Source: Lachnoanaerobaculum gingivalis (GTDB lineage: Bacteria; Bacillota; Clostridia; Lachnospirales; Lachnospiraceae). Taken from it: DNA of 64,000 nucleotides. The translations under genes and the position numbers were made by a program. Shown piece after piece: positions 1 through 64,000 of the stretch; position 1 is the stretch's first letter; every line of letters begins with the position of its first letter. Where the stretch lies: the NCBI RefSeq assembly GCF_003862475.1, contig NZ_RRCO01000001.1, positions 186,001-250,000 on the forward strand, in the 5' to 3' direction. Under the pieces are notes generated by a model. The model was given only the letters and a program-made list of their open reading frames with translations, did not search any database and was not told the origin of the DNA.

Positions 1-3000
1 CTGCCGAATTTATCAATATTTTCATAGTGAATCTTTTGCATCAACTTATGGTATGCATTTCCTCTCTCACTTGCATTTCCGGCATTTATACTCGGCTTTT
101 TATTTTCTTTCACCTCAAACTCTTCACTCTGTGACATTCTCTTTATCTCGGATACAGAGAACTTCGTCTTTAAATCAATGTTTTCAGCATATGGATAGGT
201 GTATTCGAGCCTTTTTTTTAAATCATCATACTCATTTGTACGTGGCTCTTCAAACACCTTATGAAGATCTCTTACCTCTTTTTGAGTTGTGACCTCTTCT
301 TTTAAGAGCATGTTATAATCATATGTTTTAATATCAAAATGTACATTGTCACGTCCTAAAAGTATCATATCCAGGTATGAATTACAGGATCTTATATCAA
401 GAAAACTTGGGGATTCTTTCATTTTATCAAGTTCCTTTTTGGCATCACCACAACTACCTGAAATGATCATCTTTTCCATAGCTCTGGTAAGCGCCACGTA
501 CAATACTCTCAGCTCCTCGCCCATAAGATCCACATTAAGCTTATGTTTTATTACATTCTGCTTTATAGAACTGTCTTTTATATTGTTTTCACTGTCAACA
601 TATTGCACCCCCAGTCCAAAATCGGTGTCTATTACCATACCCTGCCTTAAGTCTGTTTTATTGAATTTTTTATGCGCACATGCAAGGAAACATACCGGAA
701 ATTCCAGTCCTTTTGACTTATGTATGGTCATGATTCTTACTATATCATCATTTTCAGAAAGAATACTTGCCTCACCGAAGTCATTGTCAAAGTCCTTTAA
801 CTTGGCAATATATCTGATAAAATTGTAAAGTCCGCTATATCCCGAGTTACTGAATGTCTTTGCCTTATTTATAAGCAACATCAGATTTGCTCTTCTGACC
901 TGTCCTCCGGGCATTGCCGCTATCAGATTTAAAAAGTCTGTCTCATTATAAATATCCTGTAAGAGTGCCGCAATATTCATATATGCTGACTTTTTCCTGT
1001 ATTTATTTAAAAAATCCAGCGCAGTCTTTATTTTTTCTCTTGTTTCAAGCTCAATATTGCTTTCGCTTCCCTCATACAAAATGGCATCCATCATTCTTAT
1101 CTTTGCCGACTTTTCAATATTCTTTGATTTTCTGTAAGCTGAAACAATATTTGCAAGCTCCAAATCTGTTATTCCAACCAAATTTGAGTTGAGAAATGCT
1201 GTAAGGTCCACATCTGAATAAGGATTGTCAATTGCCGCAAGTATAGCAAGTATCTTTCTTACCTCAAAGGTCTTAAAATAACCCTTATTATTTTCAGCAT
1301 ATGCAGGAATATTTTCATCATTTAACACCTTTGCAATGCTCTCACCAATATTGTTGCGAACAAGGATCACAATATCGCTGTACTTTAAATCTCTGCCGTC
1401 ACCCACTTTAAGTTCCGTCTTAAGCTCCTTAATTCGCTTTGCAATAGCCCTTGCCTCAAGTTCTATAGCATTGGTATCATCCTCAATATCGGAGGTCTGT
1501 GTCAGCATTATCTCACTGATATATTCTTTTCCCTCTTTAAAATCCGCACCGAGATAGAGTGCCGCATCATTATCGTACTCAATTCCGCCTGTATTTTCTT
1601 TCATAATTTTTTTGAAAATAACATTTGCGGAACTAAGCACATTACTGCGGCTTCTGAAATTTTTACTTAAAATTACCTTCTTTTGTATTTCATCATCAAA
1701 ATCAGACTTCTCAAAATGTAAAAACCTCTTATACTTGTCCATAAAAAGCCCGGGTGAAGCCTGACGAAAACCGTATATAGACTGCTTTACATCACCTACC
1801 ATAAATACATTGTTCTTTTCGATAGCCTCCACAATGGCTTCCTGCAAGTAGTTTGAATCCTGATACTCGTCAATATATATTTCACTGAATTCTTTTCTAT
1901 AACGAAGTGCAATCTCTGTAGGATTTTTATTTTCATCCAAGAGTATTCCAAGTGCCATATGCTCTATATCCGAAAAGTCTACAATATTTTTATCCCTCTT
2001 CTTTTCATTGAAAAGTGCAATATATTTCTTTGTTAAATCTACAATTGCTCTGATTTTTGCTTTTTCTTTTTCTTCCTCTTCTAAAAGCCTTTTTTTATCA
2101 AAACAATATTCCTCTGAAAGTTTTGAAATAGCTTTTTTATATGCATCTCTAAGTCCCTTTGCTCTTTCTTTTAGCTCCTCATTTCCGCCCTTTACAGACT
2201 TCAATCTTCCAAAACTTACATTATTCAGCCTTTCAGACAGCTCAAATATATCTTTAGCATTTTTTATATTGCTGATACTTGTTTGTTCTTCCAAAATATT
2301 TTCAAGGTACTTCTCAGGGCCTTCATCTTCATTGCAGATAGAAATTATTTCTTTTATATCATCCAAAATAGAGTCTATACTTCTTCCTATCTCATCAAAA
2401 ATATATTCCTGCCACTCATCTCCCTTTTCGTTCAATGAATCCAGCCATTCAATGGGCCATGGCTTGCTGATTGCAAAGCGATACAGCTTTTCTATAAACT
2501 CAGATATGCTTTTATCTCCTTTAGTATTTGCAAAGGCATCCGAAAGTTCCATAAAGTCTTCACTTCCTAATTCATACTCACTTTCCAAAAGCTCTTCCAG
2601 CGTGTCGGCTCTTAAAAGTGATATTTCGCTCTCATCCGCCACACTGAATGCCGGATCTATATCTAATTTATCTATATTTTCCTTTAATATTGAAAGACAA
2701 AAGCTGTCAGTGGTCATTATCTTCGCTGATGAAAGAAGTATTGACTGCTCCTTAAGTCTTTTAAATTCTTTGGAAATATTGTCATGCTTTTCCATTTCCT
2801 TTAAAAGAGCATTATAGATTTTCTCCTTCATGGAAGTGGCTGCGGCTCTGGTAAATGTCATAACCAAAAGAGAGTCCACATCTATAGGATTTTTACTGTC
2901 TGTAATCTTTTTTATTATTCTCTCGACCAGTACTGCGGTCTTTCCGCTTCCGGCCGCTGCAGATACCAATATACTGCCCTTTTTTATATCTATTGCCGCC

Positions 3001-3020
3001 TGTTGTGCCTCAGTCCACAT
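1..3020 (-). CDS. addA: ATP-dependent helicase/nuclease subunit A (AddA), 3' end missing
   Basis: AddA is the helicase-nuclease subunit of the AddAB complex, which processes double-strand breaks for RecA-dependent repair in Firmicutes. The reverse strand is open from an ATG at 3020 to the window edge, about 1006 residues. UvrD-type motifs appear in order: Walker A AAAGSGKT near residue 20, Walker B IDEYQDSN, motif III GDVKQSIYGFR, motif V TIHKSKGLEFPV and motif VI VLYVALTRAMEK. The C-terminal RecB-type nuclease domain is cut off by the window. The start overlaps the addB stop by 11 nt, so translation is probably coupled. Family assignment is secure. Confidence 0.95.
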   Translation of the reverse strand, partial: MWTEAQQAAIDIKKGSILVSAAAGSGKTAVLVERIIKKITDSKNPIDVDSLLVMTFTRAAATSMKEKIYNALLKEMEKHDNISKEFKRLKEQSILLSSAKIMTTDSFCLSILKENIDKLDIDPAFSVADESEISLLRADTLEELLESEYELGSEDFMELSDAFANTKGDKSISEFIEKLYRFAISKPWPIEWLDSLNEKGDEWQEYIFDEIGRSIDSILDDIKEIISICNEDEGPEKYLENILEEQTSISNIKNAKDIFELSERLNNVSFGRLKSVKGGNEELKERAKGLRDAYKKAISKLSEEYCFDKKRLLEEEEKEKAKIRAIVDLTKKYIALFNEKKRDKNIVDFSDIEHMALGILLDENKNPTEIALRYRKEFSEIYIDEYQDSNYLQEAIVEAIEKNNVFMVGDVKQSIYGFRQASPGLFMDKYKRFLHFEKSDFDDEIQKKVILSKNFRSRSNVLSSANVIFKKIMKENTGGIEYDNDAALYLGADFKEGKEYISEIMLTQTSDIEDDTNAIELEARAIAKRIKELKTELKVGDGRDLKYSDIVILVRNNIGESIAKVLNDENIPAYAENNKGYFKTFEVRKILAILAAIDNPYSDVDLTAFLNSNLVGITDLELANIVSAYRKSKNIEKSAKIRMMDAILYEGSESNIELETREKIKTALDFLNKYRKKSAYMNIAALLQDIYNETDFLNLIAAMPGGQVRRANLMLLINKAKTFSNSGYSGLYNFIRYIAKLKDFDNDFGEASILSENDDIVRIMTIHKSKGLEFPVCFLACAHKKFNKTDLRQGMVIDTDFGLGVQYVDSENNIKDSSIKQNVIKHKLNVDLMGEELRVLYVALTRAMEKMIISGSCGDAKKELDKMKESPSFLDIRSCNSYLDMILLGRDNVHFDIKTYDYNMLLKEEVTTQKEVRDLHKVFEEPRTNEYDDLKKRLEYTYPYAENIDLKTKFSVSEIKRMSQSEEFEVKENKKPSINAGNASERGNAYHKLMQKIHYENIDKFG

Positions 3021-6000
3021 TTTTTTCACTCTCCATCTTTTCCCAAATTTCATCATCTTTTATCGGTGTCAAGCTATTGTATGAAAATCCTTCTATTCCC
3101 TCATCAAAACCGCATATGGCAGTATATGGGCAGTAATCACATTTTGCCGAGCCTTTTCTTAATGAAGGTTTTATACTTATCTCACCGCTTAAAATATTCT
3201 CAGCCGTATCCTTTGCCTTTTGTCTTACATACTCCCTAAGAAAATTTATTCTTTTTGTACTTGCTACACTTGCAGATTTTGCAAAACTTCCGTCTTTTTT
3301 AGTTGAAACAGGTATTACATCACTCTCTGTTTCAAAACTTCTGTCCAAATTTTTTATTATATCAAGATCCGTATTTACTATACCGCTCGGTTTAAGCTTA
3401 TTTAAAACGGCATTTTCATTTTTTGCTTCATCTCTGGTAAGGAAAGGTGTATCTATATGATAATAGAAAAATGCCGCAGGTAATATCTCTTTACCGGACT
3501 TTGAGAGCTGCTCCATTACAGCATCAAGGTATATCACCAGCTGCAGTGCTCTTCCATAGTATGGCATATCTGTTTCCCATTTTGTATTTCCGGTCTTGTA
3601 ATCTATTATTTTTACAAGGGTTTTTCTGTCCGTATCACAGGTATCCACTCTGTCAATCTTTCCTCTGAGATACATTTTAGCACCATTTTTCAGATTAATA
3701 TTTAAGGCTTCAAGATTGTCCTTTTCTCCAAAGATTCTTTCAAAATCAAAAGGTTTAAAGTTTCCGGCAGCAAGTTGCTTTGCAAGTACCATCATTGTAA
3801 GCTTTGTCATTCTTACTATCTTTTCAAGCTGAAACTTCGACTTTTTACTCTCTTCAAAGATAGTACTTTTCTCCGATGCCATGCTTTCTTTTACAGCTTC
3901 ATCCACAAGAGAATAAAGTTCTGTCTCATCCATATTTGCAACAGTTTTCTTTCTTGCCTTGGCATATCTGAAGCATCTTTCAAGCATCTCATGTACCAGA
4001 GTACCTATATCGGAAGCCTTAAATGAATGTACCTGCCTTTCTTCAACTCCCAAACCGTAGCTGATAAAATGCTCAAAAGGACATCCGTTATAGTTTTCAA
4101 GTCTTGTTACACTTACACGAAGCTCCTCACCGAACAATTCCCTTGCGGCACTTTCTCCGATACCGGAGTCACGGTATATGTACATGGCACAAGATGTAAG
4201 CTTTCTGATAAATTCCTTATCAAAAAATGTAGCTACATACCTTAAAAAATCTTCATCAACATTCTCTTTCGCTCTTAGTTTTCTAAGATTGTCGGTCAAA
4301 TATTCCTCGGCTTCAAATCTTGAGTATATTTCAGTTTCTTTTTGATTTTTTATTTCAATATTCGGGAAAATATTCTTAATCATATTTATAAGTATTGACG
4401 GTCTGCATGTATTACCTTCAAAATCCGTGCCTGTCAGACTTACAAAGAGCTTGTTTGAAGGCTTTGTAAGCACTTGGTATAAATAAAATCTTCCTGTATA
4501 TAAATCTTCTCTGACAGTATCTGAAAGATTAAATCCGATAGACTTAAGTTCTCTTTTTTCCCTGTCATTTATAAGTCCTCCCGCATCCTTTACTGTTGGC
4601 AAGGAGCCGTCATTTGCTCCACATACAAATAATGCCTTTATGCTGCTAAGTCTGGTTCTTTTTAAATCACCTATAACCACCCTGTCAACCCTGTCAGGTA
4701 TCATACCGAGCTTTATCTCCTCAAAGCCTGTATGCAAAAGATCTGAGAGCTCCTTTTTGCTTATATTTTCTCCTTCAAGTATAAGCTCAAGTCTTTCAAA
4801 AAGACTCAGCACCTCATCAAGTACACCTTCATACTCTCTGGCTCTTTTTATATCATTACTAAGTTCAAGCTCTTTTTTTACATTCTCAAGCTTTTCCTCT
4901 ATCCCAAGCTCATCAAATATTTTCCTGAAGGCATCACATACATCATTTATATTTATTTTGCTCTTACTCATCGCCTTATAAAGCGGAGATATCTGTTTAA
5001 GTGCAGTATTTTTAAACTCGTTTATCTCTTCAAGTTCAGTCTCTGAAAAACTCTTCGGCAGATAAGTAAAATCCGTATGCAGCCTTTTATATCCTCTTAT
5101 TCCGGTTTCCAACAGATAATTATCAAGTAATGATACCATCCTGTAGTCAAAATTTAAAAGTCCAAGCCTTAAAAACCTGTTGACCGCATCATATGAAAAG
5201 TTCTCAGTTATTAAAGCAATAAAAGCATTTATAAGCTCAACCAGTTCATTATTGTTTATATCCATCTTTTCATCAAGATAGTACGGGATTTCAAGCTGAT
5301 GAAATCTATTTGCAAGTGAGCCTGATACGCCTTCCAAATCTCCGTATATTATCGCAATATCTCTGTATCTGTAGCCATCATCCTTTACAAGCTTTAATAT
5401 CTTATTTGCCACAAAATCTATCTCGTCAAGCGGGTTCAGCAGATGATTTATCTCAATATCTGAAACTTCTTTTGCTCTCTTACCGTCATATCTTAAAAAA
5501 TGCTCTTCAAAAAATGCCAAATCCTTTGAATGTTTAAACCTGTGTACTTCACCTGTATTCAAATTTATATCAGGCAGCCTTTTGATATCATATCTTTTTG
5601 CCATATCATTGATTTGAGAAATCATCTTCGTACTTATAAAGAACAAATCACTTTCAGATGACTTTAAATCAGGATTTATGTTCTTTCCTAAAGTTATTGA
5701 AAATCTTACTTCTTTTGCCACCTTCATAAGATTTTCAATTATACGGTTTTGAACCGGAGTAAATCCGGTATAACCGTCAAATAATATGACAGATTCCTTT
5801 AGCAATTCACTGTTTTCAATATTTTGATTTAATATATCAAGTACCTGTTCATTGGTAAAATACTTTCCGGCTATATATTCTCCAAATCCCTTTTTCAACT
5901 TATAAATATCTTCAAGTTTTATTTTTAATAAGGAGTTTACTTCATTATTTTCCTGTTGCTCTTTTATAAATTCATCACTGATATCATATTGCATAAACTC

Positions 6001-6375
6001 CGATATAAGAGATTTTATATTATCTATAAAACCTGCTTTTTGAAATTGCTTCTTCCATGCCTTTAACTCTACCTGATTTGCTATCTTTCTCAGTATAAGT
6101 GCCTTATCAAGCTCGTCAAGAAGCTTGGGATTTTCTATATCCAGCTCTTCAAAAATTCTATATGCAAGTCTGTTAAAGCTTAGTACATCTATATTATTGC
6201 TTGCATGATTCGGATGCATCTGCACTATATCTTTTTGAGTCTGCATTGTGAACTGCTCAGGTACAATAATAAAATATCTTTTTTCCCTGTTCTTTATAGA
6301 CTCATTTATAATATCGCTAAAAGCTCTATAGGTTTTTCCGGCACCCGATGCTCCAAAATAAAATCTGTATCCCAT
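3010..6375 (-). CDS. addB: ATP-dependent helicase/deoxyribonuclease subunit B (AddB)
   Basis: AddB is the partner of AddA in the end-resection complex; it carries a second nuclease domain and an iron-sulfur cluster. The product is 1121 residues. An N-terminal P-loop GASGAGKT lies at about residues 8-15. The nuclease core is visible as GTLVHEML, then IDRVD and IIDYKTGN. The [4Fe-4S] cysteines are the single Cys in YNGCPFEHF plus CDYCPYTAIC near the C terminus. The ATG at 6375 was chosen because AGGAGA sits a few bases upstream; a start 27 bases further upstream in the same frame lacks a Shine-Dalgarno site. It overlaps addA. Confidence 0.95.
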   Translation of the reverse strand: MGYRFYFGASGAGKTYRAFSDIINESIKNREKRYFIIVPEQFTMQTQKDIVQMHPNHASNNIDVLSFNRLAYRIFEELDIENPKLLDELDKALILRKIANQVELKAWKKQFQKAGFIDNIKSLISEFMQYDISDEFIKEQQENNEVNSLLKIKLEDIYKLKKGFGEYIAGKYFTNEQVLDILNQNIENSELLKESVILFDGYTGFTPVQNRIIENLMKVAKEVRFSITLGKNINPDLKSSESDLFFISTKMISQINDMAKRYDIKRLPDINLNTGEVHRFKHSKDLAFFEEHFLRYDGKRAKEVSDIEINHLLNPLDEIDFVANKILKLVKDDGYRYRDIAIIYGDLEGVSGSLANRFHQLEIPYYLDEKMDINNNELVELINAFIALITENFSYDAVNRFLRLGLLNFDYRMVSLLDNYLLETGIRGYKRLHTDFTYLPKSFSETELEEINEFKNTALKQISPLYKAMSKSKININDVCDAFRKIFDELGIEEKLENVKKELELSNDIKRAREYEGVLDEVLSLFERLELILEGENISKKELSDLLHTGFEEIKLGMIPDRVDRVVIGDLKRTRLSSIKALFVCGANDGSLPTVKDAGGLINDREKRELKSIGFNLSDTVREDLYTGRFYLYQVLTKPSNKLFVSLTGTDFEGNTCRPSILINMIKNIFPNIEIKNQKETEIYSRFEAEEYLTDNLRKLRAKENVDEDFLRYVATFFDKEFIRKLTSCAMYIYRDSGIGESAARELFGEELRVSVTRLENYNGCPFEHFISYGLGVEERQVHSFKASDIGTLVHEMLERCFRYAKARKKTVANMDETELYSLVDEAVKESMASEKSTIFEESKKSKFQLEKIVRMTKLTMMVLAKQLAAGNFKPFDFERIFGEKDNLEALNINLKNGAKMYLRGKIDRVDTCDTDRKTLVKIIDYKTGNTKWETDMPYYGRALQLVIYLDAVMEQLSKSGKEILPAAFFYYHIDTPFLTRDEAKNENAVLNKLKPSGIVNTDLDIIKNLDRSFETESDVIPVSTKKDGSFAKSASVASTKRINFLREYVRQKAKDTAENILSGEISIKPSLRKGSAKCDYCPYTAICGFDEGIEGFSYNSLTPIKDDEIWEKMESEKNVD

Positions 6376-6390
6376 ATTTCTCCTAAAAAT

Positions 6391-6413
6391 GGCAGCTTCC
6401 ATAGGAAACTGCC
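6391..6413 (-). terminator. Hairpin between icd and addB
   Basis: Ten-base arms (6391-6400 and 6404-6413, one G-T mismatch) enclose a 3-base loop. On the minus strand the stem is followed by ATTTTT and then immediately by the addB Shine-Dalgarno AGGAG. It looks like a weak intrinsic terminator for icd, or an attenuating or RBS-proximal structure for addB. Confidence 0.5.
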
Positions 6414-6455
6414 ATCCATTGTTATGTATGAGGTAAACCCTCAGTCAATACCACA

Positions 6456-7655
6456 TTATTGCAACTTCTTTGCAATCTCATGTATAAATTCTTCACTGTT
6501 TAAAACTTGTATATTCTCTAAGCTTGAAATCGCACCGAGATCACCTGTCATCTTACCTGACTCTATGGTGTCAAGAGTTGCCTTTTCAAGTCTGTTTGCA
6601 AAATCCACCAAATCAGGAAGATTATCAAGCTCTCCCCTCTTTCTTAGCGCACCGCTCCAAGCAAAGATAGTAGCCACCGAATTTGATGATGTACTCTCAC
6701 CCTTCAAATATTTATAATAATGTCTTTGAACCGTACCATGTGCCGCCTCATACTCATAACATCCGTCAGGTGAAACAAGTACAGAGGTCATCATTGCAAG
6801 AGATCCGAATGCGGATGATAGCATATCGCTCATTACATCTCCGTCGTAGTTTTTACATGCCCAGATAAATCCGCCCTCGGATTTCATAACTCTGGCAACC
6901 GCATCATCTATAAGTGTGTAGAAGTATGTGATATTCGCCTCTTCAAACTTCTGCTTATATTCCTTTTCATATATCTCCTCAAAGATATCCTTAAAGGTAT
7001 GATCATACTGCTTTGATATGGTATCCTTTGTAGCAAACCAAAGATCCTCTTTTTGACTCAAAGCATATTCAAAACAGGCTCTTGCAAAGCTTTCAATAGA
7101 TGCATCCAGATTGTGAACTCCCTGTGCAATACCTGCTGCTTTAAATTCATGTACAAGGCTTCTCTTTTCATTTCCCTTGCTGTCTGTATATACCAGCTCC
7201 ACCTTGCCCGGTCCGTCTATAATCATCTCCGTATTTTTATATACATCACCATAGGCATGACGTGCAATGGTAATTGGCTTTTTCCATGTTCTGACATTAG
7301 GCTCAATACCCTTTACCAATATAGGCTTTCTAAACACTGTTCCATCTAAAATAGCTCTGATAGTACCGTTTGGAGATTTCCACATCTCCTTTAAGTCATA
7401 TTCCTTAACTCTGGCGGCATTCGGAGTGATGGTGGCACATTTTACAGCCACTCCAAGTCTTTTTGTAGCATTGGCCGACTCCACAGTTACTTTGTCATCC
7501 GTTTCATCTCTGTGCTTTAATCCCAAATCATAATATTCACTCTTCAAATCTACAAATGGAAGAATAAGCTCGTCCTTAATCATCTTCCACAGGATCCTTG
7601 TCATCTCGTCTCCATCCATCTCAACAAGTGGAGTAATCATCTGTATCTTTGCCAT
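6456..7655 (-). CDS. icd: NADP-dependent isocitrate dehydrogenase
   Basis: The enzyme oxidatively decarboxylates isocitrate to 2-oxoglutarate with NADP and supplies carbon for glutamate. The product is 399 residues, typical of the homodimeric eukaryote-like (type II) IDH family and unlike the E. coli type. Diagnostic stretches are [13 protein letters not shown] at the N terminus, [28 protein letters not shown] (substrate loop) and [10 protein letters not shown] (metal-binding Asp). NADP-binding [11 protein letters not shown] is present toward the C terminus. The ATG has GAGGT a few bases upstream. It lies just upstream of addB with a hairpin between, so co-transcription is uncertain. Confidence 0.95.
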
Positions 7656-7679
7656 ATTTACCTCTAAATCTGTAAAGTT

Positions 7680-8048
7680 TTATTTTTTAGGTACTATCTC
7701 TATCCAATATCCGTCCGGATCGCTTATAAAATATATTCCCATGCCCGGATTCTCATAGCATATTACGCCAAGCTTTTCATGTAATGCATGAGCCGATTCC
7801 ATATCATCTGTTTCAAGTGCAAGATGATACTCAAGCTCTCCCAAATTATATGGCTCTTTTCTGTCTCTTAAATAAGTAAGCTCAAGCTGAAATCCTGTTT
7901 CCTTATCTCCAAGATAAACCAAGGTAAATGACCCGTCAGCTGCTTCCTTTGTTCTCACAGGCTCAAGACCAAGTGCCTCCTTATAAAACTTTAAACTTCT
8001 CTCTAAATCAAGTACATTAAAATTAAAATGTGCAAATGAAAAATTCAT
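7680..8048 (-). CDS. VOC-family protein, lactoylglutathione lyase-like
   Basis: A 122-residue vicinal-oxygen-chelate protein. It shows the glyoxalase pattern: an N-terminal HFNFNVLDLERSLKFY with metal-ligand His, a central QLELTYL with Glu, HLALETDD with His, and the C-terminal DPDGYWIEIV with Glu. All four expected metal ligands are thus visible. In the family such proteins isomerise hemithioacetals such as that formed from methylglyoxal; Firmicutes without glutathione may use another thiol or substrate, so the substrate is left open. It lies 25 nt upstream of icd on the same strand and may share its transcript. Confidence 0.85.
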   Translation of the reverse strand: MNFSFAHFNFNVLDLERSLKFYKEALGLEPVRTKEAADGSFTLVYLGDKETGFQLELTYLRDRKEPYNLGELEYHLALETDDMESAHALHEKLGVICYENPGMGIYFISDPDGYWIEIVPKK

Positions 8049-8072
8049 CTTTTATCCCTTTCATTACAATAT

Positions 8073-8097
8073 ACACCCTGTATATTCTACAGGGTGT
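8073..8097. terminator. Inverted repeat between the VOC gene and serS
   Basis: Perfect 10-base arms (8073-8082 and 8088-8097) enclose a 5-base loop between the serS stop and the VOC-gene start. T-runs are weak on the minus strand (ATATTGT) and better on the plus strand (ATATTTTT). It is probably the serS terminator, though imperfect. Confidence 0.55.
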
Positions 8098-8104
8098 AAT
8101 ATTT

Positions 8105-9388
8105 TTAACCTTTTATAACTTCTTTTCCACCCATATAAGGTCTGAGTGCCACCGGTATTCTTATGCTTCCGTCTTCATTGAGATTGTTCTCAAGGAATGC
8201 GATAAGCATACGAGGTGGTGCAACAACTGTATTATTGAGTGTATGTGCAAAATATTTATTTCCGTTTTCGTCTTTTACTCTGATTCTAAGCCTTCTACTC
8301 TGTGCATCTCCAAGATTTGAGCAGCTTCCTACCTCAAAGTACTTCTTCTGTCTTGGTGACCATGCCTCTACGTCACATGATTTCACCTTAAGATCCGCAA
8401 GATCTCCTGAACAACACTCAAGTGTTCTTACAGGAACATCAAGAGATCTGAAAAGATCTACAGTATTCTGCCATAATTTATCATACCACATCTTTGACTC
8501 TTCAGGCTTGCAGACAACTATCATTTCCTGTTTCTCAAACTGGTGTATACGATAAACACCTCTCTCCTCAATACCATGTGCTCCCTTTTCTTTTCTGAAG
8601 CATGGTGAATAAGATGTAAGTGTATATGGCAACTTAGCCTCATCATTTAATGTATCAATAAACTTTCCGATCATAGAGTGCTCACTTGTACCGATAAGAT
8701 AAAGGTCTTCTCCCTCAATCTTGTACATCATTGCATCCATCTCGGCAAAGCTCATTACACCTGTAACCACTTCCGATCTGATCATGAAAGGAGGTACACA
8801 GTATGTAAATCCTCTCTCAATCATAAAATCTCTTGCATAAGATATTACAGCTGAATGAAGTCTGGCAATATCTCCCATAAGATAGTAGAATCCGTTTCCC
8901 GCAACCTTTCTTGCGCTGTCAAGATCTATACCGTTAAGTTTTTCCATGATATCTGTATGATAAGGTATTTCAAACTCAGGTACAAAAGGCTCACCGAATT
9001 TCTCAATTTCCACGTTCTCACTGTCATCCTTACCTATAGGTACACTCGGATCAATGATATTTGGAATGGTCATCATGATCTTCTTTACTTTTTCTTCAAG
9101 TTCAGCCTCAAGCGGCTCCAAACCTGCCAATGTCTCACCGATACTTGCTACAGATGCCTTTACCTGTTCTGCTTCTTCCTTTTTGCCCTGTGCCATCAAA
9201 GCACCGATCTCTTTTGAAATCTTGTTTCTCTTTGATCTGAGCTCATCAGCCTCGGCCTTTGTCTTTCTAAGCTTCTCGTCAAGTTCTATAACTTCATCAA
9301 CCATTGGAAGTTTAAAATCCTGAAATTTGTTTTTTATATTCTGTCTTACAATATCCGGATTTTCTCTTAAAAATTTAATATCAATCAT
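8105..9388 (-). CDS. serS: Serine--tRNA ligase
   Basis: SerRS charges tRNA-Ser with serine. The product is 427 residues. The N-terminal 100 residues form the long antiparallel coiled coil that recognises the tRNA-Ser variable arm (charged heptad-rich VIELDEKLRKTKAEADELRSK). The class II core follows, with LIGTSEHS, motif 2 CFRKEKGAHGIEERGVYRIHQF, and motif 3 NNTVVAPPRMLIAFLENN with its arginine. The ATG at 9388 has GGGGAAG upstream. No T-box is present; a short structured leader precedes it. A long-variable-arm tRNA-Ser(CGA) gene lies 3.7 kb away. Confidence 0.97.
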   Translation of the reverse strand: MIDIKFLRENPDIVRQNIKNKFQDFKLPMVDEVIELDEKLRKTKAEADELRSKRNKISKEIGALMAQGKKEEAEQVKASVASIGETLAGLEPLEAELEEKVKKIMMTIPNIIDPSVPIGKDDSENVEIEKFGEPFVPEFEIPYHTDIMEKLNGIDLDSARKVAGNGFYYLMGDIARLHSAVISYARDFMIERGFTYCVPPFMIRSEVVTGVMSFAEMDAMMYKIEGEDLYLIGTSEHSMIGKFIDTLNDEAKLPYTLTSYSPCFRKEKGAHGIEERGVYRIHQFEKQEMIVVCKPEESKMWYDKLWQNTVDLFRSLDVPVRTLECCSGDLADLKVKSCDVEAWSPRQKKYFEVGSCSNLGDAQSRRLRIRVKDENGNKYFAHTLNNTVVAPPRMLIAFLENNLNEDGSIRIPVALRPYMGGKEVIKG

Positions 9389-9402
9389 GGCTTCCCCTTT
9401 TT

Positions 9403-9459
9403 CTCTATATCTAAATATTTAGACGATATCTTTTGATATCTTACATAGAGAAAAGTATA
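9403..9459 (-). promoter_or_regulatory. serS promoter and branched leader
   Basis: A -10 box TATACT (reverse complement at 9454-9459) sits just upstream of a structured leader. The leader has an outer stem CTCTAT/ATAGAG (9403-9408 with 9445-9450) enclosing two smaller palindromes: CTAAATATTTAG (9411-9422), and GATATC arms separated by four T (9425-9440). Transcription would start at about 9447, so the structure covers nearly the entire 5' end. It is not a T-box: no specifier loop or antiterminator bulge sequence is seen. Confidence 0.5.
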
Positions 9460-9691
9460 CATCAAATGAGCTTTTATGTCTATTCCAACTTACTCTCCAA
9501 ACTGTTTTAAACTGTCGCTGACTTGGTACTCGTATAACTTTGTACGGTTGCTTATTATTTTATTGTACATCTCATTGCCGTCTATAAAACCTCTTGTAGT
9601 ATCGTAGGTATTTGGAAGAGTTGTGTAGTTAAGGAAAACACCTGTATTATTGGCTGCGGTAAAATCATTATCACTTAATTTCATTATATAG

Positions 9692-11344
9692 CCTAGATTA
9701 TTCATTGTTAACTCCATGAAAGTGGCTGAAAGCCACATAATTACTATATTTTAACAAAATATTGCTTTCACTTATTAAGTGAAGAAAAAAAGAGCGTCCA
9801 TTTGTGGTAAAATTAAGGTGCTTAAACTCAAAAAAAATACACAAAGGAGCCCTTTATGAGTATTGTAAACACCTTATCACTTGAAAGCAATAGAAAAATT
9901 AAAATTAATTTCGATGGAGGAGATTTATCCTCTGATGCAGGCTTACTTCTTATAAAAGAATTCGTAAGTAAACTTGGCATTGATAAACTTTTCAGTCAAT
10001 CATTTAAGACCAATGATTCTGCATTATTCCGTTATCACACTGATAAAGAAAATCTTCTTCAGATGATATATATGATCATTGCAGGTTATTTTGAAGATGA
10101 CGCTTCAGATGAACTTACAAATGATCCTGTGTTTAAAGCAGTGCTAAATAAAGACACTTTAGCATCACAACCAACCATTTCAAGATTTCATAATCGAATG
10201 GATGAGGATTCGCTGAATCAGTTCCTTTCAATAAATCAAATTCTTCGAAAGAAAGTTTATAGCATTCAGATGCCGGAAGCTATCATTTTAGATTTGGACT
10301 CAACACTCCTTAATGCCTATGGCAAACAGGAAGGTAGAGCATTTAACTTCCACTATCAAAGTAACGGTTACCATCCACTTGTTTGCTATGATGGAATCAC
10401 AGGAGATTTGATTAAAATTCAGCTTCGCGATGGGACTAAGTATTCAAGCACAGGAGTTGTGGAATTTCTTCAGCCTATACTTGATGAATATCTTGAAGAT
10501 TTTCCGGAAATTAAACTTCTCCTTCGTGGAGATAGTGGCTTTGCAACACCCGGTTTATATAAACAGTGTGAAGAAAACGGCACCGGCTATGTAATTCGTT
10601 TGAAAGAGAATGCTATACTTCGTGATAAAGCATCATATCTTGTAGATGAACTTGATGAAATCACAAAAAACAACAAAGTAGATTATGCTGTAGTTTATGG
10701 TGAATTCATGTATCAGGCAGGTCCTTGGCCTTATGAAAGACGTGTTGTCTGTAAAGTTGAAAAACCTGAAAACCAAATTACTTACATGTATACATTCATT
10801 GTTACAAACATGGAATCATCCCCTGAATATCTTATCAAGTTCTATTGCAAAAGAGGCTTGATGGAAAACTTCATAAAGGAAAGTAAAACAGGTTTTGACT
10901 TTGCTTCTGTCAGCAGTCATACAAGAATTGTAAATGCCAACAGGCTTCAAATACATGCACTTGCTTATAACATATTTAATTGGTTTAGACGATTGGCGTT
11001 ATCTGCAAATATGAGAAAACAACGCATTGATACTGTCCGTCTAAAACTGCTAAAGATTGCTGCAAAAGTAATTCGTTCAGCAAGGTATATAACATTCAAG
11101 CTGTGTAGCAGTTGCCCATATAAGGATGAGTTCTATGATACTCTATCAAATATCAGCAAGCTATGTATACAGCTTGAATAACAACTAATAATGAACCTTG
11201 ACAGCTTGATAACTACTTGTAAACTCTACCTAGGGGAAGTCTGCCCATTTTTAGGTGTATCAAGTCAGTTATAGCGTCATGGATTAGGTTTAAAGATTTA
11301 TAGCACGGTAATTAACTTAAATATCGTACCGTGAATAATGCAGG
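9692..11344 (+). mobile_element. Complete IS1380-family insertion sequence, 1653 bp
   Basis: The left end CCTAGATTATTCATTG starts at 9692. The right end, read on the other strand, is CCTGCATTATTCACGG and ends at 11344; 12 of 16 positions match. The element is bounded by a 5-bp direct repeat TATAG (9687-9691 and 11345-11349), a target duplication in the 4-5 bp range known for IS1380 elements. The termini begin with CCT as in this family. One intact transposase is inside. A small hairpin (GTGGC and GCCAC arms around TGAAA) lies at 9722-9736 in the left end. An extended -10 promoter TGGTAAAAT lies near 9805-9813. The intact ends, target duplication and ORF indicate a fairly recent insertion. Confidence 0.93.
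9856..11181 (+). CDS. IS1380-family transposase
   Basis: A 441-residue DDE transposase that cuts and rejoins the ends of its own element. It matches the IS1380 pattern: N-terminal FDGGDLSSDAGLLLIKEF, TISRFHNRM, then ILDLDST (first Asp near residue 146-148), LLRGDSGFATP (second Asp near 226) and NFIKESKTGFDF with the catalytic Glu near 340, followed by the conserved NRLQIHALAYNIFNWFRR. AAAGGAG precedes the ATG at 9856. The frame is uninterrupted, so the element may be active. It is transcribed opposite to the gene it interrupts. Confidence 0.95.
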   Translation: MSIVNTLSLESNRKIKINFDGGDLSSDAGLLLIKEFVSKLGIDKLFSQSFKTNDSALFRYHTDKENLLQMIYMIIAGYFEDDASDELTNDPVFKAVLNKDTLASQPTISRFHNRMDEDSLNQFLSINQILRKKVYSIQMPEAIILDLDSTLLNAYGKQEGRAFNFHYQSNGYHPLVCYDGITGDLIKIQLRDGTKYSSTGVVEFLQPILDEYLEDFPEIKLLLRGDSGFATPGLYKQCEENGTGYVIRLKENAILRDKASYLVDELDEITKNNKVDYAVVYGEFMYQAGPWPYERRVVCKVEKPENQITYMYTFIVTNMESSPEYLIKFYCKRGLMENFIKESKTGFDFASVSSHTRIVNANRLQIHALAYNIFNWFRRLALSANMRKQRIDTVRLKLLKIAAKVIRSARYITFKLCSSCPYKDEFYDTLSNISKLCIQLE

Positions 11345-13072
11345 TATAGGTATATTCTACCGGATAATAAATTGTGGTAGTAGGAAATTTACCGCTTGCG
11401 TCCGACAAATTAGCCTTAAACACTACAAAGTATATATTTGTACCGTTAAACTGACGCTTGTCATCTGAGGTATACTGTAAATACTCTCCGGCAAATTCAA
11501 TATCGCTTACCTGCATGTTCGGCTTATAATCTTTTGCAATATAGGCGTCCAAAGTTACTCTTGCCTCATCCTGCAATGCTTTTCTGTATTCGTCAGTCAT
11601 ATCTTCAAGTTTGTGTACATACGACTGCTCCTTGAACTTTTCAAAACCGTCTCCGGCCTCTATGACTGTATTCTTATAGTTGTTGTTATAAAGCTCACTT
11701 GGGAACTTAAATCCCTTTGTATCGCTGTTATCTCCGACTCCATAGGATTTGCCGACCAACTCCGGACCTGTCTTATAGCTTATTTTATCACTAAGCATTA
11801 AGGTCCTAAATGCCACAGGATAGTACATCTTAGTAGTCACATATTTATGTTCCACACTTGTAAGTACTCTGCTGTAAATAATGTATAACACATTGTATCC
11901 GTCCACATTTGTTTTGAAAAGATAGCCTTCATACTTTAAATCTGAAAGTGTAGTACCCTCACCGTATGCACTGTCTGTGTATTCTTTTATAACCTCTGTT
12001 GCTTTACCATTTGCTTCTTTTATGAAATCTTCCGGAAACTCACTGTATTTTGTTACATAAGTTTCAAGTCCCGATACTGTGTAACTTTCGCTCATTTTCT
12101 CAGGTACTCTTCCATATCTTGTTGCCAAGAAGCTGATTTCATCTTCATTAAGATCAAGACTTATTGTCACAACATCATCGTTTTTTAGGTTATCATGTTT
12201 ATCAATTTTAAACTTGCCTTTATGTATTATATCGTCACCGCTATAGGTAAACTTAGCTTCTCCCTCCGGTGCAATCCCTGAAAACTCCACCTTTATATCT
12301 TTAAAAGGATCAAACTTACCAAGTTCATATAAGTTTGAGATTGAATATTCTCCATTCTTATACTTTAACTTATAATTTATACCCTTGGCTTTTTCATCAT
12401 CCACTATCCAGGTATACTTAACCTTTTCTCCATTGCTTAACTTTTCAGTCTTTTCAAGTTCTACTCCCGATACGGCATCATGAAGTACATACACCGGTTC
12501 AAAAGCATAGGTCAAAACACCATACTCTTTTTTACCCTTACTGCTGTACTTTATCTTTTTAGCATAGTCCTTTTCAAGCTTTTCCCAATCAATATTTATA
12601 CTTGCTTGGCCATAGCCGTCATATCCACTAGACTCAAAAGTGATATATTTGTTTAAATCAATAACTTTACTTGAATTCATAGCCAAAACAGCTATCAGAA
12701 TAATAAGAAATGCAGCCATAGCACCTGCTATACCGAAGATAAGATTTTTCGGTAACTTTTTTTGACTGCCGGGGGTACTACCGGTATTAGATGTCTTTGT
12801 TCCGGTATCATTTTGATTCTGCTTCATGTTCACGTCTTCCATGGTAACTCCACAACTCTCACAAACCTTTGCTCCGTCGATGTTCATAGAACCACATTTT
12901 TTACACTGCATGCCTAACCCTCCCGAAATATTTTATTGTTGCCAATACCTTAACATAAATTGTATTGTTTTTCAATCTATTTTATTGTTATATGACAATA
13001 AAATATTTATTTAAATGTGAGTTTCTTCTATATTAAATGTAATTATTGTGTTTTTCTTAATCATTATTAAGG

Positions 13073-13101
13073 TTGATTTAATTCGTATTTTTTTGTATAC
13101 T
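13073..13101 (+). promoter_or_regulatory. Promoter of tRNA-Ser
   Basis: TTGATT at 13073-13078 and TATACT at 13096-13101 are separated by 17 bases, a good sigma-A promoter ending 7 bases before the mature tRNA. Confidence 0.75.
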
Positions 13102-13108
13102 AAAGCAT

Positions 13109-13198
13109 GGAGGTGTATCGAAGTGGTCATAACGAGCCTGACTCGAAATCAGGTTGTCACTTTTTTGTGGCACGAGAGTTCGAATCTCTTCGCCTCCG
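13109..13198 (+). tRNA. tRNA-Ser (anticodon CGA)
   Basis: The acceptor stem GGAGGTG pairs with CGCCTCC, with discriminator G at 13198. The anticodon arm is CTGA-CTCGAAA-TCAG, giving anticodon CGA, which reads UCG. A long variable arm and the T-loop TTCGAAT follow, as required for a class II tRNA-Ser. CCA is not encoded. It stands alone, with its own promoter and a downstream palindromic terminator. Confidence 0.97.
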
Positions 13199-13231
13199 TG
13201 AAATGAACTGTAGTAGTATCAGTTTTAATAA

Positions 13232-13273
13232 AGGAGATGTGAAAAAACTCAATCGAGTTTTTTCACATCTCCT
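13232..13273. terminator. Perfect palindromic terminator, copy 1 of a repeated element
   Basis: Nineteen-base arms (13232-13250 and 13255-13273) around the loop AATC carry internal runs of six A and six T. It works in both directions: for tRNA-Ser on plus, and for the secreted-protein genes ending at 13399 on minus. A near-identical palindrome with the same 28-base core occurs at 17661-17707. Confidence 0.8.
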
Positions 13274-13398
13274 AAAAATTAGGTTGTAATGTTACAAAAA
13301 CACTTGACCACAACAAAGTATATAGCACTGTTTTATATACAAGACCTTAATGAACACTTAAAACAATTTTAGTATTATAAAATATGATTATAATAAAT

Positions 13399-14124
13399 CT
13401 AATGTAACCAATAAAGACCGGTAGAAGCATTATTTGTCATAATCCCCTGTACCCTTTGTGCAAAAACCTCATCTTTAGTAAATAAATCATTCCATTTAAC
13501 TAAATTTCTACCTTTTTTATTGTTATGTAAATCCATTTTCTTATGTGCAACTTTACTATACCCATCTGACTCATTTCCAGAAGTATTCCTGTCTTCATGT
13601 GCAGTTGCATATGCCGCAGCCCAGCCTTTATTTATTCGTGCAGTCATTAAAGCATTCCAGTATGCATGTCTAAAAGCGTCTGTTTTATCCCCTAAACCAT
13701 TATATCCATATAACTCTGCCGTTTTTGCAGATGCATTGTCTGCCAATTCTTTAGTTTTTGCAGCACTTACAGGGTCAGTTGCTATTAATATTTTTTCAGA
13801 TAAGGTAAGTTCAGTCCATGACTCATACCACCCTGCTGGTTGTGCTGCATTACAATACATATCATCATATTCTTTTAAGATTTGCTCCGGCGATAAATCA
13901 GGATTGCTATCTTTTATTTCCTTTATTTTATCAACAAAGTCATCATAATCTGCTGGAAAGCCAAGTGCATCAATATCTTCAATAACTGAATATGAATCGA
14001 CAACTTGTGATGATTGGTACTCTGTACTTGTGTTTTCTTCATAAGCATAAATATTATTAGTTATTGGGATTGCAATCATAAAACAACTTAAAGCCGTTAC
14101 CATAATTTTGCTGATATTTTTCAT
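13399..14124 (-). CDS. Secreted DUF6973-type protein, cargo of agr cassette 1
   Basis: A 241-residue exported protein. Residues 1-28 form a signal peptide (MKNISKIMVTALSCFMIAIP). The C-terminal 130 residues match what I recall of DUF6973: LTLSEKILIATDPVSAAK, GYNGLGDKTDAFRHAYWNAL, AHEDRN and KMDLHNNKKGR. Conserved His, Asp and Glu residues suggest a metal or catalytic site, but no activity is established, so none is assigned. The start at 14124 was chosen for the signal peptide; an upstream in-frame start adds 20 charged residues and spoils it. It is the last gene of the copy-1 cassette and runs toward the palindromic terminator. Confidence 0.7.
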   Translation of the reverse strand: MKNISKIMVTALSCFMIAIPITNNIYAYEENTSTEYQSSQVVDSYSVIEDIDALGFPADYDDFVDKIKEIKDSNPDLSPEQILKEYDDMYCNAAQPAGWYESWTELTLSEKILIATDPVSAAKTKELADNASAKTAELYGYNGLGDKTDAFRHAYWNALMTARINKGWAAAYATAHEDRNTSGNESDGYSKVAHKKMDLHNNKKGRNLVKWNDLFTKDEVFAQRVQGIMTNNASTGLYWLH

Positions 14125-14202
14125 ATAATCATTATTCCTTTCAATATTAATTTTAAAATTATTATCTAACAAAATATTTATCATAGATAAAATTTGCTTT
14201 GT

Positions 14203-14625
14203 CTATAATCTACTTTCTCCATGATATACTTCTTCTGCATTATCACTATCGACATCAACTATTACTTTATCAACATTCTCCTTAAAATTAGGGATATTAA
14301 CAAATATTTCTGAAGATACTTCATCATCGCTGTAAACTGGAATAGCCTTTAAATTAATTTTTAATATACTGTTCTCATATGTTATCACATTTACTTTGAG
14401 CTTTGAATAAAAGATAATATCTCCATAAGTTCGATAATAAAAATTGTAATTATCACTATTATTTATAATATAATACCTATTATCAATAAGTTGCTTAATA
14501 TCTACTTCAAATTCATTTTGTTCATAATACAAAATAGAACCATTATTTTGTGTTTTTTCACAACCTGATAAATATAAAGCACTTAACAACAAAATTAAAA
14601 ATAAACTATTCTTATAGAATATCAT
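14203..14625 (-). CDS. Small lipoprotein, cargo of agr cassette 1
   Basis: A 140-residue lipoprotein precursor with a hydrophobic signal and lipobox LYLSGC, so it is expected to be anchored at the outer face of the membrane. The rest is acidic and beta-rich with no recognised domain. The start at 14625 is inferred from the signal peptide; the Shine-Dalgarno is poor (GTGGG about 8 nt upstream), perhaps because an IS end lies directly upstream at 14642 and replaced the original leader. It lies between the micro-ORF of copy 1 and the DUF6973 gene, all on minus. Function unknown. Confidence 0.6.
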   Translation of the reverse strand: MIFYKNSLFLILLLSALYLSGCEKTQNNGSILYYEQNEFEVDIKQLIDNRYYIINNSDNYNFYYRTYGDIIFYSKLKVNVITYENSILKINLKAIPVYSDDEVSSEIFVNIPNFKENVDKVIVDVDSDNAEEVYHGESRL

Positions 14626-14641
14626 AATTATACCCACTAAT

Positions 14642-14721
14642 CCTAAATTATTCATAGCATAGCTATGTCTGCGGCTGAAAGCCACATAATTACTGCATTT
14701 ACAAAACTTTCTTAATTTCAC
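14642..14721. repeat. Solo end of an IS1380-type element
   Basis: CCTAAATTATTCAT at 14642 followed by GGCTGAAAGCCACATAATTACT at 14673-14694 matches the left end of the complete IS1380 element at 9692-9743 in order and spacing. No transposase follows and the similarity fades after about 80 bases. It is a relic end or a small non-autonomous derivative, placed just upstream of the lipoprotein gene. Confidence 0.75.
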
Positions 14722-14810
14722 CTAAAAAATGAATAGAAAAATGACCTCTTTACTACTCCATAAAACTATTTTATGTTATTAAAACAAATCCATCTCTCTT
14801 TAAATTGCAG

Positions 14811-14882
14811 CTAAATGCTCAGATTTAAACACAACTTAAATATATCTCCATTTTTATACCTCATAGGATTCATACTTTTCAT
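14811..14882 (-). CDS. Micro-ORF downstream of agrB relic (23 aa)
   Basis: A 23-codon frame with the segment NPMRYKNGDIF, starting ATG at 14882 with AGG about 7 nt upstream. It begins right after the decayed agrB. The micro-ORF at 20059-20112 shares NPMRYKNGDI, and the codon differences within that stretch are synonymous third-position changes, which supports translation. No signal peptide or membrane segment. Function unknown; possible roles include a leader peptide, a chaperone-like peptide or an RNA-level control element. Confidence 0.5.
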   Translation of the reverse strand: MKSMNPMRYKNGDIFKLCLNLSI

Positions 14883-14889
14883 ACAAAAC

Positions 14890-15504
14890 CTATTTACAAA
14901 TAAATTTTGAGTCATATTTTACTTTCTTATTCTCATTGTAAGAATGATTCAATCTGTATTTGACAACTACAAACATTAGCATACTGAATATACATACATC
15001 CCTTTCTGCACTAAACCAATATAGCTTCCGGAATACTATAAAAATAGATTCTATAAATGCACTGATTAATAATATTAATAACAGTCTTCTTTTATATGTA
15101 CTAATTTCTACTTTATCCAGTGCCTTGTTTACATGTCCTATTAGTGCATACTTAATAAAAACCACAAATTAAACAAACAATAATATAGTCATTAACTTTA
15201 TACTATATGTCTGCGCAATTACTAGATATAATGCAACAATAGTACTAACTAATGAAATCAGATAGTAGAATACAGGACTATCCTAATGATATCTACCAGA
15301 TTTTTTTCTTACTAAAATAGTAAAATCTACAAAAACTGTACTTTCATTACTTTACCAAACAAAAGCCAATAAAAATTATTGTAATTATATTTAATAAAGC
15401 TCTTATCATTTGTGTTAATCCAAATACATAAATTTCCTTATCATCTTCCAGAAAAATATTATTTTCGATCACATATTGTATGATTTTTTTGATAGCCTTT
15501 CCAT
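14890..15504 (-). pseudogene. Decayed agrB (AgrD-processing protease), copy 1
   Basis: The reading starts at ATG 15504, three bases after the agrD1 stop, exactly as in the intact copy. A frameshift occurs at an A-run after about six codons. The frame then resumes with IFLEDDKEIYVFGL, matching LEDD/SEDDKEIYLFGL of the intact AgrB, and stops after FCLVK. Further on, GRYH-DSPVFYYLIS aligns with GGFHSDNPVICYLIS: the catalytic Cys is replaced by Tyr and a stop falls after the His. The last 91 codons (RRLLLILLISA) remain open. The enzyme is certainly non-functional. Confidence 0.9.
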
Positions 15505-15507
15505 AAC

Positions 15508-15651
15508 TTAAAATTTACGCAACTTTTTCACTTTGTCAGGTAACTCAGTCTGATGATAAATAAAAGCACACGCTGAATTTGCATTAAAAAGTGCAAATAC
15601 AAATGAGCATAGAGCAATGCCTTTACTTATTAGCAATAAATACTTTTTCAT
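15508..15651 (-). CDS. AgrD-like autoinducing peptide precursor, copy 1 (47 aa)
   Basis: Too short for routine ORF calling. A 47-residue frame starts at ATG 15651 behind a very strong AGGAGGAGG 8 nt upstream. It has the three-part AgrD layout: an amphipathic N-terminal leader (MKKYLLLISKG...), a core NSACAFIY, and a tail HQTELPDKVKKLRKF with the acidic-Leu-Pro motif AgrB needs. By analogy with S. aureus AgrD (Cys plus four residues, then an acidic ELP-like tail), the predicted peptide is a thiolactone ring CAFIY. Its own agrB is dead, so any processing must be in trans by the intact AgrB at 20149. High sequence conservation with copy 2 shows the frame is real. Confidence 0.85.
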   Translation of the reverse strand: MKKYLLLISKGIALCSFVFALFNANSACAFIYHQTELPDKVKKLRKF

Positions 15652-15699
15652 AGTTAAATCCTCCTCCTTTCAATATTCTTTTAATAAGTTACGCTTTGG

Positions 15700-15766
15700 A
15701 TTATACTAAATAATGATGTACTGTGCGAAAAATGTAATGGACTGTATGGTTATTTGTAATGAAATG
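15700..15766 (-). promoter_or_regulatory. LytTR/AgrA-type promoter of agrD copy 1
   Basis: On the minus strand two ATTACA half-sites (reverse complements at 15755-15760 and 15733-15738) are exactly 22 bp apart, followed after 27 bases by the -10 box TATAAT (15700-15705). The same array with identical spacings precedes agrD copy 2. Direct repeats about two helical turns apart are the known binding pattern of LytTR-domain regulators such as AgrA. No good -35 hexamer is seen, as expected for an activated promoter. The rest of the 434-base gap up to the IS1182 transposase holds no convincing gene. Confidence 0.75.
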
Positions 15767-16028
15767 TATTTTTTATAAAAATAATAATCCCCATACTATA
15801 AATATTTTTATTTACACAAAAAGCATTAATATACCGCAAATATCTCCATCCAAATAATGCATCAATGTGAATAAAATGTCTTTCTATGAAATAGTTGGGC
15901 TGTATGTTGATATAAATATTGAAGGGAAGTAAATTCATAAAAATTCAAAGTTTAAAAAGTTACTATGTACCATGATATTCATATATTTATTAATAGGAAA
16001 AAGGGGCTGTGAAATAAGTCCCTAAAAG

Positions 16029-16064
16029 AAATAGGACCATTCGTTCATGCGAAAGGTCCTATTT
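16029..16064. terminator. Hairpin in the IS1182 left end
   Basis: Arms AAATAGGACC (16029-16038) and GGTCCTATTT (16055-16064) are perfectly complementary, with T residues following. Such hairpins in IS ends commonly block read-through from outside promoters; here it lies just before the transposase promoter. Confidence 0.6.
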
Positions 16065-16085
16065 TTGTGGTAAAATTAACTTACG

Positions 16086-17559
16086 ATGAAAACTTTACAC
16101 AATAATTATTGTAATTCAAAACAAGGATATTTACCACTGTTTCTTTCAGATTGTTTGAATTTGCTGGATCCTGTTTTAATATTTGACAGATTTATGGGAG
16201 GAATAGATTTAAACAAGTATCTGACGGATATTCCGGAGTACACAACCGGACGACTCAGATATAATCCTGTCAACATGCTAAAAACAGTACTTTTCGGATT
16301 TATGACTAGCGGTTACTGCTCTCTGAGATAACTGGAAGACAACTGCAAAGTTAATATCAGGTTCATGTATCTCATGGATCACCGGACTCCATCATACAGA
16401 ACCTTTGGATATTTCATCAATGAAATACTTCAAGATAAGATCGAAAACATTTTTAACAACATCAATCATGCTATCTTTAACGAGGAGCATGTGGATCTGC
16501 AACATCTCTACATCGACGGCTCCAAGTTTGAAGCAAATGCAAACAAGTATACCTGGGTATGGAAGAAGGCTACCGAAAAGTTCCGTTACAAGCTTTACGA
16601 AAAAATCACTACGGAGATTGAAGAAATTAATGCAGAAATCGCATGGAGTGGGGTGCAGATTACAACAAACACAGAGTATGTACCGGATTATCTGAATGAA
16701 ATCGTTGAGCAGCTGGTACTTTTATGGGATCTGGATACAAGTACATTTGTTTACGGAAGCGGGAAGCGTAAATCCAAAGAACAGCGTCATTATGAACACT
16801 TGACTACTTTCTGTCAGAAACTTCAAGAATACATACAAAAAATTGAAATCTGTGGTCCTAACCGAAACAGTTATTCTAAAACAGATAACTCAGCTACCTT
16901 TATGCGTATCAAAACGGATTACATGGGCAATGATCAGCTTCTGCCGGCATATAATGTACAGATTGGTGTAGCAGATGAATATATTGCAGTTGTTGACGTG
17001 AACCAGTATCGTTCGGATATGGATTGTTTCGTTCCTTTGATGGAGCACTTCAAACAAACTTATGGATTCTACCCCAAATATCCTGTGGCAGATGCCGGAT
17101 ATGGCTCATACAACAATTATATTTTCTGTGAACAGAACAGAATTGAAAAGTATATGAAATTTCCAATGTTTAAAAAAGAAACTAAGGATAAGAAATATCA
17201 TGAAGATCCATTTCGTGCAGTTAACTTCAAAATTGATGAGCAAGGATTCATGAGATGTCCTAACGATAAAGCATTCCATTTTTTATGCAAAAAAATGTAA
17301 GAAGACAGATAAGAATCGAACCGTTAGGATCAATCAGGAACTAACTTCTATGCATCAGGAAGTAATCGAAAATCTAGAAAGTATCCATGGTGCGTTATTA
17401 CGAATGAACCGTTCGATACAAGCAGAAGGCACTTTCGGAATTATGAAAAATGACCGTTGGTACAAGAGAATTGTCCGAAGAGGTATTCATTCAGTCAAAC
17501 TGGAAGTTTTACTCGTGGCGATAGGCCATAATTTATATAAATATCAGAAAAAAAGATGA
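16086..17559 (+). pseudogene. IS1182-family transposase, broken
   Basis: The N-terminal DUF772-like region (FMGGIDLNKYL, RYNPVNMLKTVLFGFMTSGYCSLR) is interrupted by an in-frame TAA at 16329-16331. The frame reopens with YLMDHRTPSYRTFGYFI and the DDE core (LYIDGSKFEANANKY, then VADAGYGSYNNY) and runs to 17300. A second break by frameshift, probably with loss of the usual Cys-rich segment, follows. The C-terminal signature SIQAEGTFGIMKNDRWYKRIVRRG is in another frame. It is not functional. The family call rests on motif order typical of IS1182 transposases. Confidence 0.88.
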
Positions 17560-17660
17560 GAAACAGAACTGCCGCATAGATTCAAAAAGAATTTCTATGG
17601 GGTAGGGGAACTGCGCTTTTTTTGCGTATGATTTCAGTCATTTATACACATTAAATATAA

Positions 17661-17707
17661 AAAGGGAGATGCGAAAAAACTCAATCGAGTTTTTTCACAT
17701 CCCCTTT
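17661..17707. terminator. Palindromic terminator, copy 2 of a repeated element
   Basis: A near-perfect palindrome with loop AATC that shares the 28-base core of the palindrome at 13232-13273. It lies 50 bases downstream of the last cargo gene of agr cassette 2 (minus strand), the same position the first copy holds for cassette 1. Confidence 0.8.
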
Positions 17708-17757
17708 ATTTTGCTAATTAAACATTTTATACTCATACCTATATCTTAGCCTTGTGA

Positions 17758-18540
17758 TTATTTAAGTAAAATATTCTGAAAAGTATAATTATCCTTACCT
17801 CCAATTTTAACAGTTATAATATCCTTTTTCCCAAAATCTTTCCCGGGGAAAATAAGTGTCATACCTTCATCCGTAAACATTGTATTGGCAACCGTTTCTT
17901 TTCCTGTATCATCATCTACCAGAATAAAAGCTTCGTGAAAAGCATTCTTATCATTGGGGTTTGATAGATATAAAACTATAGAATTTGGGTAAATCTCACT
18001 TTTATCAATTTTTGCAGTATAAATATCATAGCTGATATCATAATTTAAAGTAATTGTTTTTGGAGAAACCTTGGTTGGTGAGTATAAATATTCATATCCG
18101 TCAAAAATTATGCTAATCGGAAAATTTTCCTCCAATGTATTCAATTCCATCACAAGATTTCCATCTTCAAAATTATATGCAACCAAATTTTGTACTGAAA
18201 TATCCAGCTGATGATCTTCTCCTTCAATTTTAATTATCTTCCCATTAGTAGTGTCCTTTTTTCTAAATGTAAGATAATGCATCGGTGTCATGTCTATGTC
18301 TGAAATAAGTTCAAGACAAACTCCATCCTTTATTATTCCTTGAGATAAATTATTATCCACGCTGACAGGAACATTATCGATATTAGCCTCTCCGGTACTT
18401 TCATTTTCTTTTTCAACTATAGACATCTCTACAGAACTCATACTGCTTGAATCCTGTTTAACATTTACACCGCAACCGACAAGTACAGCTGTTATTACAA
18501 CTAAGCTTACTATATACTTTTTTATAATTTTAATACGCAT
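17758..18540 (-). CDS. Lipoprotein, last cargo gene of agr cassette 2
   Basis: A 260-residue lipoprotein precursor with signal MRIKIIKKYIVSLVVITAVLVGC, in which LVGC is the lipobox. A Ser/Glu-rich linker of about 40 residues leads to a beta-rich domain of about 190 residues with no recognised family. The start overlaps the end of the preceding gene by 11 nt, so the two are translationally linked. Expected at the cell surface. Function unknown; context suggests agr-controlled expression, which is inference. Confidence 0.65.
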   Translation of the reverse strand: MRIKIIKKYIVSLVVITAVLVGCGVNVKQDSSSMSSVEMSIVEKENESTGEANIDNVPVSVDNNLSQGIIKDGVCLELISDIDMTPMHYLTFRKKDTTNGKIIKIEGEDHQLDISVQNLVAYNFEDGNLVMELNTLEENFPISIIFDGYEYLYSPTKVSPKTITLNYDISYDIYTAKIDKSEIYPNSIVLYLSNPNDKNAFHEAFILVDDDTGKETVANTMFTDEGMTLIFPGKDFGKKDIITVKIGGKDNYTFQNILLK

Positions 18541-19087
18541 CTACATAACCATTTGCCGCAAAGTTGGCTTTACGTCCTCCACTTATTTTAAAATAGAATT
18601 GATCATTTTCAGATATTTTTCTTTCTGAATGAAATTCTAAATCCTTATTTGTAGGTACATTGTAAGACTGTACATATGTTGAAGTGGAACTTGTTCCCTT
18701 TCTTTTATAAATAGTTATTGAATAGCTACTTACATTTGAGTAACTTGGTTTATATGCATATAAGCAAAATCTTCCATTATGGCCGGTAAAATAATAACTT
18801 GAGTACAGTGTATTACCATTTATTGCAGCAGACCAGGTGTATTGATTATCATACAAATACCATTCTTTAGTAGGTCTGTTGGATCCATATGGAACAATTT
18901 CGATATCTGATATATATCCCTCATCGACAAGATAAGGATTATTTTTGTCATCTATATTTATTTTTATAACATTTTCTTCATCGCTTATACTAACTTTCTC
19001 ATCTATGTTTTTAGCTGCATATGATGTCATTATTCCTACACATGCTAATGCTATTGTCAAAAATATACCAACTATTCTCTTTTTCAT
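18530..19087 (-). CDS. Secreted protein of unknown function, cargo of agr cassette 2
   Basis: A 185-residue exported protein. The start at 19087 is chosen because AGGAG lies about 8 nt upstream and it gives a clean signal peptide (MKKRIVGIFLTIALACVGIMTSYA with an AxA-like cleavage site); the upstream in-frame start adds 15 polar residues. The mature part is aromatic- and Tyr/Ser-rich (ITIYKRKGTSS, FKISGGRKANF) and looks like a small beta-sandwich. No family recognised. Overlaps the downstream lipoprotein gene. Confidence 0.65.
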   Translation of the reverse strand: MKKRIVGIFLTIALACVGIMTSYAAKNIDEKVSISDEENVIKINIDDKNNPYLVDEGYISDIEIVPYGSNRPTKEWYLYDNQYTWSAAINGNTLYSSYYFTGHNGRFCLYAYKPSYSNVSSYSITIYKRKGTSSTSTYVQSYNVPTNKDLEFHSERKISENDQFYFKISGGRKANFAANGYVDAY

Positions 19088-19238
19088 AAATAACTCCTTT
19101 CTTATAACCGAAATTTGTGGTTTTATGTGCACAAGCTCTATATACTACTATGAATAAGTTTTAATCGTATAATTTTATACTTCTTTTAATCTGTCATTTT
19201 TATATTTAAGATAATTGTTAAAAAAAGTATATTTTATT

Positions 19239-19952
19239 CTATGGAGATACAGATCCCCTTAGTACCACTCTAGATTTTATACGAATATCTTTACCCATTT
19301 TAGGTACTATTCTATATAAGTCACCTGTTCCTACTGCTTTAGCTCTTTTTTGGTTATCGCTAATTGAACAACTTAGTTTAGTTGCAGACCATTCATAATT
19401 ATCCGGTATATTTTCTTCTTCCAAATCTGCCGAGGCAGACGAAATATATCGTCTTTTATTTTCTATTTCCACATCATAATTGATAATTAGATTGATTTTA
19501 CCATTTCCTACATTCCTTCTTGCTACAATTTTACTTTTTGAAGAAGTAACCCCTAAATTAAACATATTTTTTTCGAGAATTGGGTAATCATCGTCTTCTT
19601 CGTTTAATGATCTATAAAATTCTTCTTCTGAAACTTCTGTAAACCCCAATACATATATTTCATCAGGTTCTTCTACTAAAGCACTTATATAATTATAAAA
19701 CTCTTCTGGGTTCATATTGGCACAAGCTTCATCTTCTGGTATAAATTTATCACGTTTCATGGAATCAGTTACCTCAACTCCCAAAGCTTCAATCTTTTCC
19801 CAGTATTCATCCTCTGTTAGAACCTCTCCATTAACTATAAAATCATTATTATTTGTATTAGTTATCGAAGCTTGTGTAGAACTCATGCAAAATAACAATG
19901 ACAGTGAAATTACACTACATATAGCAACACCCTTTAATATATTATTAAACAT
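19239..19952 (-). CDS. Secreted acidic protein, cargo of agr cassette 2
   Basis: A 237-residue exported protein. ATG 19952 has AAGGAG 6 nt upstream and opens a signal peptide (MFNNILKGVAICSVISLSLLFCMSSTQA). The mature N-terminal half is very acidic (NEEDDDYPILEK, DLEEENIPDNYEW) and the C terminus basic. It contains no recognised domain or catalytic motif. It follows agrB and the micro-ORF on the same strand with no terminator in between, so it is likely part of the agrD-agrB transcript. A 150-base gap before the next gene has no clear promoter. Confidence 0.6.
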   Translation of the reverse strand: MFNNILKGVAICSVISLSLLFCMSSTQASITNTNNNDFIVNGEVLTEDEYWEKIEALGVEVTDSMKRDKFIPEDEACANMNPEEFYNYISALVEEPDEIYVLGFTEVSEEEFYRSLNEEDDDYPILEKNMFNLGVTSSKSKIVARRNVGNGKINLIINYDVEIENKRRYISSASADLEEENIPDNYEWSATKLSCSISDNQKRAKAVGTGDLYRIVPKMGKDIRIKSRVVLRGSVSP

Positions 19953-20058
19953 ACATTTCTCCTTATACATTTTTTATTAAATATATACATCAAACACAGC
20001 ATATCTAAATTTCTTGACATAGGACCATGCATTGCATTAAGTACAACTAATCTTATAA

Positions 20059-20112
20059 CTATAATATATCTCCATTTTTGTATCTCATTGGATTTAATTT
20101 TTTCATGTTCAT
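20059..20112 (-). CDS. Micro-ORF downstream of agrB (17 aa)
   Basis: A 17-codon frame, MNMKKLNPMRYKNGDIL, with a perfect GGAGGA 5 nt before the ATG at 20112, beginning 36 nt after the agrB stop. The core NPMRYKNGDI recurs in the decayed cassette (14811-14882), and the three base differences within those ten codons are all synonymous. An overlapping 60-codon frame from 20116 is less likely: its ATG is only one base from the Shine-Dalgarno and it is not conserved in copy 1. Function unknown. Confidence 0.6.
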   Translation of the reverse strand: MNMKKLNPMRYKNGDIL

Positions 20113-20148
20113 ACATATCCTCCTTTACTTACATTTTAATAACTGCCA

Positions 20149-20715
20149 CTAATCAAATAATTTTATCTGTACTAATATAATCATAAATGCACTCATTCCA
20201 AATGCAAAGCTACCTGCATACAAAAGATATATTAAATTTGATATAGTAAATATAGACATCAAACACAATAATCCAAAAACAATTTTTAATAGTCTCCTTC
20301 TATATATCTTACTCTCAATATCTTCCAATATTTTATTTTTATGTCCCACCGGTGCATAAATTAAAAATATAACCGTTGACAAAATAACAAGAATCCCACT
20401 GACATATACATTCCATATCTGAAGCTTTATACTTATCAAAAGTAATATTATGGTTGAAGTAGAAATCAGATAACATATAACCGGGTTATCCGAATGAAAA
20501 CCGCCTGAGTAACTCCTTATGAACAAAGAAAAACACACAAATATAACACTAACTGCCAACATATTAAACCAAAGTCCTATAAGAATTAGTGTAACAGTAT
20601 TTAATAAAACTCTTAACATTAACACAAGTCCAAATAAATATATCTCTTTATCATCCTCTGATATAACTTTATTCCTGAGCATATAACCTACTAATTTTTC
20701 AGATATGTTTTCCAT
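20149..20715 (-). CDS. agrB: AgrB-family AgrD-processing membrane protease
   Basis: AgrB cleaves the C-terminal tail of AgrD, forms the thiolactone intermediate and helps export it. The product is 188 residues with about five to six membrane segments. The catalytic pair lies in GGFHSDNPVICYLIS: His74 and Cys81, with the spacing of S. aureus His77/Cys84. VGHKNKILEDIE and the basic YRRRLLK are typical. ATG 20715 comes 3 nt after the agrD stop with no Shine-Dalgarno, so translation is coupled to agrD. The order agrD-agrB is reversed relative to staphylococcal agrBDCA. This is the only intact AgrB in the window and may process both AgrD peptides. Confidence 0.92.
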   Translation of the reverse strand: MENISEKLVGYMLRNKVISEDDKEIYLFGLVLMLRVLLNTVTLILIGLWFNMLAVSVIFVCFSLFIRSYSGGFHSDNPVICYLISTSTIILLLISIKLQIWNVYVSGILVILSTVIFLIYAPVGHKNKILEDIESKIYRRRLLKIVFGLLCLMSIFTISNLIYLLYAGSFAFGMSAFMIILVQIKLFD

Positions 20716-20718
20716 ACG

Positions 20719-20865
20719 CTAGAACTTACGCAATTTTTTTACTTTGTCTGGCAGCTCTGGTTGATGATATATAAAGACACATGAAGAATTTGCATTAAAT
20801 GTAGCAAATAAAAAGGCCCCTATAGCTACTACTTTACTTAACATAAATAAATATTTTTTTAACAT
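20719..20865 (-). CDS. agrD: AgrD-like autoinducing peptide precursor, copy 2 (48 aa)
   Basis: A short gene missed by length cut-offs. It starts at ATG 20865 with GGAGG about 7 nt upstream and ends 3 nt before agrB. Layout: an amphipathic leader (MLKKYLFMLSKVV...), core NSSCVFIY, tail HQPELPDKVKKLRKF. Aligning with S. aureus AgrD (core CDFIM, tail DEVEVPKEL) predicts a five-membered thiolactone CVFIY with a short N-terminal extension. It differs from copy 1 in the ring at one position (V for A) and before it (SSC for SAC). It sits directly behind a LytTR-type promoter, so positive feedback through the adjacent AgrCA pair is likely. Confidence 0.9.
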   Translation of the reverse strand: MLKKYLFMLSKVVAIGAFLFATFNANSSCVFIYHQPELPDKVKKLRKF

Positions 20866-20913
20866 TCTTTATTCCTCCATTAAAAAATATAACTAAGTCT
20901 TATTTCTATAAAT

Positions 20914-20982
20914 ATTATATACAATAATTTCTTTATGTGCGAAAAATGTAATAAGTTGTATGGTTAATTGTAATAAAATGTC
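20914..20982 (-). promoter_or_regulatory. LytTR/AgrA-type promoter of agrDB
   Basis: On the minus strand two ATTACA half-sites (reverse complements at 20969-20974 and 20947-20952) lie 22 bp apart. They are joined by AACCATACA and followed 27 bases later by the -10 box TATAAT (20914-20919). Spacing and sequence match the copy-1 promoter at 15700-15766. No -35 hexamer is evident. The adjacent response regulator has a LytTR DNA-binding domain and is the obvious candidate to bind here. Confidence 0.78.
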
Positions 20983-20984
20983 AT

Positions 20985-21041
20985 AAAAAAAGTGTGACAA
21001 GTAGATCACATCACGTATAATCTACCCAACACACTTTTTTT
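20985..21041 (-). terminator. Terminator between agrC and agrD
   Basis: Outer arms AAAAAAAGTGTG (20985-20996) and CACACTTTTTTT (21030-21041), with an inner GTAGAT/ATCTAC stem, form a long hairpin ending in a T-run. It separates the regulator operon from the signal operon, so agrD-agrB depends on its own promoter. Confidence 0.85.
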
Positions 21042-21083
21042 AATCTAATTCCCAAATCTACAAAATCAAAACCTATTTTTATT

Positions 21084-22364
21084 CTATCGGCAATATAAAA
21101 CAGCTTCCACTATAAATACCCCTTTATCACAGGTGATTTGCAGAACTCCGTCATACTTGCTTAATACCTCTTTTACACTTTCCAGCCCTAAACCATGCCC
21201 TTTCTTATCTTTTTTTGTTGTTAAGAAATTTCCTCGAACTAAATTTACATTAAGATATGAATTTTCTATTCGCAATATAAGCCTACCTTTTGTATAATTT
21301 AGATTTAAATGCAACTTCGATTCTTCACCACGTTCATTAACTTTCTTTATAGCTCTTAAAGCATTGTCCAAAAGATTTCCAAGTATTACAGTAATATCCA
21401 TATCTGATATATCAAGTTTCTCCGGAATACATACGTCCACACTGATATCGGTATTTGCTACTCCCTTCAATTTGTAATTAATCATACTGTCAACGATTAT
21501 ATTACCCGAATTACATAGCTTTTCCTCAATGTCTATATTTGACAATATACAGTTAAAATAGTCCTTAAATGAATCAATATCGCCTTTTTCATACAATGAC
21601 TTGAGTGCAAACAAATGGTTTTTTATATCATGTCTGATTAAGGACATCTTTGCATTATCAGCTTGTATAATTCTTAATTGTTGCAGATATGATGAGTTCT
21701 GTTTTTGTAAAATAATTTTTTTGTTTTTTTCCTGTAACATTGTTAATGTATAATTATATAGTTGAAAACTTACCAAATTAATTATAATAAGCGCCGATAC
21801 AACAAATAATATTTGTTTATGTTCTGTAACATTGGCAATATTTAAAAACATAATAATGACAAACAGACTTGCAATAGGTATACTGATAATTCCGGTCCAA
21901 TATCCTATTGAAATATTTTTATATTTTATCAGATTATTTTTCTTACCGGATAATATCAGTGATACAATATATACTACAGCTCTAACACATATAATAAGAT
22001 ATATCGAATGTAATTCCTGTGCTTTAAACACAAATATCTTTCTATGATCGAACAGAGACATAAATATAATTTCAACAGCAAAAATAATCAAATACACATA
22101 TATTGTTGCCGTTATTCTGCTCTTAATTGTCCCATCATAATTAAATGTCAGTGCAAAAATGCTTATTATATGGAAAAACAGCATTAACAAAGGTATTGGT
22201 AGAAAAATAAAAACCAAAGAGCTTAACACAAAATATAAACTGTAAGATATGAACTCTATTTTTTTATTTATATCTTGTCTTTCAAAAAAAATACTTATAA
22301 GTTTAAATATTGAAATAACTCCCAGTGTGTTTGTAATCACAAATACACTATGCACCAATCTCAT
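21084..22364 (-). CDS. agrC: AgrC-type GHKL sensor histidine kinase
   Basis: The product, 426 residues, is the likely receptor for the exported cyclic peptide. The first 210 residues contain about six membrane helices with little else, as in AgrC. A coiled segment leads to the HisKA-like SLIRHDIKNHLFALKSL with phospho-acceptor His245, then the N box GNLLDNALRAIKK and G box KKGHGLGLESVKEVL of GHKL ATPases. The start overlaps the response-regulator stop by 4 nt (ATGA). Pairing with a LytTR regulator and closeness to agrDB support the role; specificity for CVFIY or CAFIY is not known. Confidence 0.92.
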   Translation of the reverse strand: MRLVHSVFVITNTLGVISIFKLISIFFERQDINKKIEFISYSLYFVLSSLVFIFLPIPLLMLFFHIISIFALTFNYDGTIKSRITATIYVYLIIFAVEIIFMSLFDHRKIFVFKAQELHSIYLIICVRAVVYIVSLILSGKKNNLIKYKNISIGYWTGIISIPIASLFVIIMFLNIANVTEHKQILFVVSALIIINLVSFQLYNYTLTMLQEKNKKIILQKQNSSYLQQLRIIQADNAKMSLIRHDIKNHLFALKSLYEKGDIDSFKDYFNCILSNIDIEEKLCNSGNIIVDSMINYKLKGVANTDISVDVCIPEKLDISDMDITVILGNLLDNALRAIKKVNERGEESKLHLNLNYTKGRLILRIENSYLNVNLVRGNFLTTKKDKKGHGLGLESVKEVLSKYDGVLQITCDKGVFIVEAVLYCR

Positions 22365-23083
22365 TTCAACTGTCCTTTCCTTTCAAATACCAGCTGTAGC
22401 TCTCTTATCTCTTTTCTCTTATTTCTGCTTATTGGGATTATACTTCCATCCGTCATTATCAATTCCTCGAATTTAAAACAAGTAATAAACTCATAATTTA
22501 CAAAATAACTCCTATTTGGATGAATGAAAAACTTTGGTAAAACTTCTTCCAAACTTTTAATATTGCCGTAAAAATTATAGTTATTCTTTGTACCGAACAA
22601 AAAAATCTCTCTTCCTTTACTTTCAAAATATAAAATGTCCTTATATGGGACTTTTACAGTTTTTCTGAAACTTTTAAATTCAAAATTCTTATTTTCCTTT
22701 TCAGATATTTTCATAGCTAATTGAATATCAGCAAAAACCTTTTTACTGTCTATAGGCTTTTTTAAAAAGTGAAGCGGTTGCACATCAAATAACTGTCTAT
22801 CATATATATCCTTCGATGATATATATATAATTTTTGTTATATAATCTTCCATTTGTTCACGAATAATATGTCCTACCTCTACCCCGTTTATCTCCCCAAG
22901 TTCAATATCTAAAAAGATCAAATCATATGGGCTCTCTTCTATATTTTCTAATAATGCTTCTCCGCTATAAAATGTATCTATGATTATATCTCCACATATT
23001 AAACTATCCTTCATGTCTATAATCATTGTCTTTAGCTCTCTACACACGTCCTCTACATCATCACAAATGGCAATTTTAAACAT
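22361..23083 (-). CDS. agrA: AgrA-type LytTR response regulator
   Basis: A 240-residue two-component regulator. Receiver domain: acidic pocket CDDVED, phospho-acceptor Asp59 in DLIFLDIEL, and Lys in FLKKPID. The C-terminal LytTR DNA-binding domain covers about residues 135-235, with VPYKDILYFESKGREI and FFIHPNRSYFVNYEFI. LytTR proteins bind direct repeats of the kind seen at 20938-20982 and 15724-15766. It is the first gene of the operon, with GAGG about 9 nt before the ATG; it is followed by agrC with a 4-nt overlap. The 260-base gap upstream holds its promoter and the terminator of the next gene. Confidence 0.93.
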   Translation of the reverse strand: MFKIAICDDVEDVCRELKTMIIDMKDSLICGDIIIDTFYSGEALLENIEESPYDLIFLDIELGEINGVEVGHIIREQMEDYITKIIYISSKDIYDRQLFDVQPLHFLKKPIDSKKVFADIQLAMKISEKENKNFEFKSFRKTVKVPYKDILYFESKGREIFLFGTKNNYNFYGNIKSLEEVLPKFFIHPNRSYFVNYEFITCFKFEELIMTDGSIIPISRNKRKEIRELQLVFERKGQLK

Positions 23084-23275
23084 AGTATATTCCTCGCATA
23101 TTAGTTAACATTATATAAACATATCGTTGAACAAATATATTATATCAAATATTTATAAGCATAGGCAATATACCCATATTTTTTTGTCGTAATATTATCT
23201 AAATTATATAAGTAATTGCATATTTAGTTGTATTTTTATTTTTCTACAAAAATCATCATGTTAGTAAATAAAAAA

Positions 23276-23322
23276 TATCCTGTAAAAGTTACTTAGTTAA
23301 AAAACTTGTACTTTACAGGATA
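23276..23322 (-). terminator. Terminator of the DUF6688 gene
   Basis: A long, nearly perfect stem starts with TATCCTGTAAA and ends with TTTACAGGATA. It is followed on the minus strand by TTTTTTATTT. It lies 22 bases after the DUF6688 stop and insulates the agrA promoter region. Confidence 0.85.
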
Positions 23323-23344
23323 CTTTTATTTTGTACTGAAGAAA

Positions 23345-24649
23345 TTACAATAATTTTCCACTTACAGTACATTTAATATTAATCGTTTTCCCCATATACT
23401 GGGTCGCTATTCTATTCTCCGGATGTACATCGCTCATATATATTACCGCTAAGAATATCCATTCCAAAGGCTTCATCAAAATATATATAATATCTGCAAT
23501 CCATTTGCTCTTTATAAGTCTTGCGATAGGGAAGCCGTAGCGATCATATATTCCTCTGACAAGTTTGTGGAAGCGTGGAGTTTTTTCCTCTAGGATCTGT
23601 TCAAAGGCATTTGCTATACAGAGCTGTCTGTTTACTATAACCTCGTGACCGTGACGGATTCCTTTTCTTACAGGCTTTACAACTTTTCTGTGTCCGCCTG
23701 CCGCTACGGTGCAAAGGTAATGCTCATCATATTCTATATTTTGAGGTGCTTCCTTTAGTGACAATGTCCAATCTGCAGTTTCGGTCCATGCCTTTATAAC
23801 AGAATCCGGTGCCTGACCGAAAAGCAGTAATATTCCTATTATTATTCCAAGTAAAGGGAACATAAAGACGATTGCATATATAGGCCAAAGTTTTGAGTTT
23901 GACAGTATTTTATCTGCAAAATTTAAAAACTGATTTCTTTGTATTTTTGCTCTTTCCATTTCATATTCCTGCCATTCATGAACCTTTGAAATTACAGTTC
24001 TTGCAACAATGCAGATAATACAAATAGGGTAAACAAGCAGATACAAATCAAGCAAATTGTCACCCGATAAATCACCTTTAAAAACCTGTACTGTAAAAAC
24101 AATAACTTCAATTACCCAAAGATACATTGCAGACATTGAAATAATCGCCATCAAAGGCGGTATTTTCTTTAATGGCCTGACTCTCAGATAAAAGTACCCT
24201 GCAATACCGATTGTAAAAATAAAAATAATTGTGGGTGCCGCTTCGGAAAAAATCGGTGTGTGCATTTCCAGATTTTTTAGCTGTACGCTCCAGTCGGAAC
24301 CTGTAACATATTTTCCTTCTGTAAGGTACAAAAATTCCAATATCAATCCATACCATATAGCTACCTGATCAAATTTTATAAAAGGTTTTAAAAGCTTCTT
24401 ATTTGCCTCCAGATACAAAAGTAAAATATGATACCCCGTCAGTACTATCGGATACACAAATATTAAAGATACAAATAAACTCCAAATAATTGATTCCTGT
24501 GAAAATTCGGGTAAACTAAGCCTACCCAAACCGTAACCATATGGTCTTAAAGACTCAGCCAACTGATACATTACAAAAATTATCAGTGCTATTATGTAGC
24601 TTATACCCATGCTTGATATTAACGAAATTCTAAAAAGATATTTTTTCAT
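23345..24649 (-). CDS. DUF6688-family multi-pass membrane protein
   Basis: A 434-residue membrane protein with about seven to eight predicted helices (for example MKKYLFRISLISSMGISYIIALIIF, then several between residues 50 and 280). The C-terminal soluble part holds the conserved CTVAAGGHRKVVKPVRKGIRHGHEVIVNRQL, followed by ANAFEQILEE; I recognise this as DUF6688. No biochemical role is known to me. It has its own terminator and lies between mnmA and the agr regulators, apparently a single-gene unit. Confidence 0.75.
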   Translation of the reverse strand: MKKYLFRISLISSMGISYIIALIIFVMYQLAESLRPYGYGLGRLSLPEFSQESIIWSLFVSLIFVYPIVLTGYHILLLYLEANKKLLKPFIKFDQVAIWYGLILEFLYLTEGKYVTGSDWSVQLKNLEMHTPIFSEAAPTIIFIFTIGIAGYFYLRVRPLKKIPPLMAIISMSAMYLWVIEVIVFTVQVFKGDLSGDNLLDLYLLVYPICIICIVARTVISKVHEWQEYEMERAKIQRNQFLNFADKILSNSKLWPIYAIVFMFPLLGIIIGILLLFGQAPDSVIKAWTETADWTLSLKEAPQNIEYDEHYLCTVAAGGHRKVVKPVRKGIRHGHEVIVNRQLCIANAFEQILEEKTPRFHKLVRGIYDRYGFPIARLIKSKWIADIIYILMKPLEWIFLAVIYMSDVHPENRIATQYMGKTINIKCTVSGKLL

Positions 24650-24695
24650 ATATCTATAACCTTTCTGTTATTACAGCCTATATAGTACCTTGCAA

Positions 24696-25787
24696 TTAAT
24701 CGCATCTTCCTATAATTGTTCCGCCTCCAAGTACGAGTCCGCTCTCATCATAAAGTACAACAGCCTGTCCCGGTGTGATTGCTCTTACCTTTTCATCAAA
24801 GTCGATCCTTATCCTGTCTTCTCCGAGTACCTTAATTGTGCAGTGTTCACCCTTATGTGAATATCTTATCTTTCCTATAGCTCTCATGCCGTCATAAAAC
24901 TTCTCAACCGCCATGGCATTGAGATTGTCGGCTTCCAGACTGTATCCGAAAACATCATCATTTTCGCCTATTACAACTTCATTTGTCTCAGGTCTTATCT
25001 CGGTAACAAAGATAGGATGTCCAAGCGCTATACCAAGTCCTTTTCTCTGTCCGATTGTATAGTGAAGTATTCCCTTATGCTTTCCAAGAATCTCTCCGTC
25101 AGCTGTCACAAAGTTTCCCTCAGGCATCTTTTTTCCTATTTCACTTTCTACAAATGAGGCATAGTCATTGTCTGAAACAAAGCAAATCTCCTGACTGTCG
25201 GGCTTATTTGCCACTCTGAGATTGAACTTTTTTGCAATCTCTCTTATCTCATCCTTTTCATAATCTCCCACCGGCATCAATGTTCTTGAAAGCTGCTCCT
25301 GTGTTAGATTATAAAGTGCATAGGTCTGATCCTTGGCACTTGTTTTTGATGTTCTTAGTGCATATCTTCCGTTTTCAAGCTTTTCTATTCTTGCATAATG
25401 CCCTGTAGCAATATAATCCGCCCCAAGCATCATACTTCTCTCTAAAAGAGATTCCCATTTTACATATCTGTTGCAGGCTATACATGGATTAGGTGTCCTT
25501 GCCTGCACATATTCATTTACAAAATAATCTATTACCTTATCTTTAAATTCGTCTCTGAAATTCATTACATAATAAGGTATGCCGATATCTCTTGCCACCC
25601 TTCTGGCATCATCCACCGCTGAAAGTCCGCAACAACCTCCGCTGCCTGACATATCCTCTTCATCTTCACTTTGCCATATCTGCATAGTCACACCTGTGAC
25701 ATCATATCCGGCTTCTTTTAAAAGATAGGCTGCCACTGAAGAGTCCACTCCACCCGACATACCTACCACTACTTTTTTCTTTTCCAT
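24696..25787 (-). CDS. mnmA: tRNA-specific 2-thiouridylase MnmA
   Basis: MnmA thiolates U34 of Lys, Glu and Gln tRNAs, activating the base with ATP and taking sulfur relayed from a cysteine desulfurase. The product is 363 residues. The PP-loop [15 protein letters not shown] is at residues 9-23. The catalytic cysteines are Cys102 in NPCIACN and Cys202 in SQEICFV; the lid motif [11 protein letters not shown] is present. A cysteine desulfurase that could supply sulfur lies 1.8 kb away on the opposite strand. Confidence 0.96.
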
Positions 25788-25856
25788 ATATTCTCCATTT
25801 TTTAGAATTCCATGACAGACAGTATATCATATACTTAATTGATTTGTATTAATATA

Positions 25857-26339
25857 CTATAAAGTTTTCGGATCAAGACAATGCCAAATCTCTGACCATA
25901 TTTCTTTTTCATATATCCTGTCAATATCTTCTTTTGTATATAAGTGATCTGCTGCGCCGGCGAAAATATCATCCGGAAACAGTTTAAAATACTCATGTAA
26001 AAAATTCAAATACATAAAAGCTCTGTCTCCGTACCCTTCAATATATATATATCTATAGTAGTCTGTCTTTTGTCCGGAAGAATCTTCTACCGTACAGTAA
26101 TACGAATACTTCCTTTTTATTATATCAATATACATAACTGCCCATGAAGAAGCGTCATCCAAATACCATCTTCCATCATCATCGTAACCGGGTTTATTTA
26201 TGGAAAACGTATAATAATCACCATAATCACTCAAAAATTCATTGGTAAATCCTCGCGACATCAGTATGTTTACAATATCTTTTATATCTCTACAGCAATT
26301 ATCACCTTTTCTTCTTAAAATTTGTACATCTCCTGCCAT
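25857..26339 (-). CDS. Unrecognised protein with one copy of a local repeat domain
   Basis: A 160-residue soluble protein, Tyr- and Asp-rich. Its C-terminal third (YLNFLHEYFKLFPDDIF, then YTKEDIDRIYEKE) matches the end of each repeat in the upstream gene: a helix, a [FN]P-[DE]DIF motif, then a [TN]K-xxID-xI motif. It overlaps the upstream gene by 25 nt, so start choice is uncertain; ATG 26339 or a later codon may be used by coupled translation. No signal peptide or known family. Confidence 0.55.
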   Translation of the reverse strand: MAGDVQILRRKGDNCCRDIKDIVNILMSRGFTNEFLSDYGDYYTFSINKPGYDDDGRWYLDDASSWAVMYIDIIKRKYSYYCTVEDSSGQKTDYYRYIYIEGYGDRAFMYLNFLHEYFKLFPDDIFAGAADHLYTKEDIDRIYEKEIWSEIWHCLDPKTL

Positions 26340-27361
26340 TCTACCGACTTAAAATTGCTCCTCTCTCTTTCTTTAAATATCCATTTTTCATTTTTATCCT
26401 TATTATTAAATATTTCATCAATCTGTGCTTTTGTAAAGAAACAACCGTTATCAATATAGAAAATATCTTCCGGAAACTTATTTAAATAGTTATGTACTAT
26501 TTCAAGCACCTGCATCTCTTTTCCGATAAGATCTGTAATCCTAAAATACGTTTCAAAGCTCATCTGCATTATTTCATCTGTAGGGATATCTATCATCTGA
26601 GTGTTACAGTATATTTCAATCACCTTGTCATCGTCATAATAAAAATAATCGTCTCTATTAAATTTTGTATATAATATATTATAACTGTCTCTTTTAACGA
26701 TAACTGTATTCCTTCTCATTGTTCCCAATATTTGTGCCATTCTGTAAGGAATACCCTGCTTTGATTGAAGTCTTTTTCCGATTATTCTTCCCTCATATCT
26801 AAGCTCGACACCTTCTGTAATATTTTTAGAGTACAATGTCTTTAGCATACCTTTAGTAAAAGCCCCGATTGTCGTAAGACATATATTTATATAATAATCC
26901 ATACTTCCTATACTGTATGGTGATTTATAAATCCAATTCTTATCAGGCTTTCCGTTATAAATACTGTCTATCATCGCTTTATTATAGTATCTTCCATTGT
27001 CCACATAAAATATATCATTTGGATTCTCCTCTAAATATCTGTGCAACAATTCAAGAATAATCAGTTCTTTCCCATATATATTTGAAAAACGATAATATGT
27101 CTCAAGCCCCAGTTCCTTTGCTCTTTCGGTCGGTATTTCAAGATTCCTTTCATAGCTGTACACCTCTATCATATGCTCCGCATCATTAAAGAACAAAATA
27201 TCATTCTCCTCTTTCATATATGATATACTGTACACATATTTATCAAAGGAAAATTTCATACTGTAGCCCATATCTATAAGAATAATATATACCGTATATG
27301 CTGTCTGTATCTTATTAACACCGACTTTCCCCAGTATTCTACCTTCAAATCTCATAATCAC
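26315..27361 (-). CDS. Unrecognised protein with two tandem repeat domains
   Basis: A 348-residue protein made of two homologous halves. Half 1 starts RFEGRILGK near residue 4 and half 2 RYEGRIIGK near residue 187. Each continues through a Tyr-rich beta region, IPTE or IPTD, LETYYRFSNI or FETYFRITDL, a GKE helix, and NPNDIFYVDNG or FPEDIFYIDNG with a following ID-xI helix. The downstream 160-residue protein carries a third, partial copy. No known domain, signal peptide or catalytic motif was recognised. The two genes overlap and form a two-gene unit. Confidence 0.65.
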   Translation of the reverse strand: MIMRFEGRILGKVGVNKIQTAYTVYIILIDMGYSMKFSFDKYVYSISYMKEENDILFFNDAEHMIEVYSYERNLEIPTERAKELGLETYYRFSNIYGKELIILELLHRYLEENPNDIFYVDNGRYYNKAMIDSIYNGKPDKNWIYKSPYSIGSMDYYINICLTTIGAFTKGMLKTLYSKNITEGVELRYEGRIIGKRLQSKQGIPYRMAQILGTMRRNTVIVKRDSYNILYTKFNRDDYFYYDDDKVIEIYCNTQMIDIPTDEIMQMSFETYFRITDLIGKEMQVLEIVHNYLNKFPEDIFYIDNGCFFTKAQIDEIFNNKDKNEKWIFKERERSNFKSVEWQEMYKF

Positions 27362-27491
27362 CTCTATATCATTGCTCTAGAATCGGTATATCACCTCTTC
27401 TTAAATTATAGGATTTTTATACAATACTCATATTATACTTGTCAATTCAAATTCAATCATTTACTATTTTATTGTTAATATTATTTATACT

Positions 27492-27516
27492 GTATGGCAG
27501 AAACACTCTGCCATAC
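27492..27516 (+). promoter_or_regulatory. Perfect hairpin in the cysteine desulfurase leader
   Basis: Arms GTATGGCAGA and TCTGCCATAC (10 bp, loop of 5) lie 24 bases before the start codon. There is no T-run of terminator quality after it. It may be an operator or an RNA control element. The 178-base gap upstream otherwise shows only AT-rich sequence. Confidence 0.45.
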
Positions 27517-27539
27517 CTTTAATAAAGAACAGGAGTACT

Positions 27540-28673
27540 ATGATATATATGGACAACGCCTCTACCACTGTGGTAGATAAGGAGGCTTTTGATATAGCAA
27601 AAAAATATTTGTTTGAAAACTATGCAAATCCTTCATCAAGCTATTCTATGGCAAATGATGTAAAGGCCGATATGGAAGATGCCAGAGAGATGATAGCAGA
27701 TATCCTCGGTGCAAGATATAATGAGATTTATTTCACCTCAGGCGGCAGTGAATCAAATAACTGGGCAATTCTAAAGTCCTGTGAACTTACGGAAAATAAG
27801 GGAAAGCATATCATCAGTTCAAAGATTGAGCATCACTCTGTACTGCATACGCTCTCTTACCTTGAAAAAAAAGGATATGAAGTCACTTATCTAAGTACTG
27901 ATGAAAAAGGGCTTATTGATATAAATGAGCTTAGGTCAGCTATAAGAGAAGATACAGTCCTTATAAGCATAATGTTTGCAAACAATGAAATAGGCACTAT
28001 AGAGCCTATTAAAGAAATCGGAAAGCTTGCCCATGAGCACAATATCTTATTCCACACCGATGCTGTACAGGCTGTAGGACACCTTCCTATTGATGTAAAT
28101 GAGCTGAATATTGATTTACTCAGTGCAAGCGGACATAAATTCCACTCACCGAAGGGTGTCGGATTCTTATATATACGAAGCGGTATTAAGCTTACATCTT
28201 TAATACATGGCGGCAGTCAGGAAAGAAATCGCAGAGCGGGTACACAAAACACCTTCGGTATAATCGCAATGGCAAATGCTTTGAAAAATTCCTATGAAAC
28301 TTTGGATAAAGACAGTTTATATGTAAAATCTCTAAGAGATAAGTTATTTTCTTTGATACTTGAAAATATAGAAGGCTCTCATATAAATGGGGATATAAAT
28401 AACAGACTTTTTAACAATATAAATATCTACTTTGAAAATATAAGCGGTGAACTGCTCCTGATTTTATTAAATCAAAACGGTGTATGTGCATCTCTTGGCT
28501 CAGCATGTACCACCGGCAGTATAGACCCTTCTCATGTAATTATGGCAATTTCAAATGATAAAAAAAGAGCCTCATCCTCCTTGCGACTTACATTAAGCAA
28601 GTACAATACGGAAGATGAGGTCAATAAAGCCTTTGAAATATTAAAAAAATGTATAGAAAAGCTTAGGATCTAG
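27540..28673 (+). CDS. Cysteine desulfurase (NifS/IscS family)
   Basis: A PLP enzyme that removes sulfur from cysteine for Fe-S clusters, tRNA thiolation or other thio-cofactors. The product is 377 residues. The PLP lysine is Lys200 in SASGHKFHSPKG; substrate-binding IEHHSVLHT and HTDAVQAVGHLP are present. The active-site Cys323 lies in the mobile loop GSACTTGS, which is extended as in group I enzymes. CAGGAG precedes the ATG at 27540. It stands alone on the plus strand, divergent from the repeat-domain genes; which acceptor it serves (MnmA is nearby) is not fixed by the sequence. Confidence 0.93.
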   Translation: MIYMDNASTTVVDKEAFDIAKKYLFENYANPSSSYSMANDVKADMEDAREMIADILGARYNEIYFTSGGSESNNWAILKSCELTENKGKHIISSKIEHHSVLHTLSYLEKKGYEVTYLSTDEKGLIDINELRSAIREDTVLISIMFANNEIGTIEPIKEIGKLAHEHNILFHTDAVQAVGHLPIDVNELNIDLLSASGHKFHSPKGVGFLYIRSGIKLTSLIHGGSQERNRRAGTQNTFGIIAMANALKNSYETLDKDSLYVKSLRDKLFSLILENIEGSHINGDINNRLFNNINIYFENISGELLLILLNQNGVCASLGSACTTGSIDPSHVIMAISNDKKRASSSLRLTLSKYNTEDEVNKAFEILKKCIEKLRI

Positions 28674-28683
28674 ATTTTAAATG

Positions 28684-28721
28684 TATAATCCTGTGATTTG
28701 AACTCAACTCACAGGATTATA
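28684..28721. terminator. Bidirectional terminator
   Basis: Arms TATAATCCTGTGA and TCACAGGATTATA lie between the convergent cysteine desulfurase and methyltransferase/MTHFR genes. Confidence 0.85.
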
Positions 28722-28731
28722 TTATAAAATA

Positions 28732-30504
28732 TTATTTGTTTTCACAAACCTCTTTCACTGTCTTTATAAGTCTTTCCATCAAGTTTACTCTGTTTAAAAC
28801 AGTAATAAGATAGTATCCGTCCACCAGATCATAGATTTCATTTGCTATCTCTTTTGACATTGAAAGTGCGATTTCTTCCGCTTCTTCTCTTTCCTTGCCG
28901 ATATACTTTTCCACTATATCATCGGTAATATATATGCCGTTTACTTCACTTTGCATATATCTCGCATTTCTCTCACTTACTATAGGAATAATTCCGCCCA
29001 TTATCTTAACATCCAGATTTTCTCTGGCCTCTTTTAGATTATCAATGGCTCTCTGTGTCAAAACCGGCTGAGTAAAGAGTACCTTTACACCGTTTTCCTG
29101 TTTTCTTTTAGCTTTTCTAAGTTCCGCACTGAAGTTCTTGGCATTTACATTTAATGCACCGCAGATATTCATAGGACTTTCAAAAACTTCATCATTCAAA
29201 GATTTGATAAAGTTTGCAAACTTCACTGAATTAAACTCAAATACCGATCTTATCTCATCTCTTTGGGCGTTCGGTATCGGATCTCCTGTGATTACAAGTA
29301 CATTGTCAACTCCCATTGCACTTGCACCAAGCAATAGGCCCTTAGCAGCATTTACATTTCTGTCTCTGCAAGTCATATGCGGAAGCACATCAAAGTCAAG
29401 TTCATTTCTTACTTTGCAAGCAAGCAAACAACTGTCCATTCTAGCTCTTGCTATAGGATTATCCGCTATAGTTACTATATCCGCACCTGCCGACTTTAAT
29501 TTTGCTGCATTGTCCATAAACTTGGCAATATTGGTATCTATCGGTGAGTCAAGTTCTACGGCTATAGGCTTTTGTCCGGATATAAGCTTTTGCTCAAATC
29601 TGTTTAACCTTATTTTCTGTGAGATATTCTTTTCTTTCTTTACGGATTTTCTCGGCTTTATAAGCATTCCGCTCATACTCTTTTTTAGAAGCTCTATATG
29701 TTTCGGAGTTGTTCCGCAACATCCTCCAACCACATTTACACCCATATCAAGGATATCTTCTATCTGAGCCGCAAAATAATTTGCCAATGATCCGTAGTAT
29801 ATTTTATTGTCTCTTACTATAGGATATCCGGCATTCGGCATAGCTGCAAGGTATAATCCTTCGGTATCCACATCCTTTAAAAGCTTTGCCATATGATTTG
29901 CGCCTGAAACACAGTTAAGTCCCACTCCGTCAAAGAAACCGGACTCACAGATTTCTTTAAACATTGTTTTATAATAATATCCTTCACTTGAATAACCGTC
30001 AGGCATTACTGCAAATGATGCTGTTATAAAAGCTTCCGGTGATTTTTCCTTAATATACTCACCTATAGCTTTCAAACCGATGGTACTGTTTCTTGTCTCG
30101 AAGTAAAAGTTATTTATCCCTTTTTCAAGGAAAATATCCGCAATGATCTTGTATTCCTCAAATGCCGCACTGTTACTGTCGGCATTTATTGACGCCATAT
30201 CCGCAAATACATATGCTCTGGATTTTGCAACCTCAAGCGCTATGTCTATACCTGCAACTATTACCTTTTTTTGCAGCTCTCTGTCACCTGAGAATGCATC
30301 TATACCTGTGGAAAAGGTATTTGTGAGTATCGCCTTTGCTCCCGCTTCGATATATTCATTATGAATACCCTTTATAAGCTCAGGATTTTTTATATTTGCA
30401 AGTTCGCATCCTATACCGTCATCTGTAAGTTCATCATAGTATGTTCCCATTGCTCCGTCAAAGAGCAATACATTGTTCTTTAAATAATCTCTAATATTTT
30501 CCAT
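28732..30504 (-). CDS. Bifunctional homocysteine S-methyltransferase / methylenetetrahydrofolate reductase
   Basis: A 590-residue fusion of the YitJ type. The N-terminal half is a homocysteine S-methyltransferase barrel (LLFDGAMGTYY, VGLNCVSGANH, and the zinc pair in VGGCCGTTP). The C-terminal half, from about residue 300, is a MetF-like reductase (AVELDSPIDTN, TCRDRNVNAAKGLLLGA, VLVITGDP, TQPVL) that makes 5-methyl-THF. It follows metH by 6 nt on the same strand, so methyl-folate production and its use are made together. No SAM riboswitch was seen in front of the operon. Confidence 0.93.
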   Translation of the reverse strand: MENIRDYLKNNVLLFDGAMGTYYDELTDDGIGCELANIKNPELIKGIHNEYIEAGAKAILTNTFSTGIDAFSGDRELQKKVIVAGIDIALEVAKSRAYVFADMASINADSNSAAFEEYKIIADIFLEKGINNFYFETRNSTIGLKAIGEYIKEKSPEAFITASFAVMPDGYSSEGYYYKTMFKEICESGFFDGVGLNCVSGANHMAKLLKDVDTEGLYLAAMPNAGYPIVRDNKIYYGSLANYFAAQIEDILDMGVNVVGGCCGTTPKHIELLKKSMSGMLIKPRKSVKKEKNISQKIRLNRFEQKLISGQKPIAVELDSPIDTNIAKFMDNAAKLKSAGADIVTIADNPIARARMDSCLLACKVRNELDFDVLPHMTCRDRNVNAAKGLLLGASAMGVDNVLVITGDPIPNAQRDEIRSVFEFNSVKFANFIKSLNDEVFESPMNICGALNVNAKNFSAELRKAKRKQENGVKVLFTQPVLTQRAIDNLKEARENLDVKIMGGIIPIVSERNARYMQSEVNGIYITDDIVEKYIGKEREEAEEIALSMSKEIANEIYDLVDGYYLITVLNRVNLMERLIKTVKEVCENK

Positions 30505-30510
30505 AATTTA

Positions 30511-32877
30511 TCATCCTAAAACTGTCTTTGCAATGTCAACCGAACTTCTGGCATCAGGTGCATAGAAATCCGCCCCCATCTCGTCGGCATACTCCTTTGT
30601 AAGTACGGCACCGCCTACCCATACTTTACAATCATTTGATACTTTTCTAATCTCTTCAATAGTCTTTTTCATTGCAGGTAATGTGGTGGTCATAAGTGCC
30701 GAAAGTCCTACAAGCTTTACATCCTCTCTTATAACCGTATCCACAACCCTTTGAATATCCACATCTCTTCCAAGGTCTATCATTCTATAACCGTAGTTTT
30801 CAAGTATTACCTTGACTATATTTTTCCCGATATCATGTATATCGCCCTTTACGGTACATACAACTATCTTACCCTTGCTGACATTGTGCTCACCCTTGTT
30901 TGCTATCCTTTCTTTGATAAGCTCAAAGGCGGAGCTTGCGGCATTGGCGGCATTTATAAGCTGTGGAAGGAATATTACCTGCTTTTCATATAAATCTCCC
31001 ACCGTATCAAGTGCCGGTATAAGGTATTCATTTATTATTTCAAGCTCTCCTTTTGTCTCCAAAAGCTTCTTTGCATTATTGTAGGTCTCTTCCTTAAGTC
31101 CTTTTAATATTGCATCCTGCACAACTTCTTTTGTAACTTCTCCATTGTCCGATACCGTTACCACCTTGGTTTCAGCCTTTACAGTCGCAAATCTCTCAAT
31201 ATATTTTACGGAGTCCTTGTCCTCGCCTGAAAGCACCTTGAATGAATATATTGCATTCATAATGCCTTCAATATTCGGATTTACTATGGGCAAATCAAGA
31301 CCTGCATACATTGCCTGTATAAGGAAGTTCTCCGTAATATGGCTTCTTGCAGGAAGTCCGAAAGAAATATTGCTGACACCGAGGGTTGTGTGAAGTCCAA
31401 GCTCCTTTGTTACCCTTCTTACAGCCTCAAGAGTTTCTTTTGCCTGATCCTGCTGTGCGGAAACAGTTAGTGTAAGACAGTCAATTATAACATCTTCTTT
31501 CTTTAAGCCGTACTCAAGTGCCTTATCCAGTATATGTTTTGCATTGTCAAATCTTTCCTGTGCTGTTGTAGGTATACCGTTCTCATTTAGAGCCAGTCCT
31601 ATAACTGCCGCACCGTATTTTTTAACAATAGGAAGTATAAGATCAAGTCTTTCATCCTCGGCATTTACGGAGTTTACTATCGCTCTACCGTTGTATACAC
31701 GAAGTCCGGCTTCTATTGCCTCAGGGTTTGATGAATCTATCTGTAACGGAATATTAACTACCGACTGTACCGCCTTTACTGCCTCTATCATAAGTGCAAC
31801 TTCATCACCGCCCGGAACACCTACATTTATATCAAGTATATCCGCACCTGATTCCTCTTCCTCTATTGCAACCTTACATATATACTCCATCTCATGGTTT
31901 AAGAGTGCTTCCTGGAACCTTTTCTTTCCGGTAGGATTTAATCTCTCACCTACAACTCTTACGCCGTTTAGCTCCACCATCTCATTTCCGGAGCATATAC
32001 CTGTCTTTGCCTTTGCGGACTTTATCTCGGAAAACTCTCTTTTTTCAAACTCCGCTTTTAACTCACTGATGAATTCCGGTGATGTACCGCAGCATCCTCC
32101 TGCGTACTCTATTCCTATTTCTCCAAATTCCGCCATCAGCTTTGCAAAATCTGTTGCAAGCAGATCGTATTCACCTGTTGAAGGATTTGGAAGCCCTGCA
32201 TTAGGCTTTATTATAATAGGCAGATTAGTCCATTCTTTAAGTTTTTTTGCAAGCGGCAGTATTTCTTTCGGTCCAAGTGAACAGTTAAAACCTATCGCAT
32301 CCACTCCAAGTCCCTCAAGTGTTACCGCCATAGATTCTATCTTTGTTCCGGTAAAGGTTCTTCCTGTGGTCTCATATGTCATTGTTACCCATACAGGTAG
32401 CTTTGTATTTTCTTTTGCCGCAAGTACACCCGCTCTTACATCATAAAGATCTGTAAATGTCTCAAATATGATAGCATCGGCCCCATATTTTTCACCTGCA
32501 ACTACCATTTCTTTATAAATTTCGTAGGCGTCCTCAAATCTCAGTACGCCAAGCGGCTCCAAAAGCTCTCCTATAGGTCCGATATCAAGAGCTATCTTTA
32601 CATCTTTTTTACTCTCCGCTATTGCTTCCTTTGCGGACTGAATTGCAGTCTTTACGGCCGTATCCACATCTATCTTGCAACCTTCAAGCTTATGCGCATT
32701 TGCCCCGAATGTATTTGTATATATTACATTACTTCCTGATTCTATATATTTTAAATGTATATTTTTAACTATATCAGGATTGTCAAATCCGAAAACCTCA
32801 GGATGTTCTCCGGCCTTCATACCGGCAGCCTGAAGCATTGTTCCCATTGCACCGTCAAGTATCAATAATTTATGCAT
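30511..32877 (-). CDS. metH: Cobalamin-dependent methionine synthase, lacking the activation domain
   Basis: A 788-residue protein that transfers a methyl group from 5-methyl-THF via cobalamin to homocysteine. Domains: Hcy-binding barrel (residues 1 to about 290; LILDGAMGTMLQ, GFNCSLGP, zinc pair AGGCCGTSP), pterin-binding barrel (about 300-570; VGERLNPTGKKRF, DINVGVPG), B12-binding cap and Rossmann domain (KGDIHDIGKNIVKVILENYGY, the DxHxxG lower-ligand His). The SAM-binding reactivation domain of full-length MetH is absent; the upstream gene supplies it in trans. Start ATG 32877 overlaps the stop of that gene. Confidence 0.96.
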   Translation of the reverse strand: MHKLLILDGAMGTMLQAAGMKAGEHPEVFGFDNPDIVKNIHLKYIESGSNVIYTNTFGANAHKLEGCKIDVDTAVKTAIQSAKEAIAESKKDVKIALDIGPIGELLEPLGVLRFEDAYEIYKEMVVAGEKYGADAIIFETFTDLYDVRAGVLAAKENTKLPVWVTMTYETTGRTFTGTKIESMAVTLEGLGVDAIGFNCSLGPKEILPLAKKLKEWTNLPIIIKPNAGLPNPSTGEYDLLATDFAKLMAEFGEIGIEYAGGCCGTSPEFISELKAEFEKREFSEIKSAKAKTGICSGNEMVELNGVRVVGERLNPTGKKRFQEALLNHEMEYICKVAIEEEESGADILDINVGVPGGDEVALMIEAVKAVQSVVNIPLQIDSSNPEAIEAGLRVYNGRAIVNSVNAEDERLDLILPIVKKYGAAVIGLALNENGIPTTAQERFDNAKHILDKALEYGLKKEDVIIDCLTLTVSAQQDQAKETLEAVRRVTKELGLHTTLGVSNISFGLPARSHITENFLIQAMYAGLDLPIVNPNIEGIMNAIYSFKVLSGEDKDSVKYIERFATVKAETKVVTVSDNGEVTKEVVQDAILKGLKEETYNNAKKLLETKGELEIINEYLIPALDTVGDLYEKQVIFLPQLINAANAASSAFELIKERIANKGEHNVSKGKIVVCTVKGDIHDIGKNIVKVILENYGYRMIDLGRDVDIQRVVDTVIREDVKLVGLSALMTTTLPAMKKTIEEIRKVSNDCKVWVGGAVLTKEYADEMGADFYAPDARSSVDIAKTVLG

Positions 32878-33553
32878 AACATCTGACTCCTATCTTTCTA
32901 TATCTGCAGGATTTTAAAAGATTACATCCTGCGCAGGTCTTTTTTAGTGTCTCCAATTTTTGATCGCTGACTCCTATTATGGCGGTTACCGACTTTCTCG
33001 GTAACATTATTCCGCTGTCACTGACATTTACTCCTATTCTTCTTGTCGCATTGACCAAATTTACAAACTGTCTCTGTATGGTTATAGGCAGATCACCGTA
33101 ACCCGGTGAAAATCTGAATGTCAGATAATTGTTTTCCTTTAAATACTGCTCTCTAAAGCCTGCTTCTATGCTGTCACAAACAGCTTCTATAAGTGTCGAA
33201 CCGCATGAGTCCATAATAAGTGCATTTGCTACATTCTTAAGTTCTTCTTTTCTTATAGCATTGTCAACTCCGACTCCTATTGTTGCCGCCATTAAAATAA
33301 GCTTATGGCAATCTTTTATATGCTTTTTTATACTGTTTCCCACAAAAAAGTCAAGCTCTGCCGGAAATTCTCCCTTGTTTTCAAGATCCCACTCTCTGAA
33401 AACAAAGTTCGGCTTTGCAACGGCATTTATTTTATCCATGCATTCAAGCACCTGTGCATGCAGGTTTTCATCTATTTCTTTACCATTGTGTTGAAGATAC
33501 CTAAGTACCTCCGACTCATCTTCCGGTGTAAGTTTTACATCTATATTAAACAT
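32870..33553 (-). CDS. Methionine synthase activation-domain protein
   Basis: A 227-residue stand-alone homologue of the MetH activation domain, thought to bind SAM and help reductively methylate inactive cob(II)alamin. Visible features: SCGSTLIEAVCDSIE, FRFSPGYGDLPITIQRQF, SDSGIMLPRKSVTAIIG (the R-x-x-x-GYG region) and a terminal Cys cluster C-x2-C-x5-C. The start ATG 33553 was chosen for GGAAGAAGAG just upstream; an in-frame extension of 33 residues upstream has no Shine-Dalgarno. It is the first gene of the metH operon and overlaps metH. Confidence 0.88.
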   Translation of the reverse strand: MFNIDVKLTPEDESEVLRYLQHNGKEIDENLHAQVLECMDKINAVAKPNFVFREWDLENKGEFPAELDFFVGNSIKKHIKDCHKLILMAATIGVGVDNAIRKEELKNVANALIMDSCGSTLIEAVCDSIEAGFREQYLKENNYLTFRFSPGYGDLPITIQRQFVNLVNATRRIGVNVSDSGIMLPRKSVTAIIGVSDQKLETLKKTCAGCNLLKSCRYRKIGVRCYA

Positions 33554-33776
33554 TTCTCTTCTTCCTAACATATATATTAAAAGTCTGTCGACTTGTTTCG
33601 TTTTACTATAGTAAGATAATTTATAAAAAAAGTAAAGTTTTACATTATACATATAGCTTATAACTGGTTATGCCTGATACATGTTATATACTCTCTTATG
33701 TAAGAAAATTTTAAGTGGCATTTTTATTTATATATGTTAGAATATCATATGTAAATTCTGTATTTACTTATGATTT

Positions 33777-34111
33777 GGGGATGTACCGGTTTCGACAGGG
33801 AACATGCAGCTGGTGAAGCTATTCGTATGCAATGCGTTAAATGGCAAAATTAAATATAAACGCTGAAGAAAATTTAGCATACGCTGCCTAAGGCAGTTGC
33901 AGACCTATAAGCACTCACACTTATAGAATCTGTATCGACTTATGTGAGAAACCTTATATACAAAGCTTTGAGTATATAGATGTATCATGAAGCTACTCTC
34001 TACTATAGTTTGTTGTTTGACTATCTTAGAGGGGAATTTTGACAAGCAACTATAATAGTAGAAGAACAGGGAATTGTTTTTTGGACACGGGTTCAACTCC
34101 CGTCATCTCCA
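33777..34111 (+). ncRNA. ssrA: Transfer-messenger RNA (tmRNA)
   Basis: tmRNA rescues stalled ribosomes and tags the nascent peptide. The 5' end GGGGATGTACCGGTTTCGAC and the 3' tRNA-like end GGTTCAACTCCCGTCATCTCC pair as an acceptor stem, with discriminator A at 34111; CCA is not encoded. The tag frame after the resume codon reads AKLNINAEENLAYAA then TAA, ending in the AA recognised by ClpXP-type proteases. Confidence 0.97.
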
Positions 34112-34115
34112 TCTT

Positions 34116-34144
34116 AAAAGTCTTGATTTTCAAGGCTTTTTTTA
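34116..34144 (+). terminator. tmRNA terminator
   Basis: Arms AAAAGTCTTGA and TCAAGGCTTTT with a 3-base loop are followed by further T residues, directly after ssrA. Confidence 0.88.
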
Positions 34145-34162
34145 TTTCACTATATTTGTAAT

Positions 34163-34199
34163 CGAACTTTTGTTTGCATTTTAATCGAACATATGTTAG
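34163..34199 (+). promoter_or_regulatory. Two LexA (SOS) boxes upstream of lexA
   Basis: CGAACTTTTGTTTG at 34163-34176 and CGAACATATGTTAG at 34186-34199 each differ by one base from the Gram-positive SOS consensus CGAAC-N4-GTTCG. They are 23 bp apart and lie 40-77 bases before the lexA ATG, which fits autorepression. Confidence 0.88.
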
Positions 34200-34239
34200 G
34201 ATAGTAGTAGAATTATATCTAAAATACAAAGGAGATTCG

Positions 34240-34848
34240 ATGGATACATTAACACAAAAACAGGAAGAAATATATAATGTTATCAAGGATTCTATCTTAA
34301 GTAAGGGATATCCGCCATCTGTTCGTGAAATCGGAGAGCTTGTGGGACTGAAGTCTACATCTTCGGTGCATGCCCATTTAAATACTCTTGAGAAGAAGGG
34401 CTTTATAAGAAAGGACCCTACTAAGCCGAGAACCATAGAAATTACAGATGATACTTTCAATCTGACACGTAGAGAAGTGGTCAATGTACCTATGGTAGGC
34501 ACTGTTGCCGCAGGTATGCCTATACTGGCGACAGAAAATATTACGGACTATTTCCCGATTCCAAGCGAATTTCTGCCAAATACGGATATATTTATGCTAA
34601 GAGTCAAGGGGGAATCGATGATTAATGTCGGTATACATGATGGCGATCAGATTATTGTGTCCAAGCAAAATATGGCAAAAAATGGCGATATTATTGTAGC
34701 ATTGGTCGAAGATTCAGCTACAGTAAAGACATTCTATAAAGAGAAAAATTTCTATCGTCTCCAGCCTGAGAACGATTCCATGGAGCCCATTTTGGTAAAA
34801 GAGGTCACCATTCTCGGAAAGGTTATCGGATTGTTTAGATTTATGTAA
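34240..34848 (+). CDS. lexA: SOS repressor LexA
   Basis: LexA represses DNA-damage genes until RecA filaments stimulate its self-cleavage. The product is 202 residues. The N-terminal winged helix covers about residues 1-70 (YPPSVREIGELVGLKSTSSVHAHL is the recognition region). The cleavage site is Ala91-Gly92 in VAAGMP, the nucleophile is Ser126 in GESM and the general base Lys163 in TVKTF. ATG 34240 has AAAGGAG 7 nt upstream; the open frame extends 22 codons further upstream through the SOS boxes, so that start is rejected. Confidence 0.96.
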   Translation: MDTLTQKQEEIYNVIKDSILSKGYPPSVREIGELVGLKSTSSVHAHLNTLEKKGFIRKDPTKPRTIEITDDTFNLTRREVVNVPMVGTVAAGMPILATENITDYFPIPSEFLPNTDIFMLRVKGESMINVGIHDGDQIIVSKQNMAKNGDIIVALVEDSATVKTFYKEKNFYRLQPENDSMEPILVKEVTILGKVIGLFRFM

Positions 34849-34852
34849 AAAA

Positions 34853-34875
34853 GGGTTGCTACATTGTAGCAACCC
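34853..34875. terminator. Bidirectional terminator of lexA and rplS
   Basis: Perfect 10-base arms GGGTTGCTAC and GTAGCAACCC with loop ATT sit between the convergent genes, with A and T runs outside. Confidence 0.93.
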
Positions 34876-34894
34876 TAAAAATATTAAGTTCAGA

Positions 34895-35245
34895 TTATCT
34901 TGCGCCTGCTTCTTTAACCTTAGCAGCCTTACCGACTCTGTCACGAAGATAATATAATTTAGCTCTTCTAACTTTACCTTTTCTTACAACTTCTACTCTG
35001 TCAACAGATGGAGAGTGTAATGGCCATGTCTTCTCAACACCGATACCGTTTGAGTTCTTTCTAACTGTGAAAGTCTCTCTTGCACCACCGTTTTGTCTCT
35101 TGAGAACTGTACCCTCAAAAATCTGGATTCTCTCTCTGTTACCCTCACGGATCTTGTTGTGTACTCTTACTGTATCACCTACAGCAAAATCATCAACACT
35201 TGCCTTAAGCTGCTCTGCCTCAATACTTCTTATTAAATCGTTCAT
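34895..35245 (-). CDS. rplS: 50S ribosomal protein L19
   Basis: L19 (bL19) sits at the 30S-50S interface. The product is 116 residues, the normal length, with [24 protein letters not shown], the signature [29 protein letters not shown] and the basic [29 protein letters not shown] precedes the ATG at 35245. It is monocistronic here, with its own promoter and a shared terminator; trmD and rimM, frequent neighbours, are not adjacent. Confidence 0.97.
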
Positions 35246-35317
35246 GTGAAACCTCCTATTATTTTGATGTTCTTAAAATTTCTTCCAGAGGACCATCGCC
35301 TTATTCACAACTACAGT

Positions 35318-35346
35318 ATTGTATCATATGTTCTCTTGCAAAGCAA
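35318..35346 (-). promoter_or_regulatory. rplS promoter and short leader
   Basis: On minus, TTGCTT (35341-35346), a 17-base spacer and TACAAT (35318-35323, with extended TGA) precede a leader of about 65 bases that contains GCGATGGTCCTCTGG. An L19 leader RNA could be here, but I cannot fold it convincingly. The remaining bases of the 310-base gap to the next gene are AT-rich and hold the hairpin listed separately. Confidence 0.6.
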
Positions 35347-35481
35347 TAGGTATTCTCTCTCAAATGTTTTTAAATAATCATCGGTTTCCGTTATTACATT
35401 ATTCTTTATAAAACTTTACAATTATATTTATAGTATTTACTATATCATAATTTTTTGTTAGAATCTTCTCGAATTTAACAA

Positions 35482-35535
35482 AATGGTACATGTATGTTTG
35501 ATTTCTCTAACAAACTTACATGTAAAAATACCATT
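35482..35535 (+). repeat. Imperfect inverted repeat upstream of the DUF4234 gene
   Basis: AATGGTA, CATGTA and GTTTG on the left pair with CAAAC, TACATG and TACCATT on the right, with one asymmetric bulge. It ends 20 bases before the start codon, just ahead of the Shine-Dalgarno GAAAGGAG, so it is probably a 5'-UTR hairpin. Confidence 0.5.
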
Positions 35536-35555
35536 ATCTTGAAAGGAGTATTTTT

Positions 35556-35930
35556 ATGAGTAGTTTACAAAGTAAAAATATTGTCACATGTATAATTTTA
35601 TCTATAGTAACATGTGGTTTCTACAGTCTTTATTGGCTTTATTGTATCGTAACAGATATCAATACTATTTCAGAAGATCCTAATGCAATGTCACCTGTAC
35701 TTGTTATTATTCTTAGTATTGTTACTTGCGGACTCTACTTCTTATACTGGGTGTATAAGTCAGGTAGCCTTTTGGATCAGAAGATGGTAGAGACAGGAAG
35801 AACAGCGGAAAGTCGTCCTATTCTTTATGTTGTACTTGCATTCTTCGGTCTTTCAATTGTAACATATGCTTTAATGCAGGATACTATCAATAAGCTTGCA
35901 GAAAATGATATGAACAAACCTTCATTCTAA
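35556..35930 (+). CDS. DUF4234-type small membrane protein
   Basis: A 124-residue membrane protein with three hydrophobic segments. Two near-repeats, ILSIVTCGFYSLYWLY and ILSIVTCGLYFLYWVY, carry the CG-[FL]Y-x-[IL]YW signature of DUF4234. GAAAGGAG lies 7 nt before the ATG. No biochemical function is known. The next gene, DUF2752, starts 1 nt after the stop, so the two are an operon. Confidence 0.82.
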   Translation: MSSLQSKNIVTCIILSIVTCGFYSLYWLYCIVTDINTISEDPNAMSPVLVIILSIVTCGLYFLYWVYKSGSLLDQKMVETGRTAESRPILYVVLAFFGLSIVTYALMQDTINKLAENDMNKPSF

Positions 35931-35931
35931 T

Positions 35932-36321
35932 ATGCAAGACAGAATTAAAAGAGTAATAAAAAATACCATTGCAATTTCTTGCCTTGGTATTTTTTTATAT
36001 ATACTGTATTTTATTCATATTCGTATCCCATGCGCATTTAAGGCTATAACTCATTTGGATTGTCCAAGCTGTGGGGTCAGCAGAATGTGTGTATCACTTT
36101 CTCATGGTGATATAAGATCTGCTTTTTACTATAATCAGATACTTGTATTTCTTTTTCCTTTAATCGTAATCTACTATATTTTTTATCAGTTACGATATAT
36201 AAAAACCGGTCAAAGAAAAATAAGTAAATTAGAAAACAATATCATGATTGTAATAATTGTTATATTATTAATATATGGAGTAATAAGGAATTTGCCTTTT
36301 TATCCGTACAGGCTACCATAA
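35932..36321 (+). CDS. DUF2752-type small membrane protein
   Basis: A 129-residue membrane protein with three predicted helices. The DUF2752 signature is seen as PCAFKAITHLDCPSCGVSRMCVSLSHGD (Cys-Pro-x-Cys-Gly-x-[ST]-R). Pairing with a DUF4234 gene is plausible for a small membrane complex; function unknown. Terminates at a strong bidirectional hairpin. Confidence 0.82.
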   Translation: MQDRIKRVIKNTIAISCLGIFLYILYFIHIRIPCAFKAITHLDCPSCGVSRMCVSLSHGDIRSAFYYNQILVFLFPLIVIYYIFYQLRYIKTGQRKISKLENNIMIVIIVILLIYGVIRNLPFYPYRLP

Positions 36322-36347
36322 AAAGTCGGGAAAACCCCGACTTTTTT
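36320..36347. terminator. Bidirectional terminator
   Basis: AAAAAGTCGGG pairs with CCCGACTTTTTT around A residues. It overlaps the stop codons of both the DUF2752 gene and nudC, a compact convergent arrangement. Confidence 0.92.
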
Positions 36348-37200
36348 ATATTTCACCATCTCTGAATTTATGAATCATCTCATGTCCCACGCTTATATGG
36401 AAAGACAGCACAGGTACATCTTCTCTTTCAAACCACCTTGCTTCAGATAATTCTTCTTCCTGCAATGTGATAGTGTCATCCCCGTCCAAATCCGCAATAA
36501 ATGCAAGCATAATGGTATCTGAAAATGACCATGGTTGTGATTTATAAGGTCTGATATTTTTTACATTAAGTCCGACCTCTTCTTTTACCTCTCTGGCAAC
36601 GGCTTCTTCAAGCGTCTCTCCGACTTCTACAAATCCTGCTACCAGCGCATAATATTTATAAGTGCCTTTAGCATTCTTTGTTAGAAGCAGTTTATTTCCG
36701 TTTCTGACAGCCACTATAACTGCAGGAGATATCTTAGGGTATTCTATATTTTTACACTTCGGGCAAATCAATGCTCTTTCAGTGGTGGATTTTTCAGTCT
36801 TTGTACCGCAGTATCCGCAATATTTTCTGCTCTGCATCCATCTATAGACCTGTGATGCACTTACACTTGCAAATGCCTGATAACCGGGCTCAAACTCACG
36901 TAAAGCCTGTATTCCCTCCATATAGAATCCGCCAAACTCCGGAATACTTATATCATCTACCAGATAAAATTCCTCATCATCTACTGCATTCACATAATAG
37001 GATTTTTCATATATATTTTCATCCTCTTCTTCCAAATCTTCAAATCTCGGAATACTCAATGCTCCTGTCAGTGCATCCTTTATAAGCATTATCTTATTGT
37101 ACTCAAAATGCAAAACAAATGATTTTTTATTGTTTTCCTTTGTTGCTTTCTTTCTCCTATATTCAGGATAAAATACTTTCGGATATATTTCCTGTATCAT
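36346..37200 (-). CDS. nudC: NADH pyrophosphatase / NAD-cap hydrolase NudC
   Basis: A 284-residue Nudix hydrolase that splits NAD(H) and can remove NAD caps from RNA. The zinc ribbon is CGYCGTKTEKSTTERALICPKC. The Nudix box is GFVEVGETLEEAVAREVKEEVG, preceded by AVIVAV. The NudC-specific SQPWSFSDTIM follows the box. The N-terminal domain is degenerate. It is followed upstream by pncB on the same strand, linking NAD breakdown and salvage. Confidence 0.93.
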   Translation of the reverse strand: MIQEIYPKVFYPEYRRKKATKENNKKSFVLHFEYNKIMLIKDALTGALSIPRFEDLEEEDENIYEKSYYVNAVDDEEFYLVDDISIPEFGGFYMEGIQALREFEPGYQAFASVSASQVYRWMQSRKYCGYCGTKTEKSTTERALICPKCKNIEYPKISPAVIVAVRNGNKLLLTKNAKGTYKYYALVAGFVEVGETLEEAVAREVKEEVGLNVKNIRPYKSQPWSFSDTIMLAFIADLDGDDTITLQEEELSEARWFEREDVPVLSFHISVGHEMIHKFRDGEI

Positions 37201-37226
37201 ACTACTCTTTCTTTTACTGTTTAAAT

Positions 37227-38690
37227 CTATAACTCCTGATAATTATACTTTTGTAACAGCTCGTATCTCATATCCCATAGCTTCTGTGAAAGATCCACAT
37301 ATGTTTCATGAGGATATGCAAGTCTCTTTGACTCATCCCAAAGGGTATCAAGCTCTTTTTTACAAAATTCTCTTATTTCCATTACTGAAGGAGATTTGTA
37401 TACACATTCTCCATTTTTAAATATCGGTACCAAAAGTTCCTTAGTCTCAAATGAGCCTGCATTAAGCTTTGTTCTCTTCCATGTCTCAACCGGATCAAAG
37501 AGCATAAGTGACTCGTCTGTAGACAGATTCTCCTCTTCCAAACATATATAGTCTGCTATTATCTTGCCGGTCTTTTTATTGTAAATTCTATATATTTTTT
37601 TATTTCCCGGATTTGTTATCTTCTCTGCATTCTCGGACAGTTTTATCTTAGGTATAAACTCTCCTGTTTCCTCATTCATAACAGCCGCAAGTTTATATAC
37701 TCCTCCAAATGCCGGACAATCTTTTGATGTAATAAGGTTTGTACCTACTCCCCATCTGTTGATTGTGGCGCCCTGTAATTTCAATGATGATATAATATTC
37801 TCATCCAAATCGTTTGAAGCCGATATGATTGCATCCTCAAAACCTGCTTCATCAAGCATCTCCTTGGCCCTCTTTGAAAGATATGCAAGGTCACCGCTGT
37901 CAAGTCTGATACCGTAGTTCTTTAAAGGTATACCGGCAGCTCTCATCTCCTTAAATACAGTGATAGCATTCGGCACACCTGATTTTAGGGTGTCATATGT
38001 ATCTACCAAAAGTGTACAGGCTGTCGGGAATGTCTTTGCATAGGTTCTGAATGCCGACAGTTCATCAGGGAAACTCATTATCCAGCTGTGAGCATGTGTT
38101 CCAAGTATAGGTACGTCAAACATTCTTCCGCAGAGTACATTACTTGTTCCTACACAACCTCCTATCACAGCCGCTCTTGCTCCGTAGATACCTGCATCAG
38201 GTCCCTGTGCCCTTCTAAGTCCGAACTCCATCACTCCGTCACCATCTGCGGCCAACACCACTCTTGCAGCCTTTGTCGCTATAAGTGACTGATGGTTTAT
38301 AATATTTAAAAGTGCAGTCTCAATAAGCTGTGCCTGCATTATCGGCGCAATTACTTTTACAAGCGGTTCTCTTGGGAATATAACGCTTCCCTCAGGTATA
38401 GCATATATATCTCCTGTAAATTTAAAATCTCTAAGATACTCCAAGAAATCATCTCTAAAAAGCTTAGTCTTTCTTAGATATTCAATATCATCATTGTCAA
38501 AATGTAAATTTTTAATATAATCTATTACCTGATCAAGTCCTGCACAGATGGCATATCCGTTTTTATTCGGATTTGATCTGTAAAACATATCAAAAATAAC
38601 AGTTTCGTTTACACTATTTTCCAAATGGTATCCCTGCATCATTGTAAGTTCATACAAGTCAGTCAATAATGTCAAATTTCTTTTATCCAT
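37227..38690 (-). CDS. pncB: Nicotinate phosphoribosyltransferase
   Basis: The enzyme converts nicotinate and PRPP to nicotinate mononucleotide for NAD salvage. The product is 487 residues. Signatures: LLTDLYELTMMQGY near the N terminus, FDMFYRSNPNKNGYAICAGL, EFGLRRAQGPDAGIYGARAAVIGGCVGTSN (phosphoribosyl binding), GTHAHSWIMSF with the catalytic His, and RLDSGDLAYLS. The start ATG 38690 is chosen because the protein's conserved N terminus begins there and GGATGG is upstream; an upstream in-frame TTG (38717) would add nine residues. Confidence 0.95.
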   Translation of the reverse strand: MDKRNLTLLTDLYELTMMQGYHLENSVNETVIFDMFYRSNPNKNGYAICAGLDQVIDYIKNLHFDNDDIEYLRKTKLFRDDFLEYLRDFKFTGDIYAIPEGSVIFPREPLVKVIAPIMQAQLIETALLNIINHQSLIATKAARVVLAADGDGVMEFGLRRAQGPDAGIYGARAAVIGGCVGTSNVLCGRMFDVPILGTHAHSWIMSFPDELSAFRTYAKTFPTACTLLVDTYDTLKSGVPNAITVFKEMRAAGIPLKNYGIRLDSGDLAYLSKRAKEMLDEAGFEDAIISASNDLDENIISSLKLQGATINRWGVGTNLITSKDCPAFGGVYKLAAVMNEETGEFIPKIKLSENAEKITNPGNKKIYRIYNKKTGKIIADYICLEEENLSTDESLMLFDPVETWKRTKLNAGSFETKELLVPIFKNGECVYKSPSVMEIREFCKKELDTLWDESKRLAYPHETYVDLSQKLWDMRYELLQKYNYQEL

Positions 38691-38797
38691 TCTCTTATTC
38701 CATCCTTTTTCCGGCAACTACTACACAAGCCATTTCTATATCAATCTATGCTTTATTCAATATATTGTCAAGCTAATTAATTTTAATCTAAGACAAA

Positions 38798-39403
38798 TCA
38801 ATTATTTTCGTTAAATAATATAAGTCCGCCCTTACGTTTATACCCTGTATTCCACAACTCTTTAAAGTCAAACCATCTGTAACTTCCATAGCTTACAACT
38901 TTAACCATAAATTTTTCGCCGTCTTCCTCATAGCCTGTAAGTAAGAACCAATGCCACACAAAACTTTTAAATTTGGGGTTTTTATGCATAAGTACAAGCA
39001 TCGGTATCGGCATTTTCTTATCTATTTGGTCTTTTACAACTTTTATGGCATCCTCTATAGAATTGTCACCTAAAAATTCTGATAAACTTATACTCTGTTC
39101 ATCAATATCTTCCAAGAAGTCACTTATTCCGTCAACATAGATTTCAAGTCTGTCTATGCCTGTCCACCTCGGCCTTAGATATGGCTTTACATCATTTGAA
39201 AAATCCACATAATCAAGTGAGTTCACATTCTCTACATCATATGGGTAAAGCTTATCTTTTCCAAGATATTTTCTCATGTAAACAAAACTGTCACAGGCTG
39301 TTACGCAGGCACATCCGCCTTTATTCATCCACAAATTTTTGAAATCTTCCTGATTCCATCCGTATTTTCCGTCAATGTAAAAATAATCCAATTCTTTTTT
39401 CAT
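38798..39403 (-). CDS. Peptidase C39-like protein of unknown function
   Basis: A 201-residue cytosolic protein. It shows the papain-like layout of C39-type domains: GGCACVTACDSFVYM with a candidate nucleophile Cys, and WHWFLLTGYEED with a candidate His in a hydrophobic strand, then VVSYGSYRWFDFKELW. Related Lachnospiraceae proteins of this kind are known to me only as hypothetical. No signal peptide and no bacteriocin genes next to it, so a bacteriocin-processing role is not supported. Likely single-gene. Confidence 0.5.
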   Translation of the reverse strand: MKKELDYFYIDGKYGWNQEDFKNLWMNKGGCACVTACDSFVYMRKYLGKDKLYPYDVENVNSLDYVDFSNDVKPYLRPRWTGIDRLEIYVDGISDFLEDIDEQSISLSEFLGDNSIEDAIKVVKDQIDKKMPIPMLVLMHKNPKFKSFVWHWFLLTGYEEDGEKFMVKVVSYGSYRWFDFKELWNTGYKRKGGLILFNENN

Positions 39404-39464
39404 ATTCTCTCTAAAATTTTAGAGCAATATAATACAACAGTACTACATTGCTCCAACTAAAAAT

Positions 39465-39788
39465 TTATAAATCTTCTTCACCAAGCAGGTCTTCAAACTC
39501 TTCCTCATCAAGAAGCTCGTCAAAAGCATCTGCAACTATCTCATATTCTTCATCCGTCTCTATATTGGTAAGCTCTGGCTGTCCGTCTTCGGTCTCGGAG
39601 TATCTGTAAAGATATACAACTCCCTCATCATTGTCGTCCTCAGGCATTACTGCAATATACTCTCTGTCTCCGGCACTGAAAATATTGAGTACAACACATT
39701 CAAGTACAGTATCGTCCTCAAGTGTTATATAAACTGATACATTACCTTCTTCCACTATACCGTTTTCAAATAAATTCTTATCGTCCAT
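39465..39788 (-). CDS. DUF1292-family protein
   Basis: A 107-residue acidic protein of the DUF1292 (YrzB-like) family: VSVYITLEDDTVLECVVLNIF, then EYIAVMPED and VYLYRYSE, with an acidic C-terminal helix (DAFDELLDEEEFEDLL). Widespread in Firmicutes, function unknown. It starts 9 nt after the ribF stop and is probably the distal gene of the nusA-infB-ribF operon. Confidence 0.85.
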   Translation of the reverse strand: MDDKNLFENGIVEEGNVSVYITLEDDTVLECVVLNIFSAGDREYIAVMPEDDNDEGVVYLYRYSETEDGQPELTNIETDEEYEIVADAFDELLDEEEFEDLLGEEDL

Positions 39789-39797
39789 AGTTCTCCT

Positions 39798-40748
39798 TTA
39801 TCTTACTTGACTGTTAAGGAAGTTTAAAACTTCCTGTTTATCATTTCTTAATTGATTTTTTAATTCCTCAAGACTACCGAATTTCATCTCAGGTCTTATA
39901 TATTTATAAAGATATACCTCTATTTCTCTGCCGTAAAGATTTGCTTCAAAGTTATACAGGTATGTCTCGACTCTTGAAATATGATTTTTTTTATCATTTT
40001 CAATACTTGGATTTGACCCGACATTTGTAAGTCCGAGATAAAGAGTATCATCGTCACCGATTCTTACTCTGGATGCATAAACTCCGTATTTTGGCAGATG
40101 CTTCTCATTTGAAGGAAATAAATTTAAAGTAGGGAAACCTATAGTAGCTCCTATCTTATTCCCTTCCTCGACAACACCGCTTATAGAGTATATACCTCCA
40201 AGAAGCTTATTGGCTTCTTCCATATCCCCTTCATCAAGTTTTGTCCTGATAAGTGTTGAACTGATATCATTATGAAAATCATCCTTTTCCTTTTCAATTA
40301 TCTTTACATCAAAGCCCAAAGTCTTTGACAATCTGTTTAGCAGTTCAATATTCCCGCTCTTTTTATAACCGAATGCCGCATCGTCTCCTGCAACGATTTC
40401 AGCCATGCCAAGTTTCTTAATAAGAATATCTGTCAAAAACTCCTCTCCTGTAAGCTTTGCAATATCCATATCGAAAGGGTATTCTATATAATAATCAATT
40501 CCCAGTTCTTCCAACTTTTTTCGTCTTTCCACATTTGTAAATATCTGTGTGGTATGCTTATTTCTTACTATATTTGACGGAAGAGTTCTAAAAGAAAATA
40601 CAACAGTCTTTAAGCCCTTTTTATTCGCTTCTTCTTTCAAAGTTCTGAATAACTTTCTGTGTCCCCTATGCTCACCGTCAAACTTTCCTATAACAACAGC
40701 GGTTTTATCTGTTATCTTTATGTCTGTAGTATTTATAAATGTAATCAC
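39798..40748 (-). CDS. ribF: Bifunctional riboflavin kinase / FAD synthetase
   Basis: RibF makes FMN and then FAD from riboflavin. The product is 316 residues. The N-terminal nucleotidyltransferase half has GKFDGEHRGHRKLF (HxGH-like) and SSTLIRTKL; the C-terminal kinase half has GGIYSISGVVEEGNKIGATIGFPTLNL and PKYGVYASRV. It lies 12 nt after truB, a common Firmicute arrangement. Confidence 0.93.
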   Translation of the reverse strand: MITFINTTDIKITDKTAVVIGKFDGEHRGHRKLFRTLKEEANKKGLKTVVFSFRTLPSNIVRNKHTTQIFTNVERRKKLEELGIDYYIEYPFDMDIAKLTGEEFLTDILIKKLGMAEIVAGDDAAFGYKKSGNIELLNRLSKTLGFDVKIIEKEKDDFHNDISSTLIRTKLDEGDMEEANKLLGGIYSISGVVEEGNKIGATIGFPTLNLFPSNEKHLPKYGVYASRVRIGDDDTLYLGLTNVGSNPSIENDKKNHISRVETYLYNFEANLYGREIEVYLYKYIRPEMKFGSLEELKNQLRNDKQEVLNFLNSQVR

Positions 40749-40760
40749 ATTATCACCTAT

Positions 40761-41645
40761 CTATAAAAACATCTTGAATGGCTTTAATTCATCCGATTCT
40801 TTTTTATATATTGCAATAAATATGTCATTAGAATCATAGACTCTATATAAGTCACTGTCTTCAAAATCTTTTTCAAATTTTAATTTATTTCCGTTATGCA
40901 GATATTTATCAAAGTCAGGGGAGGTATTTATTTTGGGCAGGAAGGAAAAATATTCTTCCACGCTCATTATCCTTTTATCTATACTATCTCTCTCTGATTC
41001 CAGTTGTTTCAGGGTAACAGCCCCCTCTATATCAAATCTGTCAACTCTCGTTCTGACAAGAGACTCCATACAACCGCCTACCGAAAGTTTTTCTCCTATA
41101 TCATGGCATAATGTTCTGATATAAGTTCCCTTAGATACTTTGGCCCTAAACTTTACTCTCGGCAAATCAATATCGATTATATCGATATTGAAAATTTCAA
41201 CTTTTCTCGGTTCTCTCTTTACTTCCTTGCCCTCTCTTGCCAAATCCACAAGCTTTTTTCCGCCTACTTTTAATGCCGAATACATAGGTGGAAGCTGCAT
41301 ATACTCTCCAAGAAATGAATTTATTACTTCTTTAACTTCATCCTCGGTCAAATGTGAAGTGTCTTTTTTTTCGGAAATTTCTCCTGAAGTATCCTGTGTA
41401 TCTGTTGACACTCCTAAAAGCAGTACCGCCTCGTATTCTTTTGACTTATCGGTCAACATATCCGACAATACAGTAGCATTACCTAACAATACCGGAAGCG
41501 CACCGACAGCATCCGGGTCCAATGTTCCCGAATGCCCGATTTTCTTTTGCTTAAGAATTCCTCTCATTTTTGCTACAACATCATGAGATGTAAATCCTTT
41601 TTCTTTGAATATATTTATTATTCCGTTATAAGCATTCTTAGCCAT
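40761..41645 (-). CDS. truB: tRNA pseudouridine(55) synthase
   Basis: TruB makes the universal pseudouridine 55 in the tRNA T loop. The product is 294 residues, with motif GHSGTLDPDAVGALPVLLG (catalytic Asp), YEAVLLLGVSTDTQD, LPPMYSALKVGGKKLVDLAREG and GTYIRTLCHDIGE. Start overlaps the nrnA stop by 8 nt. Confidence 0.96.
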   Translation of the reverse strand: MAKNAYNGIINIFKEKGFTSHDVVAKMRGILKQKKIGHSGTLDPDAVGALPVLLGNATVLSDMLTDKSKEYEAVLLLGVSTDTQDTSGEISEKKDTSHLTEDEVKEVINSFLGEYMQLPPMYSALKVGGKKLVDLAREGKEVKREPRKVEIFNIDIIDIDLPRVKFRAKVSKGTYIRTLCHDIGEKLSVGGCMESLVRTRVDRFDIEGAVTLKQLESERDSIDKRIMSVEEYFSFLPKINTSPDFDKYLHNGNKLKFEKDFEDSDLYRVYDSNDIFIAIYKKESDELKPFKMFL

Positions 41646-42585
41646 TCAATTCTTTCTCAATCATAGGCAATAGTGTGTTTTTTAAAATTTCGTCAGCCTT
41701 GCCGTGCACTGTAGCGCCTGCGGCTCTGATATGACCACCGCCGCCAAGTGTGGCCGCAATGCTGCTGACATTTTTATTTATAGAACGCAAACTTACTTTG
41801 TATTCATCTTTAGCGGTCTCATACATAAATAATGCGATTTCCACACCGTCTATATTTCTCAGATTGTCTATGATTCCATCCATTTTCTTTTTATCTGAAA
41901 TATACTTACTCCAGGTATCATAATCCAGAACCCCATAGCAACACTTGCCGTCAAATTCCAATTTTGCATTTGTAAGTACCAGTCCCAAAAGCTTGCTTGC
42001 ATTAAAATCTTTTTTGAAATACGTATCATCTATGATTTTTGTGAAATCAAAACCTTTTGAAATCAGTTCTCCGGCTATATCCATGGTTTCCTTTGTGGTG
42101 GATTGGTATTTAAATACTCCGGAATCATGGACTATGCCTGTATATAAGCATTTTGCAGTCTCTACACTTACTTTATCACTATCCAGCAAAGTGTACAAGA
42201 GTTCACAGGTAGAACTTCTGAAATCTTCCACTATATTAAATTTTGCAAACTTTGTATTGGTGATATGATGGTCTATGCATATACTTTGTGCGGCACTCTC
42301 AAGCATTACACCTCTACTTCCAAGTCTTTCTCTGTCTGACGCATCTAAAGAAACAAGTAAGTCGGCCTCCATAAACGGGTCCTCACTTATCAGCTCAAAC
42401 CCGTTCATAAATGAAAACTTCATTGAAGGCTTTTCAAGACATACCTTTACCTGCTTACCTTCAAAATTTTCTGTTATATAGTTATACAATCCCAAGGTGG
42501 AGCCTGTACAGTCTCCGTCAGGGCTTACATGACCTGTTATAGCTATACTTTTTGCATTTTCAATAAGCTCTATTAGTTTATTCAT
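41638..42585 (-). CDS. nrnA: Bifunctional oligoribonuclease / PAP phosphatase NrnA
   Basis: A DHH/DHHA1 phosphoesterase that degrades nanoRNA and dephosphorylates pAp. The product is 315 residues. Motifs: GHVSPDGDCTGSTLGLY, VSLDASDRERLG, CIDHHITN (the DHH triad) and the C-terminal GGGGHIRAAGA. The start ATG 42585 is preferred because GAGAAGG is a few bases upstream and it overlaps the rbfA stop (ATGAATAA). Confidence 0.93.
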   Translation of the reverse strand: MNKLIELIENAKSIAITGHVSPDGDCTGSTLGLYNYITENFEGKQVKVCLEKPSMKFSFMNGFELISEDPFMEADLLVSLDASDRERLGSRGVMLESAAQSICIDHHITNTKFAKFNIVEDFRSSTCELLYTLLDSDKVSVETAKCLYTGIVHDSGVFKYQSTTKETMDIAGELISKGFDFTKIIDDTYFKKDFNASKLLGLVLTNAKLEFDGKCCYGVLDYDTWSKYISDKKKMDGIIDNLRNIDGVEIALFMYETAKDEYKVSLRSINKNVSSIAATLGGGGHIRAAGATVHGKADEILKNTLLPMIEKELNG

Positions 42586-42949
42586 TGCCCTTCTCATCTT
42601 TTTTTATTACTTCGTCTATCAGCTTATCCATTTTCATACCGTAAGCCAATGACTCATCCAAAACAAATTTTAATTCAGGAGTATTTCTTAAGTTTAATCT
42701 TCTTGCAAGTTCTTTTCTTATAAATCCTGAAGAAGATTTAAGACCTTGTAATGTCTTCTTTGACTGCTCGTCATCACCCAATACACTGACATATATTGTT
42801 GCGTATTTCAGGTCTGTCGTAACTTCCGCATCTGTTACACTGGTCATGGGTGCGACTCTTGGGTCCTTTACATCACCTCTTATGATTTCAGATACGGTTT
42901 TCATTACCTCCGAGTTGATCATAGTAGACTTTAAACTGTTCTTTCTCAT
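42578..42949 (-). CDS. rbfA: 30S ribosome-binding factor A
   Basis: RbfA helps mature the 16S rRNA 5' end. The product is 123 residues of the normal KH-like fold: VMKTVSEIIRGDVKDPRVAPMTSVTDAEVTTDLKYATIYVSVLG, then KSSSGFIRKELARRLNLRNTPELKFVLDES. Between infB and nrnA, as expected for the operon. Confidence 0.95.
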   Translation of the reverse strand: MRKNSLKSTMINSEVMKTVSEIIRGDVKDPRVAPMTSVTDAEVTTDLKYATIYVSVLGDDEQSKKTLQGLKSSSGFIRKELARRLNLRNTPELKFVLDESLAYGMKMDKLIDEVIKKDEKGNE

Positions 42950-42964
42950 ACATTCCTTTCTTTA

Positions 42965-45871
42965 TTATGATCTCGGAACCTCTACCATAGCATATGCTTC
43001 TACCTGGTCAAATTCCTTAATATCATTGAACTTTTCAAATACAAGACCGCATTCATATCCTGTAGCAACTTCCTTAACATCATCTTTGAATCTCTTAAGT
43101 GATGCAAGATTTCCGTCAAAGATCTGCTCTCCGTCTCTTGTAATTCTTACTTTACAACCTCTTACAAACTTACCGTCAAGTACATAGCTTCCTGCAATAT
43201 TTCCGACACCTGAAGCCTTAAAGATCTGTCTGATTTCAGCATGTCCGATAACCTTCTCCTCATAGATAGGCTCAAGCATACCCTTCATAGCGCTCTCGAT
43301 ATCTTCAATTGCCTGATAGATTACTCTGTAAAGTCTAAGGTCTACATTCTCTCTTTCAGCTGTAGCCTTTGCCATCTGATCCGGCTTCACATTAAATCCT
43401 ATAATAATTGCATTACTTGCCGCCGCAAGTACAACATCACTCTCATTGATAGCACCTACACCGCCATGAATTACCTTTACGGCAACTTCTTCATTTGAAA
43501 GTTTTGTCAGTGACTGCTTTACAGCCTCTACCGAGCCTTGAACGTCAGCCTTTACAACTATAGGAAGTTCCTTGACATTTCCCGCCTTAATCTGACTGAA
43601 CAGATCGTCCAGTGAAAGTTTAGCTTTTGTATCTTCGATAAGCTTATTCTTGCTCTCTGAGATAAATGTAGCCGCAAATGCCTTTGCTTCCTTATCGTTT
43701 TCTGTAGCTACAAATACTTCACCTGCATTCGGTACGCTGTCAAGTCCCAAAATCTCAACAGGTGTTGAAGGTCCTGCGGACTTTACCTTTACTCCCTTAT
43801 CATTCATCATGGCACGAACCTTACCTGAACATGATCCTGCCGCTATGAAATCTCCTACATGAAGTGTACCCTTTTGAACAAGTATTCTCGCTACAGGTCC
43901 CTTACCCTTGTCAAGCTCAGCCTCTATTACAAGACCTCTTGCCTTTCTGTTAGGATTTGCCTTAAGCTCCTTTACTTCGGCTGTAAGTATTATCATCTCA
44001 AGAAGGTTTGAGATACCCTCTCCCGTCTTTGCAGATACAGGTACGAAAATTGTGGAACCGCCCCAATCTTCAGGTATAAGCTCATACTCTGAAAGTTCCT
44101 GCTTTACCTTGTCAATATTTGCGGCCGGTCTGTCTATCTTATTGATAGCAACTATTATTTCAACTCCTGCCGCCTTTGCATGGTTTATAGCCTCTACAGT
44201 CTGCGGCATTACACCGTCATCTGCAGCTACTACAAGTATTGCTATATCTGTAGCCTGTGCACCACGCATACGCATTGCTGTAAACGCCTCATGTCCCGGT
44301 GTATCAAGGAAAGTTATAGGCTCTCCGTTTATTTTTACCATATAGGCACCGATATGCTGTGTAATACCTCCGGCCTCTCTGCTTGTAACATTTGTTTTTC
44401 TTATAGCATCCAGAAGTGATGTTTTACCGTGATCAACATGGCCCATTACAACCACTACAGGCGGTCTTGGTACCAATGTCTCTTCCGGATCCTCAGCCTC
44501 CGCCAAAAGTTCGCCGATAACATCTACCTTCTCCTCCATAGTACAGATTACATCATACTCAAGAGCAATCTCTTCAGCCTGCTCGAAAGTAAGCTCAGTA
44601 TTAAGTGTAACTATCTGACCTTTTAAGAAAAGCTTCTTTACAATTGTTGACGGCTGAAGCTTAAGCTTTGAAGCAAACTCCTTGATTGTAATTGTCTCAG
44701 GAATGATGATTTCTTTGATATCATCCTGTACCTCTTCAACCTTTTGCTTTACAGGCATTATGAACGGATGCTTGCTCACCTTGCCCTTTGCAGGACCGTC
44801 CTCGGTTCTGTGCTTCTTATCGTTCTTATTATTATTTTTGTAATTATTCTTATTAACTCTGTTGGAAGTTTTCTTGCCTAAACCGTCAAGTACAGGAACT
44901 CCTGCTGCGGAATCATTTTTCTTGAATCCCTGCTGCTTGTTGTTTCCGAAACTTCTGCCGGTATTCTCATCCTTGGAGAAATCTTTATTTCTGTCATTTC
45001 TGTTGTTTCTGTCATTTGCGCCTTGGAAGTTTTTATTGTCTTTTCCGGCAAAGTTTCTGTTTCTGTCGTTATTTCCGGCACCGTCTCTGCCCTTTGAGTT
45101 TCTGTCGTTCTTAAAGTTTCCCTTTTGATCCTTATCTTTGTTAAAAGGCTTTTTATCTCTGTTTTGAGGACGAGAATCCTTACCTCTTGCCTTATCTCTT
45201 TCTTCTCTTTCTTTGAAGATATTTCTTATAGGCTGAGCACTTTCCTTAGCCTTTTTAGCGGCTTCCATCTCCGCATAGACATTTCTCGGTTTAGCAGGCT
45301 CTACACTCTCCTGAACCTGTGCCATCTTCTCCTCTGTAACAACAGGTGTTTTACTCTCCACCTGTGCTACAGGCTCTTTTGCTGTAACAACTTCCTCTGT
45401 CTTTACAGTTTCAACCGACTTTTCTTCTTTCTTTATTTCTTTTGAAATGTCAGATTTTGAAACCTCGGTTTTCTTCTCTTCCGTAGCCTTCTTTTGAGGC
45501 TGCTTTATTGCTTCCACATCCTTTTTTGTATTCTTCTTAGGAGCTGCAGCTGATTTTGAACCCGACTTTTTTGCAGGCATCTGCTGTGCATTCTGCGGTC
45601 TGAATACTACAACCTTTTTCTTAGGTGCCTCCTCCTTCTTTGCTTCCAATACTTCCTGTGTGGTCTCTACCGTTCTGTTGTCTTTAATATTTTCTTTATT
45701 ATTATTCACTACTTTATTTCCATCTATTTTATTGAATTTTTCTCTAAGCATTTTTTCTTCATCAGCTGATATATTTGACATGGCCACCTTTGATATACCC
45801 TTCTCCTTCAAATATGCTATCAACTCATTATTATTTTTGCCTATTTCTTTTGCCAGATCGTTTACTCTCAA
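42965..45871 (-). CDS. infB: Translation initiation factor IF-2
   Basis: IF-2 is the GTPase that places fMet-tRNA on the ribosome. The product is 968 residues. An N-terminal IF2-N helix domain ([23 protein letters not shown]) is followed by a very long charged linker (about residues 60-380) rich in Lys, Asn, Asp and Arg, with repeated NDRN/DRNN-like runs. The G domain has [22 protein letters not shown] and NKIDRP, then domains II-IV with [15 protein letters not shown]. The linker is low-complexity and probably disordered. Confidence 0.97.
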
Positions 45872-45874
45872 TTA

Positions 45875-46180
45875 TCATTCCTCCGTGATTTTTAATATTG
45901 CATTTTTAAATCCGTCCTCAGTTAATGTTATTGATGATCTAAGCCCTTTGCCCAAAATCATTCCCAAATCTTCCTTTGTGGAATATATTAATATCGGAAC
46001 ATGATAAAATTTACATTTATCTTCAAATTTCTTCTTCGTGTTTTCAGATGCGTCCGTTGCTATTATTACCAGCCTCGCTTTACCGGATTTTATGCATTTT
46101 TCAACCGAAAACTCTCCCGACACCACTTTACCTGCTTTCATAGCAAGTCCGATTAAATTTAATATCCTATCTCTTGCCAA
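45875..46180 (-). CDS. ylxQ: YlxQ, L7Ae-family RNA-binding protein
   Basis: A 101-residue L7Ae/L30e-type protein: DRILNLIGLAMKAGKVVSGEFSVEKCIKSGKARLVIIATDASENTKKKFEDKC, then VPILIYSTKEDLGMILGKG. In Firmicutes it is fixed between ylxR and infB and is proposed to bind a K-turn RNA. The start is uncertain: a TTG at 46180 fits the family length and has GGAGATGGCGG upstream; a GTG at 46198 would add six residues. It overlaps ylxR. Confidence 0.85.
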   Translation of the reverse strand: MARDRILNLIGLAMKAGKVVSGEFSVEKCIKSGKARLVIIATDASENTKKKFEDKCKFYHVPILIYSTKEDLGMILGKGLRSSITLTEDGFKNAILKITEE

Positions 46181-46451
46181 GTTCCGCCATCTCCTCACTA
46201 AGCTTTAATAAAACATCAGTATCAACATTCATCTTAAAGGCTCTGTTAAGTCCATTGGTCTTTATTGCTTTTTGCAGACAATCTATATTATTGCATATAT
46301 AAGCACCTCTTCCGTTTGCTCTGCCGGTACTGTCTAAAAGCATTTCTCCTTCAGGTGTCCTTACTATTCTTATCAATTCTTTTTTAGGCTTTGACTCATT
46401 ACATCCGATGCATTTTCTTTGAGGTGTTTTATTCTTCAATGTCGTTGTCAT
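46167..46451 (-). CDS. ylxR: YlxR / RnpM-type RNA-binding protein
   Basis: A 94-residue protein of the YlxR family, reported as a modulator of RNase P in Bacillus. It has the CxxC pair in RKCIGCNESKPKKELIRIVR and the typical DSTGRANGRGAYICNNIDCLQKA. The ATG at 46451 lies inside the nusA 3' end, 23 nt before the nusA end in overlap, so translation is probably coupled; the same frame is open further upstream inside nusA but that part is not YlxR-like. Confidence 0.85.
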   Translation of the reverse strand: MTTTLKNKTPQRKCIGCNESKPKKELIRIVRTPEGEMLLDSTGRANGRGAYICNNIDCLQKAIKTNGLNRAFKMNVDTDVLLKLSEEMAELGKR

Positions 46452-47616
46452 CTTTTGTTTCTGCCTCAGCATCAAGTTCTTCAGTATCCGGTGTATATCT
46501 CTCGTCAGCAGGCATATCATCAGACATATCGTCACTGCCGTCCAAAGAATCAAATACTCCCATTTCTCTTGCCTGACTCTCACTCTTTATATCTATCTTA
46601 TATCCTGTAAGTCTGGCTGCAAGTCTTGCATTCTGTCCTTCCTTACCAATGGCAAGTGAAAGTTGATAGTCCGGAACTATTACATCAGCTTCTTTTGTTT
46701 CTTCATCCGCCACAACAGCAATTACCTTTGCAGGTGAAAGTGCATTCTCTATCAAGTATCCCGGATTTTCATCCCAGTTTACTATATCGACTTTCTCTCC
46801 TCTAAGTTCTTCCACTACAGCATTTACTCTGACACCGTCAACACCTACACAGGCACCTACAGGATCAATATCGGCTTCATGGCTGCATACGGCAATCTTT
46901 GTTCTTGATCCGGCCTCTCTTGAGATTGACTTTATCTCTACCACGCCGTCTCTAATTTCAGGTACTTCAGATTCGAAGAGTCTCTTGACAAATTCGGGAT
47001 GTGTTCTTGATACCGATATTCTCGGTCCCTTAGGATTGTCCTTTACCTCCAACACAAATACCTTCAATCTGTCTCCGAGTTTTAATTCTTCTCCTTTTAC
47101 CTGCTCACTCTCTGCAAGCACGGCATCTATTCTGCCAAGATTGATTGCAATATTCTTACCCATAAATCTTGTAACAACACCGCTTACTATATCTCTTTCC
47201 TTCATATAGTAGTCGTTGAATATCACTTTTCTCTCTTCTTCTCTTATCTTTTGTAAGATAACATTTTTGGCAACACCGGCAGCGATTCTTCCGAATTCCT
47301 TTGAAATAACCGGTACAAGTACTGTATCACCAATGCTTAAATTAGGATTTTGCATTCTGGCATCTGCAAGCGATATCTTTGTTGCCTTGTCTTCTATAGT
47401 AGGCTTGCTGCCCAAAGTATCTACAACTTCCTTTGCCTGTATTATGGAATAATCACATGTATTCGGATTTACACTTACCTTTACATTATCTGCCGTTCCG
47501 AAATTGTTTTTACATGCGGAGATTAAAGAGTTCTCAATTGCTTCCAAAATTGCCGCCTTACTTATATTTTTTTCTTTTTCCAGGAGATCAAGTGCCTCCA
47601 GTAATTCCTTATTCAT
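46429..47616 (-). CDS. nusA: Transcription termination/antitermination factor NusA
   Basis: NusA binds RNA polymerase and controls pausing, termination and antitermination. The product is 395 residues: N-terminal polymerase-binding domain (LLEALDLLEKEKNISKAAILEAIENSL), an S1 domain (GVVTRFMGKNIAINLGRIDAVL), and two KH domains (DPVGACVGVDGVRVNAVVEEL; LAIGKEGQNARLAARLTGYKIDI). A short acidic C-terminal tail replaces the extra repeats of E. coli NusA, as is usual in Firmicutes. Confidence 0.96.
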   Translation of the reverse strand: MNKELLEALDLLEKEKNISKAAILEAIENSLISACKNNFGTADNVKVSVNPNTCDYSIIQAKEVVDTLGSKPTIEDKATKISLADARMQNPNLSIGDTVLVPVISKEFGRIAAGVAKNVILQKIREEERKVIFNDYYMKERDIVSGVVTRFMGKNIAINLGRIDAVLAESEQVKGEELKLGDRLKVFVLEVKDNPKGPRISVSRTHPEFVKRLFESEVPEIRDGVVEIKSISREAGSRTKIAVCSHEADIDPVGACVGVDGVRVNAVVEELRGEKVDIVNWDENPGYLIENALSPAKVIAVVADEETKEADVIVPDYQLSLAIGKEGQNARLAARLTGYKIDIKSESQAREMGVFDSLDGSDDMSDDMPADERYTPDTEELDAEAETKDDNDIEE

Positions 47617-47634
47617 CCTTTGTATTATCCTCCG

Positions 47635-48105
47635 TTAAAAATCTATCTTTAATCTGATATTTGCAATTTCTTTTTTTGTAAAGACTTCGTCCCCATCTTC
47701 TGTTTCTACGGTAATATTTTCACCGTCAAATGCCTTTAATATTCCTTCAAAATCTTTAACACCTTCTCTTGCCTTATAGAGCTTGAGTTCCACTTCCTTT
47801 CCAAGTTCTCTTATGAAATCCTTGTCCTTTTTTAGTGCTCTTCCAAGTCCCGGAGATGAAACCTCCAGAATATATCCCTCTTCAATAAAGTCCTTTTCAT
47901 CCAGCCAGTCGCTAAGATGCCTTGAAATTTCGACACAGTCATCTATTCCTATGCCGCCTTCTTTGTCCATATCACAGTATGCTCTTAAGTAGTACTCGCC
48001 CGCCTCTTTTACAAACTCGACATCCACCACTTCAAATTGGAGCGCACTGCTAAGTTTTTCCAAGAACTCTTCCGTTCTTTTTACATAAGTTTCACTTTTG
48101 CTCAT
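47635..48105 (-). CDS. rimP: Ribosome maturation factor RimP
   Basis: RimP aids 30S assembly. The product is 156 residues with the usual two domains: VDVEFVKEAGEYYLRAYCDMDKEGGIGIDDCVEISRHLSDWLDEKD and YILEVSSPGLGRALKKDKDF, then the C-terminal SH3-like part. ATG 48105 is chosen for AGGATAG just upstream; an open extension of 12 codons upstream crosses the terminator hairpin and is rejected. First gene of the long RNA/translation operon down to ribF. Confidence 0.93.
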   Translation of the reverse strand: MSKSETYVKRTEEFLEKLSSALQFEVVDVEFVKEAGEYYLRAYCDMDKEGGIGIDDCVEISRHLSDWLDEKDFIEEGYILEVSSPGLGRALKKDKDFIRELGKEVELKLYKAREGVKDFEGILKAFDGENITVETEDGDEVFTKKEIANIRLKIDF

Positions 48106-48128
48106 TTCTATCCTTTCATATGCATAAA

Positions 48129-48152
48129 AAAGTGGACCCATCGGCCCACTTT
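48129..48152 (-). terminator. Hairpin between vapC and rimP
   Basis: AAAGTGG and CCACTTT arms (with inner GGC/GCC-like pairs) are followed on minus by TTTTTT. It is probably the vapBC terminator; it could also attenuate entry into the rimP operon. Confidence 0.7.
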
Positions 48153-48217
48153 CCTGTCAAACATATTTTAATTACTATAGCACATTCCTTACATAAATGC
48201 AAGGGGGAAATCGGATT

Positions 48218-48625
48218 TCATGCTTGCTTGACCCAATTACATACTTCTAAATTTGGTACTCTCATAAACTCTTTAATGTTGTTGGTTACTATAGAATAAC
48301 CTAGCGACTGCGCATGAGCAGCTATCATCATATCAAGAGGACCTATCGGTGTTCTTTGTTTTTCCAAATATGTCCTTATCTTTCCATAATTATTTGCTGC
48401 GTTAATATCAAAATCCAACACCTCTATATTCGACAGCAGTAATGTCAGCGCAAGTCTGTTTTTATCAACTGCCATACTTTTCTCGACATCGTGTATAAGC
48501 TCCGCATATGTTATAGCGGAAATACATATTTCCGTAGGATCATGTCTTTTCAGTTCTTTTACTACACTCTCCGGTTTGTTCTTTATTATATATATGCATA
48601 TATTTGTATCCAACATATATCTCAT
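48218..48625 (-). CDS. vapC: VapC-type PIN-domain toxin
   Basis: A 135-residue PIN-domain ribonuclease, the toxin of a type II toxin-antitoxin pair; family members cleave tRNA or rRNA. Acidic active-site residues are visible: Asp6 in MLDTNICIYII, Glu42 in ITYAELIHDVEKS, and Asp98 in IGPLDMMIAAHA, with VTNNIKEF near the end. It overlaps its antitoxin by 4 nt. Confidence 0.92.
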   Translation of the reverse strand: MRYMLDTNICIYIIKNKPESVVKELKRHDPTEICISAITYAELIHDVEKSMAVDKNRLALTLLLSNIEVLDFDINAANNYGKIRTYLEKQRTPIGPLDMMIAAHAQSLGYSIVTNNIKEFMRVPNLEVCNWVKQA

Positions 48626-48849
48626 AGTTCTTCTCTCTTTTGAACCTGGATTTCTCCTCTGTCAACCATAAAATCATCTGAAAACATATCTATGGCTGTA
48701 ATAAATGAATCCCACTTACTGTTTTTCGGCAATAAAATTAATACATCGCCAATTTTATTTACCATAACTTCATCACAGCAAAATCTATACTCCTTAGGCA
48801 ATCTTACCGCCTGACTTCTACCATTTTCAAAAATTTTTGCTGACAACAT
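48622..48849 (-). CDS. vapB: VapB-type antitoxin
   Basis: A 75-residue antitoxin with an N-terminal AbrB-like DNA-binding domain (AKIFENGRSQAVRLPKEYRF) and an acidic C-terminal toxin-binding tail. GGACGG is about 8 nt before the ATG. It precedes vapC with a 4-nt overlap. Autorepression through the palindrome upstream is likely. Confidence 0.9.
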   Translation of the reverse strand: MLSAKIFENGRSQAVRLPKEYRFCCDEVMVNKIGDVLILLPKNSKWDSFITAIDMFSDDFMVDRGEIQVQKREEL

Positions 48850-48874
48850 AAAATCACCGTCCTTTCACAAATAG

Positions 48875-48892
48875 TATATATCAAGATATATA
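48875..48892. promoter_or_regulatory. Candidate VapBC operator
   Basis: Eight-base arms TATATATC and GATATATA around AA form a perfect palindrome 26 to 43 bases upstream of vapB, the position where VapBC complexes usually bind. Confidence 0.5.
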
Positions 48893-48956
48893 TTCGGTCA
48901 ATATTTATTATAATTATCTTTATGGCAAGTAATGCAGCTGTCTGAACAATAAAATA

Positions 48957-49643
48957 TCAATATGCATCAATATATACTGCCAATGCATATCCTTCCATTC
49001 CATCATAATTGATATAATAAAATCCGTTTTCTGCCCCGCTATAAACTGTAACTATAGATCCAAGCGGGATCTTTGTAATCTCCTCTCCCTTTGTGCTTGG
49101 GATCCTACGAAGTGTTATATATTCATTACATCTTACCACTTTTCCTGCCCATACCGTGCTTGATGTTGTAGAGGCAACATAATGATCATACGGGTCGACA
49201 CTTAAATATGATGCCAGCGCATAACCTGTACTGCCGTTGTAGCTTACTTTATAAAAACCGTTTGCCGCATTCTCCATAAAACTTACCGCTGCACCTAAAG
49301 GTATCTGCCTTATCTCCTTCGCATTTGTAGAATCTGATACACGAAGCGTAATGCTTTCATTGCAATTCACTACATAAAGAGTTGTTAGAACCTGAGCCTG
49401 AGTAACAGCTGCAGTTTGAGGCTGTGTCTCCTGCAAAGGTGCTGACTGTGTAACCTCTGCTACTGTTTCCTGAACAGCAGACATCTCAGCTATGTTGCTT
49501 TCCTCTTCTGTTTCGGACTCATCCTTACTTTCTACTACAGTTTCAGTATCACCTCCAAATTTTATGGTAATACTTTTCGAACCGCAACCTGACAAAATAC
49601 ATATACTCGTTAATACACAAATTAAATATATTATTTTTCTCAT
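48957..49643 (-). CDS. Lipoprotein with two SH3 domains
   Basis: A 228-residue lipoprotein (lipobox ILSGC at residues 17-21 or so), followed by an acidic and then Gln/Thr/Ala-rich linker. Two bacterial SH3-type modules follow: NCNESITLRVSDSTNAKEIRQIPLGAAVSF and RCNEYITLRRIPSTKGEEITKIPLGSIVTV, each ending in GYAL. Such domains often bind peptidoglycan. It follows an amidase by 10 nt, so the two are co-expressed and probably act together at the wall. Confidence 0.85.
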   Translation of the reverse strand: MRKIIYLICVLTSICILSGCGSKSITIKFGGDTETVVESKDESETEEESNIAEMSAVQETVAEVTQSAPLQETQPQTAAVTQAQVLTTLYVVNCNESITLRVSDSTNAKEIRQIPLGAAVSFMENAANGFYKVSYNGSTGYALASYLSVDPYDHYVASTTSSTVWAGKVVRCNEYITLRRIPSTKGEEITKIPLGSIVTVYSGAENGFYYINYDGMEGYALAVYIDAY

Positions 49644-49653
49644 AAAACCTCCA

Positions 49654-50682
49654 CTACTTGTTAAAGTACTGATCTATAGCATTTGCCATTGAACTTGCAA
49701 TTTCATCTTTTTTCGTTGAGAGTATCTTGGCATCGGTAGTGTTGTCGGCAAATCCGACTTCTACCAAGCAAGTGGGAATAGTTGAATATGAAAATATTCT
49801 AAGAACTGCCGTATGTGTTCCCTTATTTTTCAATCCGGTAGCCTGGGTAATATTGCTTTCCATATTTTCAGCTAGTTTCTTTGACAATTCTATATTTGTT
49901 TTTGTAATTCCCATTATACTTGTATATCCCGGATAAGTACTACCTGATATATAGTCACTATCTCCCGGATAGAAGCTTAGAGTTCCCGAATTCTTACCTG
50001 TATTTGAATGAATTGATACCATTATATCCGAAGTCTCCCCGGCTAAAGCACTTCTGGCACCGTTTGAAATATTTTGATTAAAATCCGTTCTGCTCATAAC
50101 TACACGATACCCCTTATTAATAAGCAACTGCTTAAGTTTCAGCGCTACCTTAAGGCTAAATTCCGGCTCCGTCTCTGTTTTATCATAGATATTCTTACTG
50201 TCTCTTGCTTCAACACCTACTCCATAGCCCTTTTCACCTACCATAGAAGTCTTCATAGGCTTTAATAGTACATCCTCGACAGGATAATATTTTTCCCTTT
50301 TTTGATTGGCTTCAGGTGCATTATTGTCACCATGTCCGGGATCTACAAATACGGTATGTCCATTGAATACTTCAGGTTCAAATACATATGCCTTATAATC
50401 CGGCGTGCTTCCGTCAGCATTTTTCCACAAGTACTGTCTGTACTTGGAATTTTCACTTAGATAATAAACACCTTTATCCGTAATTATGTTACTCTTTCCC
50501 TCTGAATTCTTATCCTCCTGCTGATTAGCTGCCTGGGTGGCGGCTGTAGTCTCTGCAGTACCATATCTTATAACAGGTGTTACTTTCCTTTTTGCCATAC
50601 CGGCACTTACACTTATACTTGCTACTGCCGAAATAGCCAATACACATGCACATAACAAATTATACTTTTTAATTCTTCTCAT
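49654..50682 (-). CDS. Exported N-acetylmuramoyl-L-alanine amidase
   Basis: A 342-residue Amidase_3 enzyme that cleaves the amide bond between MurNAc and L-Ala. A signal anchor (LLCACVLAISAVASISVSA) precedes a spacer of about 70 residues. The zinc ligands are His in VFVDPGHGD, Glu in VGVEARDS, and His in VSIHSNTG; the catalytic Glu is in CLVEVGFADN. ATG 50682 has AAGGAG 5 nt upstream. A short ORF and the SH3 lipoprotein flank it on the same strand. Confidence 0.92.
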   Translation of the reverse strand: MRRIKKYNLLCACVLAISAVASISVSAGMAKRKVTPVIRYGTAETTAATQAANQQEDKNSEGKSNIITDKGVYYLSENSKYRQYLWKNADGSTPDYKAYVFEPEVFNGHTVFVDPGHGDNNAPEANQKREKYYPVEDVLLKPMKTSMVGEKGYGVGVEARDSKNIYDKTETEPEFSLKVALKLKQLLINKGYRVVMSRTDFNQNISNGARSALAGETSDIMVSIHSNTGKNSGTLSFYPGDSDYISGSTYPGYTSIMGITKTNIELSKKLAENMESNITQATGLKNKGTHTAVLRIFSYSTIPTCLVEVGFADNTTDAKILSTKKDEIASSMANAIDQYFNK

Positions 50683-50691
50683 ATTCACTCC

Positions 50692-50805
50692 TTACTTTGT
50701 ATATCCCATCTCCTTTTCAAAGGCTATTATCAAATTTCTGTTTTGTATCTCAATATCGCTCAGCATATTGTCGTTAAATTGTTTTGCAGGTATGGTCCCG
50801 TACAT
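50692..50805 (-). CDS. Small ORF upstream of the amidase (37 aa)
   Basis: Below the usual length cut-off. A 37-residue frame begins MYGTIPAKQFNDNM and ends FEKEMGYTK, with GGGAG 7-8 nt upstream of ATG 50805 (an ATG two codons earlier is too close to the Shine-Dalgarno). It ends 9 bases before the amidase start and inside the amidase leader. A promoter of form TGGTAAAAT lies 32-40 bases upstream. No family recognised; the helical, charged make-up suggests a small cytosolic protein. Confidence 0.6.
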   Translation of the reverse strand: MYGTIPAKQFNDNMLSDIEIQNRNLIIAFEKEMGYTK

Positions 50806-50836
50806 GCTCATTCTCCCTTATCTTCTTTATATAATA

Positions 50837-50845
50837 ATTTTACCA
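50837..50845 (-). promoter_or_regulatory. Extended -10 promoter of the small ORF-amidase operon
   Basis: TGGTAAAAT on the minus strand, followed by an AT-rich start region and the Shine-Dalgarno of the 37-residue ORF. No clear -35 hexamer. Confidence 0.55.
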
Positions 50846-50941
50846 TAAATTTTTCATGAATACTATATAATCGACCTCTGTTCCTGATTTACACTTAATA
50901 TTTTAAGATGTATAATATTAATAATAAAGTAAGGAGTTTTA

Positions 50942-52792
50942 TTGGATATGAAAAAAGTCTTAATTGCTGTTACTTTCTTGACTCTGTCGATTTCTATGAC
51001 TGCATGCGGCTTTGTTGACAAGGGCAGTCTGAAAAAAATAACTGAAGGTCAGGAGTTCAACGCATGGGAAATGGACCTGGTGGAAAAACTTGAATCTTAC
51101 GGTCTGGAGGACAATGAAAAAGAGAGACTTCAAAAGATTGATACCGAATGTGATGATATCGGAGACAATGATTACAAGAATCAGCTTTTGATTGCAAAAA
51201 AGCTTGTCAAACTAACTTCACAAATAGAATCAAGAATTGAAACTTCAGCTAAAGAACTTGTAGAAAAATTAGATAATGCAGATGTACCCTATGCTTCAGA
51301 AGATGAAAAGAAAAAGCTTACAGAATACAGTGAAAACATTTCCGAGATGATAAAAAACCATAATTTTATCAATTACAAGGAGGTTTCGGAAAACTGGAGT
51401 AAGCTTGTGGAATACTCAAGTACGAAGCTTACCGGTTTAGATGTAAATATAGTCCAATTTGACTACACCAATTATCCTACAGTCAGAATGTATGTGGATG
51501 TAAAGGACTCTTCGGGTGATGTTGTCACAAATCTCTCACCAAATATGTTCTATGTATCTGAAAAAAGTGTTGCAAACGGTGACTTTCAGTCTGTAACAAT
51601 TAAAAATATTTCAATGCTTGACCAAAAGGATGCGTTAAATATTGATATGGTTGCAGATACAAGTGCAAGTATGGAAGGCGAAAGACTTGGCAGTGCAAAA
51701 ACTGTAATGTCCACTTTCCTTAATACCGTTCAATTTAATGTGGGCGATAAAGTAAAGCTTACAGAGTTCAACTCATATATTGATAAAAGCGGTGTATTCA
51801 CATCCGATGTAAACGCGTTAAACCAAAAGATTTTTTCATATATCGCATCAGGACAAACTAAGCTGTATGATACACTTATCTATGCCGTTCAGGATGTATC
51901 CGGAATACCCGGGGCAAAATGTGTCCTTGCTTTTACAGACGGCGAAGATGTCGGAAGCTACAACAGTGCAAATGATGTTATCAATGTGGTGTCGGCATAT
52001 AAGATTCCTGTTTACATAGTCAGAATAGGTGATAATTACAGTGCAAATGACAGCGATCTTATTCAGATTACTTCCGCCTCAGGTGGTGAATTTAAATACT
52101 TCAACTCTTTCGGTATGGATATGGGCAATTTCTACAGCAGCATCTACAAGGGTATGAAACAGTACTATGAAATAGAATATGAAATACCTGATCCAACTAA
52201 TTATACAGATAAGAGAGATATCAGTGTATATGTGAAGGGAGACGGAGTCGGAGGAAGTGCGGATATGGAAACAAACTCAGGAAATGACTTCTTCAACACT
52301 CTTCTCGGTAATTTCCTAAGAAGCTATATTGAAGATATGAATGCACACAGCTATAATCAGATGGCTTCAAAAATTGACGATACCGTAAGTCCTACAGATG
52401 AAACCGGACTTAAATATCAGATGACTAAACAGGTTACAGGTGGTTTTGCCAATGTAGTAAGTGAAAGTCTTATGTCCTACAATGTAAGTTCTATAACTGT
52501 GGTGGATGAAAACACCATAAAACTTGCTACCAACGAAGACTATGATGTTATACTTGACAGAAAATATTCTTCGTTTACAGGAGACAAGCTGACTCAAGTC
52601 AATACCACTCTATATAAAAACTCATGGAGTGCAAATGCCGACAGTCAGATACGTATATGGGAAAGAGTAAACCAAAAGCCTGAATATATTCTAAAGAAAG
52701 GCAGTGACGGTATATGGAGATTCTCACAATACTCTGTAGACCCCGGATCCAATGCAACCATTGCAATATATGATGCCATGGTTATTTACTAA
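50942..52792 (+). CDS. vWA-domain lipoprotein
   Basis: A 616-residue lipoprotein: signal and lipobox MTAC near residue 22, an N-terminal helical region (about residues 30-160), then a von Willebrand A domain from about 220 to 410. Its MIDAS is DTSAS in DMVADTSASMEGE, with FTDGEDVGSYNS later. The C-terminal 150 residues look like an NTF2/TcaA-type module (SYIEDMNAHSYNQM to PEYILKKGSDGIWRFSQYS). A TTG at 50942, 5 nt after AAGGAG, fits better than the ATG at 50948. Probably an adhesion or envelope-sensing protein; exact role unknown. It is divergent from the amidase operon. Confidence 0.82.
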   Translation: MDMKKVLIAVTFLTLSISMTACGFVDKGSLKKITEGQEFNAWEMDLVEKLESYGLEDNEKERLQKIDTECDDIGDNDYKNQLLIAKKLVKLTSQIESRIETSAKELVEKLDNADVPYASEDEKKKLTEYSENISEMIKNHNFINYKEVSENWSKLVEYSSTKLTGLDVNIVQFDYTNYPTVRMYVDVKDSSGDVVTNLSPNMFYVSEKSVANGDFQSVTIKNISMLDQKDALNIDMVADTSASMEGERLGSAKTVMSTFLNTVQFNVGDKVKLTEFNSYIDKSGVFTSDVNALNQKIFSYIASGQTKLYDTLIYAVQDVSGIPGAKCVLAFTDGEDVGSYNSANDVINVVSAYKIPVYIVRIGDNYSANDSDLIQITSASGGEFKYFNSFGMDMGNFYSSIYKGMKQYYEIEYEIPDPTNYTDKRDISVYVKGDGVGGSADMETNSGNDFFNTLLGNFLRSYIEDMNAHSYNQMASKIDDTVSPTDETGLKYQMTKQVTGGFANVVSESLMSYNVSSITVVDENTIKLATNEDYDVILDRKYSSFTGDKLTQVNTTLYKNSWSANADSQIRIWERVNQKPEYILKKGSDGIWRFSQYSVDPGSNATIAIYDAMVIY

Positions 52793-52798
52793 AATAGC

Positions 52799-52836
52799 AA
52801 AACTCCTCAGTCGGTTATATCTGCTGAGGAGTTTTA
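52799..52836. terminator. Bidirectional terminator
   Basis: AAAACTCCTCAG pairs with CTGAGGAGTTTT between the convergent vWA lipoprotein and amidase genes; T-runs on both strands. Confidence 0.92.
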
Positions 52837-52865
52837 TTTGTAATAATTTTTATTTGTATTAATTT

Positions 52866-53996
52866 TTAAAATCCGAAACCTGCAGCTATTGACTTGGCAT
52901 CCGCATCAACCCATTTATTTATTAAATCGGATTGCATAGCCTTTTTTCTGACTTCAGGCACCGAGTGAAAACCATGTTCCACTATCATTCCGGGTACTCC
53001 GGCTACATTTGCACCTCTAAGTACACCGTAATAGTCTCCGTTTTCTCCCATTCTATAGTATACACTGCCGTTTATTGTAATACTGTCATTTTTAGCAACA
53101 GTCCACTCACTTAAGGAACCTTTTTTAACGGAATCAAAGTCCTTACTCTTTGCAAGTCCCTCATTAAAGTTTACAATTGATAAATTCTCACCTATATTAT
53201 TGGCAATATTTATACATATATCATTCTCTTTTGCAAGTGAATTTAATATTATAAGCGGCTTATTAATTGTAACAGGCTGTGAATTTGTAGGATACCCGTT
53301 TGCATGTGAATTATTTGAATTCGTATGCAATGATATAAACAAATCCGCACCGCTTCTTCCCGCCATATCTCCTCTAAGTGAAATATGACCGCCATCCAGA
53401 TTTTTATCTGTAAATCCGTCAATTGTAATACTTTCCGTTGTTCTTGTAAGAACACAAGATATACCGTAGTTTTTCTTTAAACTGTCTCTTAAGGCCAATC
53501 CCAGCTTTAATACCGCCATAGATTCAGAGTAACCGTAACCGTCCTCTCCTTCTATCGCATTCTTTGTCTGAAAATGTCCCGGATCAATACATATAAGGAT
53601 ATTACTTGCAAATATTGATTTACCCTTTACCTGCTTCCCGTTTTTTAAATATGCGTCCACTCTGTACTCATATTTTACATATCCGTTTGTACTTATTTTA
53701 TCGGTATAAGAAATATTTCCTGTTTTATTTACATCCTTGGATGAAATTCTCTTTATCTCTTTGAAGTCCTTTGCAGATGCATCCTTTCTAAGGATTACAT
53801 ATCTGTCGACTTCATTTATACTGTTGCCTGAAAAAAACAGATTAATCTCATTTTTTGACTTTCTTTCAAAATCAATACTGTCAAGAGTCGTCTTTACACT
53901 TGCCTCTGAAGCAAATGTAATCTTTCCGACAGAAACAAAAGCAAATACACAGGCAATCAGAGTAAATATAATCTTTATCCCTGTAAATCTACTCAT
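52866..53996 (-). CDS. Exported N-acetylmuramoyl-L-alanine amidase with N-terminal fibronectin-like domain
   Basis: A 376-residue peptidoglycan amidase. A signal peptide (IIFTLIACVFAFVSVGKITFA) is followed by an Fn3-like domain (about 35-130), then the Amidase_3 core: ICIDPGHFQT with the zinc His, YGYSESMAVLKLG with Glu, LFISLHTNS with His, and MIVEHGFHS with the catalytic Glu. It starts 3 nt after the metQ stop, so it is co-transcribed with a methionine-uptake gene, an odd pairing. Confidence 0.9.
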   Translation of the reverse strand: MSRFTGIKIIFTLIACVFAFVSVGKITFASEASVKTTLDSIDFERKSKNEINLFFSGNSINEVDRYVILRKDASAKDFKEIKRISSKDVNKTGNISYTDKISTNGYVKYEYRVDAYLKNGKQVKGKSIFASNILICIDPGHFQTKNAIEGEDGYGYSESMAVLKLGLALRDSLKKNYGISCVLTRTTESITIDGFTDKNLDGGHISLRGDMAGRSGADLFISLHTNSNNSHANGYPTNSQPVTINKPLIILNSLAKENDICINIANNIGENLSIVNFNEGLAKSKDFDSVKKGSLSEWTVAKNDSITINGSVYYRMGENGDYYGVLRGANVAGVPGMIVEHGFHSVPEVRKKAMQSDLINKWVDADAKSIAAGFGF

Positions 53997-53999
53997 AGA

Positions 54000-54875
54000 T
54001 TAGAACATCGGTACAACAGCACCATTGTACTTACTTTCTATAAATTTCTTTACAGTATCGCTTTCAAGAGCCTTTATAAGTGCAAGAGTTGCATCAGATT
54101 TCTCATCACCCTCTCTTACAGCTATAATATTTGCATATGTTGTAGCCGCAAGTGACTTGGAATCCTCTATAGCGAGTGCATCGCTTACCTTTAATCCAGC
54201 CTCGATTGCATAGTTTCCGTTTACAACGGCAACGTCAACATCTTTAAGTGTTCTTGCAACCTGTGCAGCCTCAATTTCCTGAATATCAAGATTCTTAGGA
54301 TTTTCTAAGATATCCTGCTTTGTAGCATTGATTCCTACGCCCTCTTTTAACTTTATAAGTCCGTTTGCCTCAAGTAAGAGCAATGCTCTTGCCTCATTTG
54401 TGGCATCATTCGGCACTGAAATCTTTGCACCGTCTGCAAGTGCATCAAGTGATGCAGTCTTTCCCGCATAGATACCGAAAGGCTCATAATGGATTGCACC
54501 GGCTGAAACAAGAGTTGTATTGTGCTCTTTATTAAAGTTCTCAAGGTATGGATAATGCTGGAAGTAGTTCGCATCCAATTCCTTTGTATCAAGAGCCACA
54601 TTCGGCTGGATATAATCATTATACTCAACTATCTTTAAATCATAGCCTTCTTTGTTCAACTCTTTTCTTGCAGCCTCTAAAATTTCCGCATGTGGTGCAG
54701 GAGTTGCTCCTACAGTGATTGTCTTTAAATCTTTTGAAACTGCACTTGTTTCTGCCGACTCACTGACAGACTCACTTGCGCTTTCACTTGTTTTTGTATC
54801 TGCAGCCTTCTTTCCACATCCTGCAAGTGCAAGAAGTGATACCAAACCTAATGCTAATAATATTCTTTTTTTCAT
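54000..54875 (-). CDS. metQ: Methionine ABC transporter substrate-binding lipoprotein
   Basis: MetQ captures D/L-methionine for the MetNI importer. The product is 291 residues with lipobox LALAGC, a Ser/Glu/Ala linker, and the NLPA family core: ITVGATPAPHAEIL, YDLKIVEYNDYIQPNVALDTKELDANYFQHYPYL and VVNGNYAIEAGL. It has its own promoter; metI and metN are upstream on the same strand. Confidence 0.95.
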   Translation of the reverse strand: MKKRILLALGLVSLLALAGCGKKAADTKTSESASESVSESAETSAVSKDLKTITVGATPAPHAEILEAARKELNKEGYDLKIVEYNDYIQPNVALDTKELDANYFQHYPYLENFNKEHNTTLVSAGAIHYEPFGIYAGKTASLDALADGAKISVPNDATNEARALLLLEANGLIKLKEGVGINATKQDILENPKNLDIQEIEAAQVARTLKDVDVAVVNGNYAIEAGLKVSDALAIEDSKSLAATTYANIIAVREGDEKSDATLALIKALESDTVKKFIESKYNGAVVPMF

Positions 54876-54905
54876 TTATTATTCCTCCTTAAATTTCATA
54901 TACAA

Positions 54906-54934
54906 TTTATAGACCATACAATGTATTATGTCAA
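54906..54934 (-). promoter_or_regulatory. metQ promoter
   Basis: On minus, TTGACA (54929-54934), 17 bases, then TATAAA (54906-54911), 31 bases before the metQ start. It allows extra expression of the binding protein relative to metNI. No SAM riboswitch is visible here. Confidence 0.72.
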
Positions 54935-54981
54935 TGATTTAGCCTACATATGTTTATAGTCTTTTTTTATAACCTGTTATA

Positions 54982-55629
54982 TTACCTGATTCTCTTATCG
55001 GAGCTCTTTGAACTTCTCATAAAAATTTCCTGTATTATTTGAACCAAAATTACAAGGATTGCTACGGTAATAAACATTATATCTGTCTGATATCTGTAAT
55101 ATCCGTAGTTTATGGCAATTGTTCCAAGACCGCCGCCACCTGTAAATCCCGCCATTGCAGAATATCCGAGTATTGTTGTAACGGATATTGCAGCACCTAC
55201 AAGAAGAGAAGGCTTTGACTCCGGTAAAAGCACTTTAAAAATTATCTGAGCATTACTTGCACCCATTGACTTTGCAGCCTCTATTACGCCCGCATCCACT
55301 TCTTTGAGTGAAGACTCAACCATTCTGGCGATATAAGGTGCCGCCGCTATAACAAGAGGCGGTATAACCGCAACAGGTCCTATTGATGTTCCAACTATAA
55401 TTCTTGTAAGAGGTATTACCATAATAAGTAAGATCATAAACGGAACCGAACGTATAAGATTTATAATCATACCCAATATACCGTTTAACTTAGGCATAGG
55501 CTTTATACCTGTATTATCTGTAACAACCAAAACAACCCCAAGCGGAATACCTATAAGGTATGAAAAGAATGATGAAGCAACAGTCATTAATAAAGTCTCA
55601 AACAGACCTTTTAAAATCATTGATGTCAT
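54982..55629 (-). CDS. metI: Methionine ABC transporter permease
   Basis: A 215-residue MetI-type permease with five membrane segments. Family features: SFFSYLIGIPLGVVLVVTD, SVPFMILLIMVIPLTR and the ATPase-contact loop EAAKSMGASNAQIIFKVLLPES. It starts 1 nt after the metN stop. Confidence 0.95.
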   Translation of the reverse strand: MTSMILKGLFETLLMTVASSFFSYLIGIPLGVVLVVTDNTGIKPMPKLNGILGMIINLIRSVPFMILLIMVIPLTRIIVGTSIGPVAVIPPLVIAAAPYIARMVESSLKEVDAGVIEAAKSMGASNAQIIFKVLLPESKPSLLVGAAISVTTILGYSAMAGFTGGGGLGTIAINYGYYRYQTDIMFITVAILVILVQIIQEIFMRSSKSSDKRIR

Positions 55630-55630
55630 A

Positions 55631-56653
55631 TTAATCTATCAGCTCCTTTCCTTCGGTCAATTCCACCTCATGGTATACCACGCCTATACTGTCAAGATAT
55701 CTTTTCGCCTTTACCGCTTCTTCTTCACCGGATATCTGAACAATCATATGACCTACTGCAGAACCTCCGATATCTTTAGTCTGTGCATAAAGAATATTAA
55801 CAGGAATTCCGCAGGATAAAATCATATTTGAGAGTACAGGCTCAAAAGAGCTTCTGCCGTCAAATTCTATTCGAAGTTTAACTCCTGATACAATTTCTTT
55901 ATTCGGCAATACATCGCCGAGTATAAGCTTTTTACCTATTTCAGACTGCGGATTTGCAAAGATGTCCTCGACTCTGCCCATCTCTGCAATACGGCTGTTT
56001 TCAATAATTGCAACTCTGTCGCAGATACTCTCAATAACTTTCATCTCATGAGTTATTACTATCACCGTAATTCCCATATTTTTATTTATATCTTTTATAA
56101 GATCAAGTATCTGCTTTGTAGTCTTAGGATCCAGTGCTGATGTAGCCTCATCACATAATAAGAGCTTCGGATTTGTAGCAATAGCTCTTGCAATAGCCAC
56201 TCTTTGCTTTTGTCCTCCTGAAAGCTGTGCCGGATATGCCTTTTCTCTATCCGAGAGTCCCACCAGCTTCAGTAACTCTTTTGCCCTTTTTACAGCCGCA
56301 GCTCTTGGAACACCGCTTATTTCTAAAGGAAAGCACACATTATTCAGTATATTTCTTTGTGAAAGCAAGTTGAACTGCTGAAATATCATTCCCATATTCC
56401 TTCTTACACTTCTTATACCGTACTCCCCCATATTCTTTAGAGGTTTACCTTCAAAGTAAACGTCTCCTTCTGTCGGCACCTCAAGATAGTTGATACATCT
56501 GACCAAAGTAGACTTGCCTGCTCCTGATAAACCTATTATTCCGAATATTTCCCCTCTGTTTATATCCAGATTTATATCATCCAGGGCCTTTACATCTCCG
56601 TTCTTTGTATGAAAGACTTTGCCCATGGACTTTAAGCTTACAATAGAATCCAT
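55631..56653 (-). CDS. metN: Methionine ABC transporter ATP-binding protein with NIL domain
   Basis: The ATPase of the MetNIQ importer, 340 residues. Walker A GLSGAGKST, signature LSGGQKQRVAIARA, Walker B LLLCDEATSALD and the His loop ITHEM are present. The C-terminal NIL domain (about residues 265-335) binds methionine and gives transinhibition in the family. It lies 8 nt after pepV. Confidence 0.95.
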   Translation of the reverse strand: MDSIVSLKSMGKVFHTKNGDVKALDDINLDINRGEIFGIIGLSGAGKSTLVRCINYLEVPTEGDVYFEGKPLKNMGEYGIRSVRRNMGMIFQQFNLLSQRNILNNVCFPLEISGVPRAAAVKRAKELLKLVGLSDREKAYPAQLSGGQKQRVAIARAIATNPKLLLCDEATSALDPKTTKQILDLIKDINKNMGITVIVITHEMKVIESICDRVAIIENSRIAEMGRVEDIFANPQSEIGKKLILGDVLPNKEIVSGVKLRIEFDGRSSFEPVLSNMILSCGIPVNILYAQTKDIGGSAVGHMIVQISGEEEAVKAKRYLDSIGVVYHEVELTEGKELID

Positions 56654-56661
56654 ACTCCCCC

Positions 56662-58065
56662 TTAATTACACAACTCCACTATGGACTGTGCAAATATTTT
56701 TGCTGAAGCAATAAGCTCATCTATTACAACAAACTCGTCAGCTCCATGCATTTTTGTATCCGTACCCGGGAAAACCGCACCGAATGCTACACCGTTTTCA
56801 ATATTGTGCACATAAGTACCGCCTCCCATGGCAATACATTCTCCCTTAAGACCTGTGTAGTCCTCATATATTGAGAGCAATGTCTTTACAAAAGTTGAAT
56901 TTTCGTCTACCTCATGTGGTGCCAAAACCGAATCATTTAAAAATTCCACATCTATGTCTGCAAATTTTTCCCTGACGGTTTTTAGTATCTTATCTCCGTC
57001 ACCGCTTACAGGGATTCTGCTGTCAAAGAATCCGTGCATTATATTATTCTTTAAAGTAAGCATTGAAAAAGCAAGTGTAAGTGCACCGCTTTTTTCATCC
57101 TCTACGGCAATGCCCATCGCCTCACCCTTTGTATCTCCATGCGGCATAAGAGAGTATAATTTCTTTATTGTCTCTATCTTCTTTGAAGGTGAAAAATCAA
57201 GTCTGCAAAGCAGTTCCAAAAGTCCTGTTATAGCGTTATTACCGTTCTCAGGAGTTGATGCATGTGCATTTGCACCAAGTGCCGTAATCTCAAAAACTGG
57301 CACAAGATCGTACTTAAACTGTATACCTGTTTCCTTGGTTACTTCCTTGGCTTTTGCCTCAACTTCTTCTATACCAAATCCCTCTATAACCGCTTTTGCC
57401 TTTGGTGGAACCACATTTACCTTTGTACCTGCTTCAATACTTACAAGTCTTTTTTCCCCGGCATCTTCAAGAGCGGCTGAAAACTCACCCTGTAACTGTC
57501 CTTTTTCAATATTCACTACCGGAAATTCTCCGTCAGGTGAGAATGTCATAGGTGCTTCCTTTTCTTTTGTGTAATAATGCTTTATGCAGCTGCTGCCACA
57601 CTCCTCATCCGTACCCAAAACAAGTCTTGTATTCTTTTTTACAGGTATGTTCAAATCCTTAACCGCACGAAGAGCAAAAAGTGCCGCAACTGCAGGCCCC
57701 TTATCATCTGAAGTTCCTCTTCCGTAGATTTTTCCGTCTATTTCCTTAGGCTCAAAAGGTGCTGTAACGCTCCATCCTTCTCCCTCAGGTACTACATCCA
57801 AATGAGCAAGTATATCAAGTCCCTTTTCTTTATTATTGAGATCTATTGCACCTACATAATTATCATAGTTTGTTATGTCAAAACCGTACTTTTGTGCAAT
57901 ACTGAGTGCCATAGTAAGTGCTCTTTTTGGACCTTCTCCAAATGGTGCACCCTCCACATACTCGCCTCTTGTACTGTTTATAGAGCAGAGCTTAATGATA
58001 TCGGCTACCATCTCATCTCTGTGCTCATCTATATATTTTTCTATTTCCTGTCTGTATTTTCTCAT
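56662..58065 (-). CDS. pepV: Dipeptidase PepV (M20 family)
   Basis: A 467-residue di-zinc dipeptidase that releases amino acids from imported dipeptides. Metal-binding motifs: LAHLDVVPEGEGW (His and catalytic Asp), YGRGTSDDKGPAVAAL (bridging Asp), GTDEECGSSC (general-base Glu and metal Glu), and FSPDGEFPV. The C-terminal HGADEFV supplies a ligand. Directly upstream of metN, which suggests joint supply of amino acids including methionine. Confidence 0.92.
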   Translation of the reverse strand: MRKYRQEIEKYIDEHRDEMVADIIKLCSINSTRGEYVEGAPFGEGPKRALTMALSIAQKYGFDITNYDNYVGAIDLNNKEKGLDILAHLDVVPEGEGWSVTAPFEPKEIDGKIYGRGTSDDKGPAVAALFALRAVKDLNIPVKKNTRLVLGTDEECGSSCIKHYYTKEKEAPMTFSPDGEFPVVNIEKGQLQGEFSAALEDAGEKRLVSIEAGTKVNVVPPKAKAVIEGFGIEEVEAKAKEVTKETGIQFKYDLVPVFEITALGANAHASTPENGNNAITGLLELLCRLDFSPSKKIETIKKLYSLMPHGDTKGEAMGIAVEDEKSGALTLAFSMLTLKNNIMHGFFDSRIPVSGDGDKILKTVREKFADIDVEFLNDSVLAPHEVDENSTFVKTLLSIYEDYTGLKGECIAMGGGTYVHNIENGVAFGAVFPGTDTKMHGADEFVVIDELIASAKIFAQSIVELCN

Positions 58066-58077
58066 AATGTTCCTTTC

Positions 58078-59664
58078 TTAGTTCTTTCCGAACTCACTTA
58101 AAACCAGTCCTTCATTTCTTTCCTCAACCATTCTCACACTCCAAGGATGTGTAAAAATAAGAAGCGGACGATCTTTAAGATCTTTGATCTTTTTCATATC
58201 ACTTGTTCCCTGTATCTTATCTATATCTACAGTAGATGTTTCATCTATCCATCTTATATGCTCGTAAGGCAGCTTATCAAGTTTTACATCTACATTATAT
58301 TCATTTTTCAGTCTGTAAAGCAGTACTTCAAACTGGAGCACACCTACAACTCCCACTATTATCTCTTCCATTCCGGTATTATATTCCTGGAAAATCTGGA
58401 TTGCACCCTCTTGTGCTATCTGATACACACCCTTTAGGAATTGCTTTCTCTTCATGGTGTCCACCTGACGTACTCTGGCAAAATGCTCAGGTGCAAATGT
58501 CGGTATACCTTCAAACTCGATATTATTTACAGTGGCAAGTGTATCACCTATACCGAATATACCCGGATCAAATACTCCTATAATATCTCCGGCATATGCC
58601 TTTTCAACTATCTTTCTCTCATCCGCCATCATTTGCGTTGACTGATTGAGCTTTATCTTTCTGTTTCCCTGTACATGGAAAACATCCATACCTGCATCAT
58701 ACTCGCCTGAACATATTCTCATAAATGCGATTCTGTCTCTATGAGCTTTATTCATATTTGCCTGAATCTTGAATACAAAGGCTGAGAAGAACTCATCCTT
58801 CATAGGATCTACCACTCCGTCATGAGTTTTTCTCTTAAGAGGTGATGTAGTCATTTTTAGGAAATGCTCAAGGAAGGTCTGCACTCCGAAGTTTGTAAGA
58901 GCCGAGCCGAAAAATACAGGGCTCAGTTCACCTGCGGACACTCTCTCCATATCAAGATCATCACTTGCACCGTCCAAAAGCTCTATATCTCCTCTTAATA
59001 TATCAGCATAGTCAAATCCGATATAATCATCCAGCTTACTGTCCTCAAGTTCAATAACTTGAGTATCAACTTCCTTCATTCCGGCATGATTTGCAGTAAA
59101 CTTATTTATAAACTTTGTCTGTCTGTCATATACACCTTTAAAATTCTTTCCCGATCCGATAGGCCAGTTCACAGGACATGTTCTGATGCCAAGCACATTC
59201 TCTATCTCATCCAAGAGTTCAAAAGGATCTCTCGCCTCTCTGTCAAGCTTGTTTATAAATGTAAATATAGGTATCTTTCTCATTACACAGACCTTAAAAA
59301 GTTTTATAGTCTGTGCCTCAACACCCTTACTTGCATCTATCACCATGACTGCAGAATCTGCCGCCATAAGTGTTCTGTAGGTATCCTCGGAGAAGTCCTG
59401 ATGTCCAGGTGTATCCAAAATATTGATACAAAATCCCTCATAGTTAAACTGCATAACAGATGAAGTTACAGATATACCTCTCTCCTTTTCTATCTCCATC
59501 CAGTCGCTTACCGCATATTTGGCAGTCTTTTTTCCCTTTACACTTCCTGCTAAGTTAATAGCACCGCCATAGAGCAAAAACTTCTCTGTCAATGTCGTTT
59601 TTCCGGCATCCGGGTGTGATATTATGGCAAATGTTCTTCTCTTACTTATCTCTCCAAAGTTCAC
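58078..59664 (-). CDS. prfC: Peptide chain release factor 3
   Basis: RF3 is the GTPase that recycles RF1/RF2 after peptide release. The product is 528 residues: ISHPDAGKTTLTEKFLLYGG (G1), ERGISVTSSVMQF (G2), DTPGHQDFSEDTYRTL (G3) and TFINKLDR (G4), then EF-G-like domains. The start is GTG 59664, immediately after the coaBC stop. Confidence 0.96.
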   Translation of the reverse strand: MNFGEISKRRTFAIISHPDAGKTTLTEKFLLYGGAINLAGSVKGKKTAKYAVSDWMEIEKERGISVTSSVMQFNYEGFCINILDTPGHQDFSEDTYRTLMAADSAVMVIDASKGVEAQTIKLFKVCVMRKIPIFTFINKLDREARDPFELLDEIENVLGIRTCPVNWPIGSGKNFKGVYDRQTKFINKFTANHAGMKEVDTQVIELEDSKLDDYIGFDYADILRGDIELLDGASDDLDMERVSAGELSPVFFGSALTNFGVQTFLEHFLKMTTSPLKRKTHDGVVDPMKDEFFSAFVFKIQANMNKAHRDRIAFMRICSGEYDAGMDVFHVQGNRKIKLNQSTQMMADERKIVEKAYAGDIIGVFDPGIFGIGDTLATVNNIEFEGIPTFAPEHFARVRQVDTMKRKQFLKGVYQIAQEGAIQIFQEYNTGMEEIIVGVVGVLQFEVLLYRLKNEYNVDVKLDKLPYEHIRWIDETSTVDIDKIQGTSDMKKIKDLKDRPLLIFTHPWSVRMVEERNEGLVLSEFGKN

Positions 59665-60864
59665 TTAAAAATTCCTCACTATCTCATCAAATATCTTTTC
59701 TGCCACTTCTGTTTTTGACAGCTTGTCAAGTCTTATCTCACTATTCTTTGTAAATATGGCAACCACATTCGTATCGGTCCCGAATCCTGCTCCCTCAACC
59801 TTTACATTATTTGCAACTATCATATCCGCATTTTTCTTTGCCAGTTTATTCTTTGAGTTCTCTTCCATATTTTCAGTTTCCATGGAAAATCCACAAATAA
59901 ACTGTTTTTTAGGATTATTTTCTTTTCTCTCACCAAGTTCCTTTAATATATCTTTGGTTCTTGAAAGTTCAATAGAAAGATCTCCATCTTTTTTCTTTAT
60001 CTTTTCATCACTGTAGTTTGCAGGTGTATAATCCGCAACGGCCGCAGCCTTTATAATAATATCCTGTGAATCTGAAATCTTCATTATCTCTTCATACATA
60101 TCCTCTGCCGATTTTATATCTATTCTGTTTATAAAATCAGGTACAAAGACATTTGACGGTCCCATTACCAGACTTACCTTTGCGCCTCGATAAGCCGCCA
60201 TCTTTGCAATCTCCACTCCCATCTTCCCGGTGGAATTATTTGATATATATCTTACAGGATCTATTGCCTCTCTTGTAGGTCCCGCACTTACGCATACTTT
60301 CTTACCGACAAGATCCTTTTTCTGATATGCAGCTCTTTTTATATATTCAAGGAGCATCTCAGGTTCAGGCATTTTCCCGGCCCCTGTATCTCCACATGCC
60401 AGATGACCGCTTGCAGGCAGGATGATATCCATACCATAGGTTCTAAGTTTCATAATATTGTGCTTAACCACCTTGTTTTCAAACATGGCTGTATTCATGG
60501 CAGGTGAAACCACTATAGGACATCTCATTGCTAAAGCTGTAGTAGTCAGCATATCATCCGCAATACCGTTTGCCAGCTTTCCGATAGCATTTGCTGTAGC
60601 AGGTGCTATAAGGAATACATCAGCCCACTTTCCAAGCTCTATATGATCCACTTTAAACTCAAAATTTCTGTCAAATGTATCTGTATATACTTTTTGTGCT
60701 GTCAAGGTTTCAAATGTCATAGGTGTGATGAACTGACAGGCATTCTCAGTCATTATTACTTTTACATTTGCACTCTGTTTTTTTAACATACTTGCAAGAT
60801 TTGCAATTTTATATGCCGCAATACCTCCGGTTACACCAAGTAATATATTTTTATCTTTCAGCAT
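59665..60864 (-). CDS. coaBC: Bifunctional phosphopantothenoylcysteine decarboxylase / synthetase
   Basis: CoaBC carries out two middle steps of CoA synthesis, using FMN (CoaC) and CTP (CoaB). The product is 399 residues. The CoaC half has GVTGGIAAYK, the catalytic His in KVDHIELGKWADV, and PAMNTAMF; the CoaB half has SAGPTREAIDPVRYISNNSTGKMG and KIKKKDGDLSIELSRTKDIL. It is divergent from coaX, so two CoA genes share an upstream region of about 200 bases. Confidence 0.95.
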   Translation of the reverse strand: MLKDKNILLGVTGGIAAYKIANLASMLKKQSANVKVIMTENACQFITPMTFETLTAQKVYTDTFDRNFEFKVDHIELGKWADVFLIAPATANAIGKLANGIADDMLTTTALAMRCPIVVSPAMNTAMFENKVVKHNIMKLRTYGMDIILPASGHLACGDTGAGKMPEPEMLLEYIKRAAYQKKDLVGKKVCVSAGPTREAIDPVRYISNNSTGKMGVEIAKMAAYRGAKVSLVMGPSNVFVPDFINRIDIKSAEDMYEEIMKISDSQDIIIKAAAVADYTPANYSDEKIKKKDGDLSIELSRTKDILKELGERKENNPKKQFICGFSMETENMEENSKNKLAKKNADMIVANNVKVEGAGFGTDTNVVAIFTKNSEIRLDKLSKTEVAEKIFDEIVRNF

Positions 60865-61061
60865 AAAGCCTCCATAAATCTTAATTTTTATTTAGATGTA
60901 ATGCTTACACGATTATACGCTATTTTATTATTGCAAGCAAGAACAGAGATTAGTATACTTTATATAAAATAAAGCTTTTATTTGAAATATCGTTCTCAAG
61001 TGCTTATACGGTATATATCCTTTAAAAGCCTTAAATCTACTTACATAAGAAGGATAATTTT

Positions 61062-61829
61062 ATGATTTTAGCAATCGATATGGGTAACACAAATATTGTC
61101 ATCGGCGGTATCGACAATGAAAAAACATATTTTCTTGAAAGAGTCACAACCTATACTACAAGAACCGATCTTGAGTACTCTATGTATATAAAAGGCATCC
61201 TCGATATACATGGAATAAAACCTTCGGATATAGAAGGTGCAATTCTTTCAAGTGTAGTTCCTCCTCTAAATGAAACCATCAGAAATGCAATCAAAAAAAT
61301 ACTCAGTATTGAATGTATGCTTGTAGAATCAGGTATGAAAACAGGATTGAATATACTTATGGACAATCCGAAAACTGTCGGCTCCGATATGATAGTTGAC
61401 GCCGTTGCCGCAATGGATGAATATCCTCTCCCTTTGGCAATCATAGATATGGGAACTGCTACCACCATATCTGTAGTAGATAAAAGCGGAAATTATATAG
61501 GCGGTATAATACATCCCGGACTTAGAATCTCTCTTGATACTCTAAGTTCAAAAACCGCTCAACTTCCACAGGTAAATCTTGATATGCCAAAAAAAGTTAT
61601 AGCAAAGAATACAATAGACAGTATGAGAAGCGGTATCCTATTCGGACATGCCGGTATGATGGACGGCATTATATCACGTATGGAAGAAGAGCTTGGTGAA
61701 AAACTTAATGTAATCGCAACAGGCGGTCTCGCACCTTTTGTAGCCCCTCTTTGTACACATGATATTATCGTAGATGACAATCTATTACTTAAGGGATTGC
61801 TCAAGCTATATATCAAAAATCATATATAA
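61062..61829 (+). CDS. coaX: Type III pantothenate kinase
   Basis: CoaX phosphorylates pantothenate, the first step of CoA synthesis, and unlike CoaA is not feedback-inhibited by CoA. The product is 255 residues: DMGNTNIVIGG (phosphate-binding), NPKTVGSDMIVDAVAA, IIDMGTATTISVV (second phosphate loop), GGIIHPGL and IATGGLAPF. Divergent from coaBC. Confidence 0.95.
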   Translation: MILAIDMGNTNIVIGGIDNEKTYFLERVTTYTTRTDLEYSMYIKGILDIHGIKPSDIEGAILSSVVPPLNETIRNAIKKILSIECMLVESGMKTGLNILMDNPKTVGSDMIVDAVAAMDEYPLPLAIIDMGTATTISVVDKSGNYIGGIIHPGLRISLDTLSSKTAQLPQVNLDMPKKVIAKNTIDSMRSGILFGHAGMMDGIISRMEEELGEKLNVIATGGLAPFVAPLCTHDIIVDDNLLLKGLLKLYIKNHI

Positions 61830-61834
61830 ACACA

Positions 61835-61867
61835 AATAAGCCTTGGAAATTTCTTCCAAGGCTTATT
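61835..61867. terminator. Bidirectional terminator of coaX and ftsZ
   Basis: Perfect 14-base arms AATAAGCCTTGGAA and TTCCAAGGCTTATT with a 5-base loop lie between convergent coaX and ftsZ. Confidence 0.92.
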
Positions 61868-61874
61868 AATTGCA

Positions 61875-63236
61875 TTATTTCTTTCTCTTTAAGAAATCAG
61901 GTACATTTATCTTTGCATCACCTGTTCTTATAATAGTCGGGCGCTGTCCTGATATGTAATTTCCGTTGTAATTTTGATTGTTCATATTCGGATTATTCAA
62001 GCCCTGATTGTTTTGAGTGTTCAAATTCTGATTGTTAAAATCACTCTGATACTGCCCGAAGTTTCCTGTATATCCACCGGTATAACCGCCTTCCTGATAG
62101 CTCTCTCCGGCATGGTTTGCTGTAGGATTTATATAATTATTCTGCTCCGGCTGAGTCTGTACAGGTCTTTCCATACCCGCCGTATTCATTCCCTGCAAAT
62201 ATGCATCATTTCTTTTCGGCATATTATCATTTTGATGCTTAGTATTTATATCTCTGATTAATTCTCCTACAGGAGTATCATTTATTGCATTGGTTACACC
62301 TGTAGCAATAACTGTAATCTTCACACTGTCCGGCTCAGCATCATTATATGATACACCGAAAATAATATTTGCCTCTTCACTTACAAGCTCACGTACATAG
62401 CCGGTTGCCTCATCTGCCTCAACAAGTCCGACATCACCTGCTATTGAAATAAGCACATGAGTGGCATTGTCAATACTTGTCTCAAGAAGCGGTGATGAAA
62501 CAGCCGCCTTAACAGCATCAAGCGCCTTGTTGTCACCTGTTCCGTAGCCGATACCGATATGTGCAAGTCCCTTGCCTGTCATTACAGTCTGAACATCTGC
62601 AAAGTCAAGGTTGATAATAGCGGTCTCACTTATAAGATCTGTAATGCCCTGAACACTCTGCTGCAATACTTCGTCAGCTTTTTTCAATGCATCAGGCATA
62701 GTAGTCTTTCTGTCCACTATCTGAAGTAATTTCTCATTCGGTATCACAATCAAAGTATCCACATATTGCTTCAAATTCTCTATACCTGCAAGTGCATTTT
62801 TCATTCTCTGTCTGCCTTCAAAAGGGAAAGGCTTTGTTACTACACCTACTGTAAGTATGCCGAGATCTTTTGACGCTCTGGCAATAACCGGTGATGCACC
62901 TGTTCCTGTACCACCACCCATTCCACATGTAACAAATACCATATCTGCATTCTTCAGCTTATTTGTGATATCTTCAATATTCTCTTCTGCCGCTTTTTCT
63001 CCCACTTCAGGTTTTGCTCCGGCACCAAGTCCTTTTGTAAGCTTCTCTCCTATCTGTATAATAGTCCCAGCTTTACAATTAACCAAGGCCTGTTTATCGG
63101 TATTAACTCCAATAAATTCCACGCCTTCTACATTTTCATCAATCATTCTATTTACGGCATTGTTTCCGGCACCTCCGACACCAACCACGATGATCTTCGC
63201 TGTATTCTCATTTACCGGCTTATTTATTTCTAACAC
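61875..63236 (-). CDS. ftsZ: Cell division protein FtsZ
   Basis: FtsZ is the tubulin-like GTPase of the division ring. The product is 453 residues. GTPase motifs: [14 protein letters not shown], and the tubulin signature [13 protein letters not shown], then the T7 synergy loop [10 protein letters not shown]. The C-terminal linker from about residue 325 is long and rich in Asn, Gln, Gly and Tyr, followed by the conserved tail [11 protein letters not shown] that binds partner proteins. The start is GTG 63236 behind AGGAGGAA. Confidence 0.96.
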
Positions 63237-63359
63237 AGATATATTCCTCCTGTACCCCTACACTTAAGCAAACTCTCATCTTATAATAAAGGTTTTTCAT
63301 ATAAATATCAACTTATTTTTCTTTAAAGACTTCTGTAATAGCTTAAGTATATCATATAG

Positions 63360-64000
63360 TTATCTCTTCTTAAAAGTATATGTTGTATTTTCTTTTATAG
63401 GATTATAATTATCCAGATAGAGTATTCCGGACAAATCCTTTATTTTCTCCCATATATCTCTCAATTCGCCTATTTTCCCGTTTAATTCACTCGAATCCCC
63501 CAGATAGACCTCTATTTTCCCTATATATAATGTTATATTATTATCTGAAGAAATTGTAATCTTATCTACCGTTATTCCGTATCCTACCAGAACCTGCGTA
63601 ATATTGAGCATTTCTTCAAAAACTTTTTCATTTGAGATCGGAAGTTTCTCATATAATACCACTCTTCCGAAATCCAAACCGTCTATTATCGGAATTCCGT
63701 CAAGAAGATTATTTGAACTCTCCACCACAATTCCGTCCTTATCAAAATACATATAGGAACTCATATATTTTACACAGCCTACAACACTTTTTTCATATAC
63801 TATAATATCGGCACTGTTCATTCCGGTTACATATATATCAACCCCTTGAATGAAAGGTATATTGTAATCTTTTTTTAATTTACTCCGTATAAAATTATAA
63901 AGTGTTATTTTCGATAATTCATTCGGAAAAAGCATTTCCTTCATTTCTTCATCAGTATATCTTGTATTTCCTCCAAAATTGAAATCGGTTATTTTGACCG
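63360..64000 (-). CDS. ftsQ: Cell division protein FtsQ/DivIB, 5' end missing
   Basis: The frame is open through the window edge, so only the C-terminal part (about 213 residues) is seen. It begins inside the POTRA domain (ITDFNFGGNTRYTDEEM...LYNFIRSKLKKDYNIPFIQGVDIYV), continues with VYEKSVVGCVKYMSSYMYFDKDGIVVE and GLDF, and ends with the beta domain. The family partner is FtsL-FtsB at the septum. Its location upstream of ftsZ is the typical dcw order; a start codon inside the window (63944) is not the true start. Confidence 0.85.
   Translation of the reverse strand, partial: VKITDFNFGGNTRYTDEEMKEMLFPNELSKITLYNFIRSKLKKDYNIPFIQGVDIYVTGMNSADIIVYEKSVVGCVKYMSSYMYFDKDGIVVESSNNLLDGIPIIDGLDFGRVVLYEKLPISNEKVFEEMLNITQVLVGYGITVDKITISSDNNITLYIGKIEVYLGDSSELNGKIGELRDIWEKIKDLSGILYLDNYNPIKENTTYTFKKR

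Follow-up and report, generated by a model that had tools for sequence, protein, structure and literature searches.

Organization of the two agr units

The window, which is the whole stretch of 64,000 nucleotides analysed here, contains two agr-like units on the minus strand. Unit 2 (20974-17758) lies downstream of agrA-agrC and consists of an operator, intact agrD and agrB, a micro-ORF and three genes for predicted secreted proteins, here called cargo:

22361..23083, minus: agrA-type response regulator with LytTR domain (PF04397 7e-17, PF00072 1e-12)
21084..22364, minus: agrC-type histidine kinase (HATPase_c_5 8e-22; NF046015 AgrC 2e-5, under cut-off)
20936..20974, minus: P2 operator, ATTACA repeats spaced 22 bp, TATAAT downstream
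20719..20865, minus: agrD2, predicted ring CVFIY (TIGR04223 9e-14)
20149..20715, minus: agrB2, intact (PF04647 110 bits)
20059..20112, minus: micro-ORF MNMKKLNPMRYKNGDIL
19239..19970, minus: cargo c2a, hydrophobic N-terminus, no Pfam family above its cut-off
18530..19087, minus: cargo c2b, 185 aa, hydrophobic N-terminus, no Pfam family above its cut-off
17758..18540, minus: cargo c2c, lipoprotein-like, weak DUF5643 match (0.0019, under cut-off), 90% at the amino-acid level in G004

The agrC and agrA genes (21084-23083), omitted from the first-pass annotation, adjoin unit 2 only. AgrB2 belongs to the membrane peptidase family PF04647 and carries in frame the motif FHSDNPVIC, which we take to mark the catalytic His and Cys positions. 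Profile matches revealed the AgrD precursor, an AgrC GHKL kinase and an AgrA LytTR regulator, the equivalog models for AgrC and AgrA matching under their cut-offs. Judged from its sequence, unit 2 is apparently a resident, intact agr quorum-sensing operon. Similar to the agr locus (AgrBDCA) of the S. aureus type found in many Firmicutes, it possesses the full set of four agr components, with paired direct repeats ahead of agrD; it differs in the gene order A-C-D-B, in the three predicted secreted proteins after agrB and in the presence of a second, orphan agrD. By analogy with the known agr pathway, AgrB2 would mature AgrD2 into a peptide acting on AgrC, and AgrA would activate P2 and hence agrD2-agrB2, the micro-ORF and the three secreted proteins.

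Unit 1 (15760-13399) retains the operator and agrD:

15722..15760, minus: P1 operator
15508..15651, minus: agrD1, predicted ring CAFIY, orphan (TIGR04223 5e-12)
14890..15505, minus: agrB1 pseudogene
14811..14882, minus: micro-ORF MKSMNPMRYKNGDIFKLCLNLSI
14642..14741, minus: IS1380-type element remnant, 74% to 9692-9791, an IS1380-labelled element
14203..14625, minus: cargo lipo1, 140-aa lipoprotein-like
13399..14184, minus: cargo DUF6973 protein (PF22322 6e-24), hydrophobic stretch at N-terminus

The first-pass annotation had described two homologous AgrD-agrB units of one duplicating cassette. Both units exist, with the NPMRYKNGD micro-ORF in each and with different cargo, and both AgrD precursors pass TIGR04223 (51.2 bits for AgrD2 and 45.7 for AgrD1, cut-off 19), differing in two residues from the Cys onward. 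However, unit 1 lacks an intact AgrB: agrB1 is frameshifted early on, contains two in-frame stops within its second aligned part and encodes Tyr instead of Cys at the catalytic position. In each of the four genomes where unit 1 was found the gene is disrupted, the other copies by an IS remnant. The unit 1 cargo of G000 and G003 differs by 18 nonsynonymous and 5 synonymous codon changes (23 in total, after two changes within the IS remnant were dropped). An omega of 0.2 gave p = 0.0017, whereas neutrality fits and an omega of 0.5 was not rejected (p = 0.21, 23 codon changes), so that this cargo bears no sign of strong purifying selection in the sequences compared.

Origin of unit 1

Unit 1 and a broken IS1182-family element jointly make up a 4.5-kb segment (13233-17704). 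Its inverted ends, GGAGATGTGAAAAAACTC and GGGGATGTGAAAAAACTC, match at 17/18 positions as counted by eye. The features are as follows:

16003..17704, plus: IS1182-family element, transposase split into three ORFs, palindrome as right end (NF033551 8e-43, 1e-8, 5e-4; no piece attains the full-length cut-off)
13233..17704, no strand: putatively acquired TnSha1-like unit, comprising the alternative end, unit 1 and the IS1182 element
13233..13272, no strand: 40-bp palindrome, alternative IS1182-type end (IRL'), also terminator-like
13108..13199, plus: tRNA-Ser(CGA), a flank found in G001-G005

The tRNA gene, the IS1380-type remnant and the transposase pieces between the units had all been missing from the first-pass annotation.

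Homology to the close relatives G004 and G002 breaks at 13234/17702, and both genomes have an intact hairpin at the site of the segment, with a predicted fold of -20.8 kcal/mol in each. Compared with them, the junctions, read by eye, indicate insertion into the hairpin with loss of the hairpin sequence and without target duplication. In addition, the place of the IS1182 element's own left end is taken in G003 by a hairpin between agrC' and P1. Identity of unit 1 to its counterparts in G003, G005 and G002 reaches 97-98%, against 85, 90 and 97%, respectively, in a control stretch, and thus lies above background in G003 and G005 only. In G003, the only relative with the full unit 1 cargo, unit 1 sits at another locus behind its own agrA'-agrC', and homology begins at 13315, excluding the palindrome 13232-13273. 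A search of G003 and G005 for the palindrome at up to 3 mismatches found none, leaving the donor type without an observed alternative end, and unit 1 DNA had no match among plasmid and phage records.

The palindrome, regarded earlier as a terminator common to both units, was found at 18 sites in 6/61 genomes, and at 12 of the 16 sites examined it lies next to IS1182 sequence. It was consequently rejected as a cassette marker. Since the insertion also matches the TnSha1/IS1272 mode, the supposed shared terminator is an IS end: 17661-17707 is the right end of the IS1182 element, and 13232-13273 lies beyond the homology with G003.

In the TnSha1/IS1272 mode (PMC4923244), an IS1182-family element carries a passenger by using an alternative inverted end and inserts in a terminator hairpin. 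The segment resembles it in having one element with a passenger, an alternative inverted end, a lost terminator hairpin and no target duplication; here, however, an agr fragment and secreted cargo take the place of fabI as passenger, the transposase is broken and the genus differs. Because unit 1 is 97-98% identical to congener loci while one congener reaches only 85% in the control stretch, it was apparently acquired, carried over from a related species by an insertion sequence that targets hairpins. Unit 1 would represent the downstream half of an agr locus that is related to the resident one but foreign, and would have entered as passenger of an IS1182-family element using the second, matching end at 13233, replacing the terminator hairpin of unit 2. 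Additional agr loci are described in C. difficile (agr2/agr3, phage phiCDHM1; PMC3901668), some near mobile elements; these keep agrB, whereas here agrB is dead and agrD and the operator remain.

A single insertion of the whole 4.5-kb unit was seen, with no second copy, and the proposed movement as one piece would be a reading of that one event. Each segment end lies inside a full palindrome, so that the same arrangement could also result from homologous recombination at these palindromes.

Proposed regulation of unit 1 and alternative explanations

P1 (15722-15760) and P2 (20936-20974) are near-identical, with ATTACA repeats 22 bp apart, and this genome has no further operator match when up to 3 mismatches are allowed, which bears out the direct-repeat promoters proposed earlier. 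The window contains two instances of ATTACA-N16-ATTACA, whereas 0.04 would be expected in 64 kb of Markov-shuffled sequence. Alignment revealed an operator core almost invariant among P1 copies and conserved within the genus, yet heading different genes: c2a-c2c here, a lipoprotein and a DUF6973 protein in unit 1 and G003, c2c alone in G004, and a radical-SAM-like protein with a Cys-rich peptide in G005. As P1 is almost identical to P2, we propose that P1 is probably still driven by the resident AgrA. AgrB2 could mature the AgrD1 peptide, in which case a second variant, with ring CAFIY beside CVFIY, would be secreted. We consider it likely that unit 2 is resident and that foreign unit 1 came by the IS1182 element, is still regulated by resident AgrA and encodes a peptide that AgrB2 could mature.

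A reading compatible with the same arrival route, denying the regulatory part alone, takes unit 1 as pure debris, with agrD1 and cargo unexpressed and without a role. It is a serious contender, which we rate somewhat below an even chance: agrB1 is dead, an IS remnant is present, the cargo changes are near-neutral, the promoter is lost in G002 and DUF6973 is truncated in G002 and G005, whereas the agrD1 and DUF6973 frames are open in G000 and G003 and the operator core is nearly constant between P1 copies. Replacement of agr alleles by homologous recombination, leaving parts of two alleles adjacent with IS1182 copies hitch-hiking or recombining at palindromes, is unlikely. The heads are homologous and palindromic IS ends at several genomic sites could recombine, but the insert is bounded at the hairpin base, as predicted for IS1272-type insertion (PMC4923244), and the IS left end likewise replaces a hairpin relative to G003. 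The earlier view, that one agr cassette was duplicated locally in tandem and its cargo then exchanged, accords with the same order of operator, agrD, agrB, micro-ORF and secreted genes and with ~70% nucleotide identity between 15357-15767 and 20566-20981, but is very improbable, as unit 1 is only ~70% identical to unit 2 against 97-98% to other species, is absent with the hairpin intact in 2/2 relatives sharing the flank, and follows its own agrA'-agrC' at a different locus in G003. With its agrB broken in 4/4 genomes and its supposed terminator an IS end, unit 1 would be a foreign, decayed allele brought by IS1182 rather than a copy of a duplicating cassette.

The micro-ORF family

The NPMRYKNGD micro-ORF does not belong to the agr system. 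NP[MQ]RYKNGD was found in 9/391 genomes of the class, spread over several families, and in 5/6 of the genus. The micro-ORFs mostly precede genes with signal-peptide-like starts, and 11 of 28 loci lie behind a small Xre regulator. Two precede lactococcin-972 bacteriocin genes (PF09683; L142, L143), whereas no lactococcin match was obtained for the cargo of the window. With one mismatch, 299 genomes of the family gave 14 matches against 6 for a reversed control, and among the eight outside the genus only that in G220 has the micro-ORF form; with three mismatches, the genus gave 35 matches against 22 for the control, and the 17 with up to 2 mismatches were retained.

An RNA element rather than a peptide was rejected: none of 13 loci matched Rfam, and folding was not in excess (mean z -0.13, z < -2 at 3 loci; 26/27 loci, one with N skipped). 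Third positions of codons 1, 2 and 4 show little variation, and some DNA-level constraint may exist. Among the papers searched as text, which figure-only sequences would escape, none mentions NPMRYKNGD, RYKNGD or DUF6973. The sequences apparently represent a leader-peptide family undescribed so far. Tentatively, and with less than even confidence, we suggest that the micro-ORFs are class-wide translated leaders controlling secreted antagonism proteins under agr heads or Xre heads (a small, Cys-tailed protein), that a second agr head arrived on an IS1182-type unit, and that the orphan AgrD emits a variant, possibly interfering peptide via resident AgrB.

Cargo and modularity

Fourteen agrD-like loci read in other genera have no common cargo. 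By eye, an AgrB-like ORF follows agrD in 6/14 and precedes it in 1/14; agr genes are absent nearby at L094, and the remaining six, all from G059, are without AgrB after agrD. Signal-peptide-like or bacteriocin-like genes occur within 3 kb downstream at 3/14 loci: a 676-aa signal-peptide-like protein 1.9 kb downstream at L090, two double-glycine-type bacteriocin-like ORFs at L091 and a 215-aa signal-peptide-like protein at L093. Secreted cargo as a general agr rule is unsupported in these genera, though the picture is not clean. The five cargo proteins had no match in PADLOC. Alignment-free structure predictions were poor (mean pLDDT 34.6 for DUF6973 and 54.9 for c2b), and DUF6973 gave weak matches only to solved structures, the best being a B. 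fragilis T6SS effector (E 0.12).

The proposal of a modular head with exchangeable cargo is partly supported, in altered form, because sensing heads before micro-ORF-led secreted cargo recur. The related-genome search suggested earlier revealed the conserved operator heading varied genes in the genus, but the palindrome mostly adjoins IS1182, and the agrD-like loci read elsewhere have no cargo in common. The true shared module, consisting of operator, agrD and micro-ORF, is set apart from an IS end resembling a cassette terminator. The leader micropeptide offers a searchable tag for unannotated secreted, partly bacteriocin, operons. If the proposed origin is true, a single IS1182-type element would move a quorum-sensing allele with a different predicted pheromone between species, into resident control.

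Organization of the two agr units

The two agr units lie on the minus strand. Unit 2 lies behind agrA and agrC and comprises the P2 operator/promoter, agrD2, agrB2, a micro-ORF and three cargo proteins with hydrophobic N-termini (c2a, c2b and c2c), and reaches 17758. An IS1182-family element separates it from unit 1, which consists of P1, agrD1, a stretch resembling agrB, another micro-ORF, and genes for a 140-residue lipoprotein-like protein and a DUF6973 protein. Behind the DUF6973 gene come a palindrome and then tRNA-Ser(CGA).

Positions of agrA, agrC and the micro-ORFs in the window
22361-23083, minus strand: agrA
21084-22364, minus strand: agrC
20059-20112, minus strand: micro-ORF of unit 2
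14811-14882, minus strand: micro-ORF of unit 1

The palindrome and the arrival of unit 1

The first-pass annotation took the palindrome behind both units for a common terminator belonging to a cassette. The palindrome was found at 18 sites in 6 of the 61 genomes searched, and at 12 of the 16 sites examined it adjoins the right-end sequence of IS1182; the four exceptions are position 13233, a second site in the window genome and a single site each in G030 and G013. No palindrome was found among these genomes in G003 or G005, two genomes of the genus holding unit 1. Judged from these sequences, the "shared terminator" is an IS end rather than a cassette part. IS1182-type palindromes with no adjoining IS sequence occur in the extracted stretches L006, L037 and L045, possibly as remnants or IS-end-derived terminators.

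The two closest genomes, G004 and G002 (96% and 97% identity in the control stretch), share the flank of the window and carry an intact hairpin in place of 13233-17704. This segment starts with GGAGATGTGAAAAAACTC and reads inward from its other end as GGGGATGTGAAAAAACTC, and the own left end of the IS1182-family element at about 16003, GGGGCTGTGAAATAAGTC, occupies the site of a G003 hairpin between agrC' and P1. According to a report on IS1272, also of the IS1182 family, this element targets hairpins with partial deletion of the stem-loop and no duplication, and a neighbouring gene moved as TnSha1 via an alternative end (PMC4923244). Every reported point is matched by the window segment, although just one occurrence of the unit was seen, with a transposase now split in three ORFs. 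In G002, the tRNA-Ser(CGA) region is divided by an insertion of about 40 kb (L079 5212-5300 and L083 3782-3887), and the tRNA looks like an integration site.

A broken agrB and a likely source of unit 1

AgrB2 aligned best to 15520-14860 in two frames, the second containing a TAG that directly follows the catalytic His and, at a later point, a TAA; one TAG and one TAA were also given by the family search. A Tyr stands at the position of the catalytic Cys, both catalytic roles being those established for AgrB. The other unit 1 holders (G002, G003 and G005) yielded only the first part of agrB, adjoining an IS1380-like remnant that spans about 100 bp in the window (14642-14741). AgrB was detected in two of the six genomes of the genus; G003, a 97% complete genome with some stretches masked, gave no match at the sensitivity used. 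Its stretch L032 (10664-13468) carries agrA', agrC' and agrD1, a receptor pair without the maturation enzyme. An IS1380-family element also lies at 9692-11344 of the window, inserted close to where a gene ends on its 3' side; this gene encodes 537 residues here and 587 in G004.

The DNA identity of unit 1 is 97.8-98.2% to G003, 97.0-97.9% to contig 4 of G005 and 97.6-98.2% to G002, against 85%, 90% and 97%, respectively, for the control stretch (window 7000-8800). As unit 1 exceeds the control in G003 and G005, these identities support transfer for those two, the comparison with G002 being uninformative. In G003, unit 1 immediately follows that genome's own agrA' and agrC' (67% and 59% amino acid identity to the window proteins), which makes a G003-like locus a likely source. 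In G005 it has an IS66-like set and a relaxase-like gene as neighbours, labelled by eye, and the G002 copy has lost the operator and almost all of DUF6973.

One operator, different genes

With at most 3 mismatches allowed, the operator pattern matched P1 and P2 and nothing else in the genome, and the spaced ATTACA pair was seen twice versus 0.04 expected, far above chance. An alignment of six stretches, drawn from four genomes of the genus, shows the operator and TATAAT box to be conserved; the pattern search found the operator in 4 of 61 genomes and missed the more divergent copy on G005 contig 7. Behind this operator the genus carries c2a-c2c, c2c alone, lipoprotein plus DUF6973, or a radical-SAM-like/Cys-rich peptide set. 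The c2c-alone form is that of G004, where the operator is kept and agrD and agrB are gone. The micro-ORF marks the junction in three arrangements, namely both window units and, fused and in variant form, G004. The agr site is also variable: in G005 about 56 bp separate tRNA-Ser from the next conserved stretch, and the agr locus is elsewhere. Of the proposed duplicating cassette with an agr signalling head and exchangeable secreted cargo, the placing of different genes behind one operator recurs in the genus, and self-duplication is not supported; the pattern is one of recurrent modularity.

In L052 of G004 (9512-10781), an internal deletion fuses agrA to agrC and the micro-ORF is joined in frame to the lipoprotein gene. 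L033 of G005 contig 7 (5675-13593) holds agrA-C-D-B, with agrC read as two overlapping ORFs, then a radical-SAM-like protein, a CWGCGGCKGCSGCSGCKG peptide and ABC transporter genes; by these by-eye labels it looks like an agr-linked RiPP cluster. L091, from another genus (G059 contig 26), has an agr-like locus in which a transporter-like gene and two small bacteriocin-like ORFs of the double-glycine type lie 2.1-5.0 kb past agrD, again labelled by eye.

The micro-ORF family

The two window copies, taken from the first-pass annotation and not from a pattern search, encode the same core, NPMRYKNGD, with synonymous changes in three of its codons. The core also turned up away from agr in pattern searches. 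With single-residue variants allowed, 12 short reading frames carry it in five of the six genomes of the genus, G001 having none; in addition there are two fusions with a lipoprotein gene, two interrupted copies and one doubtful case. Across 391 genomes of the class Clostridia, the exact pattern matched in 9, with 15 matches, three of them in the window genome, and no control match; this added 12 loci from four other families. Looser patterns gave many matches by chance. The core was present in 2 of 2.9 million viral contigs.

A following ORF lay within reach at 16 of 20 loci tested, with a strongly hydrophobic N-terminus in 12 of the 16 compared with 36/137 and 16/55 background ORFs. A small Xre-like frame stands just upstream at 11 of 28 loci, and the five that were searched all match HTH_3. 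Among the followers, two scored above the cut-off as lactococcin-972 bacteriocins; the 13 others searched against Pfam (10 + 3) gave no family above it, and the loci showed no Rfam family and no excess folding. The putative NP[MQK]RYKNGD leader micro-ORFs, comprising the window pair, L113, L116, L119, L122, L126, L117, L120, L108 and L139-L152, are mostly upstream of genes with signal-peptide-like starts.

Selection and the predicted signal peptide

Comparison of the window genome with G003 gave 15 nonsynonymous and 4 synonymous codon changes for the DUF6973 gene, and 5 and 1 for the lipoprotein ORF; two of these five were dropped as upstream of the true start, within the IS remnant. Of the 23 changes in the unit 1 cargo, 18 are nonsynonymous, which fits neutrality; omega of 0.2 is rejected (p = 0.0017), and omega of 0.5 is not with these 23 changes (p = 0.21). 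AgrD1 and AgrD2 differ by 12 synonymous and 13 nonsynonymous codon changes over about 47 codons, with two residues differing from the Cys onward. The predicted rings are CVFIY in AgrD2 and CAFIY in AgrD1, by alignment with known AgrD proteins, and the AgrD of G005 contig 7 has CAFIY as well. Since the Asp-to-Ala variant D5A of Staphylococcus aureus AIP-I is an inhibitor, according to a figure legend (PMC12983307), it is conceivable by analogy that a variant peptide would interfere.
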